DNA of 64,000 nucleotides from Symbiodinium sp. CCMP2592. Taxonomy: Eukaryota; Sar; Dinophyceae; Suessiales; Symbiodiniaceae. Below, in pieces: positions 1-64,000 of the stretch; the first letter of the stretch is position 1; the number at the start of each line of letters is the position of its first letter. The position numbers and the translations under genes were made by a program. The stretch lies in contig CAJNDT010003824.1 of NCBI GenBank assembly GCA_905221615.1, forward strand, positions 199,001 to 263,000, written 5' to 3'. The notes under the pieces are model-generated. The model did not search any database. It was not told where the DNA came from and was given only the letters and a program-made list of their open reading frames with translations.

Positions 1-396
1 GAGCTTGACCCAGAGGCTGATGATGCCGAGTTAGAAGAGCTTGTGCAAGAGCTGCCTGAAAAGCTCATGCAAGCAGAAGAGCCGCAGCCAAGCATGGCCA
101 GCGGTGGTAGACGTGTCGCTCCTCTAGAAATCGACTTGGGAGGCGGTAGGACACAGGTAGTGCATTTTGACAATTTCACACACTCCAGCGGTCAGCTCCG
201 AGCATTCGTTGCTTGCGAGACACACAGCGGCTGCCGCTTGTACACGTTTGTACGGCATCATGGCAGCCGCAGGCGGGCTGCTGCCTTTTTGCTTGCTTGG
301 CAAATGCGAGCAGCTCACCACCGCAGAGCTGAAGCTCACATTGCGGACAAGCCAAGTGAAGAGCAGGTGGATGCCATGATGCTCCGGATCGCTTGA
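1..396 (+). CDS. C-terminal part of an unknown acidic-to-basic protein (cut by window edge)
   Basis: The frame is open from base 1 and ends at a TGA at 394-396, so only the C-terminal 131 residues are visible. The visible part starts acidic (Asp/Glu-rich, residues 1-25). It then has a compact segment beginning GGGRTQVVHFDNFTHSSGQL (about residues 49-68) with several Cys and His, and ends in an Arg/Ala-rich stretch and an acidic tail. I recognise no family. It lies on the same strand as the next five genes. A poly-T/AG tract follows the stop (about 430-462). No start can be judged because the 5' end lies outside the window. Confidence 0.55.
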   Translation, partial: ELDPEADDAELEELVQELPEKLMQAEEPQPSMASGGRRVAPLEIDLGGGRTQVVHFDNFTHSSGQLRAFVACETHSGCRLYTFVRHHGSRRRAAAFLLAWQMRAAHHRRAEAHIADKPSEEQVDAMMLRIA

Positions 397-1185
397 TGCA
401 ACACACGGCAGTCAGAGTGAACGTTTGAGGGTTTTTTTTTAGTTTGTTGCATTGTTTGGATGCAGGACACGTGTTGGCTGACTGTGCTGCTTCCGTTTGC
501 TGCAAGAGTACCTCGGTCACTGTGGGCATGTGTGACTGCCCGTGCATGTGTGACTGCCCGCAGCCCCTTTCGGCTCCTTTGGGCTGTGCAGGGGCCAATG
601 CATTGGCATTTCTCCCACTACGGAAGGCCGGCAGGGAGAAGTGTAGTCGAGTCTCGAAAGCTTTGCGGTGAGAAACCTGTAAAGTTACAAAGCTTTGAAA
701 CCCAGGCAGTCCTTAAGCCCCTAGAGTAAGAAGCTTGCTAACTCACAGAGCCAGATGCGGCCACCGTGTGCTCACCTGGGTTTCGGGCTGCGTTTTCGAC
801 GCTAACCCATTTCCCAGGCTGCACTTTGGATCGGCACGCTACCTGGTCTGTGGGCTGCACGAAGCTACCCTGGAGCTACAGGATGCACAGTAGTCAGTTT
901 AGCGTCCCCGCTATAGGTGTAGCAGCAAGCCAGGTTGCAGGTGTCTGTTGGAACAGATTAGCCTCTCAAAATCAAAGCAAAACCCCCAACACCTTAAAAA
1001 AAATTGCTCGCAGGTGGGTGCCGGTGGTCTACAACCAGTGGGGCGAGGCGCAGCTCCCACACCGGCCGCCTGTGCTGTTGCCGCCGCATCCGCCGGCGGC
1101 GGCGGCCACTTTTGCTGGCACGGGTGCAGCCCACGGTGCAGCCACAGGTGGCGGTGTTGCTGCTAACCCCTCGGGGGCTGCAGCA
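397..1185. other. Intergenic stretch with acceptor-like tracts
   Basis: I see no convincing protein here; the short ORFs lack compositional support. The stretch holds pyrimidine/AG tracts near 430-462 and 1004-1014, the second after an A-run. A low-complexity Ala/Pro-coding GC-rich segment at 1070-1180 leads directly into the next reading frame and may be its 5' leader or extra N-terminus. Confidence 0.4.
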
Positions 1186-2204
1186 ATGCCGGCGCCGAAA
1201 AAAAATCCTGGCCAGGTGGACCTAAGCAGCGAGGATGACGACGAGGAGTCTGAGGAGGAGGAGGCGGCTAAGAAAGGAGCCGGACTCCCAGTCGCGGAAG
1301 GATGATATCGTGGTGGTGGACCACGACCAGGAGAAGAAGAAAGAAGAAAAGGGTGGCAAAAAGGAGGAGGCTGCTCAGAAGCGCAAGAAGAAGAAGGAGA
1401 GCAGCTCTTCCAGCGGAGGCAACAGTGAGTCCTCCAGCAAGAAAGAAAAGCCCCGTGCAGCCCCCGCTGCCAAGGAGGCCAAGCAGGCACACGAGGCCCA
1501 GGCCGACGAGAACGAGAGCGGCAAGGCCAAGGAGCCCAAGGAAGACAAGGAGGCGGAGGCGGCGGAGGGCGAGCCTGCAGCGCGGCCTGCGAGGAAGAAC
1601 CGCAGCCGGCACTCAGCGGACGAGGCAGATGTCGTTCGCTGCGAGCACTGCTGGATGTGTGTGAAGAAAGAAGGCCTGCAGAAGAAGCAGCCATCAAAGG
1701 AGGACCGGGCGGCTAGCATGAGCCAGCACAGGCCGCCGGTTCAGCTGCGGAGCAGGGGGCGTGTGGAGGAGCCGCCGCACAGACGTGGCCCGCGGCGTGA
1801 AGAGAGCCGAGATGATGATGGCAGCCGTGGGCGCCGGAGAAGCCGTGGTGAGAGCCGCCAGAGCCGTGGCCAGGCAAGCTCTCGAGGCGGCGGCCAGGCA
1901 AGCTCTCGGGGGAGCCGCAAAGGCGGCGGCCAGGCAAGCTCTCGAGGGAGCCGCAAGAGCTCCCGCGGCAGCGAGCACATGGACCGACGCTTCTCGGGCC
2001 GCTCCCGCAGCCGAGCCTGCGGCAAGCTCCGGCCGCCGTGGGCGCGATTCGCGGAAGGAGCCGACAGGGCAGCTAGGCCGCAGCAAATCATCGCCAAGGG
2101 ATCGGGCCATGGTGGCGGGTCAGAGCCAGAGCCCTCAGATCCCCCAGATGATGCTGGCCTTTTTCGATGCCACCACGAAGATGCTGGACATGCAGCAGCA
2201 GTAG
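1186..2204 (+). pseudogene. Arg/Ser/Lys-rich (RS-type) protein broken by two frameshifts
   Basis: The start is taken as ATG 1186, two bases after a CTGCAG acceptor-like tract. The product begins MPAPKKNPGQVDLSSEDDDE. It is read in frame 1 to about 1290, then in frame 2 to about 2020 (Lys/Glu-rich, then a CEHCWMC Cys cluster near 1640-1665, then tandem SSRG-type Ser/Arg/Gly repeats at 1860-1970). It is then read in frame 3, ending MMLAFFDATTKMLDMQQQ at a TAG at 2202-2204. Each switch continues the same composition, so two small indels look likelier than three genes. RS-rich proteins often bind RNA or splicing factors, but no defined domain supports a function here. If the assembly is correct, the copy is degraded. 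Confidence 0.45.
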
Positions 2205-2389
2205 TCCTAACATCGAAGATTTTTGGGCGAGAGGAAGAATCCTGGGCCTGGTGTCCTAAGATCCGTGCGATCCTGGACCCAGAGCCCTAAGATTCGGCTC
2301 TCGCAGAGGAGGCTAGGCCGCGGTAGCTAGGCCGTAGAGCCAGGCCGTAGGGTAGGAGCCCGACTGGCCTTCACCCGCCCTTAGCTCAC

Positions 2390-2545
2390 GAAAGCCTTCA
2401 GGCCCCAAGCAAAGCTACAGCTACTACAGCTTTTAAGCTTTTAGCTGGAAACCGGAAACCTGAACCCTTAGGCACCAAGCAAAATACAGCTACTACAGCT
2501 TTTGAGCTTTTAGCCGGAAACCTGAACCCTTAGGCACCAAGCACA
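2390..2545. repeat. Tandem duplication, about 70-75 bp unit, roughly two copies
   Basis: A unit containing CAAGCAAA...TACAGCTACTACAGC followed by a TTT(T/G)AAGCTTTTAGC-like run and GGAAACCTGAACCCTTAGG is present twice in tandem with a partial third copy. It lies between the RS-rich gene and the GC-rich satellite. Confidence 0.7.
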
Positions 2546-2814
2546 ACTGAAGCTGAAAAGGCCAAGTCGGAAGTAGCTCCAGTGTTCCACTCACCAAGCA
2601 CTGCCGAGCACAGTCGTGCCAAAAAAGATTCGTTTCAGTTTTGTTTTTGCCGGGCATGTTGAACTCATAAAGGGTTTTAAGGCCACAAGAGGACAGAACA
2701 CAGAAAACACAGTGAATTCTCAAGGGGGCGGCCCTGAGGGTCTTCGGGGGGGCTTTGGGGGCACTGGGAGGGCTCTGGAGGGCGTTTGCAGGGGATTTAG
2801 CACCTGTTTGGGGG

Positions 2815-3297
2815 TCTCGTGTTCGGTGTCCGGGGTCGTGTCGGGGTCGTGTCCGGGATGTCCGGGGTCGTGTCCGGGATGTCCGGGGTCGTGTCCGGGA
2901 TGTCCGGGGTTGTGTCCGGGATGTCCGGGGCGGGGCCCGGGAAAGGTGTCCGGGGCGGGGCCCGATGTCCCGCCCGCCCATGTCCCGCCATGTCCCGCCA
3001 TGTCCCGCGCATGTCCCGCCATGTCCCGCCCGTGTCCCGCCATGTCCCGCCCGTGTCCCGCCATGTCCCGCCCGTGTCCCGCCATGTCCCGCCCATGTCC
3101 CGCCCATGTCCCGCCCGTGTCCCGCCATGTCCCGCCCATGTCCCGCCCGTGTCCCGCCCATGTCCCGCCAATGTCCCGCCATGTCCCGCCCATGTCCCGC
3201 CATGTCCCGCCCATGTCCCGCCATGTCCCGCCCACGTCCCGCCATGTCCCGCCCTTGTCCCGCCCGAGTTCCGCCCAGCCCCGGTCCCGCCCACGTC
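2815..3297. repeat. GC-rich satellite: GTGTCCGGGATGTCCGGGG-type, then ATGTCCCGCC decamers
   Basis: The first part (about 2815-2965) repeats GTCCGGG(AT)GTCCGGGG units. The second (about 2965-3290) repeats ATGTCCCGCC and GTGTCCCGCCC units of 10-11 bp. Every frame on both strands stays open across it, giving long artificial ORFs rich in Pro-Cys or Gly-His. These are not genes. Confidence 0.95.
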
Positions 3298-3395
3298 TCA
3301 TGATGTCCTTTGCGTCCTCTAAACTCTTTGCACAGCAGCCGATATCTCTCGAGGCTTTGTTTGTGTTAGCAGCAAAGAAAAAAAGCGCCAGGGGT

Positions 3396-3731
3396 ATGCC
3401 TGGCAAACGCAAACGAGGTGACTCTCCAGTGCATGAGACCGATGCGACCCAGCCGCAGGCGGGCAGCAGTGTGATCACTGATGCGACCCAGCCGCAGGCG
3501 GGCAGCAGTGTGATCACTAGTGTGATCACCCGCCGCAGCGATCCGAGCGATCCCGATCCCCGCGAGGGGAAAGGGTTGCGACTATCATTTGGAAGTGGTG
3601 CTGGAAACGAATGGAGACAGATGATGGGACCATTTGGTGGTGGCAATGGTGGAAGGAAGGGTCAACGAATGGAGACAGATGATGGGACCATTTGGTGGTG
3701 GCAATGGTGGAAGGAAGGGTCCAGAATCTGA
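3396..3731 (+). CDS. Possible small ORF with internal duplications
   Basis: ATG 3396 follows a TGTGTTAGCAG acceptor-like tract by about 23 bases, and the frame runs 111 codons. The product starts MPGKRKRGDSPVHETD (basic), then carries a tandem 39-bp repeat (DATQPQAGSSVIT twice). It ends in a Trp/Gly-rich segment read through a 58-bp direct duplication in two different frames. The out-of-frame duplication argues against selection on the C-terminus. It could be a leader exon of the following methyltransferase, or noncoding. Confidence 0.25.
   Translation: MPGKRKRGDSPVHETDATQPQAGSSVITDATQPQAGSSVITSVITRRSDPSDPDPREGKGLRLSFGSGAGNEWRQMMGPFGGGNGGRKGQRMETDDGTIWWWQWWKEGSRI
3604..3722. repeat. 58-bp direct tandem duplication
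   Basis: A segment beginning AATGGAGACAGATGATGGG and ending GGTGGAAGGAAGGGTC occurs twice back to back. Confidence 0.9.
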
Positions 3732-3764
3732 GTGCGGTTTTTTTTCGGGTCAGCCCGACAACAA

Positions 3765-3972
3765 GAGTTTGCGGTGGAATGCTGTCGGTGGAATGCTGTC
3801 GACAATAAGAGTTTGCGGTGGAATGCTGTCGCCGAATTGCATGACTCAGAGATTGCATGATTGCCTGTCTCAAGGCCTTGCATGGAAATGGAAACAAGTG
3901 CATTGCAAGGGTAGACTGTGCCACCCAATTGCCTGACTGAGAGACTGCATTGCATGATTGCTTGTCTTTTTT
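3765..3972. repeat. Short imperfect repeats upstream of the methyltransferase gene
   Basis: GCGGTGGAATGCTGTCG occurs three times (about 3770-3832). A 35-40 bp motif with TTGCATGACTCAGAGA and TTGCATGATTGCCTGTCT is then duplicated. No gene is visible. Confidence 0.6.
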
Positions 3973-4117
3973 CCGTGGGTGGAAATGTTTACATCAGTCC
4001 TGAGTTTGTCACTGAGAGTGAGCAAAGCCAGTTCCAAGAATAGCGTAGACAGCCGGAGCCATCATCCTGATTTCTTTTCTTTCTCAAGCCAAGCTTTTGT
4101 TTTTAGTGGGTTGCAGC

Positions 4118-6381
4118 ATGATGGAGACTGGGGCAGCGAAGCTCCTGTATGCGATGAGTCCTTGGAGCTCAAAGCTGGGGCGTGCACCTGTGGTTGCTGA
4201 GCCCTGTGTAGGCATCTCTGCTTATCGAGAGTGGATGCAGAAAGCAGGGCTTGTTTACAGGCCATGCGCAGCCTACGATTTCAACATGGACTTGGTGCCG
4301 TTTTGGCGAGCTCTGCGAAACCAGGGTTTGCAGGGGACTTCGGAAGTCAAACTGGGTTTGCAAGAAGGGGACATCGAGAGGAATGTCGTGCTGTCAAAAC
4401 TGTCAAGTGCGGAAGGCTTGATAAGCGGGCCCCCTTGTCAGCCTTTTGCCTCCACAGGTTTAAGGCAGGGCGCCCAGGACGAAAAAGGCCGCACAGATGT
4501 TTTTGAATCAGTTGTAAGCATGATATGTGAGGAAGGCTCGCGTGGCTGTCTTCTGTTTTTCATTCTGGAAAACAGCTCACATTTGGCTGATGCCAACCAT
4601 GCTGAGTTTCTGAATGAGATGCTCTTGAGACTTGAAGTGTCACTGCCATATTTTTTGGTAGACACCGTGAAAAAGGATGCTGCGGAGTTTCTGCCAGTCA
4701 AGAGAGGTCGTTTTTTCATCAGAGGGCTAAGGAGAGACTGCCTGCCAGACCCCATGCAGGCGTTCCTCCCTGCCCCCCTGTGCTGCACGGATCTGCTCCC
4801 GGCAGTCACAGGGAAGAGATTTTGGATCTGAGCTTGGCTGCGACCGATGTGCAGAGTTTGTGTGCAGGGCACGCTGCTAACCTCACATTGTACAAGCAGA
4901 CCATATCTCAGTGCATCGAAGAGCATCGTGCCCAAGGCAAGCCGCTGCCCTCGAACACGGTTGTTGTGGAGCTCGACCGAAACCCCTTGAGAACTTTCGG
5001 CGGGAAGTGGGGTTGGGGCAAGATCCCATCACTGAGGACTACGGGGCCACCTTTGTTTCTTCTGAGTTGCGAGGACTTGTCGAGGCCATGGCAGGTCATG
5101 CGACTGCACAGGTGGCTCAGCATCGCTGAGCGGTGCAGCGCTCTGGGGCAGCGTGCAAGCCACGCGGCCTTGTTCTCGAGAGACACCCATGCCCTGCATG
5201 CGATCGGGAACGCTCTCTCGCCAGTGCAGCTGGCCGCTGTTGCCTCGCCGCTCGTGGAGGCAGCGGTCAACTCTGGCGTGCTCACTGCAGGCAACCGTTG
5301 CAAAGCCTGCGCAGTGGAGCTTCTGCCGCACACGAAGCCACCGGGTACATCAGCAGCTTGTATCCTTGAAGAGACCCCGAGGCCAAGCGCCACAAAAGGT
5401 TCCAAACCAAAGGCTGCAGTTGAAGAGGCAACACAAAAGACTCGAAAACCGAGGGCCAAAAGCAGTGCAAAGCCGAAGGCTTCAACTGAAGAGGCAAGCC
5501 CAAAGACCCGAACCCCGAAGGCCAAAACAGCTACAAAGCCAAAGGTTTCAACTGAAGAGGTAACCCCAAAGACTCGCAACCCCAAGGCCAACAGGGTTCG
5601 AAAGCCAAGGGCTCCAACTGAAGAGGAAGCTCCAAAGACTCTGCCTCGTGACACCAGCGCAAAGCCAGAGGCTTCAGCTGAAGAGGAAGCCCCAAAGACT
5701 CTGCCTCGTGACACCAGCACAAAGCCAGAGGCTTCAGCTGAAGAGGAAGCCCCAAAGACTCTGCCTCGTGACCGTGACACCAGCACAAAGCCGGAGGCTT
5801 CAGCTGAAGAGGAAGCCCCAAAGACTCTGCCTCGTGACACCAGCACAAAGCCGGAGGCTTCAGCTGAAGAGGAAGCCCCAAAGACTCTGCCTCGTGACAC
5901 CAGCACAGCTGGTTTAGATGGCACCCAGGACTTACCACGTCACCAGCCAGAAGGCAGCACCCAGGACTTACCACGTCACCAGCCAGAAGGCAGCACCCAG
6001 GACTTACCACGTCACCAGTCCGATGACTTGGAGCTAGAGCTTGAGCGACTGGTTGACGAGCTTTTTTCGGATGATGATCCGGGCATGGACGTTGATGATG
6101 CTGCGCCACAGAGTCCACTCGTCCTGAGTGAGAAAGCAACACACCTCTTCGAGTGTTTGGCTAAAGCCAAAGCTTCATCCAAAAACTGGCTCTCGCCAGC
6201 AAGCAAGAGCTCCAAGAACGAATCTGAGCCAGCACAAAGCTCCGGAAGCAAGGTTGGCGACAGACGGAGGCGTTCTACTAGCTCAGGGCGAGACATGCCA
6301 GAGAATGCTCAGCGCAAGCTGCGTTTCCCACCTCACTTGAACCTGCCAAAAGAAGCGATCCACCTCTCGGATTCCGACTAG
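4118..6381 (+). CDS. C5 cytosine DNA methyltransferase with repetitive Lys-rich tail, split by one frameshift
   Basis: The likely start is ATG 4118, one base after a TTGCAG acceptor. The first frame (4118-4831, 237 residues) has a variant SAM-binding motif I (EPCVGISAYREW, about residues 29-40), the catalytic motif IV GPPCQPFASTG with Cys107, motif VI ENS at 151-153 and a motif VIII-like KRGRFFI at 195-201. It then hits a stop. The +1-shifted frame 1, open across 4780-6381, carries the motif IX/X region (HAIGNALSPVQLA, about 5195-5235). The two halves therefore make one catalytic domain broken by a one-base indel near 4800-4831. After it comes a tail of Lys/Glu/Thr/Pro repeats (5390-6020), then an acidic Ser-rich C-terminus. 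De novo or maintenance activity cannot be told. Methyltransferases of this type are known inside dinoflagellate retroelements; no reverse transcriptase is visible beside this one. Confidence 0.8.
5395..6025 (+). repeat. Coding tandem repeats in the methyltransferase tail
   Basis: Three units of about 57-60 bp encoding KPKAxxEEAxxKTRxPxAKxx are followed by five units encoding KPEASAEEEAPKTLPRDTS, one with an inserted RD pair. Three units encoding HQPEGSTQDLPR follow. All keep frame, so this frame was under coding constraint while the array expanded. Confidence 0.85.
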
Positions 6382-6675
6382 CGCTTCTAAGCGGTGTCGG
6401 TTGCCATGGTGGCGGTCTGCCTGTTCGTAGATAGGACCTGCTAGGATGGTAGGTGGATGAGCAGATGTGTGTGTGTGTGTGTCACACAGCAAGCTTGAGA
6501 ATAGTGCAAAACAGTCTTCCGATAACCCTTCTGTGTTCGCTGAGTAAGCTTGCCGGGTAGTTCCCTGATGACAGCCATTGAACTCAGGGTTCTTGTTTTT
6601 GTGTCTTGCAGCGATTTGTTTGGCTCCACAAGCCCCTCAGCTCCCACACTCGTGCTCCCCTGCCCCGCAGCAAGC
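6382..6675. promoter_or_regulatory. Spacer with (TG)n and two acceptor-like pyrimidine/AG tracts
   Basis: A short GT repeat lies at 6466-6482. TTGTTTTTGTGTCTTGCAG ends at about 6610, and a CT-rich tract ending in CCCCGCAG ends at 6670, five bases before the ATG of the next gene. These fit cis- or trans-splice acceptors; the second would give a very short leader after spliced-leader addition (inference). Confidence 0.45.
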
Positions 6676-8712
6676 ATGACAGATGCCCCGGACCAGGAGA
6701 TGCCTCAGAGCATCATGTGCATCAGGTGTGAGGAAGAGACAAGCATCTTGACGAGCTACCCAACTGGAAGGAACTGCTTGAGGCGGATCTGCTCCTGCTG
6801 TTCGTCCACAGACCGGTGCCTCTCTCGGATGGCTAAAGCACCGAAGAAGGGCTCTGCCGAAGAAGCCAAAGAAAGCGAGGAGGCCAAGAAAGCTCGAAAA
6901 AGCGCTGAGGCCCTGAGGGGAAGCGTGGCCAAGATGGGTTCCTCGGAGCGTGCCCAGTGGTACCGCCAAGAGAAACGGAAGCGGGCAACCGAGTCAAAGA
7001 AAAGCCGCAGGACCTTCGCAACGGCAGTGGGGGCCTTGGAAGAGACTCGCCAGACTGGGAACGAAGATTGCAGCGGCTCACGATACATGACCCCCCGCGA
7101 CTGGTGCGCACGGGAAATGATCCTGAAGCAGTACAGTACCTTGGAGGATGCTATGGCAGCCTACGAGCAGCGCTGCACAGATCCGGACGTTGTGACCAAG
7201 GAGATCAACGGGGAACTCTGCCTCCGGGTCAACAACGGAGGTCTGGAAAATGTCGTGGACCGCCATACCGTTGCAGCATCCGTGCGGCAGCGGACTGACC
7301 TTGGCGATGGCGAGCAGCTTGATGGTTTCGAAGAGGAAATCGGACCTCGCATGAAACGTGCTTCTGACAAGCTCCAAACAGAGCGGCTTCTGTCAGAGCA
7401 GCAGGGCAAGCAGGCCTACGTTCCGGCCGTCGCGGTGCGACGAGATTTGGAGCAAGAGAAGGAAGTTGCTGAGAACAGAGCTGCTGAATTTCAGCAGCAA
7501 GCCTTGGCACTCAAGGAGAAAGCTGATCAAAAGAGGAAAGAGTTGAAGGAGAAGCAAGCAACCCAGCTTCCCTCCTTGGCAGTGGCAAAGCTCAGCCTCA
7601 CCAACGCTATCCACAAGGCAAATGCTTCGATGTCCGAGCTGTTGAAGCGTCAGAAGGCCACAGCAGACACCTTGTGCAAGGACTTGACGAATGCTTTGTG
7701 CATGTCAGACGTCCCCGTGAAGAGAGAAGCCGAGGAAAAGACGAAAGTGCTGAATGGCAAGATCAAGGACCTGGAGACTGCCATGGAGGAGTCCATCGCA
7801 GAATGGAACACCAAGGCTGGTGACGAAAGCCTTGACATCGAAGCCATGGTGTCAATGGAGAAGGATCTGGCAGCCTACATGAAGGAGTGGCACCTTGGCA
7901 AGCACTGCCAGGCAGTGTTGGACACGAAGCAGCAGATTAAAAACTTCCGCGAATTCACCTCAGACTGCAAGAAGGAGGTGAAGAAGCGGGACAAGCTGGC
8001 CGCGAAGGCGACAGTGAGGGGTTCGAACAAGAAGGCCAAGCTTGATCATCCGAACAGCCAGGCAGCTGCCGAGACCCCCGCCTTGGTGGTCAATCTGTTG
8101 AAGCACCTCAAGGAGAACCCGCTTCCCGATGAAATCATCAACTGCGCAACGGAGCCAGAGGATGAGATGACAGTGCCCCTTCTGCTCCCACCAACGCCGA
8201 TGGAAGGCTTTACCCGGGATGTGACCCGGCACGAGTATTACAGCGAGCAAAAGAAGTGGGTGGAGCAGATGCTGCTGAGGAGCAGCCAGAAGTATTCGTG
8301 TGCGGTGGTCACCAGAGACAATGTGGCCAGGCCCTTCTTGCAGCAGCTGGACCAGATCCTGCCGGTGCCACTGCGTTCCGTGGCACGACCCTCGAGCAAG
8401 GAGCTGCAAGAGATCTGGCAGTTGTACTTTTACCAGATGGCCGGGGACTCCGGCCGCCTCTCGATGTCCACTGACTGGGGCTTGCCCGAATTGCGCATCT
8501 GCTGCGAAGGCAAGGAGATCTACTTGGGGTTCCCCGTGAAGAAGCTAGCCGGCAACACGACGGCCGAGATGCTGCAGCACCTGGAGCGGATGCGTGCAGA
8601 AGAGTTCCTCACGGCAGTTGAGCGGGATGGCTGGTGTGACATGCCGCCCTGGGAGGGGAGTCGTGCTGCCCACGAATTGTTTGTTCGTTCATCTGAGCCT
8701 GCAGGGACCTGA
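6676..8712 (+). CDS. Cys-rich N-terminal finger plus long coiled-coil protein, function unknown
   Basis: ATG 6676 is preferred over upstream in-frame codons because a strong CCCCGCAG acceptor ends at 6670. The product is 678 residues. A Cys cluster (C15, C18, C34, C39, C41, C42, C48) looks like a zinc-binding finger. It is followed by a Lys/Glu/Ala-rich stretch (51-140), a compact segment around MTPRDWCAREMILKQYSTLE (near residue 140), and long charged heptad-like helices (about 210-460). A C-terminal globular part is rich in aromatic residues and Leu. The last 145 bp after the stop stay open in another frame (ending IRER at 8857) and look coding, so the true C-terminus may lie there through a one-base indel or a tiny intron. 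I associate similar Cys-finger proteins with dinoflagellates but know no function. Confidence 0.7.
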   Translation: MTDAPDQEMPQSIMCIRCEEETSILTSYPTGRNCLRRICSCCSSTDRCLSRMAKAPKKGSAEEAKESEEAKKARKSAEALRGSVAKMGSSERAQWYRQEKRKRATESKKSRRTFATAVGALEETRQTGNEDCSGSRYMTPRDWCAREMILKQYSTLEDAMAAYEQRCTDPDVVTKEINGELCLRVNNGGLENVVDRHTVAASVRQRTDLGDGEQLDGFEEEIGPRMKRASDKLQTERLLSEQQGKQAYVPAVAVRRDLEQEKEVAENRAAEFQQQALALKEKADQKRKELKEKQATQLPSLAVAKLSLTNAIHKANASMSELLKRQKATADTLCKDLTNALCMSDVPVKREAEEKTKVLNGKIKDLETAMEESIAEWNTKAGDESLDIEAMVSMEKDLAAYMKEWHLGKHCQAVLDTKQQIKNFREFTSDCKKEVKKRDKLAAKATVRGSNKKAKLDHPNSQAAAETPALVVNLLKHLKENPLPDEIINCATEPEDEMTVPLLLPPTPMEGFTRDVTRHEYYSEQKKWVEQMLLRSSQKYSCAVVTRDNVARPFLQQLDQILPVPLRSVARPSSKELQEIWQLYFYQMAGDSGRLSMSTDWGLPELRICCEGKEIYLGFPVKKLAGNTTAEMLQHLERMRAEEFLTAVERDGWCDMPPWEGSRAAHELFVRSSEPAGT

Positions 8713-8857
8713 GACCTGCCACGGAGCCAGGATTCACATCGTGTCTGACAAAAGCCTCCAGACGGCTCTCACTCACCTGGAGAGGCAGGTCCAACAGGAC
8801 CCGACACTGGAGTCCAAAAGAACCGGCCAGCTGCTGAAGTGGATCCGCGAGAGGTGA
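8713..8857 (+). CDS. Probable displaced C-terminus of the coiled-coil gene
   Basis: Frame 2 encodes an amphipathic helical stretch (HIVSDKSLQTALTHLERQVQ and on to LLKWIRER) ending at TGA 8855-8857. Its composition matches the preceding protein. A TCTGAGCCTGCAG acceptor-like tract just before 8705 offers a splicing alternative to a frameshift. Confidence 0.4.
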
Positions 8858-8929
8858 ACTGTGCGGCATCCTTAGCGTCCAGGCTGCAGCTTCTGCTGCT
8901 AACCTGTGACCTTATGGATCATTCACCTT

Positions 8930-9190
8930 GGCTTCGTGGCTGCCACTGTTGGCTACCCACTTGCCTGCTCCCCGCAACCCCATCTCATCGGGGTGCGGTT
9001 TTTAACAGTTGTTTTCGGCAGGGGTGCTGCTTCGCAGCTATCCCTTCGGCAGGGGTGCTATCCTGTGGGCTGCTGCTTTTGCAGCTAACCCATCGGCAAG
9101 GGTGCTGCTTCGCAGCTATCCCTTTGGCAGGGGTGCTGCTTGGCAGCTACACTGTGGGCTGCTGCTTTTGCAGCTAACCCATTCTTGCCT
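8930..9190. repeat. Imperfect tandem repeat in the 3' flank
   Basis: Units built from GGCAGGGGTGCTGCTTCGCAGCTATCC alternate with GTGGGCTGCTGCTTTTGCAGCTAACCC over about 250 bp. No gene is visible from 8858 to 9530 otherwise. Confidence 0.8.
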
Positions 9191-9534
9191 TTTTCCGAAT
9201 CCTGGGAAGATACAACTGACACCAAGACGTGCGGGAGAATAGTGGGATCAGCGTCTGAGAGCAGAGCCTTAGGACTAGGACAAGTACAGACCTCAGCAGT
9301 ATCTGAAGCTGTAGGCTCTGGAGAAGCGGTTTGGGTACACACTCGTGCTTACTGTTGAGGTCGGGTTTCTCAGGGTGTTACTGTGCACAGTGTCACCGGG
9401 TTCCCTGTCAGCCAAGCTTCACTTTTGAAGCTTGCAAAGGGATGTATCGATTCACCTGTGAACAATCTGCTCTCAGACAACCCACAAACAAAAAAGTTGT
9501 GGGCCAAAGCCGTAGGGCCGTAGGGAGTCCTGGG

Positions 9535-9725
9535 TGTCCGGGGTTATGTCAGGAGTTTCGGGGGGGGGGACGGGGTTGTGTTCGGGATGTTCCGGAGGGG
9601 GTGTCCGGGATGTCCGGAGTGGTGTCCGGGGTGGTGTCCGGGATGTCCGGGGCATGTCCGGGGCATGTCCGGGGCATGTCCGGGGCATGTCCGGGGTTGT
9701 GTGTCCTGAGGTCTGTGTCCCGAGG
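9535..9725. repeat. Second GTCCGGG-type satellite array
   Basis: Repeats of GTGTCCGGGATGTCCGGGG and GTCCGGGGCAT match the first half of the array at 2815-2965 in the same orientation. The two arrays bracket the methyltransferase and coiled-coil genes. Confidence 0.9.
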
Positions 9726-9856
9726 TCCCACCCAAGGTTTATGCATTAATATCATCTAGGATGGGACAGGGGAGAGCATTTGCTGTACTGCTGCATTTCA
9801 TGAACCGCAGAAGTTAAGCTCTGTCAGTTTCGGTGTTGAGCGGTGTGCCTTTCAGG

Positions 9857-10411
9857 ATGTCCAGCCAACGTTTGTTCGATAGCCAAGTGATGCTGGACAA
9901 CGACTCTGTGCTGTTCGACAGCCAGGTTGATCCAGGGACTTGGGCAGCGGGGCGCACGTTGGCTTCACCGGTTGTGCCTGCTGCTAGTTCTACTGCAGTG
10001 CACCAGACTGGCCTGAAGCGCAAGAATGCATGCCTGGAATGGGAAGGCGATTTTCCAGACACCCAGGTAGAGCTGTATCCGCCGCCTACTATCGTGAATA
10101 TCAACGAGGACCCAAGCCCAAAACCGAAACCCCGCAATGAGGTGGCTGAGAAGTCCTCAGAAAAGTCCTTGCAAGAACAGCTAGAAGCCTCCCAGTCGAA
10201 GGTGAGTGAGCTGCAGGAACTGAACAGAACTCTGCACTGCAAAGCCGCGGAGTTAGCACAGCAGCTGGTGCAAGTGATGGAGGAAAAAAACAATCTTCTG
10301 GCTGAGAAGCATGCGAAGATGATCGCTGACTTGAGGGTGGTGCGTTCTGCCCGCGAAGAGCTTGACGAGCTTTTGGATCTTAATTTTGATGACGACGACG
10401 ATCAATGCTGA
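9857..10411 (+). CDS. Small leucine-zipper-like coiled-coil protein, unknown function
   Basis: ATG 9857 sits one base after a GTGTGCCTTTCAG acceptor, so the leader would be minimal after trans-splicing. The product is 184 residues: MSSQRLFDSQVM followed by a second copy of an LFDSQV motif (about residues 19-24), and a Pro-rich middle. A heptad-patterned helix runs from about residue 108 to 165 (SKVSELQELNRTL and onward), followed by an acidic tail of LDLNFDDDDDQC. No known domain is seen. It is the last gene of the + strand block. Confidence 0.65.
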   Translation: MSSQRLFDSQVMLDNDSVLFDSQVDPGTWAAGRTLASPVVPAASSTAVHQTGLKRKNACLEWEGDFPDTQVELYPPPTIVNINEDPSPKPKPRNEVAEKSSEKSLQEQLEASQSKVSELQELNRTLHCKAAELAQQLVQVMEEKNNLLAEKHAKMIADLRVVRSAREELDELLDLNFDDDDDQC

Positions 10412-10963
10412 GAAGCAGTTCCTGAGGCTTGGCCTTGAAGTTTCTGTTGCCGTCCTGGCTGCTGGGGAGCTTTTTCAGCCAATGCAGTTTTTGGCCACGG
10501 GCCGCAGACTTTTCATTCAGGGCAGCAGGCTCAGGGTGCTACCGCGAAGGCTTCGCGATGCGCCCAGTGCCAGCCGCCTTGAAGAAAGAGGCTCATGGGT
10601 AGTATGTATACGGCTAGAAAGGCAGGGGAATGCAGGGGACTACAGAAACCAGGTGCTCCGAGCGTGAGTGTCGGAACAGTGGAAAAAGAGGACCTGAGCT
10701 TGTGTAGTTTCTGAACGGTAATAGGGATGTGTTATGGGCCTTGTTAGGGAGGGTTTTGGACTGGCGAGGGCTTGTGCGTGCTACCAGAAAAGGACCGATT
10801 TTGTTTCAAGGGGACGTGTTTTTTTTGGTTGGGAAAACGCAGCTTTTGAGTGAACGGTTTAAACCCTATTAGAACGAATGCAATTTTTCTAAAACGGTTC
10901 ATAACCTTTTTTTATTTCGACCCCGTTTGCAGCAAGGGTTAGCGCCCCCCGGGCCTAGATGAA
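10412..10963. other. No gene seen
   Basis: There are T-rich runs near 10800-10920 but no supported reading frame. It lies between the + strand gene block and the minus-strand gag remnant. Confidence 0.5.
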
Positions 10964-12931
10964 TCACTTATACCGACGCCAGCGTCGAAGGGCCAAAATG
11001 GTGTCGTGGATGTTGTCTCCACCAGCAATCCCTTCCAGGTGCTTCAAGATAGCCGCCCGCTCACTTGCTCCTCCTGGTTGGTAGAGCACGAACATTCTGT
11101 ACAGCAGTCCCGGCACCGTAGACACCCGGTGGGTTATAACATCATCCTTCATGGCCTTTGTCATTGAGCTCAGCAACAACGTCATTGTCCTGCGCTCCAG
11201 TCGTGACCACTTCTCATCCTTGAGCTCCGGCGGGATATTCACCTCCAAGGTCAAGCGGGCAATGGGGGAAGCATTCACATACTCCTTGTAAGTCCGTCTT
11301 GCAACTGAAAGACATGCCGCGAACCAAACAGCCGACTTGTCTGAAATTCCTCCAATCGCCTGCTCCGCCTCATACAACCAATCGGCGTATTCCACCGCCG
11401 ACTATGTGCCCGTCTCTGGCATCGGTGGGATCGTGACCGTCCCTTTCAACTCCGTGTCCTTGCCCTCCGCTCGGCCCAGGAACACTTGTTGTAGTTGGCG
11501 CATGCCTTGCGCCAAAAGCCGCAACGGATCTGCTGCAGCATCCATCACCTCCTCCGTGGCAGGCCGCGCGGGCCCGGAATCCTCGTGGCTCCTTGAGCCT
11601 TCTTCCAGGCTTCCACCAACCAAACCCCGAAGATCAGGAGGGTCCTCTCTTGATTGCTCCGCCGTCATCCTCCGATGACCTTGGTCGAGAAGATTCCCAC
11701 CCGATGTCCCAGAACCTCCCAAGTGCTGCTCTGTAGGCGGTCTCAACGTAGAGCTTTGTTCTTCACGTCCAGGTTGTTCCCGAAGTTCCCTGCCTCGCGC
11801 TCCCAAACGTCCATCATGAAGACCGTCTTGCCCTGCTCCGCCTTCAGCACTCTTGCGCTCCTCGATCAACTTCAAGGAACCTTGGAGAGCCGTTTGCAAT
11901 TCACGATTCTGGGACCTCAGCTCTCGTAGCTCTGCCTCTTTGTCCCTCATGGCTTCCTTTACTTGATTGCGAACTTCTTGCATAATCAGCTCCTGAGGTA
12001 TCGAACTGGTATTGCTCGATTGGTCCGGTGCCCTCATTGGCGGTGGAGCTGGTGGATTGATCAAAGAAGTTCTTGCCGTCCACTCATACATAGCCCTTGC
12101 CATAGACGGATTAAAGACTCCAGACTGTTCCATGGGGTCCCCAGGTGTTCTTGTAGCAGGCGAAGTCTTTGGAGATTGCCCTGTCATTCTCCGTCTAATA
12201 GCTTGCCCAGCCCTTGCCAAACCTGACCACATACCCGTTCGCTCTGCCTCTGCTCGTTCTTGTAGACCCGGTGGTAGAGGTGGAGGTGGTCCAAACGGCC
12301 TGAAAGGGTTTGTTGACTCCTGAGGAATATCACCATAGAAGCCCTCATACAAGCTCTCTGTAGCTCTGTGAGGTAGTTCATGAAGTTCACTCGGTCCATG
12401 GTGCTGATCCGAACGTGCCATCGAGACAGGCATACTCGAACCCATGGCCTGAGAAAGCTGTGGTCCTGAAACAGTTCGCTGCTGCCGCGGTGTATGCTGT
12501 GCCTCTGTTGGTGGTGCTGGCGGGGGTGGTGTGTTGATTGCAAAGGTCTGTGGTGTTTGCACGTGCGCGACCTCAGGAATTCGGACGCCAACTCCACTAC
12601 CCTCTTGTCCCTGCACACGTCCACTACCAGAAGGCATAACATCACCTTGCACTGACTCTGTTGCATGCTGTCCTTGCACCGTTCTCTCACGCACAACATC
12701 CTGACTTGCCCTCCCTTGGCCTTGCACGGGAGCAGGACGTTCAACTCCGTTTATCTGCTGTGCCTGAATTCGCTGCTGCTGACCATCACGGTTCTCAACA
12801 GCTTCTTCCTGCAGCTGGTAATCAGGACCTGCTGTTTCACCTTCAAGAACACGCTGCGTAGGTTGGGCATGCATAACCTGTTGTTGATCATCTTCGGGTT
12901 GAGGACTTTGAGGTGAATGAAACGCAGACAT
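10964..12931 (-). pseudogene. Ty1/copia-type Gag (N-terminal polyprotein) with an in-frame TAG, truncated
   Basis: Reading right to left from ATG 12931, 509 codons are rich in Gln, Pro and Glu, with a coiled-coil segment around QVKEAMRDKEAELRELRSQN. The frame stops at TAG (11404-11402), but the same frame continues without break to 10964 with the conserved Gag core: EYADWLYEAEQAIG, then YVNASPIARLTLEV, then VLYQPGGASERAAILKHLEG. I know this motif series from dinoflagellate copia polyproteins. The frame ends at RRWRRYK, where the family normally continues. The zinc knuckle, protease, integrase and reverse transcriptase are absent, so this is a fragment. LTRs were not identified. Confidence 0.8.
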
Positions 12932-13494
12932 CCAGCTTTAAAGAAGGGGTCACAGCAAACGGACCATGCAAAAACGATCGGCCTTATGTTTTCACGCGAA
13001 GCCAGAAAGTAACAATTTTGATCTATGCAGAGCTTCTAAGCTGTGACGTGTCAAGCGGCTTTACATGCTTGTGATCACAACGAGCACTGCTGTCAGCCAA
13101 AGCTTCATACTCCAGCCACCAGGTCTTCACTCAACAGACCACATGACTGAACAGGCTTCAACATATTGGTAAGTGTTAGAGTCCCTATTTTAGGTGAAAG
13201 TCCAGGATTGGGCAACCAGGGTTCTTCAACGGCATTATGTGTGGTGTTGTCGGGTTGACAAGGGGCCTTGTTTTGGTAAGAACCGAGGACATTTGCAGTT
13301 GAGCGCTGCAGCTAAACTCTAAACAACCCTAAACAATCCTAAACCCAACAGCCTCTAAACGCCCCGAAGGGACTTAGGACCACTGAAAACTACCCATGAG
13401 CCTCCAAGTGGACTCTAAACCCTAAGGCTCAGCCTCATGAGAGGGCGCCTTCTCGTTTATGGTGAGGTTTGGAATTCAAGGATTCTAGGCATTT
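12932..13494. other. No gene seen; start of CCCTAAA-type repeats
   Basis: 5' flank of the gag remnant. From about 13310 degenerate CCCTAAAC motifs begin. A small remnant of the CTACCCATGAGCCTCCAAG inverted-repeat family lies at about 13388-13406. Confidence 0.5.
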
Positions 13495-13614
13495 CCCAGA
13501 CCCCCGGGAGGATCTAGAAAGTAGATCCCCTAGTTTGGGGCCCTATACTACTAAGGGTACTTTATAGGAGCCCCATTAAGGGATCTACTTTTTGGATCCT
13601 CCCGGGGGTCTGGG
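13495..13614. mobile_element. MITE-like hairpin element, single copy
   Basis: CCCAGACCCCCGGGAGGATC at the left end is matched by its reverse complement (with one extra base) at 13594-13614. The interior is AT-richer with GGATCTACTTT-type complementarity. Confidence 0.7.
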
Positions 13615-13894
13615 TTGTGGGTCGCTGGCTTGTCAGCCATTTGGGGGCACCTTCTTGAACATTCAGCCCTCAAGTTAATTGTTGCGGCTTATACAGGAGC
13701 CCAAAACCTCTGATGGTGGCTGGCGGTTTCATCCTTGGACATCTTGAATCCCTAGATACTGAGAGCCGAGAAAAGAAAATCCTGAGACCAAGACCTTAAC
13801 GCCGAAAGGGGCGAAACTCTAAACTCTAAGCCCGTGTGGGTGTAGGGCTTCGTGTCTAGGGAAGAAACCCTACCCTGAACCCCGCTGCTTGAAG

Positions 13895-13975
13895 TTTGCT
13901 TCCGGGTGGTCCTTCGGGTCCTCTTGCCGAAAACTCATCGGAGACCCCAACACCCTCGAACTCGAAATTATAGCG
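13895..13975 (+). CDS. Candidate exon, unknown gene
   Basis: Open 27-codon segment between GCTTGAAG (acceptor) and GTGGGTTTAGG (donor). It encodes FASGWSFGSSCRKLIGDPN followed by TLELEIIA. It is preceded by CCCTAAA repeats and followed by TTTAGGG repeats. Confidence 0.45.
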
Positions 13976-14287
13976 GTGGGTTTAGGTCTATTTTCAGGTT
14001 CACAAGAGAATCCACGGCTTCATTGAGGGGTCCATGGGCCGGCTGGCTCTGAGGTTTTTGGACGGTTTAGGGTAGAGGGGGTAGGGTTTTCTGGTTTTAG
14101 AGGTTAGGGCTTAGAGTTTCGGGTTGAGGGTCTAGGGCTCAGGATTTGGGGGACTAGGGTTTAGGGTTTTAGGTCCTTGATTGGCTGAACCCAAAAAACC
14201 CTAAACCCTAAACCCCTAAACCCCATATCCCTAAACCTTATAACCCCTAAAACCCCCAAACCCCTAAACCCTTTACCCTGGTCTGAG

Positions 14288-14399
14288 GCTTCTGGAAGGT
14301 GACCCGCAAGGGCTTCCCCATCCTCCAGCGGGTTCCGGAGCAGACGCCCGCAGAGCGCAGCTCCTACTCTTCGGACTTCCTGCGCACATCCCAGAGGGG
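14288..14399 (+). CDS. Candidate exon, unknown gene
   Basis: After GTCTGAG the frame reads FWKVTRKGFPILQRVPEQTP and continues AERSSYSSDFLRTSQRG up to GGCGGTTTT. The GC-rich island is flanked by CCCTAAA on the left and TTTAGGG on the right. Confidence 0.55.
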
Positions 14400-15432
14400 C
14401 GGTTTTAAGCCGTTCTAGGGTTTAGGGTTTGAAGGTTTAGGGTTTGGGAATCAGGGTTTAGGGGTGTAGGGTTTGGGGATCAGGGTTTCGGGTTTAATTA
14501 CGTGTTTACTAGTACTGCGGGATGAGGTCCCCAAAGCCATCATAAGCATGGTCTTTTGGGTTCCAGCTCCAGAAATGGACCCTCTGGGTTTCTTTCCAAC
14601 AAAGCAGCCCTCATAAGAGGCTTACGAGATAAGAGTCGCTGTATTTCGTAGACCTTAAGCCCCAAACGCTATGCAGAGGAGTAAGAGCCGCTTGTGTGCT
14701 TTCAACTTAGAAAACGCACCGTCTTATCTCTGGGGATTTGGTGTTGGGGGTGGGGCCGTAGAGCCCACGACCCCCTGAGTAAAGGAATGCACCTTAAAGC
14801 TATTTTTGACGTGAGATTACGATTGAAAGTCCTTAGACCCTAAACTCCCAAGCCCTAACCCCATTTTTGGGAAAGGGCTTCTGGACCTTGTGCAGCCTTC
14901 GGACCCTCAGCGATTAAGACTTGGAGCTGGATATTGCAAAGGTCTTGACAAGGTTCTCGTCGGGATTCTCCGAGGGTTCCTTCGTTTTGTTTTTGTCTTG
15001 TGAGCGGGTTGAGAGTCGACATCTTCGGTCCCTATAACTCTGCCGGGACTGTTTTTGGTGGCTTCCCGTGCTCCCTGCTACGGGAAATCCCGTGCATATC
15101 CTACACACTCGTGAGCACTGAAGCCAAATCTTGAATACAGAACCCCGAACCCGAGGCGGCAAAGCCCCATGCCTTTAACGAGCCCCTTCACCCACCACCG
15201 GAAAGCCGCAAGATGCCGCAAGCCTGTCAGCCGTAGGAGCACCGATAGTAGTATCCAGGACGCGTGTTGGGGAATCCCAAGCCACTGTCTCACCCTTCTG
15301 GCTTCCAATCACGCCAAAAACCCTTGTGCAACCTTAAACCCTCAATCCCAAGCCCCTCAACCCTAAACTTTAAGCCCTAACGGCCCCAACATCCTGAGTC
15401 CTAAGCTCCCACCACCGCCCTCGGCCCATCAG
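14400..15432. other. Probable intronic or intergenic sequence
   Basis: Telomere-like motifs and a moderately GC-rich segment around 14880-15300 in which no frame stands out. Confidence 0.3.
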
Positions 15433-15535
15433 GTACACGCTTACCACCGACCGCCCTCGCATGGACGCTTTCCGCCAAGCCATCGCGCAGTTCAGAGCTG
15501 AACGCGTCCTGGACTCCTGGCATGTGTGGGGTGTT
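15433..15535 (+). CDS. Candidate exon, methyltransferase-like fragment
   Basis: After CATCAG the frame reads YTLTTDRPRMDAFRQAIAQF, then RAERVLDSW. The order Y-x-L-x-x-D-R-x-R-M plus a downstream RVLD resembles the start of the SAM-binding fold of protein arginine methyltransferases. The glycine-rich loop that should follow VLD is not contiguous, so the next exon is missing from this model. Confidence 0.35.
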
Positions 15536-15554
15536 CCGAATCGACGCCGATACC

Positions 15555-15655
15555 TTAGAAGCTGCCCCCACCCTTTAATAGTGACTATAAGGATTATATT
15601 AGGGCCCTATTATATTCCTACTATACCACTATTACAGGGTGGGGGCAGCTTCTAA
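15555..15655. mobile_element. MITE family 1, copy 1, with 8-bp target duplication
   Basis: The terminal inverted repeat is TTAGAAGCTGCCCCCACCCT. CCGATACC occurs immediately on both sides (15547-15554 and 15656-15663). An 8-bp duplication is typical of hAT-superfamily elements. Confidence 0.85.
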
Positions 15656-15923
15656 CCGATACCCATCAATGACGTGTCCATAAAACCTTCTGGCCGCCTT
15701 TTCCCTACTATGACTGAGGAATGCCTAAAGCCTTAAACTCTTAAATCCTAAACCCCAAACCCCCAAAACCCTACACCCCTTAAAATCGTCAGCGGTTTAG
15801 GGGTGTATTGAAGGCCGAGCCTTCGTCGGCTGGCGTTTATCCAGATTTGTCGGGGCTTGAGTCTAGGGGTTGTGTTGGGGTCTAGTCTGCCAGCCTGGTG
15901 TTGGTGAGAGTTGGGGCGTCGGG

Positions 15924-15994
15924 TTCAGAGAGAGAGAGAGATAAAAAAAACAAAAGAAGCATAGAAAAGGATAGACAAAGAGACAGAGAGAGAA

Positions 15995-16038
<44 letters not shown>
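15924..16038. repeat. (GA)n microsatellite
   Basis: Purine-rich AG runs interrupted by ATAAAAAAAACAAAAG. Confidence 0.95.
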
Positions 16039-16039
<1 letters not shown>

Positions 16040-16156
16040 ACGAAAAGCCACAGAGGGAGGCCACACGAGGTAAATCACGAGGAATCGTCACCTGAACCTA
16101 CATCGTGGTGATGCCAATGCTGGGTCCAGATTGTCCAGTCAGCCCCAAGCCCATGT

Positions 16157-16257
16157 GGGAGTTTCCGAAAATAGGGTCCCCTAATCTAGTACCCTAAATA
16201 GTAGGATCCCTATTATAAGGACCCCTCAAAAAGGTACCCTAATTTTTGGAAACTCCC
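16157..16257. mobile_element. MITE family 2, copy 1, flanked by ATGT
   Basis: Ends are GGGAGTTTCCGAAAAT and its near reverse complement. ATGT is present directly outside both ends. The interior has paired GGATCC and TATTATAAGG motifs shared with three other copies in the window. Confidence 0.85.
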
Positions 16258-16696
16258 ATGTCCCTGAGCCCTAATCAGACCGCATCTAGACCACCTGATC
16301 TCCAAAGCCCTGAAGCCGGGGCTCGCCCGACCCCTACGTGCCTAAGCATCATAGTGGCATTACTAGTAAAACCAAGGTGTTCGGGGCATATTCTGCGATT
16401 GAAGGATATTACCACGAATTGCTGAGACATCTATCTTGGGCCAAGATCTCTGACCCTGTCCATGGCCGGAAACCACATGATTCTGAGGCACGGTGCCCCT
16501 TAGCCACAACACCTCCGGAGCAAAGTCTCCACTTCCTGAACCCCTCCGCCAGCGAATAAGGGAACGCGGGTGCTGTAGCTGCGACCCTCATACAAAACCC
16601 TAAACAACGAGATCCATTTTTAAAGCATCCTTTCTCAACCCTGAGGCTTTTTCGGCTTGGTTTCGGCTAAACCCTAAACCCAAAGTTGCTCGGGAG

Positions 16697-16774
16697 GAGA
16701 TCGGTTGTGGCCCCTGGACGCCGCTGGCGTCTCAGCACAACTTCGGACTGTATGAGATGGACTTGGTGATTGCG
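16697..16774 (+). CDS. Candidate exon, unknown gene
   Basis: Between CTCGGGAG and GTTTAGG the frame reads EIGCGPWTPLASQHNFGLYE, then MDLVIA. The donor is itself part of a TTTAGGG motif. Confidence 0.5.
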
Positions 16775-17216
16775 GTTTAGGAATTAGGGTTTAGGGTTTC
16801 CAAACCCTAAACCTTGGAAGCCCTAAGGGGATGTTTTCAAGAGTATTTGTATGAGGCTGTTAATCTGGACATGGGCCCGGCTGTCCCCGAGCCACCCAAA
16901 CCCTAAAGCCCAAGCCCAAAACTCCCCCCAAAAACAGCGCCTAGATCCGAAATCTCGAAATCCTTCAACTCGAACCCCCGGCCGGGAGCACCCTAAACCC
17001 CTAAACCCTAAACCCTCTCGTCTTTGTTTCGGGGGAAGATGTGCAGGCGCGGGATGACGCGGTGCATGTCGACGGTTTGGGTGCTTTTCCATAGCTGCCT
17101 CGTGCTGGTAGACTAGAGATCCCTTAAAGGAACCCTTATGGTGAAGGGGAGGCAGCTGAGTAAGAATGCCAACAGCAAAACACTGAGATACTGCCAATCA
17201 GCTCAACGGTCGAGTT

Positions 17217-17303
17217 CAGAGAGAGAGAGAGAGACAGAGAGAGAGAGAGAGACAGAGAGAAAGAGAGAGAGAGAGAGCGAGAGAGAGATAGAGAGATAGA
17301 TCC
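17217..17303. repeat. (GA)n microsatellite
   Basis: AGAGAG/ACAGAG runs preceded by the same GTTCAGAGAG context as at 15920. Confidence 0.95.
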
Positions 17304-17524
17304 CTTAAAGCTGAACCCTCAACCCGGTAGACTGGCCAAAGGCCTTTGGCTAGTGCGAATTCCTAGCCCCTTGACCAAGGCGGACGGAAAAAGGCGTTCA
17401 CAAAAAAAGGCAACCCTACACCCTTAAACCCCAAACCCTCAACCCTAAGCCCCACAACCCTAAACCCTGAACCCTAAACCCTAAGCCACAAAACAACCCT
17501 ATTCTAATTATTACATCCTTGCAG

Positions 17525-17590
17525 GTAGAGCTTTGCTTGCAGAACGGCGCCACCAAGGCAAGAGCCCTGAAGCGGTTTAATTTCTGGGCC
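17525..17590 (+). CDS. Candidate exon, unknown gene
   Basis: After ATCCTTGCAG the frame reads VELCLQNGATKARALKRFNF, then W. TTTAGGG follows. A further weak candidate lies at 17039-17092. Confidence 0.4.
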
Positions 17591-18920
17591 CAAAAGTGGG
17601 GTTTAGGGATTTAGAGTAGGGTTCCTTTAAATAGGGGTACTTCAAGGGCTACTATAAGGTTTGTATATTATGAGCCTTAGCAATCACCTATACTATGTTG
17701 GGGGCTCCTTATTCTAATTATGGTATAACAGTATAATGGTCCCCAAAACACTGGTCTAATTGTGATTAAGTCCCCTGTATTAGCGCTTTAGACATGTAGG
17801 GCTTTAGGGTTTCTTTAAAGGAACTATAAGGGCTCCTATAGGCGATCTATAAGATAAGGGTTTAGGGTTTTAGACGTTTAGGGCTCTACTGTTTATATAG
17901 GGGTTTAGGGTTTGGAAGTTTAGGGCTTTTGGTTCAGGGCTCAGAAGTTTGGAGTTTAGGGTCTTACTGTTCAGGGGTTCCTTTCTCGGGAGGGGATGGT
18001 TGTGCGTGTAGACACACCGCAGCCTAGCCAGAACCAAGGGCCAAACACAGAACCAAGGGCAAAACACACACATGCAGAGCCATCCTCTCTCAAGGGTTTA
18101 GAAGTTTGGGGTTTAGGGTTTTACTGTTTATGGGTTAAGGGTTTAGAAGTTTAGGGTTCAGAGTTTTAGGGTTTTGGGGGCCCCAAAAAGACCTAAACAC
18201 CACTGTGGGGGAATGGAGTAATAAGTAATCGGATCCTAGACTAGCAGCCAATACATCTACAGCAGAGCATACCCCAAAACCCTCTTCAAGTTTAAGGCCC
18301 TCATAGGAGTGCCTATAAGGTGGCACCCACAGAACCCACCGCAAACAGCGTAGCCTTTTGTCCCGCCTTAGACGGTTGCTTGCTGGGGGCCGGCTTGGGT
18401 GACGAGTAAGCTTCACACCTGAACTGAACTCTGCACCCTTCAAGCCTAAACTTAAACCTGAACACGTAGCTCTAAACCAAAGGTGCGGCTCTAAACCAAA
18501 AGCAAGCTTACACCTTGAACCACAAAATCCCCCAAGAGGCCTAGATAGACCTCATCGCAACCCCGACAGAATGACTCATAGCAATCCTGAAAACCCCAAA
18601 ACCCCAACACTTCTTACAGCCCAGCCCTAAATCCTAAGCCCCAAAACCCCTGAACCTCCAATCCCCGAAAGCCCAAACCCTAAACCCCAAAACTCCCAAC
18701 AGTCCAACCCTAAACCTTAAACTCCTAAGCCTTAAGCCTTCAATCCCAAACCCGAAACCCTCAAGCCCAGGATAGACATACACTGATTGTTCTAACATGC
18801 ATGGCCAAGCCATAGACTCCTGTATCATTGCTTTGTTGTCAATGTTTGACAGAATCGAAGCTCAGAGACGACTTCGTGGCGCGTAGACGTGCAGAAACGA
18901 TGGGTCCTAAAGAGAATCCA
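17591..18920. other. Telomere-like repeats, no firm gene
   Basis: TTTAGGG blocks (17790-18180) are followed by CCCTAAA blocks (18420-18770). A possible short exon follows TGTTTGACAG at 18862. Confidence 0.35.
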
Positions 18921-19021
18921 TTAGAAGCTGCCCCCACCCTGTAATAGTGACTATAAGGATTATATTAGGGCCCTATTATATTCCTATTATACCACTATTA
19001 CAGGGTGGGGGCCCCTTCTAA
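18921..19021. mobile_element. MITE family 1, copy 2
   Basis: Ends and interior are nearly identical to the copy at 15555-15655. The right arm reads GGGGGCCCCTTCTAA instead of GGGGGCAGCTTCTAA. Flanks show no clear 8-bp duplication, suggesting later change. Confidence 0.85.
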
Positions 19022-19470
19022 CCAATACTATTTTTGGAGGGTTCCTTATTGTAATTATAGTATCATGGGCCAAAGTCAAGTTTGCTTTGGCGGAGAGCTT
19101 GTCATCTGCAGATTGTCTGCGATGATGCAGAGGAATGCGCGCTCCCTTACAATTTCGCCACAATCCCCACCAAAGCAGCGAACGAATCAATATCAACCGA
19201 GCCAAAGCAAAACAGCAAAGCCCGTCCAAAACGCTATCAAAATTGCACAATGAACCGAGCAAAAGCAAAAGCAAAACCCGCAGAATACCGTGCAAAACCC
19301 GCGCAAGAAACCCTAACTCTGACCCTTAAGCCCTAAAGCTTAAAGCTTAAACCCCCAACCCCGAAACCCTAAATCTTAAACCCCTAAACCCCCAAACCCC
19401 CTAAACCCTAAACCTTGAACCCTAAATCCTAAATCCCAAAGCCCTAACCGCTAAACCCTCAAGACGGCAG

Positions 19471-19575
19471 GTTCTAGCCTTGGAGGCCTCCAAGGACCAC
19501 GCCGAGGCCGCGCGGGGGCGGCTCCAAAGACGGGGCAGAGCCGACCTCGTGGAGGCGGACATTAGGGACCCAAAA
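19471..19575 (+). CDS. Candidate exon, SAM-methyltransferase-like fragment
   Basis: After GACGGCAG the frame reads VLALEASKDHAEAARGRLQR, then RGRADLVEADIRD. An acidic residue after a beta strand (LALE) followed by an AR-rich helix and a VEAD strand fits motifs II-III of class I methyltransferases. It may belong to the same gene as the exon at 15433. A MITE begins only a few bases after the last plausible codon. Confidence 0.4.
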
Positions 19576-19582
19576 GGCACAT

Positions 19583-19685
19583 GGGAGTTTCCGAAAATTA
19601 GGGGTACCTCATTTTGGGGTCCTTATGATAAGGATCCTACTATTTTGGGGTACTATATTTGGGTCCCCTATTTTCGGAAACTCCC
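19583..19685. mobile_element. MITE family 2, copy 2, flanked by ACAT
   Basis: GGGAGTTTCCGAAAAT ends, with ACAT directly outside both ends (19579-19582, 19686-19689). Confidence 0.85.
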
Positions 19686-19785
19686 ACATAAGCATAAGCA
19701 ATTTATAGGGATATCCCTATCTTAGTTGGCTTCATTATAACGGGGTTTATATGGGATATCCCTATGCTAATTTTTGCTTATGTGC
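19685..19785. repeat. Hairpin CACATAAGC...GCTTATGTG abutting MITE family 2
   Basis: The left arm CACATAAGCATAAGCAATTT and its imperfect complement flank two copies of GGGATATCCCTAT. It begins at the right edge of the preceding MITE, so the two form a composite. Confidence 0.7.
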
Positions 19786-19829
19786 TTTTTTGGGGCCCTA
19801 TGCTGGGGGGAGCGCGAAAAGGGAGGCTC

Positions 19830-20170
19830 CTCGGGTTCCTTAAAGGGATCCTTAAAAGGGATCTGTAACGGGGGGTCCTTAAAGGGATCCTTTAAGGGTC
19901 TCCTTAAAGGGATCTATAATAGGGTTCAGGGTTCCAAGGGGGTCCAGGGGGATCACGGTTCAGGGTTGAGGGGTGTAGGGTTGAGGGTTTTTGGGAGCAG
20001 AACCCGAAGAGGGTTCCTTTAGGGGATCTTTCAAGGGATCCCTGTAAGGGATCCCTGACATAGATCCTTTCAGGGGATCCTATAAGGGATTCAAAGGGAT
20101 TCATAGTGCATACTATGGTGCAATTTAGGGGATCCTTTAAGTTAAAGGGATTCATAGTGTTGTTCCTCAC
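19830..20170. repeat. GGGATCCTTTAAGGG-type short repeats
   Basis: Many imperfect copies of AAGGGATC(C/T) with TTAAAGG occur on both strands. No gene is visible. Confidence 0.7.
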
Positions 20171-20393
20171 AAGCGTCTTTAACAACGGACCTGATAATTA
20201 GTAGTCAGCTGGAATCATAGTTTCTGCAAGGGTCCCAAGTTCAGCAGAACCAAAAAAGGATCGATACGGATTCCTTTAGAGGGAAAGGGGTTCCGTTACG
20301 GGGTACTATTTGAGGGATCTGTTTTGGTTCCTTTAAGGCTTCCTTTTCAGGGTTTGGGAGTCGTTTGTATTCCCACATCTTATCCCCATGCAG

Positions 20394-20543
20394 TCAGAGT
20401 ACACTTTATCCCCGAAACACGAAGTCTAGCCATGAAGGCCCCCGCGGTAGCAGGAGACCGTCCAAAGTCGGCATACGCAGAGATCGTCGGTTTCATGTCG
20501 ATCCGAGTCCTCAATCCCGCCGAGCCCCCTGGTCAACGCATCT
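20394..20543 (+). CDS. Candidate exon, unknown gene
   Basis: After CCCATGCAG the frame reads VRVHFIPETRSLAMKAPAVA, later SAYAEIVGFMSIRVL, and ends at TAA in GQRI. It may be an exon of the methyltransferase-like gene, but no motif proves it. Confidence 0.4.
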
Positions 20544-20706
20544 AACAGTCGATGGATGTCTCTAATAATTTCAGGCACATCAAGAGATCCACGCTAAACC
20601 TTAAACCCCTAAGCCCTGTAGCTTGAACCCTAAAATGGAGGCTCTTCGTTGGCCATCTCAACCTGTAGCTCCAAACCCTACAGAATAGTAGGTTATGACC
20701 CCTTCA

Positions 20707-20822
20707 GTACCTGGAGGTTCATGGGTAGTTGTAAGTTGGGTTATAAGTCCCCTAATACGGGTTATAAGTATAGTTACCCTACTTCTAGCTCCACTTGTAA
20801 CTACCCAAGAACCTCCAAGTAT
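20707..20822. mobile_element. MITE family 3, copy 1
   Basis: The left arm TACCTGGAGGTTCATGGGTA and the right arm TACCCAAGAACCTCCAAGTA are inverted repeats. The interior is TTATAAGT-rich. It shares both arms and interior with 54065-54184. Confidence 0.8.
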
Positions 20823-20941
20823 AGCGTATAACCCTGAAAAGGTAGGTTATTGGATCCGCAGGAAAGTCCTGAAGCACCTAAACCCTAAACCCTAAACCCT
20901 AAACTCCTAAACCCTACACCCCTCAACCCTAAACCCTCTAG

Positions 20942-20999
20942 GTCTTGCACGGCCGCGCTGCCGACCTTCCGACGGAGGATCTGCTGGCAAGCCTGGGAG
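20942..20999 (+). CDS. Candidate short exon, unknown gene
   Basis: Between CCCTCTAG and GTTCTCC the frame reads VLHGRAADLPTEDLLASLG. CCCTAAA repeats stand before it and TTTAGGG after. Confidence 0.45.
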
Positions 21000-21497
21000 G
21001 TTCTCCGAGGGCTCCTCTAAGGGTTCCTGGATGGATTCCTCTGAGGATTCTCTAGGGGCTAAGTGTCCTTTTGATTTGGGGTTTAGGGTTTGAGTCTCCA
21101 TTTATTTTCGAGTTTTCTTTTGGACTTTCTGAGAGGCGTGCGGATCGGAACTAGGCGTTCAGAAAAACAGAGCCCTAAACCCCTAAACCACCAAAACCCC
21201 CTAAACCGCCCCAAGCCCTACACCCTAAACCCCCCAAACCCCACACGCTTCGCCACTAAACCCCGAACCCTGAAACCTAGCGCCCTTCTGTAGAACTATA
21301 GGAACCCTTACAAAACCCTTAGCCCCTAAACCCTGAACTCTAAACCCTAAGCCGTAAAGCTAAACCCTAAACCCCTAAACCCCCAAACCCCTAACCCCCA
21401 AACCCCTAAACCCCTAAACCTCAAACCCCAAAACCCCCAAACCCCTGAACCCCTAAACCCCAAACCCCAAAACCGCCAAACCCCTGAAATCCTGAAG

Positions 21498-21567
21498 CCA
21501 CTCTTCTCCTTCGCGAGGTTCTCCGGAGCTCTTGGTTTCGGAGCTTCTGGGTTATACGGCTCCTCCG
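21498..21567 (+). CDS. Candidate short exon, unknown gene
   Basis: Between CCTGAAG and GTCCGCTT the frame reads PLFSFARFSGALGFGASGLY, then GSS. It has the same repeat polarity as other exons. Confidence 0.35.
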
Positions 21568-22183
21568 GTCCGCTTAGATAGGGTTCAGGGTTTAGGGTTT
21601 AGGGGAACTTTAAACTTTTTGGCATTATATATTAGCTCCATCTTGGAAAGTTTGAACTTTTTGGGGCTCGGTTGTTGAAGAAGAGAGCCCAGAGAGAGTC
21701 CGTGGTTTGGGGGTTCTAGGGTTTGGGGTTTTAACTTCAGGAGTTTAGGGTGTGGGGGTTTAGGGTTTTAGGGTTTAGGGGTTTAGGGTTTTAGGGGCTA
21801 GGGGTTTAGGGTTTTAGTGTTTAGGGGTTTAGGTTTTTTAGGGTTTAGGGGTTTTGGGTTTTAGGGTTTAGGGGTTTAGGGTTCAGGGTTTCAGGCTTTA
21901 TGGGTTTAGGGTTTGGGGTTTCAGGGTCTAGGGGTGTAGGGGTTTAGGGGTTTGGGTGTTGCGGGCTCTTTGGAAGCTTGGATGTCGAGCAGTTTCTTGT
22001 GCCTGATACCCGTTGGCTTCAAGAGTTTATTCCTTCCTTCGGCTTCCACCGCGTGCTGTCCAGGACTTAGAAGCAAAGCAACGATAAAGGATTTCGCATT
22101 AATGCCCGTGGTATATCTTGTACAAATTCCGTTGTAAAAGGCAGTTTTTTCATCAAGAGACTAAAACAACAAAGAATAACATA

Positions 22184-22297
22184 ATAACAACTAACACAAT
22201 TATCGATAAAAGAAATATTAAATTTGGTGCTGGTAAGCATACCTCACCCGATGACCTTTTCAAAACAGATAATAACTTACAAGCAGGAAGCGTTTGA
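22184..22297 (+). pseudogene. Fragment of a small ORF in the AT-rich island
   Basis: The frame, open without an ATG, contains KFGAGKHTSPDDLFKTDNNL and stops at TGA 22295-22297. The 5' part is missing or lies in the frame ending near 22183 (SVVKGSFFIKRLKQQ). The family is unknown. Confidence 0.4.
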
Positions 22298-22436
22298 AAT
22301 ATGTGATACAGGATGGGGTAAAAGTCAAATAACACCAGAAGAGTTAGAAGGAAGAGTAGCGAAAATTGAAACAGATAGTGATTTAATTAAGAAAGATATA
22401 GAAGATATAAATAAATATAAGTATAAATTGGATTAA
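22251..22436 (+). CDS. Small ORF in the AT-rich island, unknown
   Basis: ATG 22251 overlaps the previous fragment in another frame. The later part (GWGKSQITPEELEGRVAKIE and a charged helix to NKYKYKLD) looks coding and coiled-coil-like; the first 15 codons may be an artefact of the overlap. Confidence 0.35.
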   Translation: MTFSKQIITYKQEAFEICDTGWGKSQITPEELEGRVAKIETDSDLIKKDIEDINKYKYKLD

Positions 22437-22456
22437 GAAGTTTTATATATTGCAAT

Positions 22457-22552
22457 ATGACAGAGCACTATGCCATCAGTGGAAGGAGAAGAAAACGCCC
22501 TTATGATAGCAACCCAGTGTCTCACTTGAATGAACTCGTGAAAGGGAAGTAA
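22457..22552 (+). CDS. 31-residue basic micro-ORF after a TTTTATATA box
   Basis: ATG 22457 follows TTTTATATATTGCAAT. The product begins MTEHYAISGRRRKRPYDSN and ends VKGK. It is either a peptide or the truncated start of a gene. Confidence 0.3.
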   Translation: MTEHYAISGRRRKRPYDSNPVSHLNELVKGK

Positions 22553-22633
22553 TGAGATACATTCAATCGCACTACATAAGATGGTGCTTAATTAGTTTGT
22601 GTCATAGTAAGATTATAAAATCATTCCTTCTAT

Positions 22634-22933
22634 ATGGCAATATATGCACATAAAATTATTGTATCGTTTGATGTTAGTTACGGGATACGAAGTATCCCTT
22701 CAGGACAAAGCCGTGTCAATTATGAAAACGAATATAGATTGAATGATATTAAATACTGCCCTAATTGTAAAATATGTCGTGATATACAATGCTTTCGTAG
22801 TTTAAATAGAAACAAAGATTATAACAAATTATGTAGGCGATGCTTAAGTAGCACGAAGGGTTATAAGCAAAAACTATGTCTTTATCAGGGTTTTTCAACT
22901 CATTTTGCGTCAAACTTTTTGAAAAAGTTTTAG
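22634..22933 (+). CDS. 99-residue protein with two CxxC pairs, virus-like
   Basis: ATG 22634 is preceded by CCTTCTAT. The product has a mixed N-terminus, then CPNCKICRDIQCFRSLNRNK and, about ten residues on, CRRCLSS. This CxxC...CxxC zinc-ribbon arrangement is common in small proteins of large DNA viruses of protists. The frame ends at TAG 22931-22933. Function unknown. Confidence 0.5.
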   Translation: MAIYAHKIIVSFDVSYGIRSIPSGQSRVNYENEYRLNDIKYCPNCKICRDIQCFRSLNRNKDYNKLCRRCLSSTKGYKQKLCLYQGFSTHFASNFLKKF

Positions 22934-22952
22934 TCTACAACTTTTATATAGT

Positions 22953-23305
22953 ATGGGCGATGTAGATGACGCTTCGGCAGATGCCTCGCGAGGCTCTCGC
23001 GACGTTGTAAAACCAATCAAGCGCATCAGCAGTCAAAATATTTTAGAGAAGTTAGAACTCATTGAGAAAAATTTGAAGAATTAATCAATAAACCTAAGCA
23101 GGTTAAAAAACAAGTGGATAAAGATAGTAATGCTTACAAGAATAAGAGAAGCGTATATGTTAATAAACTGAATAACAAGGATATTAAGTTTCCTAAGAAG
23201 GAGACATTAGAATATTATGAGACTAGGTTTGACGACCAAGAGAGAGCATATTACACATTGCATTTTACAAAAAACATATATTACAAAACACATTTAAAGA
23301 AATGA
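22953..23305 (+). pseudogene. Lys-rich small ORF split by a one-base deletion in an A-run
   Basis: ATG 22953 follows CTTTTATATAGT. The first frame (43 codons) begins MGDVDDASADASRGSRDVV and ends at TAA 23082-23084. The adjacent frame continues the same helical, Lys-rich composition (FEELINKPKQVKKQV and on) to TGA 23303-23305. The break lies in GAGAAAAATTTG, where one A appears lost. Confidence 0.45.
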
Positions 23306-23590
23306 GAACTTATATATTAATGGCATAAGCATCCGGATATACAAACGAACAGGAAATACCTAAGTTAATAGTGATCTAAACTGGATAAAGAACGAAGTTA
23401 TGAATACATTAACGGACAATATACCGTATATTGAAAAACTGTATGATGACGACTTATGTAAGGAATGGAAAACTAATTGTTGAATTTTTAGACGGAAGAA
23501 CAGTAGCTCTTATGAGAAGAGAAAAGCAACAAAGCGAATTTACAATAATAATTTTTCTTCACAGTAGTTATCATTCTATGTAAGGGTCGG
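23306..23590 (+). other. End of AT-rich island, decayed coding remnants
   Basis: A third ACTTATATATTAATG box (ATG 23320) leads to an immediate stop. Beyond it a short frame contains VMNTLTDNIPYIEKLYDDDL. Confidence 0.35.
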
Positions 23591-24203
23591 CCGCAATGCA
23601 AGCCTACCGAGGCTTTGCCAAGCCTCATTTCCGAGTTCAGGGTTATAATCTTTTGGGTTTTTCTATTAGGGTCTTACCCCACACCTCATATTAGGATATT
23701 GGTTATAGAATGGATTAGGTTGAGTATTGTTTAGGTGCTTTGGGTTTTGGGTTCTGTTATAGATTATTGTTTGGGTTTGGTGGATTGCTTTGTTTCGGGA
23801 TTATTGTATTGGTTTTTGGGAGGTGCTTTGTGTTTTGAGGGATTTACGGGTTGAAATCTTTGGCGGGTTGAGAAATGGGTTGAAAAAAAAGGGGGGAGTT
23901 TATAGGGTATGAGGTGTGGGGTTAGCCTATGCTTGCTTAAACCCCTATATAAACGGCAAACGTTTGAGCCGCAGCTCAAAAAACCTCTGAGATGAACACG
24001 AAGTTCCACAACGCGAAATGCTTTCAAAGCCCTGCATGTCTGGCTTAAACCCGAGGGCCTCAACCCTAACCCCAAAACCACCCAAAACCCGAAACGCAAA
24101 GCCTAAAGCCCTAAAATCTAAACCCCCTGAAGCCCTACGTAACTCTAAAGCCCAACCCATAATACCCCAAGACCCTAAATGCTTAGAATCCCCAGTCCCT
24201 GAG

Positions 24204-24270
24204 GCGAGTGAGGAGGGAGCCCCTGTCCGATTCCTAGCAGAGAACCGGGCTTCAAGTCTTTGGCTTCGGT
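24204..24270 (+). CDS. Candidate exon, unknown gene
   Basis: After CCCTGAG the frame reads ASEEGAPVRFLAENRASSLW, then LRL, and runs into the left arm of a MITE. Confidence 0.3.
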
Positions 24271-24370
24271 TGACGATGCAAATCCTGCAATACCTTAATT
24301 AAGGACCCTAAACTATGGGAATTATGGTATATTCCTTATTATGGGTAATGCAAGTTTATATCATCAACCG
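24267..24370. mobile_element. MITE family 5, copy 1
   Basis: CGGTTGACGATGCAAATCCT at the left and its imperfect reverse complement ending TATCATCAACCG at the right. A related copy lies at 59734-59834. Confidence 0.75.
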
Positions 24371-25051
24371 CTTTGGGTAAAGGTTTCAAAAGGGATTTCT
24401 GTTTTTAGTAGTTTAGAGGCTCTAAGTTTCCCGAATTTTTGTATACGGGTTTGTAGTCTTTGTGTTTTTCTCGTGGCTGCCCCGCTGGACAACCAGATTT
24501 GCTCGCCAGTTTGTCATCCACTGAGCATGAACACTTGTTGCCTGAAACCCCATAGACCCTGAAGCCTTAAACTCTTCAGCCCTATCTTTGCATGGGTAGT
24601 TCTCCGAATCAGGCCCCTCTTTAGGTCAACAACAAGGGTGCGGCACCCTTGTAAACAGGACCCTGAGCGGGACCCTAATTTAGCGAAGTACCAACACGCT
24701 TTGGGATTGACGGGTTGTCCCGAAAAGCTCTGAAGTCCGAAGGTTCAGGGTTTAGGGCAGTCTCGGGTTTTTTCTGGGCTGAATTAAGGGCTTAGAGGTT
24801 TAGGGGTTGAAGGGTCTAGGGCGTTGGGGTTTCCGAGCGACTTCAGCCCTAAACCCTGGACCTTCCTAAGAGTCCCCAAGCCCCAAGCCCAGGCTGGAAA
24901 GGTTAATTCTTAAGTGTAGGGCTTCGTCTTTTTTGGGGGTATAAACCACAAGCCTCGATATTTTGACGTAACCCTCCGCCCTCTAAACTTCTCCGAACCC
25001 TAAACCCCAAACCCTAAAAACCCTCAACCCTGAACCACCTAAACGTCTCAG

Positions 25052-25134
25052 AAATTGAACGCGGTGTTGCAGGCCATCCTCTTGGACCTCCAGCGGCGCC
25101 TGGGCCCAGTGAAGGTCCCTCCGGGCTTGGAGAG
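25052..25134 (+). CDS. Candidate exon, unknown gene
   Basis: Between ACGTCTCAG and TTTAGGG the frame reads KLNAVLQAILLDLQRRLGPV, then KVPPGLES. The helix is leucine-rich. It is the last + strand exon seen before the satellite and large element. Confidence 0.5.
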
Positions 25135-25159
25135 TTTAGGGATTAGGGTTTAGGGTCCA

Positions 25160-25822
25160 AGGTTTGTTCAATGTTCTGCGCACGCCACCACGCAGGGCGT
25201 GTATGGTGGCGTGTGCTGACGTTCAGTGGTCTCGCCCAACCCACCCACCCACATCTCAACCTTGTCGCGTTTAGGGTTTCTTTGAGTTGATTGCCGACAC
25301 GTATGGAGATCGGCAGAACAAGTCTTATACACAGCAGCCTTATTTGCGACCCGTTGCCCGAAACACAAGGTTTTTTTAGGAATCCCCGAGGTTTGGCTTG
25401 GGCTTGTTTTGAAGAGTTCGTTTCCATTAGATATGCAAGTGTGACTTTGCTGGCGGTGCGGTGTTTCAGTTCAGAGCCAATACACCGTTGCGAAGCTCTC
25501 TTAATTTCAGAGTCCACATGCTTAACGAAGAATCGAAGAATTGTCATGCATGCATGCGAGACTGGAACGCTGACAGACAGAGCGCCAAGAGTTTTTCGAA
25601 GAGGTCGGCTAGGTTTTTTTGTACCTGGCATGGCGAAACAATGAAGCCGTTCTGAAGCATTGCAACATAATATCTCTGCCGAAACTTTCGCTATATCGAC
25701 TACCTGCGACACCAAAACCATAGCAAATTGTTGGTCTTTTGGGAAAGGTGCCTAAAATCACATTCCGGGCGAAAGGAGCGTAAATGAGTGTAATTGTGCA
25801 GAAGCCCTGGAAAACCTGCTCG
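25160..25822. other. No gene seen
   Basis: Open frames on both strands lack motif or compositional support. Confidence 0.4.
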
Positions 25823-26169
25823 ATCCTTACTTTTGGAGCCTTTGGTCCCTAAATTTAGGTCCCATTTGCGCCCCAATCCGTAAATTCGGGTTCCAAACCT
25901 TGATTTTGGAGCCCCGATCCTAAATTTAGATGCAAAACCGTAAGATTGGCGCACCGGTCCTTACTTTTAGGTCTGAAGTTTTTAATTTTTGAGCTCGGGT
26001 CCGTAAGAAAAGCACCGGCCCAGAAATTCAGGCTCCAAACCTTAATTTTGGTCCCAAGCCTTCATTTAGGTCCCGGACGTTGATTTTAGAGCCCCTCCTG
26101 AATGTAGAGCCCCGGTCCTTAATTTTGCAGCTTCGAGGAAAGATAAGTACCAAACCTTGATTTTAGAGA
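25823..26169. repeat. Satellite array, left of the large element
   Basis: Imperfect 30-40 bp units of the form CCTTAATTTTGGAGCCCCGG. The internal order of variants (a CCCATTTGCGCCC unit, then TTAGATGCAAAACC, then a GAGCTCGGGTCC unit) matches 44563-44800, showing the same higher-order repeat. Confidence 0.9.
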
Positions 26170-26205
26170 ACCGCCTGTGAACACAAACCACTGTAAATAA
26201 ACATG
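26170..26205 (+). repeat. Left terminal inverted repeat of the large element
   Basis: ACCGCCTGTGAACACAAACC continues CACTGTAAATAAAC; it pairs with the right end. A subterminal GCAGAAGTGTGCGTTT (26223-26238) recurs at 43953-43968. Confidence 0.65.
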
Positions 26206-26675
26206 CGCACACACTTTGGGGTGCAGAAGTGTGCGTTTGACCAAACCACTACTTTTGGGAGCCTGAGGGCTTCAGGGTTACAGGGTTTGGGGATTCAGGG
26301 GTTCAGGGTGCCGGTGTTTTCGATTTGCAACCAATGGTGATTATCTCAAGCCCTAGTGTACTTGATGATGTCACGAAGCTTCCAAGAGATGTTTGAGACT
26401 GCACTGCATATATTGATGCCGAATGAACCCCATCAAACATCTTATAGGTCCATCAACCCAGCCTTATACAATTTAAATAATCCCACTAAATCCCGCTTGC
26501 CCTCGCCATCCGGATGTTTTGGCGCTGCGGTTGCGTCGACTGGGATGAGGAGCGAACCTGGGAAAGGTTTGATTCGGATTGTTCGGGATTGGGTTACACC
26601 TTACGAGACTAATTATAAGGTCGATCCATCCATCAGTGAAAATTGGTCAAATTTTAATGCGTGCTGCAAAGCCAC

Positions 26676-28474
26676 TCACACCAACATGCTGACATCCATC
26701 ATCGAAAATGCCTCCTTGTCCAGTGCCGTCTTCATATGCAGAAGGTATCTTTGCATTGTTTTGATCGCGACGGCTCTCGCAGAAACCCGACGACTTAAGC
26801 GAGCCGTCCTTCCCACGAAGTCCTCCGACATGAACGTCGCCTCTGAGTAGGGGTTTACTGCATAGCCATGGGCTTTCCATTCTTCATAGACACGAAGAAA
26901 GATGTGGTTCAAATAGTGAGCTTTGGGTCGAAGCTTGAACAAGCAGAGGGATCGTTGGTGACACATGGACACAAGCCCCATGAATCCCAAAAGAAACTTG
27001 TGGCCACAATCGACGATGATGCGGGTGTCCTCACTCGACATGAAGTACTCTGCTTGCAGGGATGTTCGGTTTACTTGCCCGATGGCCTGTGCAGCAGCCA
27101 AAATCTCTCGAAGCAGATCATCACCTTGAACTTGTTGTTGAAATTCAGGGCGCTCCAGGAGATAAACGATGAACTTCATGATCACTGCTGTATCCATGTT
27201 CTTAGACCACTTTCCTTCAGGGTATTCACGTGTTCCACTGTATCCCAAAAGGTCCTCTGTAAGGCGTCCACAATGCAGCCTATTCTTCGTGCGTGTCATC
27301 CATCTTTTGAGGTCTGCATTCAAAGCCTCGAGGTCCTTCGCGACGCTACCTAGACCATACAATGTCTTCATCATGTAGATAAGTGCACTGGCGCTGAAGT
27401 CAAGTCCAACCCCCGCATGATACACGTGGAAGAAGTCAGCCCGGAAAAAGGCAGCGGGTGTGTCTGCCCTGTCCAGCAGCATATGCCGAACAATTGCGCC
27501 ACCAGAACCATTCCATGGCAAGGGGTTGTTGACTCGGCAGGTTTGCAACCAAGCGGGCTGGGTCAGGCCTAGGTGTTCAAACGGAATGCATACTCCGGTC
27601 TCCGGCGATTCGAATCCAGCATGGCACAGCCAACAGCAGCCTTTCTGTAAGTTTCTGGAAGTGGCGTTCTTACGGACATTATGGAAGGAGCGCATTGTTT
27701 TGGCGACTTTCTTCACAAAGGGGGAATCGCCGGTGAATCCCAAAATCACCACACGCCACGTGCTCCCTTCAGCCTCAAAGCCATCATCGAAGAGCGACTT
27801 TAACTCTTGACTCCAAAGTTCCATAAGGTCATCGAATACAGTGCCATCTTTCTTAGCCACCAAGCTGCCCAGTACAGAAAACAAAAACCTTGTAGCACCC
27901 GAATTGCCTAGCAAATTGATGCCGAGCTCGATTTCGCTTTCTGCAGGTCGCTTCGAACTTAGGCTCACAGGTCTTTTCCTCGACCCACTACCCAGTGCTG
28001 GAAACATAGACAATATCTCGATAGGATCCTTTTTGAAGCCACGGCCCCCATCCCCATGCAAGTAATAAGGGATGAGTTTCCCAAATTGAAGATTCTCGGA
28101 GTTGTGAAACAGGTCATGTTGTGGGTAGAGGCCTTTGAACTTCTGCCAAAACAAGTCCAGTGCTTCGCTTGCCAAATCAACAGGTACCCCCAACACCCGA
28201 TGGAAGTAGCCGTGATCACTCAAAGCTTCCAGCAGGCCCTTAGGTTTCAAGAAAGGGTACCTATAGCTCATGCCAGCCTTCGCCCAGCTGAACTCAATTG
28301 GCAAGCACATGCCATTCTTCAAGAAGATCTCAAATAGGGGTGCATCGGCACTCGAAACCTGCACCTTTGAAATCTGGGCCAGGACCTTGCATGGATCCTT
28401 CGATGCTGCGCAGCGGGCGTCCAAAACCAGATCTTTGGCTGGGACCTTGGCGTGGGATGATTTTGGATAGGAGG
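26676..28474 (-). CDS. Transposase-like protein (Tnp2/Plavaka/KDZ-style motif order), last exon(s)
   Basis: The open frame begins without an ATG (upstream stop near 28557); an AG in CTAG at 28475-28476 gives a plausible acceptor, so this is probably a 3' exon. About 600 codons end at TGA 26676. Motifs in order, numbered from Met-equivalent 28424: YYLHGDGGRGFKK (about 120-132), LGFTGDSPFVKKVAKTM (about 228-244), a CCWLC cysteine cluster (263-267), RADFFHVYHAGVGLDF (about 335-350) and LRPKAHYLNHI (about 518-528), then a basic C-terminus. GD...C..C...D.xH...G...PK.H...H is the order in Tnp2-like and KDZ-like DDE transposases; equating the acidic residues is my inference. I know this protein as a multicopy dinoflagellate family of unassigned function. 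Confidence 0.65.
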
Positions 28475-28751
28475 CTAGCTTTATATAGGTAGGGCTTACA
28501 GGTTTTATAGGGTTTAATTTGTTAGTATCGGCCGGTGCTATGCATGCATGCAGGACTTATAAAAATAGGGCTTTTGTAGAGATCAGGCATATCCTCATTG
28601 CCGAATCAGTGAGAACATCGACACGTGCATCACATCTCTGATGACATTGGGCCGGCTTTTCATTCTTCGCAAGCAGCTGGTGTCAGCAGGAGCTTCGAAC
28701 GTACTTGGCTGTGTGAAATCACACAAGCAGCAAGCAAAGTAACTATAGACA

Positions 28752-29324
28752 TTACCCTAGGATGGGCTCGCGCTGCGCGGCATTTGTAGCTGCACAGTAT
28801 GCAAAGTACGGAGGTGGGAACCTAGGCGTGAAGTCCTTCTTGCGCATACTCTCCCCACCCAGCTGCTTGTTTCGACAACATCGTTCCTGGTCATGAAACT
28901 CAGCTATCAGAGCAGCTTCAAGCATCTCCAGCATCCCCAGCAGCTCTGGCCGGGATACTCTGTGTAGCACAACGAAGGATTGGAAGTTTTGTGCACGATA
29001 GCTTGCCATGCGCTGAAGTGGGTCGGAAGTAAGGCCAATCTTGAACACACAAAGTGACTCGCCCCCGTGCTCCCTGCGGACTGCATTGATCACTTTCACA
29101 CAATGCCAAAGAATCTTCGAAGCAACAGCAGTTTCGGCAATCAGTCTCTGATCCAGGCCGCGGCTCTCGACTTCTTGTGGCGTGCCGGGCGACCCAGGAA
29201 CCCTAGTGATTGCAGACGCCTTTGAAGAAGGGGTTGTCATATCGATGTCCGAGTGACTTTGCTGCATCTCTTCATCATCAGAATCACTCCATGGGAAAAT
29301 AGACAACTTTGTGGCAGCTGCCAT
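28752..29324 (-). CDS. GIY-YIG-like nuclease-fold protein
   Basis: ATG 29324 starts a 190-residue product; further in-frame sequence upstream lacks support. The N-terminus is acidic and Ser/Thr-rich (FPWSDSDDEE). The domain spans about residues 94-180: FKIGLTSDPLQRMASY matches the second half of a GIY-YIG core (KIG, a conserved Arg, then Tyr). EMLEAALIAEF supplies the usual metal-binding Glu, and CCRNKQLGGESM plus PPPYFAYCAATNA close the domain. The GIY half is poorly conserved, so nuclease activity is uncertain. This family is frequent in dinoflagellate genomes. It ends at TAA 28754-28752, just upstream of the transposase-like exon on the same strand. It could supply strand cleavage for the element. 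Confidence 0.65.
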   Translation of the reverse strand: MAAATKLSIFPWSDSDDEEMQQSHSDIDMTTPSSKASAITRVPGSPGTPQEVESRGLDQRLIAETAVASKILWHCVKVINAVRREHGGESLCVFKIGLTSDPLQRMASYRAQNFQSFVVLHRVSRPELLGMLEMLEAALIAEFHDQERCCRNKQLGGESMRKKDFTPRFPPPYFAYCAATNAAQREPILG

Positions 29325-30569
29325 GAGCAGAAACACGAAGGCTTCCAGACCTATACAAGCATACCTTTTGAGCTGCAAACCCCAGGCGAGGTTTCGACGT
29401 GAGTAGCTGGGCTCAGGTAATGTTCGGATGTGCAGCACATGCACACGTGCAACTTCATGTGCTGGAATGCATGCATCAGTCACTGCATGAGGATGCACTG
29501 GAAATCGACGGACTCAAGCGATATGACTGCCGGGGCCCCAACACCCTTGCCATACTTCACGGCAAGCTGGTAGACTTGCTGGCTGATGATGGGACCGTCG
29601 TCGTTGCCTGACAGGCTGTTCTTGCTAAGTTTCATTTTGGTCGAATGGTAGCTTTAATTACACAGGAAGAGTAAACGTGGGGCATGTGGGGCGATCTAGG
29701 TGGACTGGATCTGGATTGTTTTTTTAGAGGAAACACAGGTAGTGAACATTTGTTTAAACAAGGGTGTATCGATCTATATAGAGGTCAACTATGATTGTTG
29801 GGGTTCTCACATATGATCGATCATACCTATCAGGCCTAAACTGAATGATTCATAAGAGCCTTCGGAGCTTTTTAAGTCCAACTGGGATATAAATACTGTT
29901 GGCAGGAGACTTCGGAGTCTTGTATGCGTGAACATTCTGATCTCGATCTGGTCAAGTGCTGTACAGACATTCTCCCCAGCCCTCCCCAGCAAGTAGATTT
30001 AACGCATTGTGTCGGTCGCGATGTAGCCCCTAGTCACTGTTCCTTGAAACACGGAACGTCGCTTGCAAAGTGCAGCACGTGAACCTACAGATTGCTTCGG
30101 CCAGTCGAACTTCGAAGATTTATAGTTCTAGACGTCTATGCACCTCCATGCTTCCATGCAATCAACAACAGTGGAATTCACAACAGCAGCCGAAGCCTAG
30201 AACACACACACACACACACTGAATTTGCGTGAAACAGGCTTTGCCCTGCATCTTATGGCGCGCTGGCTTCCACAAATGTTTTTGACGCCGAAACACGTCA
30301 TGCGGTCTCCGTAGGAACTCCCCTACACAAGCCCTCGGAATAAGCAAGGACGACAGTACGCATGTTGCAGCCCTGAGCTAGAAGGAGGCCCTACTTATAA
30401 GCCATGGGTAGATACTGCATGCCTGACTACGCACGACGTGTCCAGGGCGACCCCACATAGATCATTTTGGACTGACGAAGTACAGTCAAAGCCTCTCCGC
30501 AGCTATTGCATCGAAGCACCAAAATCAAAATCTATAGCCCCGTGCCCCACTCATCCCATCGCCGAGTTC
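29325..30569. other. Intergenic part of the large element
   Basis: Contains a short (AC)n at 30207-30220 and GGTCAAC/GATCGAT palindromes; no gene is supported. It probably holds the promoter of the GIY-YIG gene. Confidence 0.4.
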
Positions 30570-33500
30570 TCACTCGGCTTCCTTCTTGGCCGCTTTGCGG
30601 GCCCTTTGCAGCAGTGACCTCGGTGTAAAGGCTTGGAATCGGGTTGTGGGAGAGTAGCTACCTGTAGGCTAATGAGTGCAGCTATATCTAGGCGGGGTTT
30701 GTGGGAAGCATCCACCTACGTACTCTGTAGGCTGTATACAAATCGAATAGAGTTCGAATCCTAGCTTTAGAGAAAAATCTATAGGGTAACTTTATAGCTA
30801 TGGTTACCTGTATATATGTCCCTGTAGTGTATATATAGGAGCCCAGAAAAGAGTCCTGAGTTATATTTGGCGCTGCAGGATTAGAGTTCTGCACGACCCC
30901 AAGACCTCGACGTGAGCTAAGACAAGACAAGGACCCACCATCCCAGAATAAAAACCCATATAATAGTTTATTTTAATTGGTGCTTATAGGGTTTAGGGTT
31001 TCGGGTATGCTTATGCATGCATGCATTAACATACACTCTGTCCGGTAGTCCCTGAGTATAATGCCCATGCACAGATGCAACATAAGTGAAGTCAGATTGT
31101 TCATGAACGGCCCGAATTGTTCTGAAGATGGAGCTATAGGTTATATATACATGCATGTAACCGTGGCGTCTCTCAATCACACTTCAGAATTTTAAGATAC
31201 ACTAGCTAAACCTATCCCGGAAGCAATAAGATTCCTCAAGCGGCAAGCAATAGGATCGAGCGATAATTGTAGTTCGCAATTTACATATGGACATCACGAA
31301 AGCCGGCTCCTGCTGAGATCGACTAAGACAGAAGCTTGTTGGAAGCCTCCAGGGCCTGGGACTTGGCAGTCCTCGGCACATTGTGTTTCGGAGTCAAATC
31401 GTCTTGTACGTATGATCATATGCATGACTTGACATAGATTAGCCATCAGCCTCGTTCGGCCCAGCAAGCACTTGGAGACTCAGCTCAGCTGACAATCAAT
31501 ATGGAGCCAAGCTTCAGTTTCTGAGCCTTGACAAAGTAGGCCTTGCACTCGGTCTGAAGCCTGAGTTATATAGCACTTAAGCTGTTGGCCGGTGGGTTTA
31601 GCTTCGGGCGAGGTTGACATAGAGGGTGCGAATGATTCTAGAGTCATACGTCAGGATCATGCATGCAGCTCCTAGCTAGTATATGTCGACATAAATATAA
31701 TGTGCCAGCTCATATGCATTATACTTGCAGATGAACGACCCATCGAATTGGAAAGGTTCGGGAAATGGGATGCACACAAACCCTCACATACCCAAGTATG
31801 GAAACTGCCGCCCGAAGACTTGTCGCTGTAGCCGGTTGTGCTCCCTTCTGCTCTAGCTTCAGTCATCTCCTCGTACAAGTTCTCGAAGTCCTTGATCAGC
31901 ACGTCCATTTTTTTCAGAGTCCTTATTCAGGTTCTGTGGCGCGAACGATATGAAAACTCTCAGCCGTGCTCTCAGGCTGATATGGGGCTCATAGTTTTAA
32001 ATCGGGCTAGCCACTGATTTGCTTTAGCATCCCCAGCCACTGTGGGCTTGATCTTCTCCACAAAGGACTCGAGGGAGCCCTTGCTCTTGAGCACTTGTTT
32101 CATGTACTCTTTCATCTGGGAAGCAACCTTAGATGAATTGGTGACCCCGGGCATTTAGCGACACATATACCATCACTTCTGCAGCAAGTCAGGTTGGCAT
32201 CCTAGCAGTCACATGGACATGCAATGCTAGGGGCACTCATGTGATGATCACCCTCAAGCTGCTTCTCGTTGTTATGCACCATGCCATCGTCATCCGAGAA
32301 GGAAAATCCATCAAGAAGAGCCCCCGGCTTGAAGTTCAGCTCGTCCCCTCCCTCCCCGCTGTACGTTTGCTGCCTCTCAAGCATCTCTAAGTCCTCCTTG
32401 GTCATAGTGCCCGTGGTCCTTGTGTTCACCCAGTACTCCAGGGTCTCATCGTCGTATTCACAGGTCCTTGGTTTCTCTAGTGGCATGCATGGGGTTGTGT
32501 AGCTGCATGACTCCATTCAGCCAATAGGAGAGACTAAATTATGCACGCGTGCTAGGTTATATTCTGAGCGCAGGAAAGATCATGCATATTGACAACACAC
32601 AAGAATTCCATGAGTCCCTTCCCAAGAGCTCTATCAATTTAAGTGACCCCGAAATACGCTGAAATGGGATCGATCGAAAACAAAGCCCTCAGGGATCAAC
32701 TTAAAACTTCCACGGGTCCTATGAAGCTCCAGCCTGATCGATCGAGATACCAATTGAAGATCGATCGAGGTCTTAATTATAAATAAGCCTAGTTGGGCCC
32801 CCGATCTCTAGTAATATACAATGCACTGGTGGAGGCAAAAAACTGAGCATAGATCGTAAACAGCTATATACATTCACGGATTAAACAACAGCTTGGCTAC
32901 ATATGATCCTACCTAGCACAACGTAAGATCAGCTCTAGTGGAACAGCTATGTACCTACGATGCATTAAAGACACAAGCTGCGGACGCAGTGGCCTGACCA
33001 AGTTGCGCTTCGTGGCCCAGGCAACGATTTTTTCGATGCGGGACCTGAGCTGCTGCGGTTTATTCTTGTACGAGGCCAGATCGGTGACTTAATGGAGCGT
33101 CATGAAATTAGAATCCCGACTTAACCCATGGGTGCTACGAAGTGACGGACTGTAGTGGAGCTCCGTCTTCATATCGTCCTTGGAGTAAAATCCTCCCTTA
33201 ACCTCGAGCTTCTTGCTTCGTGTCGTGCGGGTCATGATCGTAATGGATTCCATGAATACGGCCTCAGGGATAAGCGAATTCATGGACCCCAGTGTAGATC
33301 AATCATAGCTATAACGATCGCAGAAGATGAGATCCTGAAGCATTTTCACCCGGCACCTGCCTTCACACCCCCAGCTTTGCACCACATGCGGAACAACGTG
33401 TCTCGACCTTTCCCGGCGTCCTTCCACATCTCAAAGATGTTCTCAGGAACCTCCAGCTTCCCTGTCGCCTTTTTAGGCGACACGATCCTTCGCACCTTCT

Positions 33501-34721
33501 CCCTCTCGAGCTTGGTCATGGCATTGAAGTTCAGCACCTTTGGGGCCTCCTCATCATCATCATCACTCTGGGCCTCGTTGGCTGCTTTCTGGGAAGCGGC
33601 AGACTTGCTTGGCACAGGCTTGGTTGGCGTCACAGCTGGTGTGGGGGGATGAGGTCTTTTCGAGCCTCGGGCACTCGGACTCTTAAGGACCTCCACACAG
33701 GGGCTTGCCAGGTTGGCCGTCTCAGGGATGCTTGGCTTCTGGGACAGCTGTGGCTTCTGGGATTCCTGTGGCTCCGGTGGCTTCTGGGATTCCTGTGGCT
33801 CCTGCGGCTTCTGGGAGTCCTCTGGCTTCTGCACATGGGACTCCTGCAGTTTGGGCAAGATCGGCCTCATTGGAGAAAGTTCATCACCGTGCTCACTCAT
33901 TGACACGCATTTATAAGTCATGCATGGTGCATACACATCGATCGATCGCTCCTAGGTGCACTTACACACATGCGCAAACTTACGATCGATTCGTCCTCTG
34001 GGTGGGCTTTCAGCCTCGTGATCTCTTGCTGCTGGGCGGAGACCGTGGCATGCAACAGCTCCATTTTGTACAGCAGCTCCTACAATTAATTATAGTCATG
34101 GATGTACATTCAAGGCTACAAGTCTTCATAGGTATGTTTGCTTTATAGGTTCTATATAACTGTGGGGGATCTAGATCGGTCCTGCTCAACGTTGCTACGC
34201 ACCTGGGACGAAGGCGTCGGTGTTGCGGAACCCAGGGACGAAGTGGAGGATGCTTTCTCGCACGGCTTGGGAACTCCCGGCTCCTGCTTCACCTCATCGT
34301 ATTTCTTCGCATGCAGAACATATTGCAGATGTGAATGAATGCATGCATGCACATCATGCATATATGCATGTTGTGTATGCACGCATCACACATATACACC
34401 TTGTTAAGATCCTAGCTGCATGCATCGATCTGCTCAGATAAATGGAACACACAATGCGAGCTACTTGTGGTGTAAGCAGGAACTCAGAGGCTACGCAAGT
34501 ATATGTACATGCATGTATGCACGAGAAATCGAGCATTGTGTAAAACTGGCGCATGCGAAGTTCGATCCGGAATCTACAGTAAACATGTATATGCATCAAG
34601 ACCAAGTGCACTCCCAGCCACTGCTTTCAGGGGCGGCTTGGACACCATGGCCAGCTGGGAGTCCGTCCCCGGCTCGGTCTTGATGTCGGCTTGGGCGACG
34701 GCAATAGCTTGATTGATCTCC
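30570..34721 (-). CDS. Multi-exon gene of a dinoflagellate repeat-encoded family, C-terminal half
   Basis: Exons read leftward (ends approximate): 34721-34605 (EINQAIAVAQADIKTEPGTD), 34306-34202 (KYDEVKQEPGVPKP), 34082-33986 (LLYKMELLHATVSAQQQEI, donor GTAAGT), 33843-33350 (Pro/Gln/Ser repeats, then FEMWKDAGKGRDTLFRMWC), about 33285-33150 (RTTRSKKLEVKGGFYSKDDM). Then 32516-32210 (YDDETLEYWVNTRTTGTMTK), 32150-31972 (MKEYMKQVLKSKGSLESFVE) and about 31908-31790. The last exon ends LLQRARKAAKKEAE at TGA 30572-30570. The piece FEMW...KDTLF...W followed by a K-rich GFYSKDDM block is one I know from many dinoflagellate predicted proteins. Function unknown. Introns carry CATGCATG motifs. Confidence 0.5.
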
Positions 34722-37374
34722 TGCAGGGGGATCTATAGGGAGGGCCATGTGATTGCACAGAAGTAACTTAACAAGATAGGCCGAAGTACTGAATCAGTGA
34801 ATGGTGGCATATGCATGACCAAACATGTTTGGGAAGCAGATCAAGTCTGTTATGCATATGATGCAACAAAGCTTTCCTTGGCTAGGGTCTGCAAGTCAGC
34901 AACACTTTCACGCGAAGCGCTGCGCAAAAGAAACGACAAGCCGGATGCCAATGTCTCGGCAGAATGCACGTCCCTCTGCAAAGCCATTGCGTACCACGGG
35001 GTCGTGTGCTGAAGCGCTGAAAAGTAGCGCAAAACGAGGCCAAAAATAAAACTCAGGGTTGCGCGCCGAAGAGCGCTGGTAGCGTGCCTAGAAGTGCTGG
35101 TTGCGTGCCTAAAAGTGTCTGTTTGGATTTGGCGTTTTTTACATAAATTTAACTTAACTGCGCAAAACGAACTCGGACACGCTACTCTGAGCCATGCGTT
35201 GCGTGAAACAGGAATATGAACCCGCAGCCCTGAGCTGAATCACTCAATTCATGAAGGCCTGAAGCCTGAAGTCACGCAGTTCATTGTGTAAGGGGAAGCC
35301 TAGAGCTCACAACCTTGAGACACGCAGCCCCAAAACCCGCAGCCCCAGGAAGCACGCAGCCCTCAAACCCGCAGCCCTGAAACCCCAAAGCCCTAAAACA
35401 CGCAGCCCTGCCGGAAGCCTAAAGCCCTGAAGCCCGCAGCCTCCTTAAAAATAAAAAACACGCAACCCTGAAACAACACGCAGCCCTGAAACCGATAGCC
35501 GCCAAAGCCACGAAACACGCAGTCCTGAAACCCAAAGCCCAAAACACGCAACCATGAAACTGAAAGCCCCAAACACGCAACCCTGAAGCCCAGACAGTCT
35601 TATATATAAGCTCGAAGCCGGCCCACATAGAACCCTGAAACCTGCATTAATGTCCCACGATAGAGAGCAGGGGCCCTGAAGCCCACACGGTCCTGTCGAT
35701 CCCTTCAAAAACCACCACTGAAGACCCTGAAGCCCTGAGCCCTGCAGCCCCATGCAGCAACTGCATGAGAAACTCTATATAGCTTCTATATCGGTCGATT
35801 GTAGCGATTCTCCGTGATGCAGGCCAATGATCGAACAATACCATATTGCAAGTAGATTCAGCTGCTGAAGAGAAGCCTCCGAAGAAAACACGCCGTCCCA
35901 AGCCCCACAGAGCCACAGCCCCGCAAACTCGAAGGCCAGAGGCTCGCAAGACCTGAAAGACTTTTCCATTGAACCTCGATTAAGCTAGCTTCTATATGGC
36001 CCTTAAGCTCCTTTGCACCCCACCTACAATCAGAGGGAACATAGCACTGCAGTGCCCCCCCAACGTCATATTGCTTTCGACAGTATCCCGATGGATCCAT
36101 ACAAGAAATATACTGAGCCACCGAGAACCTTGCCCGCACACATCCTTGTTTAAGGCGACTTGCGAGCCAGAGGCAAGTGCATCCGAGGCAAGCCAGCGGC
36201 CTTCTGAACATAAGTCGCACTCTAGACCGCCTACCTAAAACTCCTATAATTGATCAGTCTGTTCAGCAACTGGACAGATGTATGCGCATCCTTGTGGCAC
36301 GCAGTTCCCTCCTGAAGCCCCGGCAGGACCGTAGTTTAGTATATATATATATATATCACCGAAATAGCCCAAGCTTTGTCTGCAGGTTTGACTAATTAAC
36401 CTAATAGAAAACCTATATATATACCCTCTGGCACTAGCTAGACTCCATAGGAGTTCATTTCATTGCAGCCCTCCCTGAGTTTAAGTATAATACATTGGAA
36501 ACCTCATCACTGCCTGGGTGCTCCCGGAAACATACAGCACAGACCTGTAACTATCCGAATTCCCAGAGTGTTCTATATAGTTAAGCTAGGGCAACTCTAG
36601 TCTTGCAAGGGCGTAGCTTTCTGAGGGTTTGGGTTGGCTTCGGTCTAGCTTTAATTTAAATCGATCTACTTACGTATAGCTAGCTAGGATCATACATGAG
36701 GCCACAAAAGTTCGGAACCATGGCACAACTTCAGGCCATGGGCTCGGTAACTGTATTTACTAACAATCGACGACTTAGCCTATATACTTCGATCGATCAA
36801 TGTAGATGGAGACCCACGAAGACTTATAATCATATTTATCGGATGTAAACTTTTGTACACCAAAGCAGATCCATGCATGTCCGTCAATGGGGTTAAGCTA
36901 GCTAATGCATGCATGTGGCGGGTTTAGGGGTTTCCTTGTAAAGGGTTTACACAGTTCCCAGGAGTTTCGGGGTCTAGGGTGTATAAGGTTTATACAGGGG
37001 CTTCGTGGCTTAAGGTGTATACATATATATAAGCTTCAGGGGTTTCGGGGTTTAGGGTGTTTGCCCGATCGAGAATATGCTGGCCTGTATAATACTCACC
37101 CAGCTACCTTCAATTAACACCCCAAGAGCACACAGGTATTGGATCACCCAGGGCATGAGGCTCCAGCTGAAGAAACTTCCACATGGTTGCCATCTGCAGC
37201 TGCAACAACAACTGCACTCTGAATTACAAAAGCTTCAGGACCTAAATAAGTCCGTGCGGACACACACATAGAAAGGCTGTGCCACCCTCAAATGCAAAGT
37301 GCACTTTGTTTAATACTATGGCACATGCGTACGATATGTTTAATTGTTAGTATGTGCCCAGAAGCAGGACAACT
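34722..37374. other. Probable intronic or intergenic part of the large element
   Basis: A stretch of AACACGCAGCCCTGAAACC-like short repeats (35220-35740) and TATATA runs; no firm exon seen. Confidence 0.35.
35220..35745. repeat. CGCAGCCCTGAAAC-type tandem-like repeats
   Basis: Imperfect units of AACACGCAGCCCTGAAACC recur about twenty times. Confidence 0.75.
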
Positions 37375-40300
37375 ATGCAAAGTGAGTTGCAGGGAAGCAG
37401 GGCTTCCATTCCGCAGGGATTTTAAGACCTTTGGCCCCATAAAGATACTCGAGCAACTCTGGAACACCGGCATCGGACCAATCATCCTGCATGTCCAGCA
37501 TCCGAAGCTTCTCAACTGTCCAGGCATCAACCATGCCGCATGGCCGCAATGCCGGGGAGCCGTTGAAGGAGGGCAGAAGCTCGGCCATGTGCCGACCAAA
37601 TGATGCGGTGTAGGTCCTCGGAAGAGATGTTGAGGGGTTCGGAAAGACTACGTGTTTGGATTAGTTTCCCGGGGCTATAGCAATATAAGTATGGGGTGGG
37701 CGAAACAAGCAAGCTACTGACCTTCAAAACTGAGGCCGTGTCTGAGTTCCCTTAAGCTCACGGTTTCCCGTAAACTTTTCCCTGCCGTCTTTGCCCACCT
37801 TTCGAGTGACAGTACGAACATCACCATGCTTGCCGCGCTGTCGTTTCTTGAAAGCTGATGTCAATTTCCCTTTGTTGAACATCAAGACCTTCCGGTTGGA
37901 ACTCCACAAAGCCGTTCTCTTAGGACAAGTGTGGTTGTAGTGCATCATCCAGAACCGGCAAACATAGACCTGCAGGGCCCTAGGGTGGATGCCGACGATT
38001 GTACGATGTTCAGAAAAGCTTGTAGTCTTATCCACGGGGCCACAAATCTACTTTGCAAACCCTTTGCCTTGTGGGTCCGACACAGCCACTGAAAACGAGG
38101 GTGACGCCAAATCAGCGAGGAAGCAGGTTGTTCGATAACCCAGCTAGCTTGCATGGCCACACAAAGTACCGAAATAAGAATGGTCCTACCGAGGCACGGA
38201 GATGGCTTGCATCTGGGATTGAAAGGCAAGGGCCCTCCTGTTTCGTTTTAGGGATGTTAGGGTTTTATATATAAGCATATAGGGGGTTTATAATCTATAA
38301 TTATAAAAGGATTCATATAGACCGGGCTGGGGTTTAAAAAGCTATACCTGGAGTCTGTACGGGATCAGCTAGATAATCATGCAGTATAATGATGTTTCTC
38401 GTATACGACAATGCGTGGGTCCTGCAGAGCTGTTGATTTCCCACTCGTACAGATGGGGCTTCTTGGTTCCCACTCGCGTTCAGGAAGGATCTTCGAGTGC
38501 TGTTTCGGCACATGGATACCCAGCTGCCACACTGCAAGCCCTGCCACAAAGTAAAGCCTGAGCGACTCCCCTTGAGCACGGAGAGGAGGTGCAACCTGGA
38601 TTCGATCGAAGGACCACACAGACTACAATGCATTGCTGAGCAGTCAAAGACTCGATCATTACAATTTTAAGTGATTCATGCCGCCGTTATGAACTCGACT
38701 AAGTCTGGAGCGCAAACCCTGCTGGAGAGAGGATGTCCATGCATCTGTGACGCTCAATGTCTAGTGCAGCTGTGTTGTCCTTGTACATTGACTGGATCTC
38801 AGCAGTCATTGTTGCTTTACCAGCATAGTGCTCCAAGAAGACAAACTCCTTGAAGTCAGAAAGATAGTCATTATTTCAGACAGGCTCAAGAAATGCATAC
38901 ATATTCCGCACAGTCCTTCTGCGAGGAGAGCCGCTCGTTGAAGAGTAGACACAGCACAGCTAGGATAAAGACCTGCGTGCAGCAAACGACATGGTTCTAA
39001 ATTCGGAAAGCTCGTACATTGTCAAATCACATCTGATCAGTTTGTACAGAGGTCCATCGAACGAGCATATCGGCCGGGATCGGCCGTTTGCGTGTGTGAA
39101 CTATATAACATGTCACGTCGAGTCTGTATTGCACGCACACATCTACACACATGCTTCCTGGAATCCCCCACCTGGCCTTCGGAGCTTGAAGCCTCATCAG
39201 GTTTTCCACCAGCTGGTAAAGCTGCATGCCGAGACAGGAGGACCGGCTGGAACCAGAAGTTGCTCTAGGGGAGCGAGCGATGCCAACATGGCTCCAATGA
39301 TATGCTTTCGTACTGTTTTGCATGCAGGACAGTGCAGCAACAAGTCAGCATAGATGCACAGAGATGCTGCAAAGCATGGAAACCTACCCTACATGTGTCA
39401 CGACATACTGAAACCCAAAGCCTTCCCCGGAGATCGTGCCTGACTCGGTTGCAAGAGTTTCCTGGCTGTCCGCATCGGAAGGATCACGACGAGGAGGCGG
39501 CATGACCTGCGCGATGGGTGCTGAAGCTCGGTGTCTCGGATTGGGGCTCGGCTGCAAGAGTTGATGCAAGGAGTGGCCGTACATGATTTCTTGCATTGAG
39601 AAGCACAGACAGAATACAGGCTCCAATCTTTTTCTTCTTCGTGCATGAGCGAACACTGCAGAGCATGTGATGCGTGCGTTCGAAGTGAGCACTTGAAAGC
39701 TTTAAAGTCGAGGAGTCGTCTCTGATCAGCAAAGGCAGCCAACACTGCAAGTAAAGCACAGTGCTTTTGGCCATCACATCACCGATAGCTGCACTACAGC
39801 TACGAGCTACCCTACATATCCTTTAGATTAGATTCCGGGTCTAGTTTCAGGTGCTGGCTGCCCTCCAATCAAAATCGGCGGGCCGAGGCCGGAAGCAGGA
39901 GGTTCTTTACCCCAGGTCCCCCTGCTGCAGCTACAGTGCTAAGCCACTCGATAAACACATCAGTGCGCAGCGCACCTCGCAATGGCAGCCTCGTATCGCT
40001 TGAGAGTGGGCCTCTTCCCAGTCTCACCAAAGAGCTTCTCCCCGACATCCGACCATGTCTTGCCTGAAAACTTGGGGTTCGAGAGATTAAGTTTAATTGT
40101 ACAACATGATAGCACACTCTCACACACAGAGTTTATCGATCGACAAGTTACTAACGCGGTCATCATTCAGAAAATCAAAAGTCCACTGTGACACCGTGGG
40201 GAGCCAATCCTCTTCATTCTCTACCGGCGTGTTCTTTAAGGCTTCGGCCACATGCTTCCAGAAGGGATCCTGCACAACGTGCATGCATAAACATGAGATA

Positions 40301-43277
40301 CCTGTGCATGAACCGGTCACAAAGCAACAGCACGATCAATGGTATGCACATGCGACAACCCGTACTGTCCTCGAGTTTGCCTGGAAACCTAACGAACGGT
40401 CGGATGCGGCCATTGAACGCATCCTTGATCGCGTTGAATTTCGCCTGGTACCAGGATCGCGAAGGGAAGTACCGGCGAGCGAACGTTGGGACATCCTCCT
40501 TCTCTTCCTCCACGGGCTCGGCCTCTTCCTCCTCCTCCTCCGGGGTCGGCTGCTTGCCACGAACACGTTTGGCAGGACGCTTTCCCGCTCCCTGCTCAGC
40601 CTCCCACGCGGCCCATTCCTCCTTTGTCCACTCCTGTTCATCCTCCTGCGGCTCGCGATCCTCCACACCGGCCACATAGCCATCCCCAACGTGTTCATTG
40701 GGGTCGTACTCGTAGTAGACCGTTGCGTTGTCAGCTTCCTTTGCCTTCGCCTTCGCCTTCTTCCCCTTCTTGAGCAACTTGCGCTTGCTCAGTTTTCGAG
40801 CAATCACACCCGGCTTGGGTTTGCAAGGCTGCTTCTCCTCCTCCTTCTCCTCCTCCAAAGCCTTGCGCTTCGTAGCCCGAGCCTTCGGCCCAACCTTCGA
40901 ATCCATCGAGTCCTTGACATCTTTTTTGGATTCTTTTTTGGGCCGGCCGGGACCTCGCTTGGGCTTTGCGACTCGATCTGTCTCAATCTCCTCAGACGGT
41001 CCCGGCTCCTTGCCACCGCCAGGGGCAGCATCCGTCTTAGCCTTCTTCTTGGCCGTCAAAGCGAGCTGGGCTTGTCGTGTCACCACCGCTGCAACCTCTG
41101 ATCACCACAGCATCACCGTACACAGAAGAAACGAATGGAAAAGAAATTTTGAGCAAATATCATCTATAATGCCCATGGACATATTGGGTTTAGACTGCAT
41201 GAATCAGATACCGACATGGATTCTAATCTCGCCTGGTAGCTGGCTCACCGATCAGCTCCGGCGAAGGCTCAGGCTCACGACTGTGGATTTCATCATTCAG
41301 TCTCTTATTTCGGAATGCCTCCTTCTCTCGAGCTTGTGCTGCCTCCTTCTCTCGAGCTTCTGCCGCCTCCCTCTCTCGAATTTCTGCTGCATGCCTCTCT
41401 CGATTTGGAGCTGTGTCTCTCTCTCCATCTCGACCGAGTAAAGCAGCAGATCGAGCTGCTTCAACCCGACACACATGTTCTGCACGTGCAGAATCGAGCC
41501 ATGCCTGTACGTAGTGCTCGGGCTGAACCAGATACTGCTGAGTGTCCATGTTGTCGACAGCATTCGAACTGCCTAAAAGTGCATGTGATACATCATGCAA
41601 AGACACGTGCATGCGTTGAAAAAAATCACGTATTGTGCAAGCATGTCACAGTGACTGCCACTGCCAACTGATGTAGATCCTTCTTCAGCTTCGAAGTTCA
41701 GCTTGCGACGCGTAGCATCCGGAAGATCCCCTGGCTTGAACTCCTTATTGCGGACCTTCGACCTTAGTACACATGCATGCATGCATGGATCCTATATATA
41801 TTGACATGCGGACCGGGCATTGCAGCACATGCCCACACAAAGAATCGAGATGCAGCTTGTCGTTGACAACAGCCAGCATCTGCTGCAACCTTGCAGGATC
41901 CATCCTTGAAAGCTGGCCAGCCAGTCCTGCAAAAGAACTCGGAGTCGTAGGAGTGGGATCTCGCACGGGCGCTGGCTTCACGGAAATAATCTCCTTAAAC
42001 CATGCAATTCCAATCGAAAGAATGCGCACACAGAAACTGCAGAGCAAAACATCAGTGTTCAGTCAATCGATCGAGATCTATATGTAGACTCTGTGCACAT
42101 CGAATCATGCAAGGCTCAGGGCTTCCAGGGGACAGGGGTTCGGCAAGAGCACCCTTCACTGGAGTCTGTCCCGGAAGCGAGTCACCTGAGGGTGGCTTGT
42201 GTTCCGTCTCCACATCGCAAATGGCCGGCAGGCTGTCGTCACTCAAACCCTGCATCATCTCCAGAGTATCCAGAACAGGAGCTGCCATCACAGGTGGGCC
42301 TGCTGAGTCAGGCTTTTCATGCCCAGTTTCTGGACGATCCGCCTGCAAGGGCTCCTTGCTCCTTCGGATATTCTCATACGTAGCCGGGTCAAGCGAAAAC
42401 CCCAGCATCTTCTCGAGTTCTTCTCGAGGAGGTGCTTTCAAATACACCTCCAAAGGCGACTCGGCATTCCGCTCCCCAAGAGAGGAATGTAGGCTCTGTC
42501 TCAGCGAAGCATCGTCAGCCATGTCACTGTCGTCGTCCGAACCACAACTAGCAATCGGCTTCTGCTTGGGCGACTTGGCTAGCGCAGAGCGGCCTTCCTA
42601 AATTCAGCAGCAGGCACAAGGATCCAGCACAACAAATACATGAGAACATACATGCAGCACATGCACTGCAAACATCACTGCCAAAAGCATTGCTCTTCTC
42701 GTTTCAGAATCGGCATATGCAGTTTCAGATGCTTTGGATAAGTCGAACACCATGTTTCGGATCTCTTCGTCCTTATATCGAACATCTTAACTATTGGCAA
42801 TGCAGGGCCGCAGGGCCCAGAATTTCCGTATAAAAAGGAATCTCGAGAAATACAGTCATGCATGATATGCATGTATATCCATGGCACACGTGGAATCTCC
42901 CATAGTGTCCACTTTCGTTTGATCACGGTGAGCATGGACTTGATTGCTTCTGCTGATTTGGCGATGTTCTTTTCTCTTCGAAGCTTCATATCCATGGTAT
43001 CAGGCTTCACTGGCACGTCCTCTGCTTCTGAATCATAGAATTTGCGCACTGCTTCTTTGATGAGTTCCACAGGTTTGCTGATTCTTCCATACCTGGCCAT
43101 AGCCTCCGTGAAGGGCTTCAAGATAATATGATTCAGTCTCATGTTTGCAAGGGTAGGGAAAACCTGGTTCCTGTTCTTGCAGTCTATGAGGAGCATGGAC
43201 CGAGATCTCGCACGCTTCCTCAGGGTTCGATGCTTCTCCCATTCATGGCAGCACGACAGGAAACTGAGTTTCGCCAT
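37375..43277 (-). CDS. Multi-exon AT-hook/coiled-coil gene of the large element
   Basis: Likely start ATG 43277 (MAKLSFLSCCHEWEKHRTLR). Exons leftward, ends approximate: 43277-42892, 42599-42125 (SPKQKPIASCGSDDDSDM), 41993-41846 (LSRMDPARLQQMLAVVNDKL), 41757-41650 (FKPGDLPDATRRKLNFEAEE), 41573-41229 (coiled coil of AREKEAAQAREKEA type). Then 41094-40391 (AT hook KPKRGPGRPKK, Lys-rich, then FARRYFPSRSWYQAKFNAIK), 40268-40152, 40069-39961 (WSDVGEKLFGETGKRPTL), about 39610-39440, about 38190-38060 (VLCVAMQASWVIEQPASSLI), 37970-37725 (VCRFWMMHYNHTCPKRTALW) and 37600-37375, which ends EWKPCFPATHFA. The last three are a conserved set I know from dinoflagellate proteins. The AT hook suggests binding to AT-rich DNA. 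Function unknown. Confidence 0.5.
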
Positions 43278-43976
43278 GTAGTATGGACACGGTGACCTTG
43301 AACCCCAACTGCGATCACGAAGCTCTAACTTCCAATCACTAGATCGATCATTCCCAACATTCGCAGAAAGCACGGGGGGGAGCACCTTCAGCCAGGCTCA
43401 CCCTGATGATCGAAAACAACCACGTCATCTCCGGTCCTGGCGTGGACTTATGTGCTCAGCGTGCTGAAAAAAAAACTTCGTCAGCCCAATACATGCCAGT
43501 TGGACCCTTCGGAAGTTGATGAGGGAGTGCACGAAAGGACATGAGGGCCAGGCTTCGAACGATTGCTTACATAGGGTTTATGTATATAGGGCTTATGGGG
43601 TTTATAGGGCTTGCGATCTATAGTCTTGAATTAGCTACGATTTCTGTGACATCAAACTTCGCTTATCTCGGAGCGATCTGTCTCAAGAATCAGCAATATG
43701 CTTGCGATGCAACTAGCTAGCTAGGATATTATTCGATCTAAATTGAGCACTACCTGCGCATATCCCGTACCTGACACATGGAGGAGGGGTGCACACAGGC
43801 TCTTCAAGCCTTTGCAAAGGTCAACAGGATGCACTTTATGCCTTAAGCCTCGAAGCGGGTCGGGATTTCAGGGATAGTGCCCTGAAGCCATTTGGGCCTT
43901 CAGGGAGGCTTGCCCTGAAGCGAACCAGCCCGTATCCAAAAGCAAGCGTTTGGCAGAAGTGTGCGTTTACCGCAAC
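43278..43976. promoter_or_regulatory. 5' flank of the AT-hook gene inside the element
   Basis: About 700 bp upstream of the leftward ATG, with CTAGCTAGCTAG and a GGGCTTATGGGGTTTATAGGG segment; the promoter presumably lies here. No TATA or other box is certain. Confidence 0.3.
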
Positions 43977-44013
43977 AATGATTTATAAACAGGCGTTTGC
44001 TTTCACAGGCGGT
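43977..44013 (-). repeat. Right terminal inverted repeat of the large element
   Basis: In reverse complement it starts ACCGCCTGTGAAAGCAAACG and continues CCTGTTTATAAATC. It shares a 12-base exact core and most of the next 24 positions with the left end. Confidence 0.65.
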
Positions 44014-44925
44014 GCTTAATTTCAGGTGCAAAACCTTCGTTTTGGAGCGCCGGTACTTAATTTCAGGTCTGAAACCTTAATTTTGAGCTACGGTCCTTAA
44101 TTTTGGAGCCCCGTCCCTTAAATTTAAGCTCCAAACCTGATTTGGGAGTTCGGTCCTTAATTTTGGGTCCCAAGCCTTAATTTTGGAGGGCTGGCCCTTA
44201 ATTTTAAGTCCTCGACTTTGATTTTAGAGTCCCGGTCCTTAAATTTAGGTTCCAAATCTGGGGTCCTTAATTCTAGGTCCCAGCTGCGCACCAGTCCGGA
44301 AATTTAGGTTCCAAACCTGATTTTCGAGTGATTTTAGGTGCAAAACCTCAATTTTGGAGCACCGATCCTTAGTTCTAGGTCTGAAACCTTAATTTGTGAG
44401 CTCCGGTCCTCAATTTTGAACCCCCGCCCTTACATTTAGGCGCCAAACCTTAATTTTGGAGCCCTGGTCCTTAATTGTAAGTCGCAAGCCTTAATCTCAG
44501 AGCTGGTCCTTATTTTGGAGCTCCGGGCCTTAATTTAGAGCCCCGGTGTTTGATTTTGCAGCCTCGATCCTTAAATTTTAGGTCCCATTTGCGCCCGATC
44601 CGTAAATTTAGGTTCCAAACGTTGATTTTAGGGCCCCAGTCCTTAATTTTAGATGCAAAGCCGTAATTTTGGCGCAGCGGTCCTTAATTTTAGGTCTGAA
44701 ACCTTAAGTTTTGAGCTCGGGTCCTTAATTTTAAAGCCCCGGCCCTTGAACTCAGGCTCCAAACCTTAAGTTTGGAGCCCCGGTCCTTAATTTTATGTCC
44801 CAAGCCTTAATTTTGGAGCCCCGGTCCTTAAATTTAGGTTTCAAACATTGATTTTCGAGCCCCGGTCCTTAATTTTAGGTTCGAAACCCCTGTTATCAAG
44901 GTTTGGTCCGTAATTTATTCTTATT
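44014..44925. repeat. Satellite array, right of the large element
   Basis: Units of CCTTAATTTTGGAGCCCCGG continue for about 900 bp. A marker TTTTAGGTGCAAAACC-like unit recurs at about 44020, 44333 and 44648, giving a higher-order period near 314 bp. Confidence 0.9.
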
Positions 44926-44998
44926 TGAAGCTTTTAAAAGAAGAGGACGGCACGCTTTGACGCAGGAACCCAAGGTTTAGGGTAAATTCTCTTTGGAG

Positions 44999-45171
44999 CC
45001 AGACTGACGCTGGCACGTGGGTTCAACCCTTCTTTGCGTGGGCCGCGCTCATCGCGCGCACCGGCCTCGAGCCCTCGCCGGCCGAAGCCGGCCCAGTCGG
45101 GCTCGTCCGCGGGCTCGTCGCCACGCGGTATCGCTCGCCGCCGGCAAATGCGGCGCCCGCGGCTCGCTCCA
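44999..45171 (+). CDS. Candidate exon in GC-rich island, unknown gene
   Basis: After TTTGGAG one frame stays open: QTDAGTWVQPFFAWAALIAR, then TGLEPSPAEAGPVGLVRGLV, ending before GTTTAGGG. A second frame is open but Arg/Ser-rich. No ATG is present, as expected for an internal exon. Confidence 0.45.
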
Positions 45172-45190
45172 GTTTAGGGTTTAGAAATTA

Positions 45191-45255
45191 TACAGGGTGG
45201 CTCTCAAAATTATGGGCCGTTTTTGGGTCTCTTTTTTTATACGGCACCTATTATA
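45191..45255. mobile_element. Left-half remnant of MITE family 6
   Basis: GGTGGCTCTCAAAATTATGG and ATACGGCACCTATTA match the left half of the element at 59615-59718. Confidence 0.5.
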
Positions 45256-45966
45256 AAGCTTTGGGGGTTTTTGATTATAGTGATAGGGGATCTATCTGGG
45301 ATCTGTAGGGTTTAGGGTTTAGAATAGGGGCCTCAAGTATTATCTATGCTGTTTTGGGGCCCCCTTACTATAATCCAAAACCTATTCTAATTATTAAGGC
45401 ACCCATAGTACACGTCAGCCTTGCCCCTCACCCCTGGAGCCTAAACACTGAACCCCTTGAAGGGTTACTGTAGGGCTTAGGGATTTAGGGTTTTTGGGGG
45501 GTCAGGGAATTAAGGATTTAGGGCTTTAGGGCTTTAGGTGTCTAGTATTTCCGACACCCTAAACCTGGCAAGACCTTATCTCAGCCGTAATACAAGGTAG
45601 ACCTCTGACCGGTTCTGGAGTGTACGGACTGAAAACATCCTGAGCCTAACGCCTTACTCGAAGCCCTCTTATAAGAGGGTTTAGGGATTTTGGATGTTTA
45701 GCGGCGTAGGCATTTAAAGAGTTAAAGCTGTAGGGTTTTAGGGATTAGGATCTAAGGGTAAAGGTTTAGGAGTCGGAAGGTTGAGGGGTTTACTGTGACT
45801 GTCCAAGGATTCAAGCCTGGGATTCCGGCTTAGGGTGTAAAGCTGATAGAATCCGGGTTCAAGATTTGTCTTGCGCGATTTTGACTTTACTGCAACCTCG
45901 GTTCCTTGTTCCGCAAACAGTGTGGTAACACTCCCTAAACCGCAAACCCTAAACCCTACAGAGTAG

Positions 45967-46037
45967 AGATTTGTTGGTTACGGCAGCCGCAAGCACTGGC
46001 GTTGAACACAATTTCAAGGCGCAGCTCCCCTGGCAAG
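45967..46037 (+). CDS. Candidate exon, unknown gene
   Basis: After AGAGTAG the frame reads DLLVTAAASTGVEHNFKAQL, then PWQ, before GAATATG (GA donor). Confidence 0.4.
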
Positions 46038-46479
46038 GAATATGCCTTAGATTCTAAGGGGCTTCATACTGTGATTTCAGGTAATTATATTCCTTAATCA
46101 AGGGGTATCGGGCTCTCTGGGTATTGTTTAAGGAGGGTCCGCTGGAAGCCATCCCCAAATCCCTTAACCCCAAAAGTCCCAAACCCTTAAACCCCTCAAC
46201 CCCAAGCCCCCAAACCGGTTCAGGGTTAGGAGGTTATAGTAGGGGTTGCGGGATTTAGGCCCCCTGAAGCCTGAACCCCCAAATCTTTACATTTAAATTA
46301 CCACCCAAACCCCCTAAACCACTTTAAGTCCCAAGCCTTAAACCTTAAACCCAACACCCCATACCCTAAATCACTAAATCCCCTAAACCGCCTTAAGTCC
46401 TAAACCTTAAACCCTAAACTCTATAAACCCTAAATCACTAAACCCCCAAACCCCCAAAAAGCCCTAAAATGCGGTGCAG

Positions 46480-46536
46480 GTGATCCCCCAAGCGGCCCAA
46501 AGCTGGATGTTGCCCGTGCATCCTGGCAGGATGCAG
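46480..46536 (+). CDS. Candidate short exon, unknown gene
   Basis: After GCGGTGCAG the frame reads VIPQAAQSWMLPVHPGRMQ before GGTTTGGGG. Confidence 0.35.
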
Positions 46537-47292
46537 GGTTTGGGGTTTGGGGGTTAGGGTTTTATAAGGGTTCCTTTCGGGATTCCTGTAAGGGTTCCGT
46601 AAAAAGGGCTTTAGGGTTCAGGGTTGATGGGCTAAGGGTTTGGGGTTTGGGGGTTTGGGATTTGGTAGGAGTTTGGGGGTTTTGGGGTTGGGGGGGTTGG
46701 AAATTAGTGGTTAGGGGTTCGGGGTTTCATTGGGGTTTAGGGGTTTGGGGTTTAGGGTTTAGGGGTGAAGGCGTTTGGGCTAGGCTAGAAAGTTCAGGGA
46801 TTTAGATTTCACTCAGCTTTTGGGCGGTCGCTTCCGGTCAAGTGTTTCGGTTGTGGGTTGAAGGTTTGCACAGAGTCGGCGATGTTGGAAAAATGTGTGG
46901 CAGTTTGGGAGGATGCGTTTTGGGGTCTTGCCGATGACCGATGTTCATGGTTGTTCTGCAGTTTTGGCTTTCTGGCAGATGAGGGCACCCTGAGTACTCG
47001 TGCATGGTCTTCAGGGCTTTGTGGAATTTTATCTAGCCCTAAGGCTCAACATTCAAGCCACTACCAAAAGGGCATCAATAGGAAAGAACATAGGGTTTAT
47101 GGGGTTTAGGGCTTCCCTGAACTCTAAACCCTGCAGTTTAGGGGTTTAGGTTTTAGGTTTAAGGAATTAAGGGTTGCAAACAGGTGCTGGGGCGTAAATG
47201 GCAGAAAGTCTCAGGGAACTCAATATACACTCCTGTTAGGGATCAGTATTGGGATCCTGGGAAGCCCACCCAAAATTTTTTAGAAAGGACTG

Positions 47293-47850
47293 TTGCGTGG
47301 GATGGAAACTGGTGGTTTTGTAGCTGCTGCAGATGCTCTGTTCAACAGCTTTAGTGCCGTTTGGGGACTGTTCCATCCTGCCGTCAATTCAGGCTGCATG
47401 GTTGCGATGCCAGGTTGTATGTATACTGCTCCTCGTCTTGACTTGCTGATTCATGCGGATGCGCGCCACTTTGAAGACTGTGTAAAAAGAACCAGGTGGA
47501 TGGTTTCAACGATATCAAGTTCTTCATAATCATAATTGATGAGTTTCACCGTCGCCACCATACCTGTCAGAAAAGAAGCCTGACCAAGCGGGAAGTAGCT
47601 TGCAGCCATGGTGTTAGGACCAACATCTCCGAAATGTTCAATACCTGGCTTCGTCCTTTAAACTTCGTCCACAATGGGCTACGGCCGCATATCCAGAAGT
47701 TTCGGGTCCTCGCAGCATGCAAGTTCTTGTAACAGTCATATGCCCAGCCACCAGCGATTTATGAAAAGGCGCACTGCAGCGCGAAGCCGTGGAGTTGCCA
47801 AAAAGCCCAGTGCCTTCATTCGCAAGAGGCCGTCCATTAGACGGGTGTAA
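47293..47850 (+). pseudogene. Frameshifted fragment of a multicopy dinoflagellate element protein
   Basis: The first frame encodes MPGCMYTAPRLDLLIHADAR and then HFEDCVKRT. The sequence then shifts at about 47495 to another frame reading FFIIIIDEFHRRHHTCQKR, VRTNISEMFNTWLRPLNFVH and NGLRPHIQKFRVL, with a stop at 47730-47732. A basic tail (MPSHQRFMKRRTAARSRG) follows in a third frame to 47850. The IDEFH...TNISE.FN.W.R..NF..N...P motif series is one I know from repeated dinoflagellate proteins, likely transposon-derived. One indel splits it. Confidence 0.5.
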
Positions 47851-48471
47851 ATGTCAAGACGTATGCTAGGCTGGCTATGGACTATAGGGTTCCTGGCAAA
47901 AGCAAAACATGCTGCATTGTCCTGCTTGTGATGCTTGCAGTGCACGTGTCATGAGCAAAAATTCCTTATTTGCCCATACATCGGCCATGCACGATGTCCT
48001 GGCATATCGGCTCCAGTGTACTATACAGGTAGCATTCAGGGCCCGAGCACCGTAAATGCACCGCCATGTAGCCTGTGGTCGTGCATGTTCGCGCAGGGGA
48101 TGATAGTCGTGTCCTCTTGGAGCTCTGCGTGGGCTTGGTGCCGGCTCGACAGGCAGATGGTGCATCCGGTAGTTCCACTCGCGACACTGCTGAACCCGTC
48201 GTGACTGTCTTCGAGAAAGCTCTTGCTACTACAAAGCCGCCGAGCCCCAAGGATGTCATCACGGGGAATACATAATGGCACTCGTGACGTCCATGAGTCG
48301 AAGACACAGTTGTCTTTGAGACGCTTGCAGATGCAGTTCTCCAAAATCCAACATGGCCTCGGTCTCAAGTCTTCTTCAACAGGCAAGTGGTCGTAAGACG
48401 AGGGCGCGGCTCTCGCAGCGTGGCTTCTTCGTCCTCCTAGCAAACAAAAGGCAGGTGCAGCTCCACTGGCT

Positions 48472-48753
48472 ATGGGAGATGTGGCCAGGGACCATGGCGA
48501 AGAGAACGAAGAGGACACGTCTGTTGCTGGTTTACGTGATCCCGTCCACGAGCCTGTACTTCATGATGACGATGCAGCTCCACATGATCCAATCCAAGAG
48601 CCTGCGTCCAATTCTCGACGTTCCAGGAAAAAGTCCGGTTCGTCCAACTCCTCGTCATCGTCTACTTCATCAGAGGAGGCTCCTCCCCCAATGTCGACTT
48701 CTCGTCTTGGCCTACTGAGTGGCATGATGCCTGGGTGTCCTGTGCGCACTTAG
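48472..48753 (+). CDS. Possible Ser-rich acidic ORF
   Basis: ATG 48472, 93 codons: acidic N-terminus (MGDVARDHGEENEEDTSV), then a Ser/Asn run and MSTSRLGLLSGMMPGCPVRT. The opposite strand (48749-48561) also reads as an acidic segment, so strand is uncertain. Confidence 0.25.
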   Translation: MGDVARDHGEENEEDTSVAGLRDPVHEPVLHDDDAAPHDPIQEPASNSRRSRKKSGSSNSSSSSTSSEEAPPPMSTSRLGLLSGMMPGCPVRT

Positions 48754-49523
48754 CTGATATCCGGATGCTAAGAAACACAAGATCGGGGATGCGCTCTTGC
48801 TTCAGATAATACAAATCTAAGCAGATGTGGGACGAGGCTTAAGAACCAGGTGTCCTGAGATCACGAACAAAGTGTGCTTCATATGTGCCAAGTTGAACAG
48901 TTAGAGAACCCAGCCTCAAACATCTGCATCCTCCTTGTCGACGTGTCGGCTCATTCCTGCGCAGCTGAAGAAATGCTACGCGAGGGTATCCATCAACAAG
49001 TCTTTCTCCGACACGATGGTTGAGAACGCACAAACTTCATCCCACACAACAGTCCTTCCCAATTGCTTTTATGAAATACCTTCCATGCCTAACCTGCATT
49101 TTGTTATTCTTGTATTACTTAATAGTAAAGGTTAACCTTGTTGGAGTACGCAAATCCCTTGATACAATAGCTTCCTCCTAAGCCCAAAAACCCAACACCT
49201 TGAAATCCTAAACCTTGTATACCCTGCGCCCTAAACTCTCAAACCCTAAAACCCGAAACCTTCAGGGAACTTTAAACCCTAAAACGCTTAGAGCCTTTGC
49301 AGAAATTGCAGAAGAAACTTTATTGAACCCTTATCGGAACCTTAAAAAAGCCCTGTAAAATTCAATCCGAAAAACTCTAAACCCCCAAGCCCTAAAGCTC
49401 TAAACCCCTAAAAATCCACAGCCCTAAAACCTTACAAACCCAACACCTTACACATAAAGAGCCTTAAACCCTAAACCTTAAAAGCCTTAAAAGCACTAAA
49501 CCTTATGCACATGACGAAGCAAG

Positions 49524-49593
49524 TTTATTCGCATTAAGGCGGCCGCTATACCTCTCGAGCTTCTCGCCGGCAGTGATGAGAACGGCGTCCTGT
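49524..49593 (+). CDS. Candidate exon, unknown gene
   Basis: After GAAGCAAG the frame reads FIRIKAAAIPLELLAGSDEN, then GVL, before TTGGGGTTTAGGG. Repeat polarity fits. Confidence 0.5.
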
Positions 49594-50105
49594 TGGGGTT
49601 TAGGGTCTCGGGTTCAGGGTTAGGTGTTCGGTTTAGGGTTTCGGGTTTTTTTGGTTCCAAGGTTGCGTTTAAGGTTTTGGGTTTAAGATGTTTGCTTAGG
49701 GTTAATGCTTCAGGGTTTAGGGTGGGTTTAAGCTTGTTGCTTTGCACCCTTCAGGGGTGTTTGCTGTTTCTTGTTGACGGTTCCTTTCAGTGTTCGTTTC
49801 GGTGTTCCTTTTTCGGTTTCTTCTTCGGGGCTCCATTTTGGGATTCCTCCAAACCTGCCTTCTCGGGGTTCCTTTGCGGTTTCCTTTCTTGTTTGCCTTA
49901 GGGTTCTTTTGGGGTTTCTTTGGGAGGTCCAGAAGTATGCTATAAAGAATTATAAAGGCTCCTATCAAGGTTTCGCACGAACTCTCCGTAAACCCTAAAC
50001 CCTGAAGCCTTGGATCCTAGACCCGAGACCGTTTCTCCTAAACCCATTTTTGTTCCCTCAACCCTAAGCCCCGAACTTTTCGACCCCCGACTACCCCCCT
50101 TTGAG

Positions 50106-50179
50106 GGTGGCACTGCCTGAAGAATTGGCTCCTGCATGGAGGCTGGCCTTCGAGGTGGGCTGCCACTTTCGCTCTGCAG
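50106..50179 (+). CDS. Candidate exon, unknown gene
   Basis: After CTTTGAG the frame reads VALPEELAPAWRLAFEVGCH, then FRSA, before GGGGTTGAGGG. It probably belongs with the exon at 49524. Confidence 0.5.
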
Positions 50180-50526
50180 GGGTTGAGGGTTGCAGGTTTA
50201 AGAGTACAGAAGCTTGACTAGTTATCAATAACAGATTGTTGTGCATTTCGTTCTTAGTTCTTGTTTCCGTCGGGGCCGACGACCACTACCTATCAATGTT
50301 GTTCCTTGTATAGGGATCCTATTTTGCTGCTGATTGTATCTTGCAGAACGTAGACGTAGACCCTAAACCCTTCAATAGGCGTTTTGTAGAACCGAATACT
50401 CAGGCCCCTGTATTGGGTATACCCGCAGACCCCCTCGGTCAGCCTCATTCAGGGTATGTTTGGGCTCCCGGTTTCCGGTTTAGGGGTCCAGGCAGAGGTT
50501 CTAGGATGTTAGGGCTTTTGAGATTC

Positions 50527-50627
50527 AGGAGTTTCCGAAAATAGGGGACGATAATACAGTACCCTGAATAGTAGGATCCTTATTATAAGGACCCCAAAAG
50601 AAGGTACCCTAATTTTCGGAAACTCCC
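50527..50627. mobile_element. MITE family 2, copy 3
   Basis: GGAGTTTCCGAAAATAGGGG at left and AATTTTCGGAAACTCCC at right, with the GTAGGATCC...TTATAAGGACC interior. The left flank is changed, so no target duplication is visible. Confidence 0.8.
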
Positions 50628-50758
50628 ACTTAAGCAGTCAAGGTTTTGGGATGTTAGGGCTTTCGGAATTTGGTTTGATGCATCCTCTGCATGAACCGCC
50701 AGCTTTCGTGGCTACCACCGGGTTGGGTAGCCGGCGTAGAGGCCAGTCCGTCTCAGCC

Positions 50759-53700
50759 ATGGCAGTCGTGCCGACGAAGCTCCGCGCGCCGCCGACTGGG
50801 GCCCCCATGCCAGTCAGTGGAAGGGAGACGATGGCAAAGCCTGTCGCTGGAAGGGAGATGCCAAAGGCACAGCTCATTGCAGATGAGGATGTAGAGACGG
50901 CTGAAGGCTCCAGTGAAATCAGGAGCTTTTGCTTCCCCAGCCAAGAGCACCCTCAGTCCGACAACCGAAGCTCCGAAACCCCGAAGCCCCAGCACCTGAA
51001 AGCATCCCACAATCGTAGCCCTAACGGGTTTGGGGTTAAATTTAGGATCCAAGCCCACGCAGAAGAGGAGTATGGCACCTTTGCCTGGAGAGCGGGATCA
51101 CCGCTGCACCGACCCTGTCTGGATTTTGGTTCTACTCGCAGCCTTGGGCGTGCTGTATGTCCCTTTCACAAAGGCCGGCGGCCGGGATCCTTCCGGAACT
51201 TCAGTTGAAGCTGCGGGCAGTAGGATATGTCTATACATACATGCATACGTACGTACGTGCATACGTACATACAACAGGGAGAATTCCTTGTGACGGTAGC
51301 TTAACTTAAGCCCTTAATCCCTTGTTATTAAAGCTTCAAGAAACCTCACGAAACCAACCATTATAGCAACCCGAAACAGCCCTTTAAGCCAAAGGTACAA
51401 AACACTCCAAAGCCCTCTGAAGTCCTCAAGAAGAAACCCGAAGGCTTTGGAGGAGGGTGACATGTCCAAGTACACCAGTGGTTTTGACTACAAGGGCAGG
51501 ATGTGTGGCCACGACATCTGCGACAACGGAGAAGTCCCTGGGTTCAGGTTAGGGGATTTAGGTTAAGTTACCATAATAGGAACCTATAGTAGATAACATG
51601 GTTGCCTTATTATAGTAACTTAATCATGAATCCTTTAAACCCAGGTTTGTGGAGACTTCATCTACTTCTGCTCGAAGCTTGGGGAGAGTGGAATCGACAC
51701 GTTTCATCCAATCTGCATTGACAGCTGCCCCACCTCCAACCTGACGTCGCATCTCTGCTATGACGAAGCCTCAATGGGCCCACTGCTTGTGCAGGATTGG
51801 CCTACCAAAGAGTATGGCATGAAGTGCCTGCAGCGGTCCCATCGTGTCTAGGCCATTCTTGAACGCATTTCGCTAGATTGTATCATTGTATTGTTGATCA
51901 TACCTTTTAAGACCTAAGAGCATCTACAGTGTAGTCTTCGGAGGGAACAAGACGTATGATTCTTAACGACCTGCCCAGGTCTGCGGGAGGACCAAGAGCA
52001 CTTGCGCAAGCGATTGGCCGGAGATATGACCCGCTTCAAGAATGCAGCTCACACTCCGGGAATCTGGGTTCTTATTCAAGAACTTTTTTCTTAAGTTGCC
52101 ATACACAGCCCGAGTAGCAACCGTAATAGGGGGAGATAGCATAGGCATGCATATGCTAAATAGCGTACGAATCCATACGCGTGCCTTCTTGTGGTAGCTT
52201 CTATACATGAACCTGCTTCATAAAATCCCAGGAATGGTGCTTGACTGCGTCGCCTCCATTGCGATGGCCCGATGGCACCTCCTCGTCGTCGCCTTTGTGT
52301 CGATCGCCGCCGGCCTCATGTACATGCTCTTCTTATGGAGCTTCCTCGACTTCCTGATCCATGGATCGGTGGTGCTAGTGATCCTCATGCCCACTGCTGC
52401 TGGGACCTTGTCAAGGAACCGACTTTCAGCTAGCATTCGGGTCGTATATGGTAAATAATGTGCTACCCTTATAGTTTTTGTGTGGAGGATGCTCCTCAAC
52501 TACTCCTCAACACCTCAAGAAAACCAGTCCGAAACCCTACAAAACCCTCGATAGGAATTTTCTATTACGAAGTGTTGAACACACGTTCTTGATGCCCCAA
52601 GAATACCGTCATAAGAACCCTTCCGGCCCTAGGGGCCTTCCGCAGACACTTGGTTTGTTGTATGTGTATATACCATCCAAAACCGTATTCTCATGATTAT
52701 TGTTTAGGGTTTAGGGTTTCGGCACCCCAAAAACACCCTTCTAATGCAGAACCCCTGCAAGGACCCTCAAAGGACCCCCTCTCTAGCCCTAAACCCGACA
52801 CTCCAACAAACTCAAAACCAAAAGCCTAGAACTCTAAACCCGAAGCCCTAAACCAAAAAAACCCAAAAGCCTTAGACCTAACTCCCTGAAACCTAAAGCC
52901 CTAAAACCCTAACGTAAGTTCTAAAACCGCAGCACTATAAACCCTCAACCTCACACCAAAAGTGGTAAATCCCAAACCCCAAACTCAAAAAGGCCCTAAG
53001 CCCTACATCCTAAATTCCAAACCTTAAACTCTAAAAGGCCCCAGACCCTAAATCCTAAACCCTAAACCCTAAACCCTATTCAAAAAAAAAAAACCTAAAC
53101 CCTAAACCCCTAAACCCCTAAACCCTAAACCCCTAAACACCCTAAATCCTAAACCCTAAACAGGCCTTCGGCCTCTGGAACCTCTTCGTCTTCTACAACG
53201 GCGGAGGGATCGGTGCGGCTGTCAGAGGAGATACCGCAGTCCAGGAGTGGCTGTAGGGAGATTAGAGATAGGGCTTCTTTCAGGGCCGAGGGTTTAGGTT
53301 TTAGGGTTCAGGTTTTAGGGTTTCGGGTTCAGGCTTTAGGATTGGAGTGGCTGTAGGGAGTTTGGAGATAGGGCTCTTGCATGGTTCGGGTTGAGGGTTT
53401 AGGATTTAGGGTTCAGGTTTTAGGGTTTCAGGTTCAGGGTTTAAGGTTCAGGCTTTTTTGGGGTTTAGGTTTTGGGGTTTCAGTGTTCAGGGTTTTGAGG
53501 TGGCTATAAGGGTTCTCAGGGTTTCAGAACCAGGGTTGAAGATTTGAGGCTGTAGGGTCTAAGCTTTGAAGTCTCGGGCGCAGATTTTAGGTTTTAGGGT
53601 TTCGGGTTTAGAGTTTAGTGTTTAGGGTTTAGGGTTTAGTGTTTAGAGTTTAGGGTTTTGGGTTACTGAAGGTTTAGAGTTTAGGGCTTTGCGGGGATGC

Positions 53701-56700
53701 CTGACAGCACCAGAGCTTCTTGAAGAGTTTTTTGGGTTCTGTTGAGGCATTCTTCTCAAGGGATAATATGCTCTGCTTAACTACTTTGGGAATGTACTGT
53801 AAGTGGACCGCTATATTGGTGAGAAGGTGTAGGTTGGATATAAAAGCTTTGGGTCTTGGGGTGCAGACATGAAAGTTGGGGGTTTAGGCTATGAGGCTTG
53901 AGGGATAGATTTGAGGGTTTAGGGCTTTGGGGGGTGTAGGTTTCAGGTGTAGGGTTTGGGTAGGCTCCTGTCGACAATGATTGCTATGCTTTGATCAGGG
54001 AACCCTGCAACACAAAGTCCTCTTAAACCCTAGACCCTGAACCCTGAACGCTAAACCCTAACCGTACTTGGAGGTTCATGGGCAGTTATAAGTGGAGTTA
54101 TAAGTAGGGTAACTATAATTATAATTATAACCCATATTAGGGGACTTATAACCCCACGTAAAACTACCCATGAATCTGCAAGTAACCGTCAATCCGAAAC
54201 CTCAGACCCCTAAGGCATCTTGCGTGGACCCCGCAAAGACCCTTTTTACGCTTTGGGGCTTGGGGTGTAGGGTTTAGGTTTAGGGGTTTCAGGGAACCCC
54301 AAACCTATCACAAACCCTGCAAAACCCAATGCGAGACCTTCTTCCAACGATTCAGCCCTTGTGTTTTTTCACCCTTAACCCTTTGACCTGATCATAATTC
54401 CTACAAGACCCATGGAAAACTGTTAGCTTTGCGATTCCTACAACGCCCATACAGAACGCCCTTCTATTGTACGTAAAGAAAGGCAACCCTAAACCCGAAA
54501 CTTTAAACCCTAAACCTGAAGCCTTAAGCCCCAAACCCTCAAATCCTAGATCCCTAAGGCCTAAATATCTTTTTGTCCCTAAACCCTATTTCCTATACCC
54601 TTTGATAGAATCCTATAGTACCCTTTAAAGGGAACCCTATGTGACCAGGCCCTAAACCCCTTAGGATCCCTAAACCCTAACTCCATCGTCTGCCAAAATA
54701 GGAGGCCTTGTGGATGGGCGCAGCAGGTGGGGGGTTTCTTAGAAGGGTTCATGATTATAGGTTCGGGGTAGGATTTCGGGTTTAGAGTTTAGGATCTAGG
54801 TTTTGCGGTTTAGGGTAGGGTTGAGGGTTTAGAGTTTAGTTTTTTTTTGCGGGTTTCAGGATTTTGCAGGAACTGTTTTTTGCGCTTTTGGGGCCTGGCG
54901 TTTTCGGTCTTTGGGGTCTAGAGACTAGAGTGTACGGGCGGGATTGACTCTAATTGAGAGAGCTGCTCAGGTGTCGCCGTCGGCTTCTTTCTGTGGTGCG
55001 CCTTGAAGCAGATTCTGAAGAAGCTCGACACTGCAGAGGGCTGCATAATTGCGACGACCGAATGCCTCTTTCAACTCCCCTTTATCATGCTTGAGCCTGC
55101 TTTCAGCTTAATGGTTAAGTTGGCGGTGGTGGTCCCCCTGTTCCTGATCATGTTTGGCTATGCCTCAACTGGGGACATGAAGCTTATCGAGACTGCACAC
55201 GGGATACATCGCCATCTGCAGCTGGACAAAGAGCAGATCTGTGTCATCTTGTATTGCCTCTTTATGATTGCATGGTTGATCGAGCTGATCCACAACATGA
55301 CGCAATATGTCCTTGTGTACATTGCAGAGAAATGGTACTTCACCGAGTACGTCGGGGGGCGGAAGGTAGACGTTCCCGGCTTTTGCGTCGTGCTGGAAGC
55401 CACGTGCAACCTGTTCCGATACCACCTCGGGTCTGTGATCTTCGGGTCGCTTCAGAAGCTTGGTAGTTGAGGAAGCAACGTGTCATATCTTTCGGCATCA
55501 TTGCATGACAACTAGATCCTGAATAACTTCGAAAGCGTATAGGCTGTAGATCATGCAGGCAGCTGGGCCAATGCAGACCCCTTGTAGAATGCCAGTTGTA
55601 TGTCTGTGTGTATGTATGTATGTATGTCTGCATCCGACCAGGATTCCGTGCCTTGGAAGTGAAATGTATGTATGTATGTATGTATGTATGTACATACTGA
55701 ACGCTTAGGAGAGCCTTGAATCTAGGATCAGTCTGCCGCAAAAGCAACTCAGCCTCCTGCTTATCCCAAGCCTATAAACTTAGGGGTACTTAGAAATAAT
55801 TTGTATTTTTTGGTTATTATAATCCCCAAGAAACAGCTAAAATTGCAATTTTTGCTAGGGTTCTAAGTTCAGTATAGGTAAACAATCACCGTAAAGCCTG
55901 GTAAGGAAGACGCTCTTCAGAATTCCCAAAATCCTCGCCGATGGTATCTTCCCCTTCGGTTGCTTCTCTGTGCCGAAGCACAAGGATCGGGCGCATGGAT
56001 TAAGGCTCCTATATTCAGCGTATTTACTTGTCTTTGGAGTAGGATTACGGACCCTTCATAATATAACAAGGCCCTCTGTTGTCGATACCCCACCTACCGG
56101 GATCCCACTCTTCAAGCCCTTGGAATGAAAGGATTCCAGCACTCGGTGCAGCGTCGCCTGGTCAATGTGAGTCTAGGGCGGTTCAGGGTTTAAGGGTTCG
56201 GGCTCAAGGTTTGAGTTTAGATGTTAGGGTTCAGGGTCTGGGGTTTGTTTTAACGTTTAAGATTCAGGGGTCCTTTGAGGATGACAAGGGTTGGAACGGT
56301 GGTGTACCCGTTAGCGGCGTGTTCCCCTTCAGGGTTTCAGGGCTCTGGGACTTTAGTGCTCGGGGTTTGGGAGTTTAAGGTTTTGCGAATGGTTTTGGTG
56401 ATGGCTTGACTTTCCTGTTCTTTCTAAAGCGAGCTCGCCAAAGCCTTGTCCCGAAGCACTTTAAAATTTAACTTAAGCCCTGAAGCCTAAACCCCAGAAT
56501 CTTACCCTGAACTCTTAAACCCTAAAACCTGCAAGGTATCTCTCATGCTCGCATTGCTGGGCAAGGAGGGTTACATGGACATGGCCATCACTTCTGCTGA
56601 CTACTGTGAGGCCGCTGAGCAGGTTTAGGGCCTGGGTTTAGCGTTTGAGAGGTTAGGGAACGGCTTTAGGGCTTTAGGGTTTAGGGTTTAGGGCCGTTTA

Positions 56701-58286
56701 GGGTTTAGGATTGAGGTTTGGGGTTTCGGATTTAGGGTTTACTGGTTTGCAGTTTACGTTTAGGTAGTTTAGGGTTTCGTGATGCCACCAAGAAGAAACT
56801 CTTAGCCGCAAGCCCACAACCCACAACATCAAGTCCCAAGCCAAACACCAAGCCTAAAACTCGATGCAAGATACCCTACAAAACCCTATCCCCTTTACCT
56901 TTTTACCTTATAACCTAACCCAAAAGAAACCTTATCGCGAGGCAACGGAGAAGGCGACGCTGACTTTGGACGACTCTTCTGCGGAGCGGGTCTTAACATG
57001 GACTCAGCTTGTCTTTGAGCTGCTGGGCTCTAGTTAGGGCTTGGGCTCAACAGGGTTCTTGAAGAAGGAATCTGAGTTCAAGCCCTCATAAGAAGGGCTT
57101 ACAAAGGTTCGATGAGCTTCTCTTGAAGGACTTCTGGGTTTCTGTGCAGGAATTTCAGTCTAGGGTTCAGGGTCTAGGATACTATCATAATGCTTTTTTT
57201 GGTATAACCGGTGTGGTGTACTGCATTACTGATGGAGTTCCATAGCAGTTGATAGGGGCCTGACAGGGTTGGGTATGGGTGCTGCAAGGGTTGTTGGCAT
57301 TGTGAGGAACTTAAATATGGGAGTTTCCGAAAATGGGGGTACCTTATCTTGGGGTCCTTATAATAAGGATCCTACTATTTGGGGTACTATATTAGGGTCC
57401 CCTATTTTCGGAAACTCCCATATATCTTATTACCAGGTATTCTGCTGTGAACTTTCACACGAGACATATCCTTAGATAGGTCCCGTGATCCAGCGACGCC
57501 CGTTTACCGTCCTGCGTAAGCTAAGTTTCTGAACAAGTGCTCGGCCAACATAATTCGAACCACCTACCAAACCCGTACATCCTAAGCCCCAGACCCTAAA
57601 CCCTGAACCCCGAAACCCCCATAATACCTGTTATAGTAATATCCTTATAGACCCCTATACAAGGAATCCTTAAAGGAACCCTAACCCCGTACTTTTTTAG
57701 GCTCGGGGGCTTGCTGCTGATGACCGGGGTGGCCACCTTGTACATGGCCGTGACCGTGCACAGCAATCCTCAGTTCACAGATCCCGCCAATGACATGTTC
57801 TTGAAGGAGCCCCGGGATCGGGGTTCGGGTCGGGGTAGGGGCCCCAGATCCCTCAAATAACCACAAACCGCGAACCTTGAGCCCAACAGCTGATTATTTT
57901 GCATAGAGCGAATATTCAGCTGTATTCTCCTCCGTGCTTCTCGGAGAACAGAAGGAAGTTTATGCATGCATGTGTGTGTGTATGTATGTATGTATGTATG
58001 TTTGTATGTATGCAGACCTTCGTTCGCCGATTCATTCGCTCGTGCATTCATCCATCCATCCGTCCATCCATCCATCCATTCATCCAGCCGTATTCCTGCG
58101 ATACCGATTGGCTACCCCCAACAGGAGCCGGACGTCGTCGTGATCGTCGCTGCCGTGCTTGGTTTGGCAGTAGGCATCAGTTTCATGGGTGTCTTTGACG
58201 TGATCGGCGACACGATTCTCTACTGCCTGGCCCTGGAGATGCCTCTTGGCGGATCTCGTAAACGGGTCTGCAATGATTTAAAGTAA
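50759..58286 (+). CDS. Choline transporter-like protein (SLC44/CTL family), 15 exons
   Basis: Exons: 50759-50912, 51046-51203, 51456-51533, 51645-51843, 51979-52059, 52232-52395, 53164-53244, 54702-54726, 54971-55457, 55921-55997, 56132-56166, 56536-56622, 56942-57021, 57701-57806, 58125-58286. All phases join, giving 1974 bp, 657 codons plus stop, the family's usual size. Evidence for SLC44: CTDPVWILVLLAALGVLYVP as first membrane helix, SGFDYKGRMCG just after, and a Cys-rich extracellular loop (DTFHPICIDSCP). Further: a helix pair near residue 230-270, MTQYVLVYIAEKWYFTEYVG, then FRYHLGSVIFGSLQ, GYMDMAITSADYCEAAEQ, and C-terminal VFDVIGDTILYCLALEM. Family members transport choline or related amines across plasma or organelle membranes. 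Exons 5-7 and the last boundary are the least certain; the gene may splice onward after 58281 (GTAAGG). Confidence 0.8.
51560..51633. repeat. Hairpin within CTL intron 3
   Basis: GGTTAAGTTACCATAATA and TATTATAGTAACTTAATC are inverted repeats filling most of the 111-bp intron. Confidence 0.65.
54065..54184. mobile_element. MITE family 3, copy 2, inside CTL intron 7
   Basis: TACTTGGAGGTTCATGGGCA at left, complement ending TGAATCTGCAAGTA at right; interior AACTATAATTATAATTATAA. Confidence 0.8.
55604..55692. repeat. (TATG)n microsatellite, two blocks
   Basis: TGTATGTATGTATG runs at 55607-55628 and 55664-55692, in CTL intron 9. Confidence 0.95.
57319..57419. mobile_element. MITE family 2, copy 4, inside CTL intron 13, flanked by ATAT
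   Basis: GGGAGTTTCCGAAAATGGGG to CCTATTTTCGGAAACTCCC, with ATAT at 57315-57318 and 57420-57423. Confidence 0.85.
57966..58086. repeat. (TGTA)n and (CATC)n microsatellites before the last CTL exon
   Basis: TATGTATGTATG at 57980-58014 and CATCCATCCATC at 58047-58086, in the 3' part of intron 14. Confidence 0.95.
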
Positions 58287-58915
58287 GGGTTCTATATATT
58301 CTCTTCCAGTCTAGGGCTTAGGGGTTTTTATATTCTCTTCTAGTCTAGGGTCTTATATTCTCTTCTCGCCTAGGGTTTTTCAGGAGATTGAAAGGATTTT
58401 GCAAGGGTGTTGTCGGGTTTTGCCAAGGTTGCTTCTGGGGGGTATCCATTCCCTACTAACCAGAGGTAAGCTATAGGATTCTGAAGGCCCCTATATTATA
58501 GTACCCTTATAGATCCCTTATAGTAACCCTTATAGACCCCTTTAACCAAAGGTAAGAGTAGGGTGGCCTCGCACCCTGAAGCCCGAAGCCGCAAAAGGAC
58601 CCTCTTGAGGCCCAAAGCCCCAAATCGCGAAAACCAAGCAGAACAACTAAAACCCCGAAGCCTAAGCCCTAAAACCTAAACCCTAAACCCCCCAACCCCT
58701 AAGCCCTAAGCCCTACCTAGACCCCAAATAGCTTATTTACCTTGCCTCGTGAAGGACTTATATAATCAGGAAGTCAGGTTTTGTAGGGTCCAGCTAAAAC
58801 CCAAAAGCCTAAACCCTGAGTCGCAGTTTGGGACTTTAGGAAAAAGGAGCTCAAAAAAAAAGAAGCTAAAGCCGCAAACCTTAAACCCTCGACCCTAAAC
58901 CTCGAAACGCGGAAG
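58287..58915. other. No firm gene; repeats
   Basis: A TATTCTCTTC(C/T)AGTCTAGGG motif occurs three times (58298-58375), followed by CCCTAAA blocks. Confidence 0.4.
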
Positions 58916-58986
58916 CAAGGCACCGAGACGAGGTCGCCAGTCTCAGAAAAGACGGGGCCTTTCTTTGGCGGCTTCGGGGAAAGGGG
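58916..58986 (+). CDS. Candidate exon, possible 3' continuation of CTL or next gene
   Basis: After CGCGGAAG the frame reads QGTETRSPVSEKTGPFFGGF, then GER. It is flanked by CCCTAAA before and TTTAGGG after. An alternative basic frame is also open. Confidence 0.35.
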
Positions 58987-59375
58987 ATTTTAAGGGTTTA
59001 GGGGTTTCAGGGTTTAAGGGTTTAGGGCTTTGGGGTTTAAGGGTTTAAGGGCTTAAGTTTAGGGTTTCGGTGTAGGACCATTAGGACCGGAAGCAGCTTA
59101 GGGTCTAGAGATGTTTGGAGTTGAGAATCCTGGGTACCCCTAGCTAAAAAACGCGAACCCTTCCAACGCCAAGCCCCTAAACAGAGCCCAAACCCTCCGA
59201 ACAATTTCCAACTTTATTCCACGGTATACCTTAAAGCCTCTTTCTTCTGCTGAAGCACAGCTTGAAACCCCCCAACTTAAGCCCTTAAACCCTTAAACCC
59301 TAGACCCCTAAACCCTTAAACCCTAAAACCAAACCCTAAAACCCCTAAACCCTTAAACCCTCGAACCCCCTGCAG

Positions 59376-59458
59376 GTGAGGGCTCAGGAGAGAGAGGAGT
59401 CTGGCTGGTGCACGGGCCGGGACGGCAACTCGGGAGGCGACGAATGCTGGAAAATGGG
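59376..59458 (+). CDS. Candidate exon, unknown gene
   Basis: After CCCCTGCAG the frame reads VRAQEREESGWCTGRDGNSG, then GDECWKM. Polarity of flanking repeats fits. Confidence 0.4.
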
Positions 59459-59614
59459 GGGAAGCCTTTTAGGATTTAGGGTTTAGGATTTAGGGTTTAG
59501 GGTTTAGGGTTTAGGATTTAGGGTTTCGGGTTTAGGGTTTAGGATTTAGGGTTTAGGGTTTAGGATTTGGGGTTTAGGGTTTAGGATTTAGGGTTTAGGG
59601 TTTAGGGTTTAAGG

Positions 59615-59718
59615 TGGGTGGTTGTCAAAATTGTGGTCCCTTTTTGGGTCCTTATTATAGTACGGCACCTAATATTTAGGGTACCCAAAAAGGGACCATA
59701 ATTTTGACAACTACCCAT
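59615..59718. mobile_element. MITE family 6
   Basis: TGGGTGGTTGTCAAAATTGT and ATAATTTTGACAACTACCCA are inverted repeats, each followed inward by GGTCCCTTTTTGGGT or its complement. Confidence 0.8.
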
Positions 59719-59733
59719 GTCTTAGGCTTCCTA

Positions 59734-59834
59734 CTGTTGAAAATCTAAGTCCTGCATTACCTTAAGGGCCCGAAACTATGGTAATTATGGTATATGCCTT
59801 ATCATGGTGAATGCAGGATTTATATCATCAACCG
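59734..59834. mobile_element. MITE family 5, copy 2
   Basis: AGTCCTGCATTACCTTAAGG through TGGTGAATGCAGG to TATATCATCAACCG, matching 24267-24370. Confidence 0.75.
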
Positions 59835-60270
59835 TATCTTAGGGTTTAGGGGTTGGGGTTTGGGGCGCATAGTTTTTCGTTGTGAGTGCCTGTCAGAAAA
59901 TTGAACTCGGCTGGGAGGTGTCCATAGTGTTTTAGGATGTCATCCATGAGGGTTCGCACCAATCCAGGGTTTGGGGCTTCGAGTTTATCGGGAGTGTTTA
60001 AGTTTGGTTTCCATAGGAGGGGGTTTTGCGCAAGGCCTGTGTTGTCTGTATAGGGTTGTCCAACAGGAATGCATAGACAGGGTTCAGAGCTTGATTTTCG
60101 TTCGCGCTTTTCGCTGCTTCCACAGGGTCGTATAGTTGTTTGTAAAACGCAGAAAGTCCCTAGAGCTTGAACCCGACAAAGCTTGTGCTTCAGAGAGCAT
60201 CTGCGGGCATTAGATCGGGTTTGCCTTGTATGATCGGGATTGCTGAAGCGTGCACAACCTCAGACATGCC

Positions 60271-60373
60271 CAGGTTTCTTCACTTGGATGTTTTGGGGTG
60301 ACCAGGAGCCCCCTAAACCCTAAACCCCTAAACGATAACGCCCAGGTTTCTTCACTTGGATGTTTTGGGGGGA
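60271..60373. repeat. 31-bp direct duplication
   Basis: GCCCAGGTTTCTTCACTTGG continuing ATGTTTTGGGG occurs at about 60268-60298 and 60341-60371. Confidence 0.85.
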
Positions 60374-60464
60374 TGATGAGCCGGAGTATGATCAGCATCC
60401 ACCTCTGCGATTTGCGCCGACGTGCTTGAAGGATTTGGTGCAGCCACGAGGGAGAGCTCGGTGA
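60371..60464 (+). CDS. Candidate exon, acidic then basic, unknown gene
   Basis: The frame reads DDEPEYDQHPPLRFAPTCLK, then DLVQPRGRAR. It starts inside the second copy of the 31-bp duplication, so the acceptor is unclear. Confidence 0.3.
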
Positions 60465-60817
60465 GTCCCAACGACTTGGGTTCAGAGTTTTAGGGTTTGG
60501 CGTTTAGGGGTTTAGAGGCTCGAGGTTTTAGGGTGTATCTTTTATATGTAGGCTTTTAGGGTTTAGCGTTTACTTTCAACCAATCCTAAACCCAAAGCAT
60601 CGGATTCGGGTCCCAGCCAAAGGCCCGAAATTGGGGAATGTAGCATACGGGCCTCAATTTGTCCCAGACTACCTTCTCGCGTCGGAATAATTATGCTCTG
60701 TGCTTCAATCATTTCGAGACGCTGTTCTAGGTTGTGAGGCCCCAACACCAACAATTGTTCTTTCTGTTGAAAAAGCGCAACGCGGGTTCTGAGTATAGGA
60801 TTTAGGGGGCACGAAGT

Positions 60818-60908
60818 CTATACATGTATATATATATATATGTATTTGTTTTTATGTATACATATAAAAAATAAAAATATATATATATATATATATATAC
60901 ATATAATC
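60818..60908. repeat. (TA)n palindromic microsatellite
   Basis: ATATATATATATGTATTTG and its rough mirror ending in a run of about 12 TA units. Confidence 0.95.
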
Positions 60909-61603
60909 CTCTTGGTTATCAAGCCCCCAGCGACCACACAAGCAAGCCAGAATTAGAACTCTAGCTTAGCGTCGCCTGTGCTCTTCTTCATCTTAATTCA
61001 TGCCAGGGGCTCCCTGCAAGGAGCCTTTCATGGTTCCTGTGCCAGGGATCTTTTTTTAAGCTCGCGGTGTGGCTGCTAATGTTGGTCGGTTTTCCAATTT
61101 TGAAATTATCGCTTGGATGCACAAGGCATCCATGGCTCCCTTTGGCACTGAAGATGTCATGCACGCACCAACTACGAACACAAATGGGAGTTTCGGAGAA
61201 AAGACGGTTGCCGTTCAGTGCAAAGCAGAAGCCCCCGACAAGGCCTGTCACGGATGGAAGCCTCTCATCTGCTGAACGTTCGGAGCAGTTTAATGCAGGG
61301 GTCAGAATAGTTTGTACGGTTCCCCTTCTGGTCTCTCCACAGTTGTATTACACTGCAATAGCCCGTGCCAAGGAGCCCGTTGTTAGTTCCGAAGACCATT
61401 GATTCGGGGGGTAGAGCGTCCCTGAGTGCTGGGCTAGCAACATGTAGAATCTTGATAGCAGTGGTGCGAGCTTAGGGTTCAACCCGAACATTGAATCCTC
61501 GTCCTATACCCTCAGTGCTGAGCCCTGTTTGGTTGTGCCAAGCTCCGCAGGAGGAGTGGTGCTACGTCTAGCCCTTCGCCGGAGCAGCCAGGGTCGGGCT
61601 AAA
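60909..61603. other. No firm gene
   Basis: Two overlapping + strand frames at 61067-61402 are open but share no convincing motif. Confidence 0.3.
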
Positions 61604-62265
61604 CACGTTTTAGTTTAAACGGTTTAAACTTAAACGTGTTTAAACATGTTTAGCGCGTGGGTCGATGTTTGTTTATTTGTTTAAACACTGTCGTCGCATT
61701 GAGATGTTTAAACCATGGTTTCAACATTTGGAGAGCGGCGTTTAAACATTTTCAAAAACACTTGCGCCAATGCCCGCTTCAAACATGTTCGGAATGTGTC
61801 TCACCGGGATCAGCTTCCAGCGTGCTTAGACAAGTTCAGCATGTGCAGCGCTCATGGGACTGTTTAAACGTGTGATTAAACATGCGTTTAAACATGGTTT
61901 AATCACGTTCGGGATGTGTGTCACATAAGGAACTGGTAAAATATGTATTTAAACGTGGGTTTAGACACATTCGGCATGTGCGACACTCACAGAACTGTTT
62001 AAACATGGGTTTAAACATGGGTTTCAACACATTCGGGATGTGTGCTTCAGGCTCAAGGCCAAGGGTAGGAGTCTGGGAGTCCAAGGCGTCGGGCTCAGGG
62101 TTTACAAAGGCTCTGGGCCCAGGCCTGCCCCTAACCTCGCCCTGGGCGCGTAGGTCTAAACAATCCACGTCGTGTTTGGTTCAACATGGTCTAGACCTGT
62201 TTGAACATGGCTGATGAGAGGGTTCGGCGTTTAACCATCGGTGCGTTTAAACGGTTTAAACATAA
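61604..62265. repeat. GTTTAAAC-rich imperfect tandem region
   Basis: About a dozen copies of the palindrome GTTTAAAC, mostly in GTTTAAACATG context, occur within about 660 bp. Confidence 0.85.
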
Positions 62266-62390
62266 CCCCCTGCCCAACCCTGCCAGCAGCCCTTTGCCCT
62301 CAGCCCTAAACCCCATGAAATCCCCAAACCCCTAAACCCCCAAACTCCTAAACCCTTAAATCTCAAACCTTTCAGCTCCAAACACCGTAC

Positions 62391-62501
62391 AGTAGAAGCC
62401 AGAAAGTTGGAACATCATGACCCTCATGGCCTCAAGGTAAAGTATAAGGGATCCTAGCACTAATCCTCCTAAAGTCATGTTCCAACTTTCTGGCTTCTAC
62501 T
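62391..62501. mobile_element. MITE family 7
   Basis: AGTAGAAGCCAGAAAGTTGG at left and its exact reverse complement at right. Its right end provides the pyrimidine tract of the acceptor at 62505. Confidence 0.8.
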
Positions 62502-62505
62502 TTAG

Positions 62506-62624
62506 GTTTTTGGAAGACCATTTTGAAGAGGCTGCCGACCGGTCTCTACGACTGCCGCAACTTCCCAAAGAGCCTGGAGCTGGCTCCTCCACAGATACTC
62601 GGCTCGTCCGGCTGTCTTCGGTAG
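62506..62624 (+). CDS. Candidate exon, unknown gene
   Basis: After CTACTTTAG two frames are open. One reads FWKTILKRLPTGLYDCRNFP, then KSLELAPPQILGSSG; the other begins FLEDHFEEAADRSL. The first looks more protein-like. Confidence 0.35.
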
Positions 62625-63128
62625 TAGCCTTTTTAGATTATTCAGGGTTAGGGTACGAGGGTTTAGGGTTTAGGGTTCAAGGTTTAGGGCTTAGGGTGGC
62701 TCGGTACAAGGGTTCGGTCAGGGTGTAGGATGTGGGTGTGGTGAGGGTTCTCCTTTTCGAAGGTTTAGGCTTAGGGTTTAAGGGTTCGGTCAGGGTGTAG
62801 GATTTAGGTTTAGTACTGGTTTAGGGTTCAAAGATTTGGGTTTAGGGGGTTCGGGCTCTTCAGTAGGACACTTTTTGCCCGGTTTAGGGTTTGGGGTCTA
62901 AGGGTTCGGGCATTTCGGATGTGTAGGGTTTAGGGGGGTGCGGGTTCGGGTATTTCGGATGCGGGGTTTACGGGTTTCGGGTCTCGGGTTTTGGAGAGTT
63001 TGCAGGAGACACGGGTGCCGCGAGCACCCCTCAACCCTAAACCCTGAGCCCCTAAACCCGAAAGCTTGAACCCTGAACCCTAAACCCTATACTGTACTAT
63101 AGGCGCCCCCTACATTGCCCTAACTGAG

Positions 63129-63206
63129 CCTTCAGAAGATTTTGGGGAGCCAAGGATGTGGGAAGAGTTCGACTTTTCCTGCGCCATGGCAAGCTCAAGC
63201 TGTTTA
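63129..63206 (+). CDS. Candidate exon, unknown gene
   Basis: After AACTGAG the frame reads FRRFWGAKDVGRVRLFLRHG, then KLKL, before GTTTAGG. An acidic alternative frame is open too. Confidence 0.35.
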
Positions 63207-63851
63207 GGGTCTGGAGTCTGGGGCTTTCGGGTTCAGCGTGTAGGGCCAAGAGTTCAGGGTTGAGTTCTACCTGGACCCTAAGGAGCCTACCTTTTTAGGG
63301 TTCCCTAATATGATTTCTTTATGTAAGTCCTTAAAAAGGTAGGATACGTGGGGTTAAGGTATGGGCTGCCGGTTATGGTTGTCTCGAATATGCCGGAAAA
63401 GCTTGTACTGCTTAAAGGCAGCCATGTTATCCAGATCTGCTAACCTAGGAGCATGGGTCGGTTCGGGGTCTGTCTTAGGGTCTGGCGCTTTGGGGGTTTC
63501 GGGGTTTTGGGTGCAGCGTGTCTAAACCCTGAACCCCAGAGCCTTATCCTAGTTATTAAGGCCCCTTCATTCTACCCTAAACCCTAAAACCCTATTGTAA
63601 TTATTACGGCCCCTACAGTAAGCCCTTAACCCCGAACGAAACCTCCGAACCCGAAGCTTCCGAGCCGAGCACCTAGAAAAGCCGAAGATCAAAAGCAGCA
63701 AAAGGGTTCAGGGTTTAGGATTTTGGGTAAAAGGTTCAAGAGAAGCCTTAAACCTTACTTAGAGCCCTATTAAACCCCAAACCCACACCCAAATCCCCTC
63801 CTCCAAAAAGCAAAGATAAAACTGAAACATAAGAACAAGTCTCTTCCCCAG

Positions 63852-63930
63852 GTGCCGACACGCCGGCGCCTTGGGAGTCTATCCAGGAGTTTTTCTCAAC
63901 CCCCAAATGTCCTACTATAGGGGCTTGAAC
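63852..63930 (+). CDS. Candidate exon near right edge, unknown gene
   Basis: After CTTCCCCAG two frames are open, one reading CRHAGALGVYPGVFLNPQMS and one ADTPAPWESIQEFFSTP. It is preceded by CCCTAAA repeats. Confidence 0.3.
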
Positions 63931-64000
63931 GATTACCAATACTATTTTGGGGTTCCTTATTACATTTATACGATAATGGGCCCCACTTGCTTATTCTATT

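Follow-up and report, generated by a model that had tools for sequence, protein, structure and literature searches.

The 17.8-kb block described here is probably one copy of a cut-and-paste DNA transposon with a transposase of a new lineage in the CMCT group, which comprises EnSpm/CACTA, Mirage, Chapaev, Transib, Plavaka and RAG1. So far, the lineage has been named only from the dinoflagellate genus Symbiodinium. A preliminary description had read the layout of the block as that of a very large DNA transposon, and this proposal is now supported by a predicted RAG1/Transib-like fold, the CMCT signature, and the presence of genes between the terminal repeats. The window, i.e. the whole 64-kb stretch that was analysed, comes from the nuclear genome of the coral-symbiont dinoflagellate CCMP2592, which is reported as an isolate of Symbiodinium tridacnidorum (PMC8045281). 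The positions of all features are collected in Table 1.

Table 1. Features of the block and its surroundings (positions in the 64-kb window)
Feature	Position	Strand	Basis or remark
Whole element by apparent terminal inverted repeats	26170..44013	.	terminal-repeat and flank tests; 17.8 kb
Alternative element bounds	26174-44009		if outer ACCG/CGGT is target sequence with CG duplication
Left terminal inverted repeat	26170..26204	+	imperfect 36-column match to right end
Right terminal inverted repeat	43978..44013	-	terminal-repeat tests
Subterminal 16-mer GCAGAAGTGTGCGTTT, left copy	26223..26238	+	
Subterminal 16-mer GCAGAAGTGTGCGTTT, right copy	43953..43968	+	orientation as left copy
Candidate target-site duplication CG, left copy	26172..26173	+	best of 11 joins
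Candidate target-site duplication CG, right copy	44010..44011	+	joining test
Satellite, left flank	25831..26169	+	flank alignment
Satellite, right flank	44014..44917	+	41-bp unit; outer end (~44917) judged by eye
Gene B (transposase, multi-exon)	26676..33870	-	tblastn exons of P0001, P0003, P0011, P0012, P0018
Gene B last exon, 589-aa domain	26676..28445	-	AF2 and Foldseek/VIA vs RAG1; signature
Gene B, open frame with GIY-YIG-like T5orf172 region	28755..29513	-	P0012-homologous part 29312-28764
Gene B N-terminal exons	31768..33870	-	33870-33379, ~33265-33150, 33043-32993, 32468-32226, 32127-31768
Gene A (accessory protein)	37373..43277	-	protein matches and own sequence reading
Gene A, parts matched by relatives	43277-39963; 38978-38702; 37630-37379		P0068/P0069; P0070/P0071; P0071
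Gene A, further frames	38590-38430, 38178-38061, 37970-37732		own sequence reading
Gene A, putative methyltransferase-like stretch	38061..38850	-	sequence reading only
Repeat copies of ~100-120 bp	15555-15662, 18921-19028		
Repeat copies of ~100-120 bp	19581-19690, 57317-57424, 50528-50628, 16153-16259		
Repeat copies of ~100-120 bp	20708-20821, 54065-54184		

Evidence for a transposase comes from the last exon of gene B. The AF2 model of its 589-aa domain has a pLDDT of 92.7, and comparison by Foldseek/VIA gives a RAG1/Transib-like predicted fold across the whole domain; the absence of a transposase family from the VIA lists does not exclude that family. A sequence-level match to Transib/RAG1 is absent (about 10% identity), the search of solved structures gave no sequence match to the domain, and no Pfam family reached its cut-off in gene B. 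Among the Pfam matches below cut-off, Hox9_act, DUF397, DUF6439 and similar ones were set aside. The open frame at 26676-28556 (minus strand, 626 aa) is 100% identical, over the residues searched, to a database protein labelled 'unnamed protein product [Symbiodinium sp. CCMP2592]'. The database model of gene B (P0001, 933 aa) leaves out some exons, and the N-terminal match at 32127-31768 contains a stretch that we read as intron.

The CMCT signature, D476, D584, C615xxC618, H854xxxH858 and E885 (P0001 numbering), whose residues are assigned putative roles from their pattern and spacing, is intact in 66 of the 69 gene B proteins that cover it; 89 proteins were aligned, and the 20 that do not cover all sites were left out of this count. 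The three that depart from it are P0007, with R in place of the first H, P0059, with Y in place of the first C, and P0060, with V in place of E. The spacing between the two D residues has a median of 108 and a range of 103-124, and D600 and D708 of RAG1 are also 108 apart by residue numbering.

A first protein search with gene B returned at least 67 proteins, the query included, and a second, with six distant members, at least 24, two of them already known; these counts are lower bounds because the searches scored only the ~8000 candidates sharing most words. Hand-picked sequences were used for the alignments A1, A2, A3 and A4 (26, 55, 6 and 77 sequences, respectively). Species or strain names are attached to 7 of the 67 proteins, all Symbiodinium, and five carry EukProt labels, the prefix Skav of which we take to denote a Symbiodinium relative. 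At least five gene B proteins, the present one counted, belong to CCMP2592, apparently on five different contigs. No homologue was confirmed in viral and prokaryote contigs.

Gene B also contains a region resembling a GIY-YIG domain, likely to be a nuclease as judged from its sequence. The open frame at 28755-29513 scores 19.2 bits against T5orf172 (PF10544), just under the cut-off of 20, and aligns with P0003, P0011, P0012 and P0018. In the models P0003, P0012 and P0018 the region separates the N-terminal part from the DDE domain; P0011 contains part of it, and the window's own database model omits the exon. T5orf172 matches at E<=1 were obtained for 3 of 77 relatives (best 0.0017), and the KIGLT motif occurs in 5 of 89 proteins, many of the others beginning near the last exon, so that they could not include the region. 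For this stretch, AF2 gave a model of poor quality.

The protein encoded by gene A has a high content of K, R and E and contains GRPKK, a presumably AT-hook-like stretch. Its database model, P0068, covers 43196-39963 and ends before the C-terminal frames, and P0069-P0071, its relatives, come from Symbiodinium. One contig apparently bears both P0071 and the transposase P0011, which suggests that the two genes are paired elsewhere as well. The later frames (37373-38850, minus strand) contain FLEHYAGKATMT, GLQCGSWVSM and WVIEQPASS, which to our eye are reminiscent of methyltransferase motifs or of a methyltransferase-like dinoflagellate protein family. Pfam, NCBIfam and PDB sequence searches give no support for a methyltransferase, and we treat this putative identity as a lead only.

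Nine family proteins gave 53 tblastn matches at E<=1e-3, every one of them within the block and on the minus strand. Genes A and B, both on this strand, fit between the terminal repeats, the stop of gene B being 506 bp from the left end and the start of gene A 736 bp from the right end. The uniform direction of the genes, pointed out in the preliminary description, is thereby borne out; alone it proves little, since dinoflagellate genes usually run in one direction. The list of open reading frames of at least 100 aa holds 44, 40 in the block and four outside it, and 27 of the 40 were scanned against Pfam. Between the two genes, 35320-35592 is a degenerate minisatellite of ACACGCAACCCT-like units, and scanning the window for Rfam families and tRNAs gave nothing.

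The ends of the block had been described as sharing an inward-facing sequence and about 36 bp of imperfect similarity, and the alignment agrees: 36 columns comprise 29 identities, 6 mismatches and 1 gap, with a score of 21 against a maximum of 13 among 4973 random window segments. Within the 64-kb window ACCGCCTGTGAA occurs only at 26170, and its complement only at 44002-44013. A longer inverted repeat was set aside, as inverted similarity past 36 bp is weak (121 of 3000 random segments are equally good). Further inwards, both ends carry the word GCAGAAGTGTGCGTTT, at distances of 54-69 bp (left) and 46-61 bp (right) from the terminus, in the same plus-strand orientation; when 2983 pairs of 120-bp segments were drawn at random, 4 had a common word of this length. 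At the left end it can pair with an adjoining degenerate inverted copy just outside the word, and 26201-26245 folds as a hairpin of -16.0 (ViennaRNA; RNA parameters, no shuffle control).

That the same satellite stands outside both ends is confirmed by the flank alignment, in which 25831-26136 and 44554-44884 agree at 254 of 336 columns and in orientation. The array is short, ~0.34 kb on the left and ~0.9 kb on the right. On the right the 41-bp unit shows a higher-order period of ~312 bp by alignment, while in ungapped autocorrelation lag 486 stands slightly above lag 312. When the flanks were joined by script in 11 boundary-offset variants, with duplications of up to 4 bp tried, the best alignment fell at 44596 in 10 variants and at 44590 in one, with small gaps in the register. 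The top join (score 106, against 84-104 for the others) assigns ACCG and CGGT to the target, with CG duplicated (2 bp), and yields AGAG-AACCGGTG-CTTAATTT, to be compared with AGAG-CCCCGGTC-CTTAATTT (26106) and AGAG-TCCCGGTC-CTTAAATTT (44226) in intact units. The offset-3 join without duplication gives the identical sequence with a score of 104, and the literal ends score 102. At these literal ACC..GGT ends no clean target duplication is present, the only ones found being CG (offset 4) and GC (offset 5), which are weak evidence because both are palindromic and cheap to obtain. CG is appealing in that it would place the outermost bases of the apparent repeat inside a target palindrome, but the small score margin, together with the cheapness of palindromic dinucleotides, makes it a candidate only. 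The repeat pair given in the preliminary description stands, but its exact limits are less certain than assumed there: the 3-4 bp at the very outside may belong to the target.

The sharp change of repeat content reported inside the block holds against the adjacent regions, the density of AAACCC/GGGTTT being 1.85 per kb in the block, 10.51 in 12001-25800 and 10.8 in 44930-64000. It does not hold against positions 1-12000, where the words are likewise scarce (1.08 per kb), and is thus a local contrast. The stretches 12001-25800 and 44930-64000 are dense in telomere-like AAACCCT/TTTAGGG tracts, which run in both orientations, and the window shows no chromosome end. Also outside the block are families of ~100-120-bp repeats, whose copies agree with one another at 84-95% and in several cases with their own reverse complement at 70-87%; they have the look of short palindromic repeats of MITE or introner type. 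Terminal inverted repeats and 4-bp duplications are reported for introners of S. microadriaticum (PMC9860276). The segment 22001-24000 has a GC content of 35.1% (48.8 and 48.7% on either side) and a GC skew of 0.185, and minisatellites of the TGTCCGGG / CCCGCCCATGT type occupy 2826-3277 and 9539-9702, on the GC-rich left side of the window.

Three other readings of the block were weighed. The genes might be transposon-derived host genes, or the element might be dead, once mobile and now with fossil ends. The nearest other transposase proteins, among the matches listed, are 74-75% identical, only 29 of 36 terminal columns agree, and the flank register is gapped, all of which would suit such a history; since the matched exons are open, the signature residues intact and several related genes present in CCMP2592, we regard it as unlikely. 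It is very unlikely that the element has a different extent, smaller or larger, with paired ends that stem from chance or another mobile unit and with genes A and B having other ends. Only one DNA copy has been seen, and its outer bases and target duplication are ambiguous, but none of the 4973 random segments approached the terminal-repeat score, the ends coincide with both satellite edges, and they lie just 506 and 736 bp beyond the two genes.

A remnant of a Polinton/Maverick or a polinton-like virus, elements in which GIY-YIG genes occur at times, would fit the size and the terminal inverted repeats, and the term GIY-YIG occurs in two papers on polinton-like viruses (PMC12721341, PMC12220804). 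Capsid, ATPase, polymerase and integrase families are nevertheless absent from the Pfam matches of the 27 of 40 block frames scanned, from which very divergent genes could escape, and the last domain of gene B matches the RAG1/Transib fold instead. We have set this origin aside as extremely improbable.

With the block read as a CMCT-type transposon, a working scheme can be drawn. The gene B protein would pair both element ends, and its DDE site would cut them, possibly via hairpins, by analogy with RAG1/Transib. Insertion may then take place at a CCGG-like satellite site with a short stagger, perhaps of 2 bp (CG). The GIY-YIG-like part could serve as a second nuclease for hairpin opening, second-strand cutting or target choice, and the basic, AT-hook-like gene A protein may bind the subterminal repeats in the manner of the second protein of CACTA. 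We tentatively entertain a broader possibility, in which dinoflagellates harbor a RAG1-fold lineage with DDE and GIY-YIG in a single protein, a DNA-binding, methyltransferase-like partner and units of ~18 kb. Such a lineage could form a further deep branch beside Transib/RAG and CACTA/Plavaka that lies outside animals and fungi, processes its ends in a manner of its own and perhaps homes to a satellite palindrome.

In vertebrates, RAG1 shuffles the antibody genes. A coral-symbiont family with the predicted fold would add a distant branch for rooting the history of its spread through eukaryotes. RAG1 is itself reported to have arisen from a transposon (PMC12730594). The gene B family has no Pfam model and stands in databases as 'unnamed protein product'; some of the repeats classed as 'unknown' in Symbiodiniaceae genomes could become a testable, possibly active mobile element. 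Gene B would also provide biochemistry with a natural protein combining DDE and GIY-YIG-like parts. No report of this element was found in a literature search that ran without most subscription journals, preprints and Repbase. The parts have precedents, since En/Spm elements of 16-20 kb (PMC6431247) and the nuclease of KolobokP (PMC9587614) are already on record; as far as these accounts go, the combination appears to be new.

As given in one account, elements of the CMCT clade have 2-5 bp target-site duplications and, 'in most cases', 5'-CA..TG-3' termini. The present element shares the signature (66 of 69 proteins) and, by predicted model only, the RAG1/Transib-type fold. A 2-bp CG duplication is narrowly the best satellite fit at its single site. 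Its ends, ACCGCC.. or CCTGTG.., lack the 5'-CA..TG-3' termini, which is not disqualifying given that wording. Among the members of the clade, it resembles Transib, RAG1 and ProtoRAG (BbRAGL) in predicted fold, in the D-D-C(2)C-H(3)H-E order and in D-D spacing, and differs from them in the GIY-YIG-like region, the second basic gene and the length of 17.8 kb. Transib and RSS ends start with CAC, and Transib has terminal inverted repeats with this start and a 5-bp duplication; here the CAC start is absent from the element ends and the first bases outside them differ, duplications of up to 4 bp having been tried. ProtoRAG pairs a RAG1-like with a RAG2-like gene, of which the RAG1-like fold is predicted here and a RAG2-like (kelch) Pfam match occurs in none of the 27 of 40 frames scanned.

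The two-gene plan of CACTA, TNPD/TNPA, includes a basic second protein that binds subterminal repeats. The likeness to EnSpm/CACTA extends from the CMCT signature to the transposase with its basic second protein and the large size; in the red alga Chondrus crispus, such families are reported to reach 16-20 kb with 4-5 ORFs (PMC6431247). EnSpm/CACTA proper is described with CAC..GTG termini and a 3-bp duplication (PMC12730594), unlike the ends ACCGCCTGTGAA or CCTGTGAA and the duplication of at best 2 bp seen here, and EnSpm/tnp2 is absent among the 25 listed of 26 Pfam families for 77 relatives. Plavaka shares the signature and the possible 2-bp duplication, PlavakaA being reported with 2-bp target duplications and 5'-TGT..ACA-3' ends (PMC12730594), which differ from the present ends; the Pfam Plavaka family matched 1 of 77 relatives at a non-significant E of 0.053 and the other 76 not at all at E<=1. 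KolobokP, reported as a DDE transposon with a homing-type nuclease (PMC9587614), resembles the present element in this combination, and according to that account differs in its transposase superfamily, in a His-Me finger nuclease located downstream of the transposase, and in its long terminal direct repeats.
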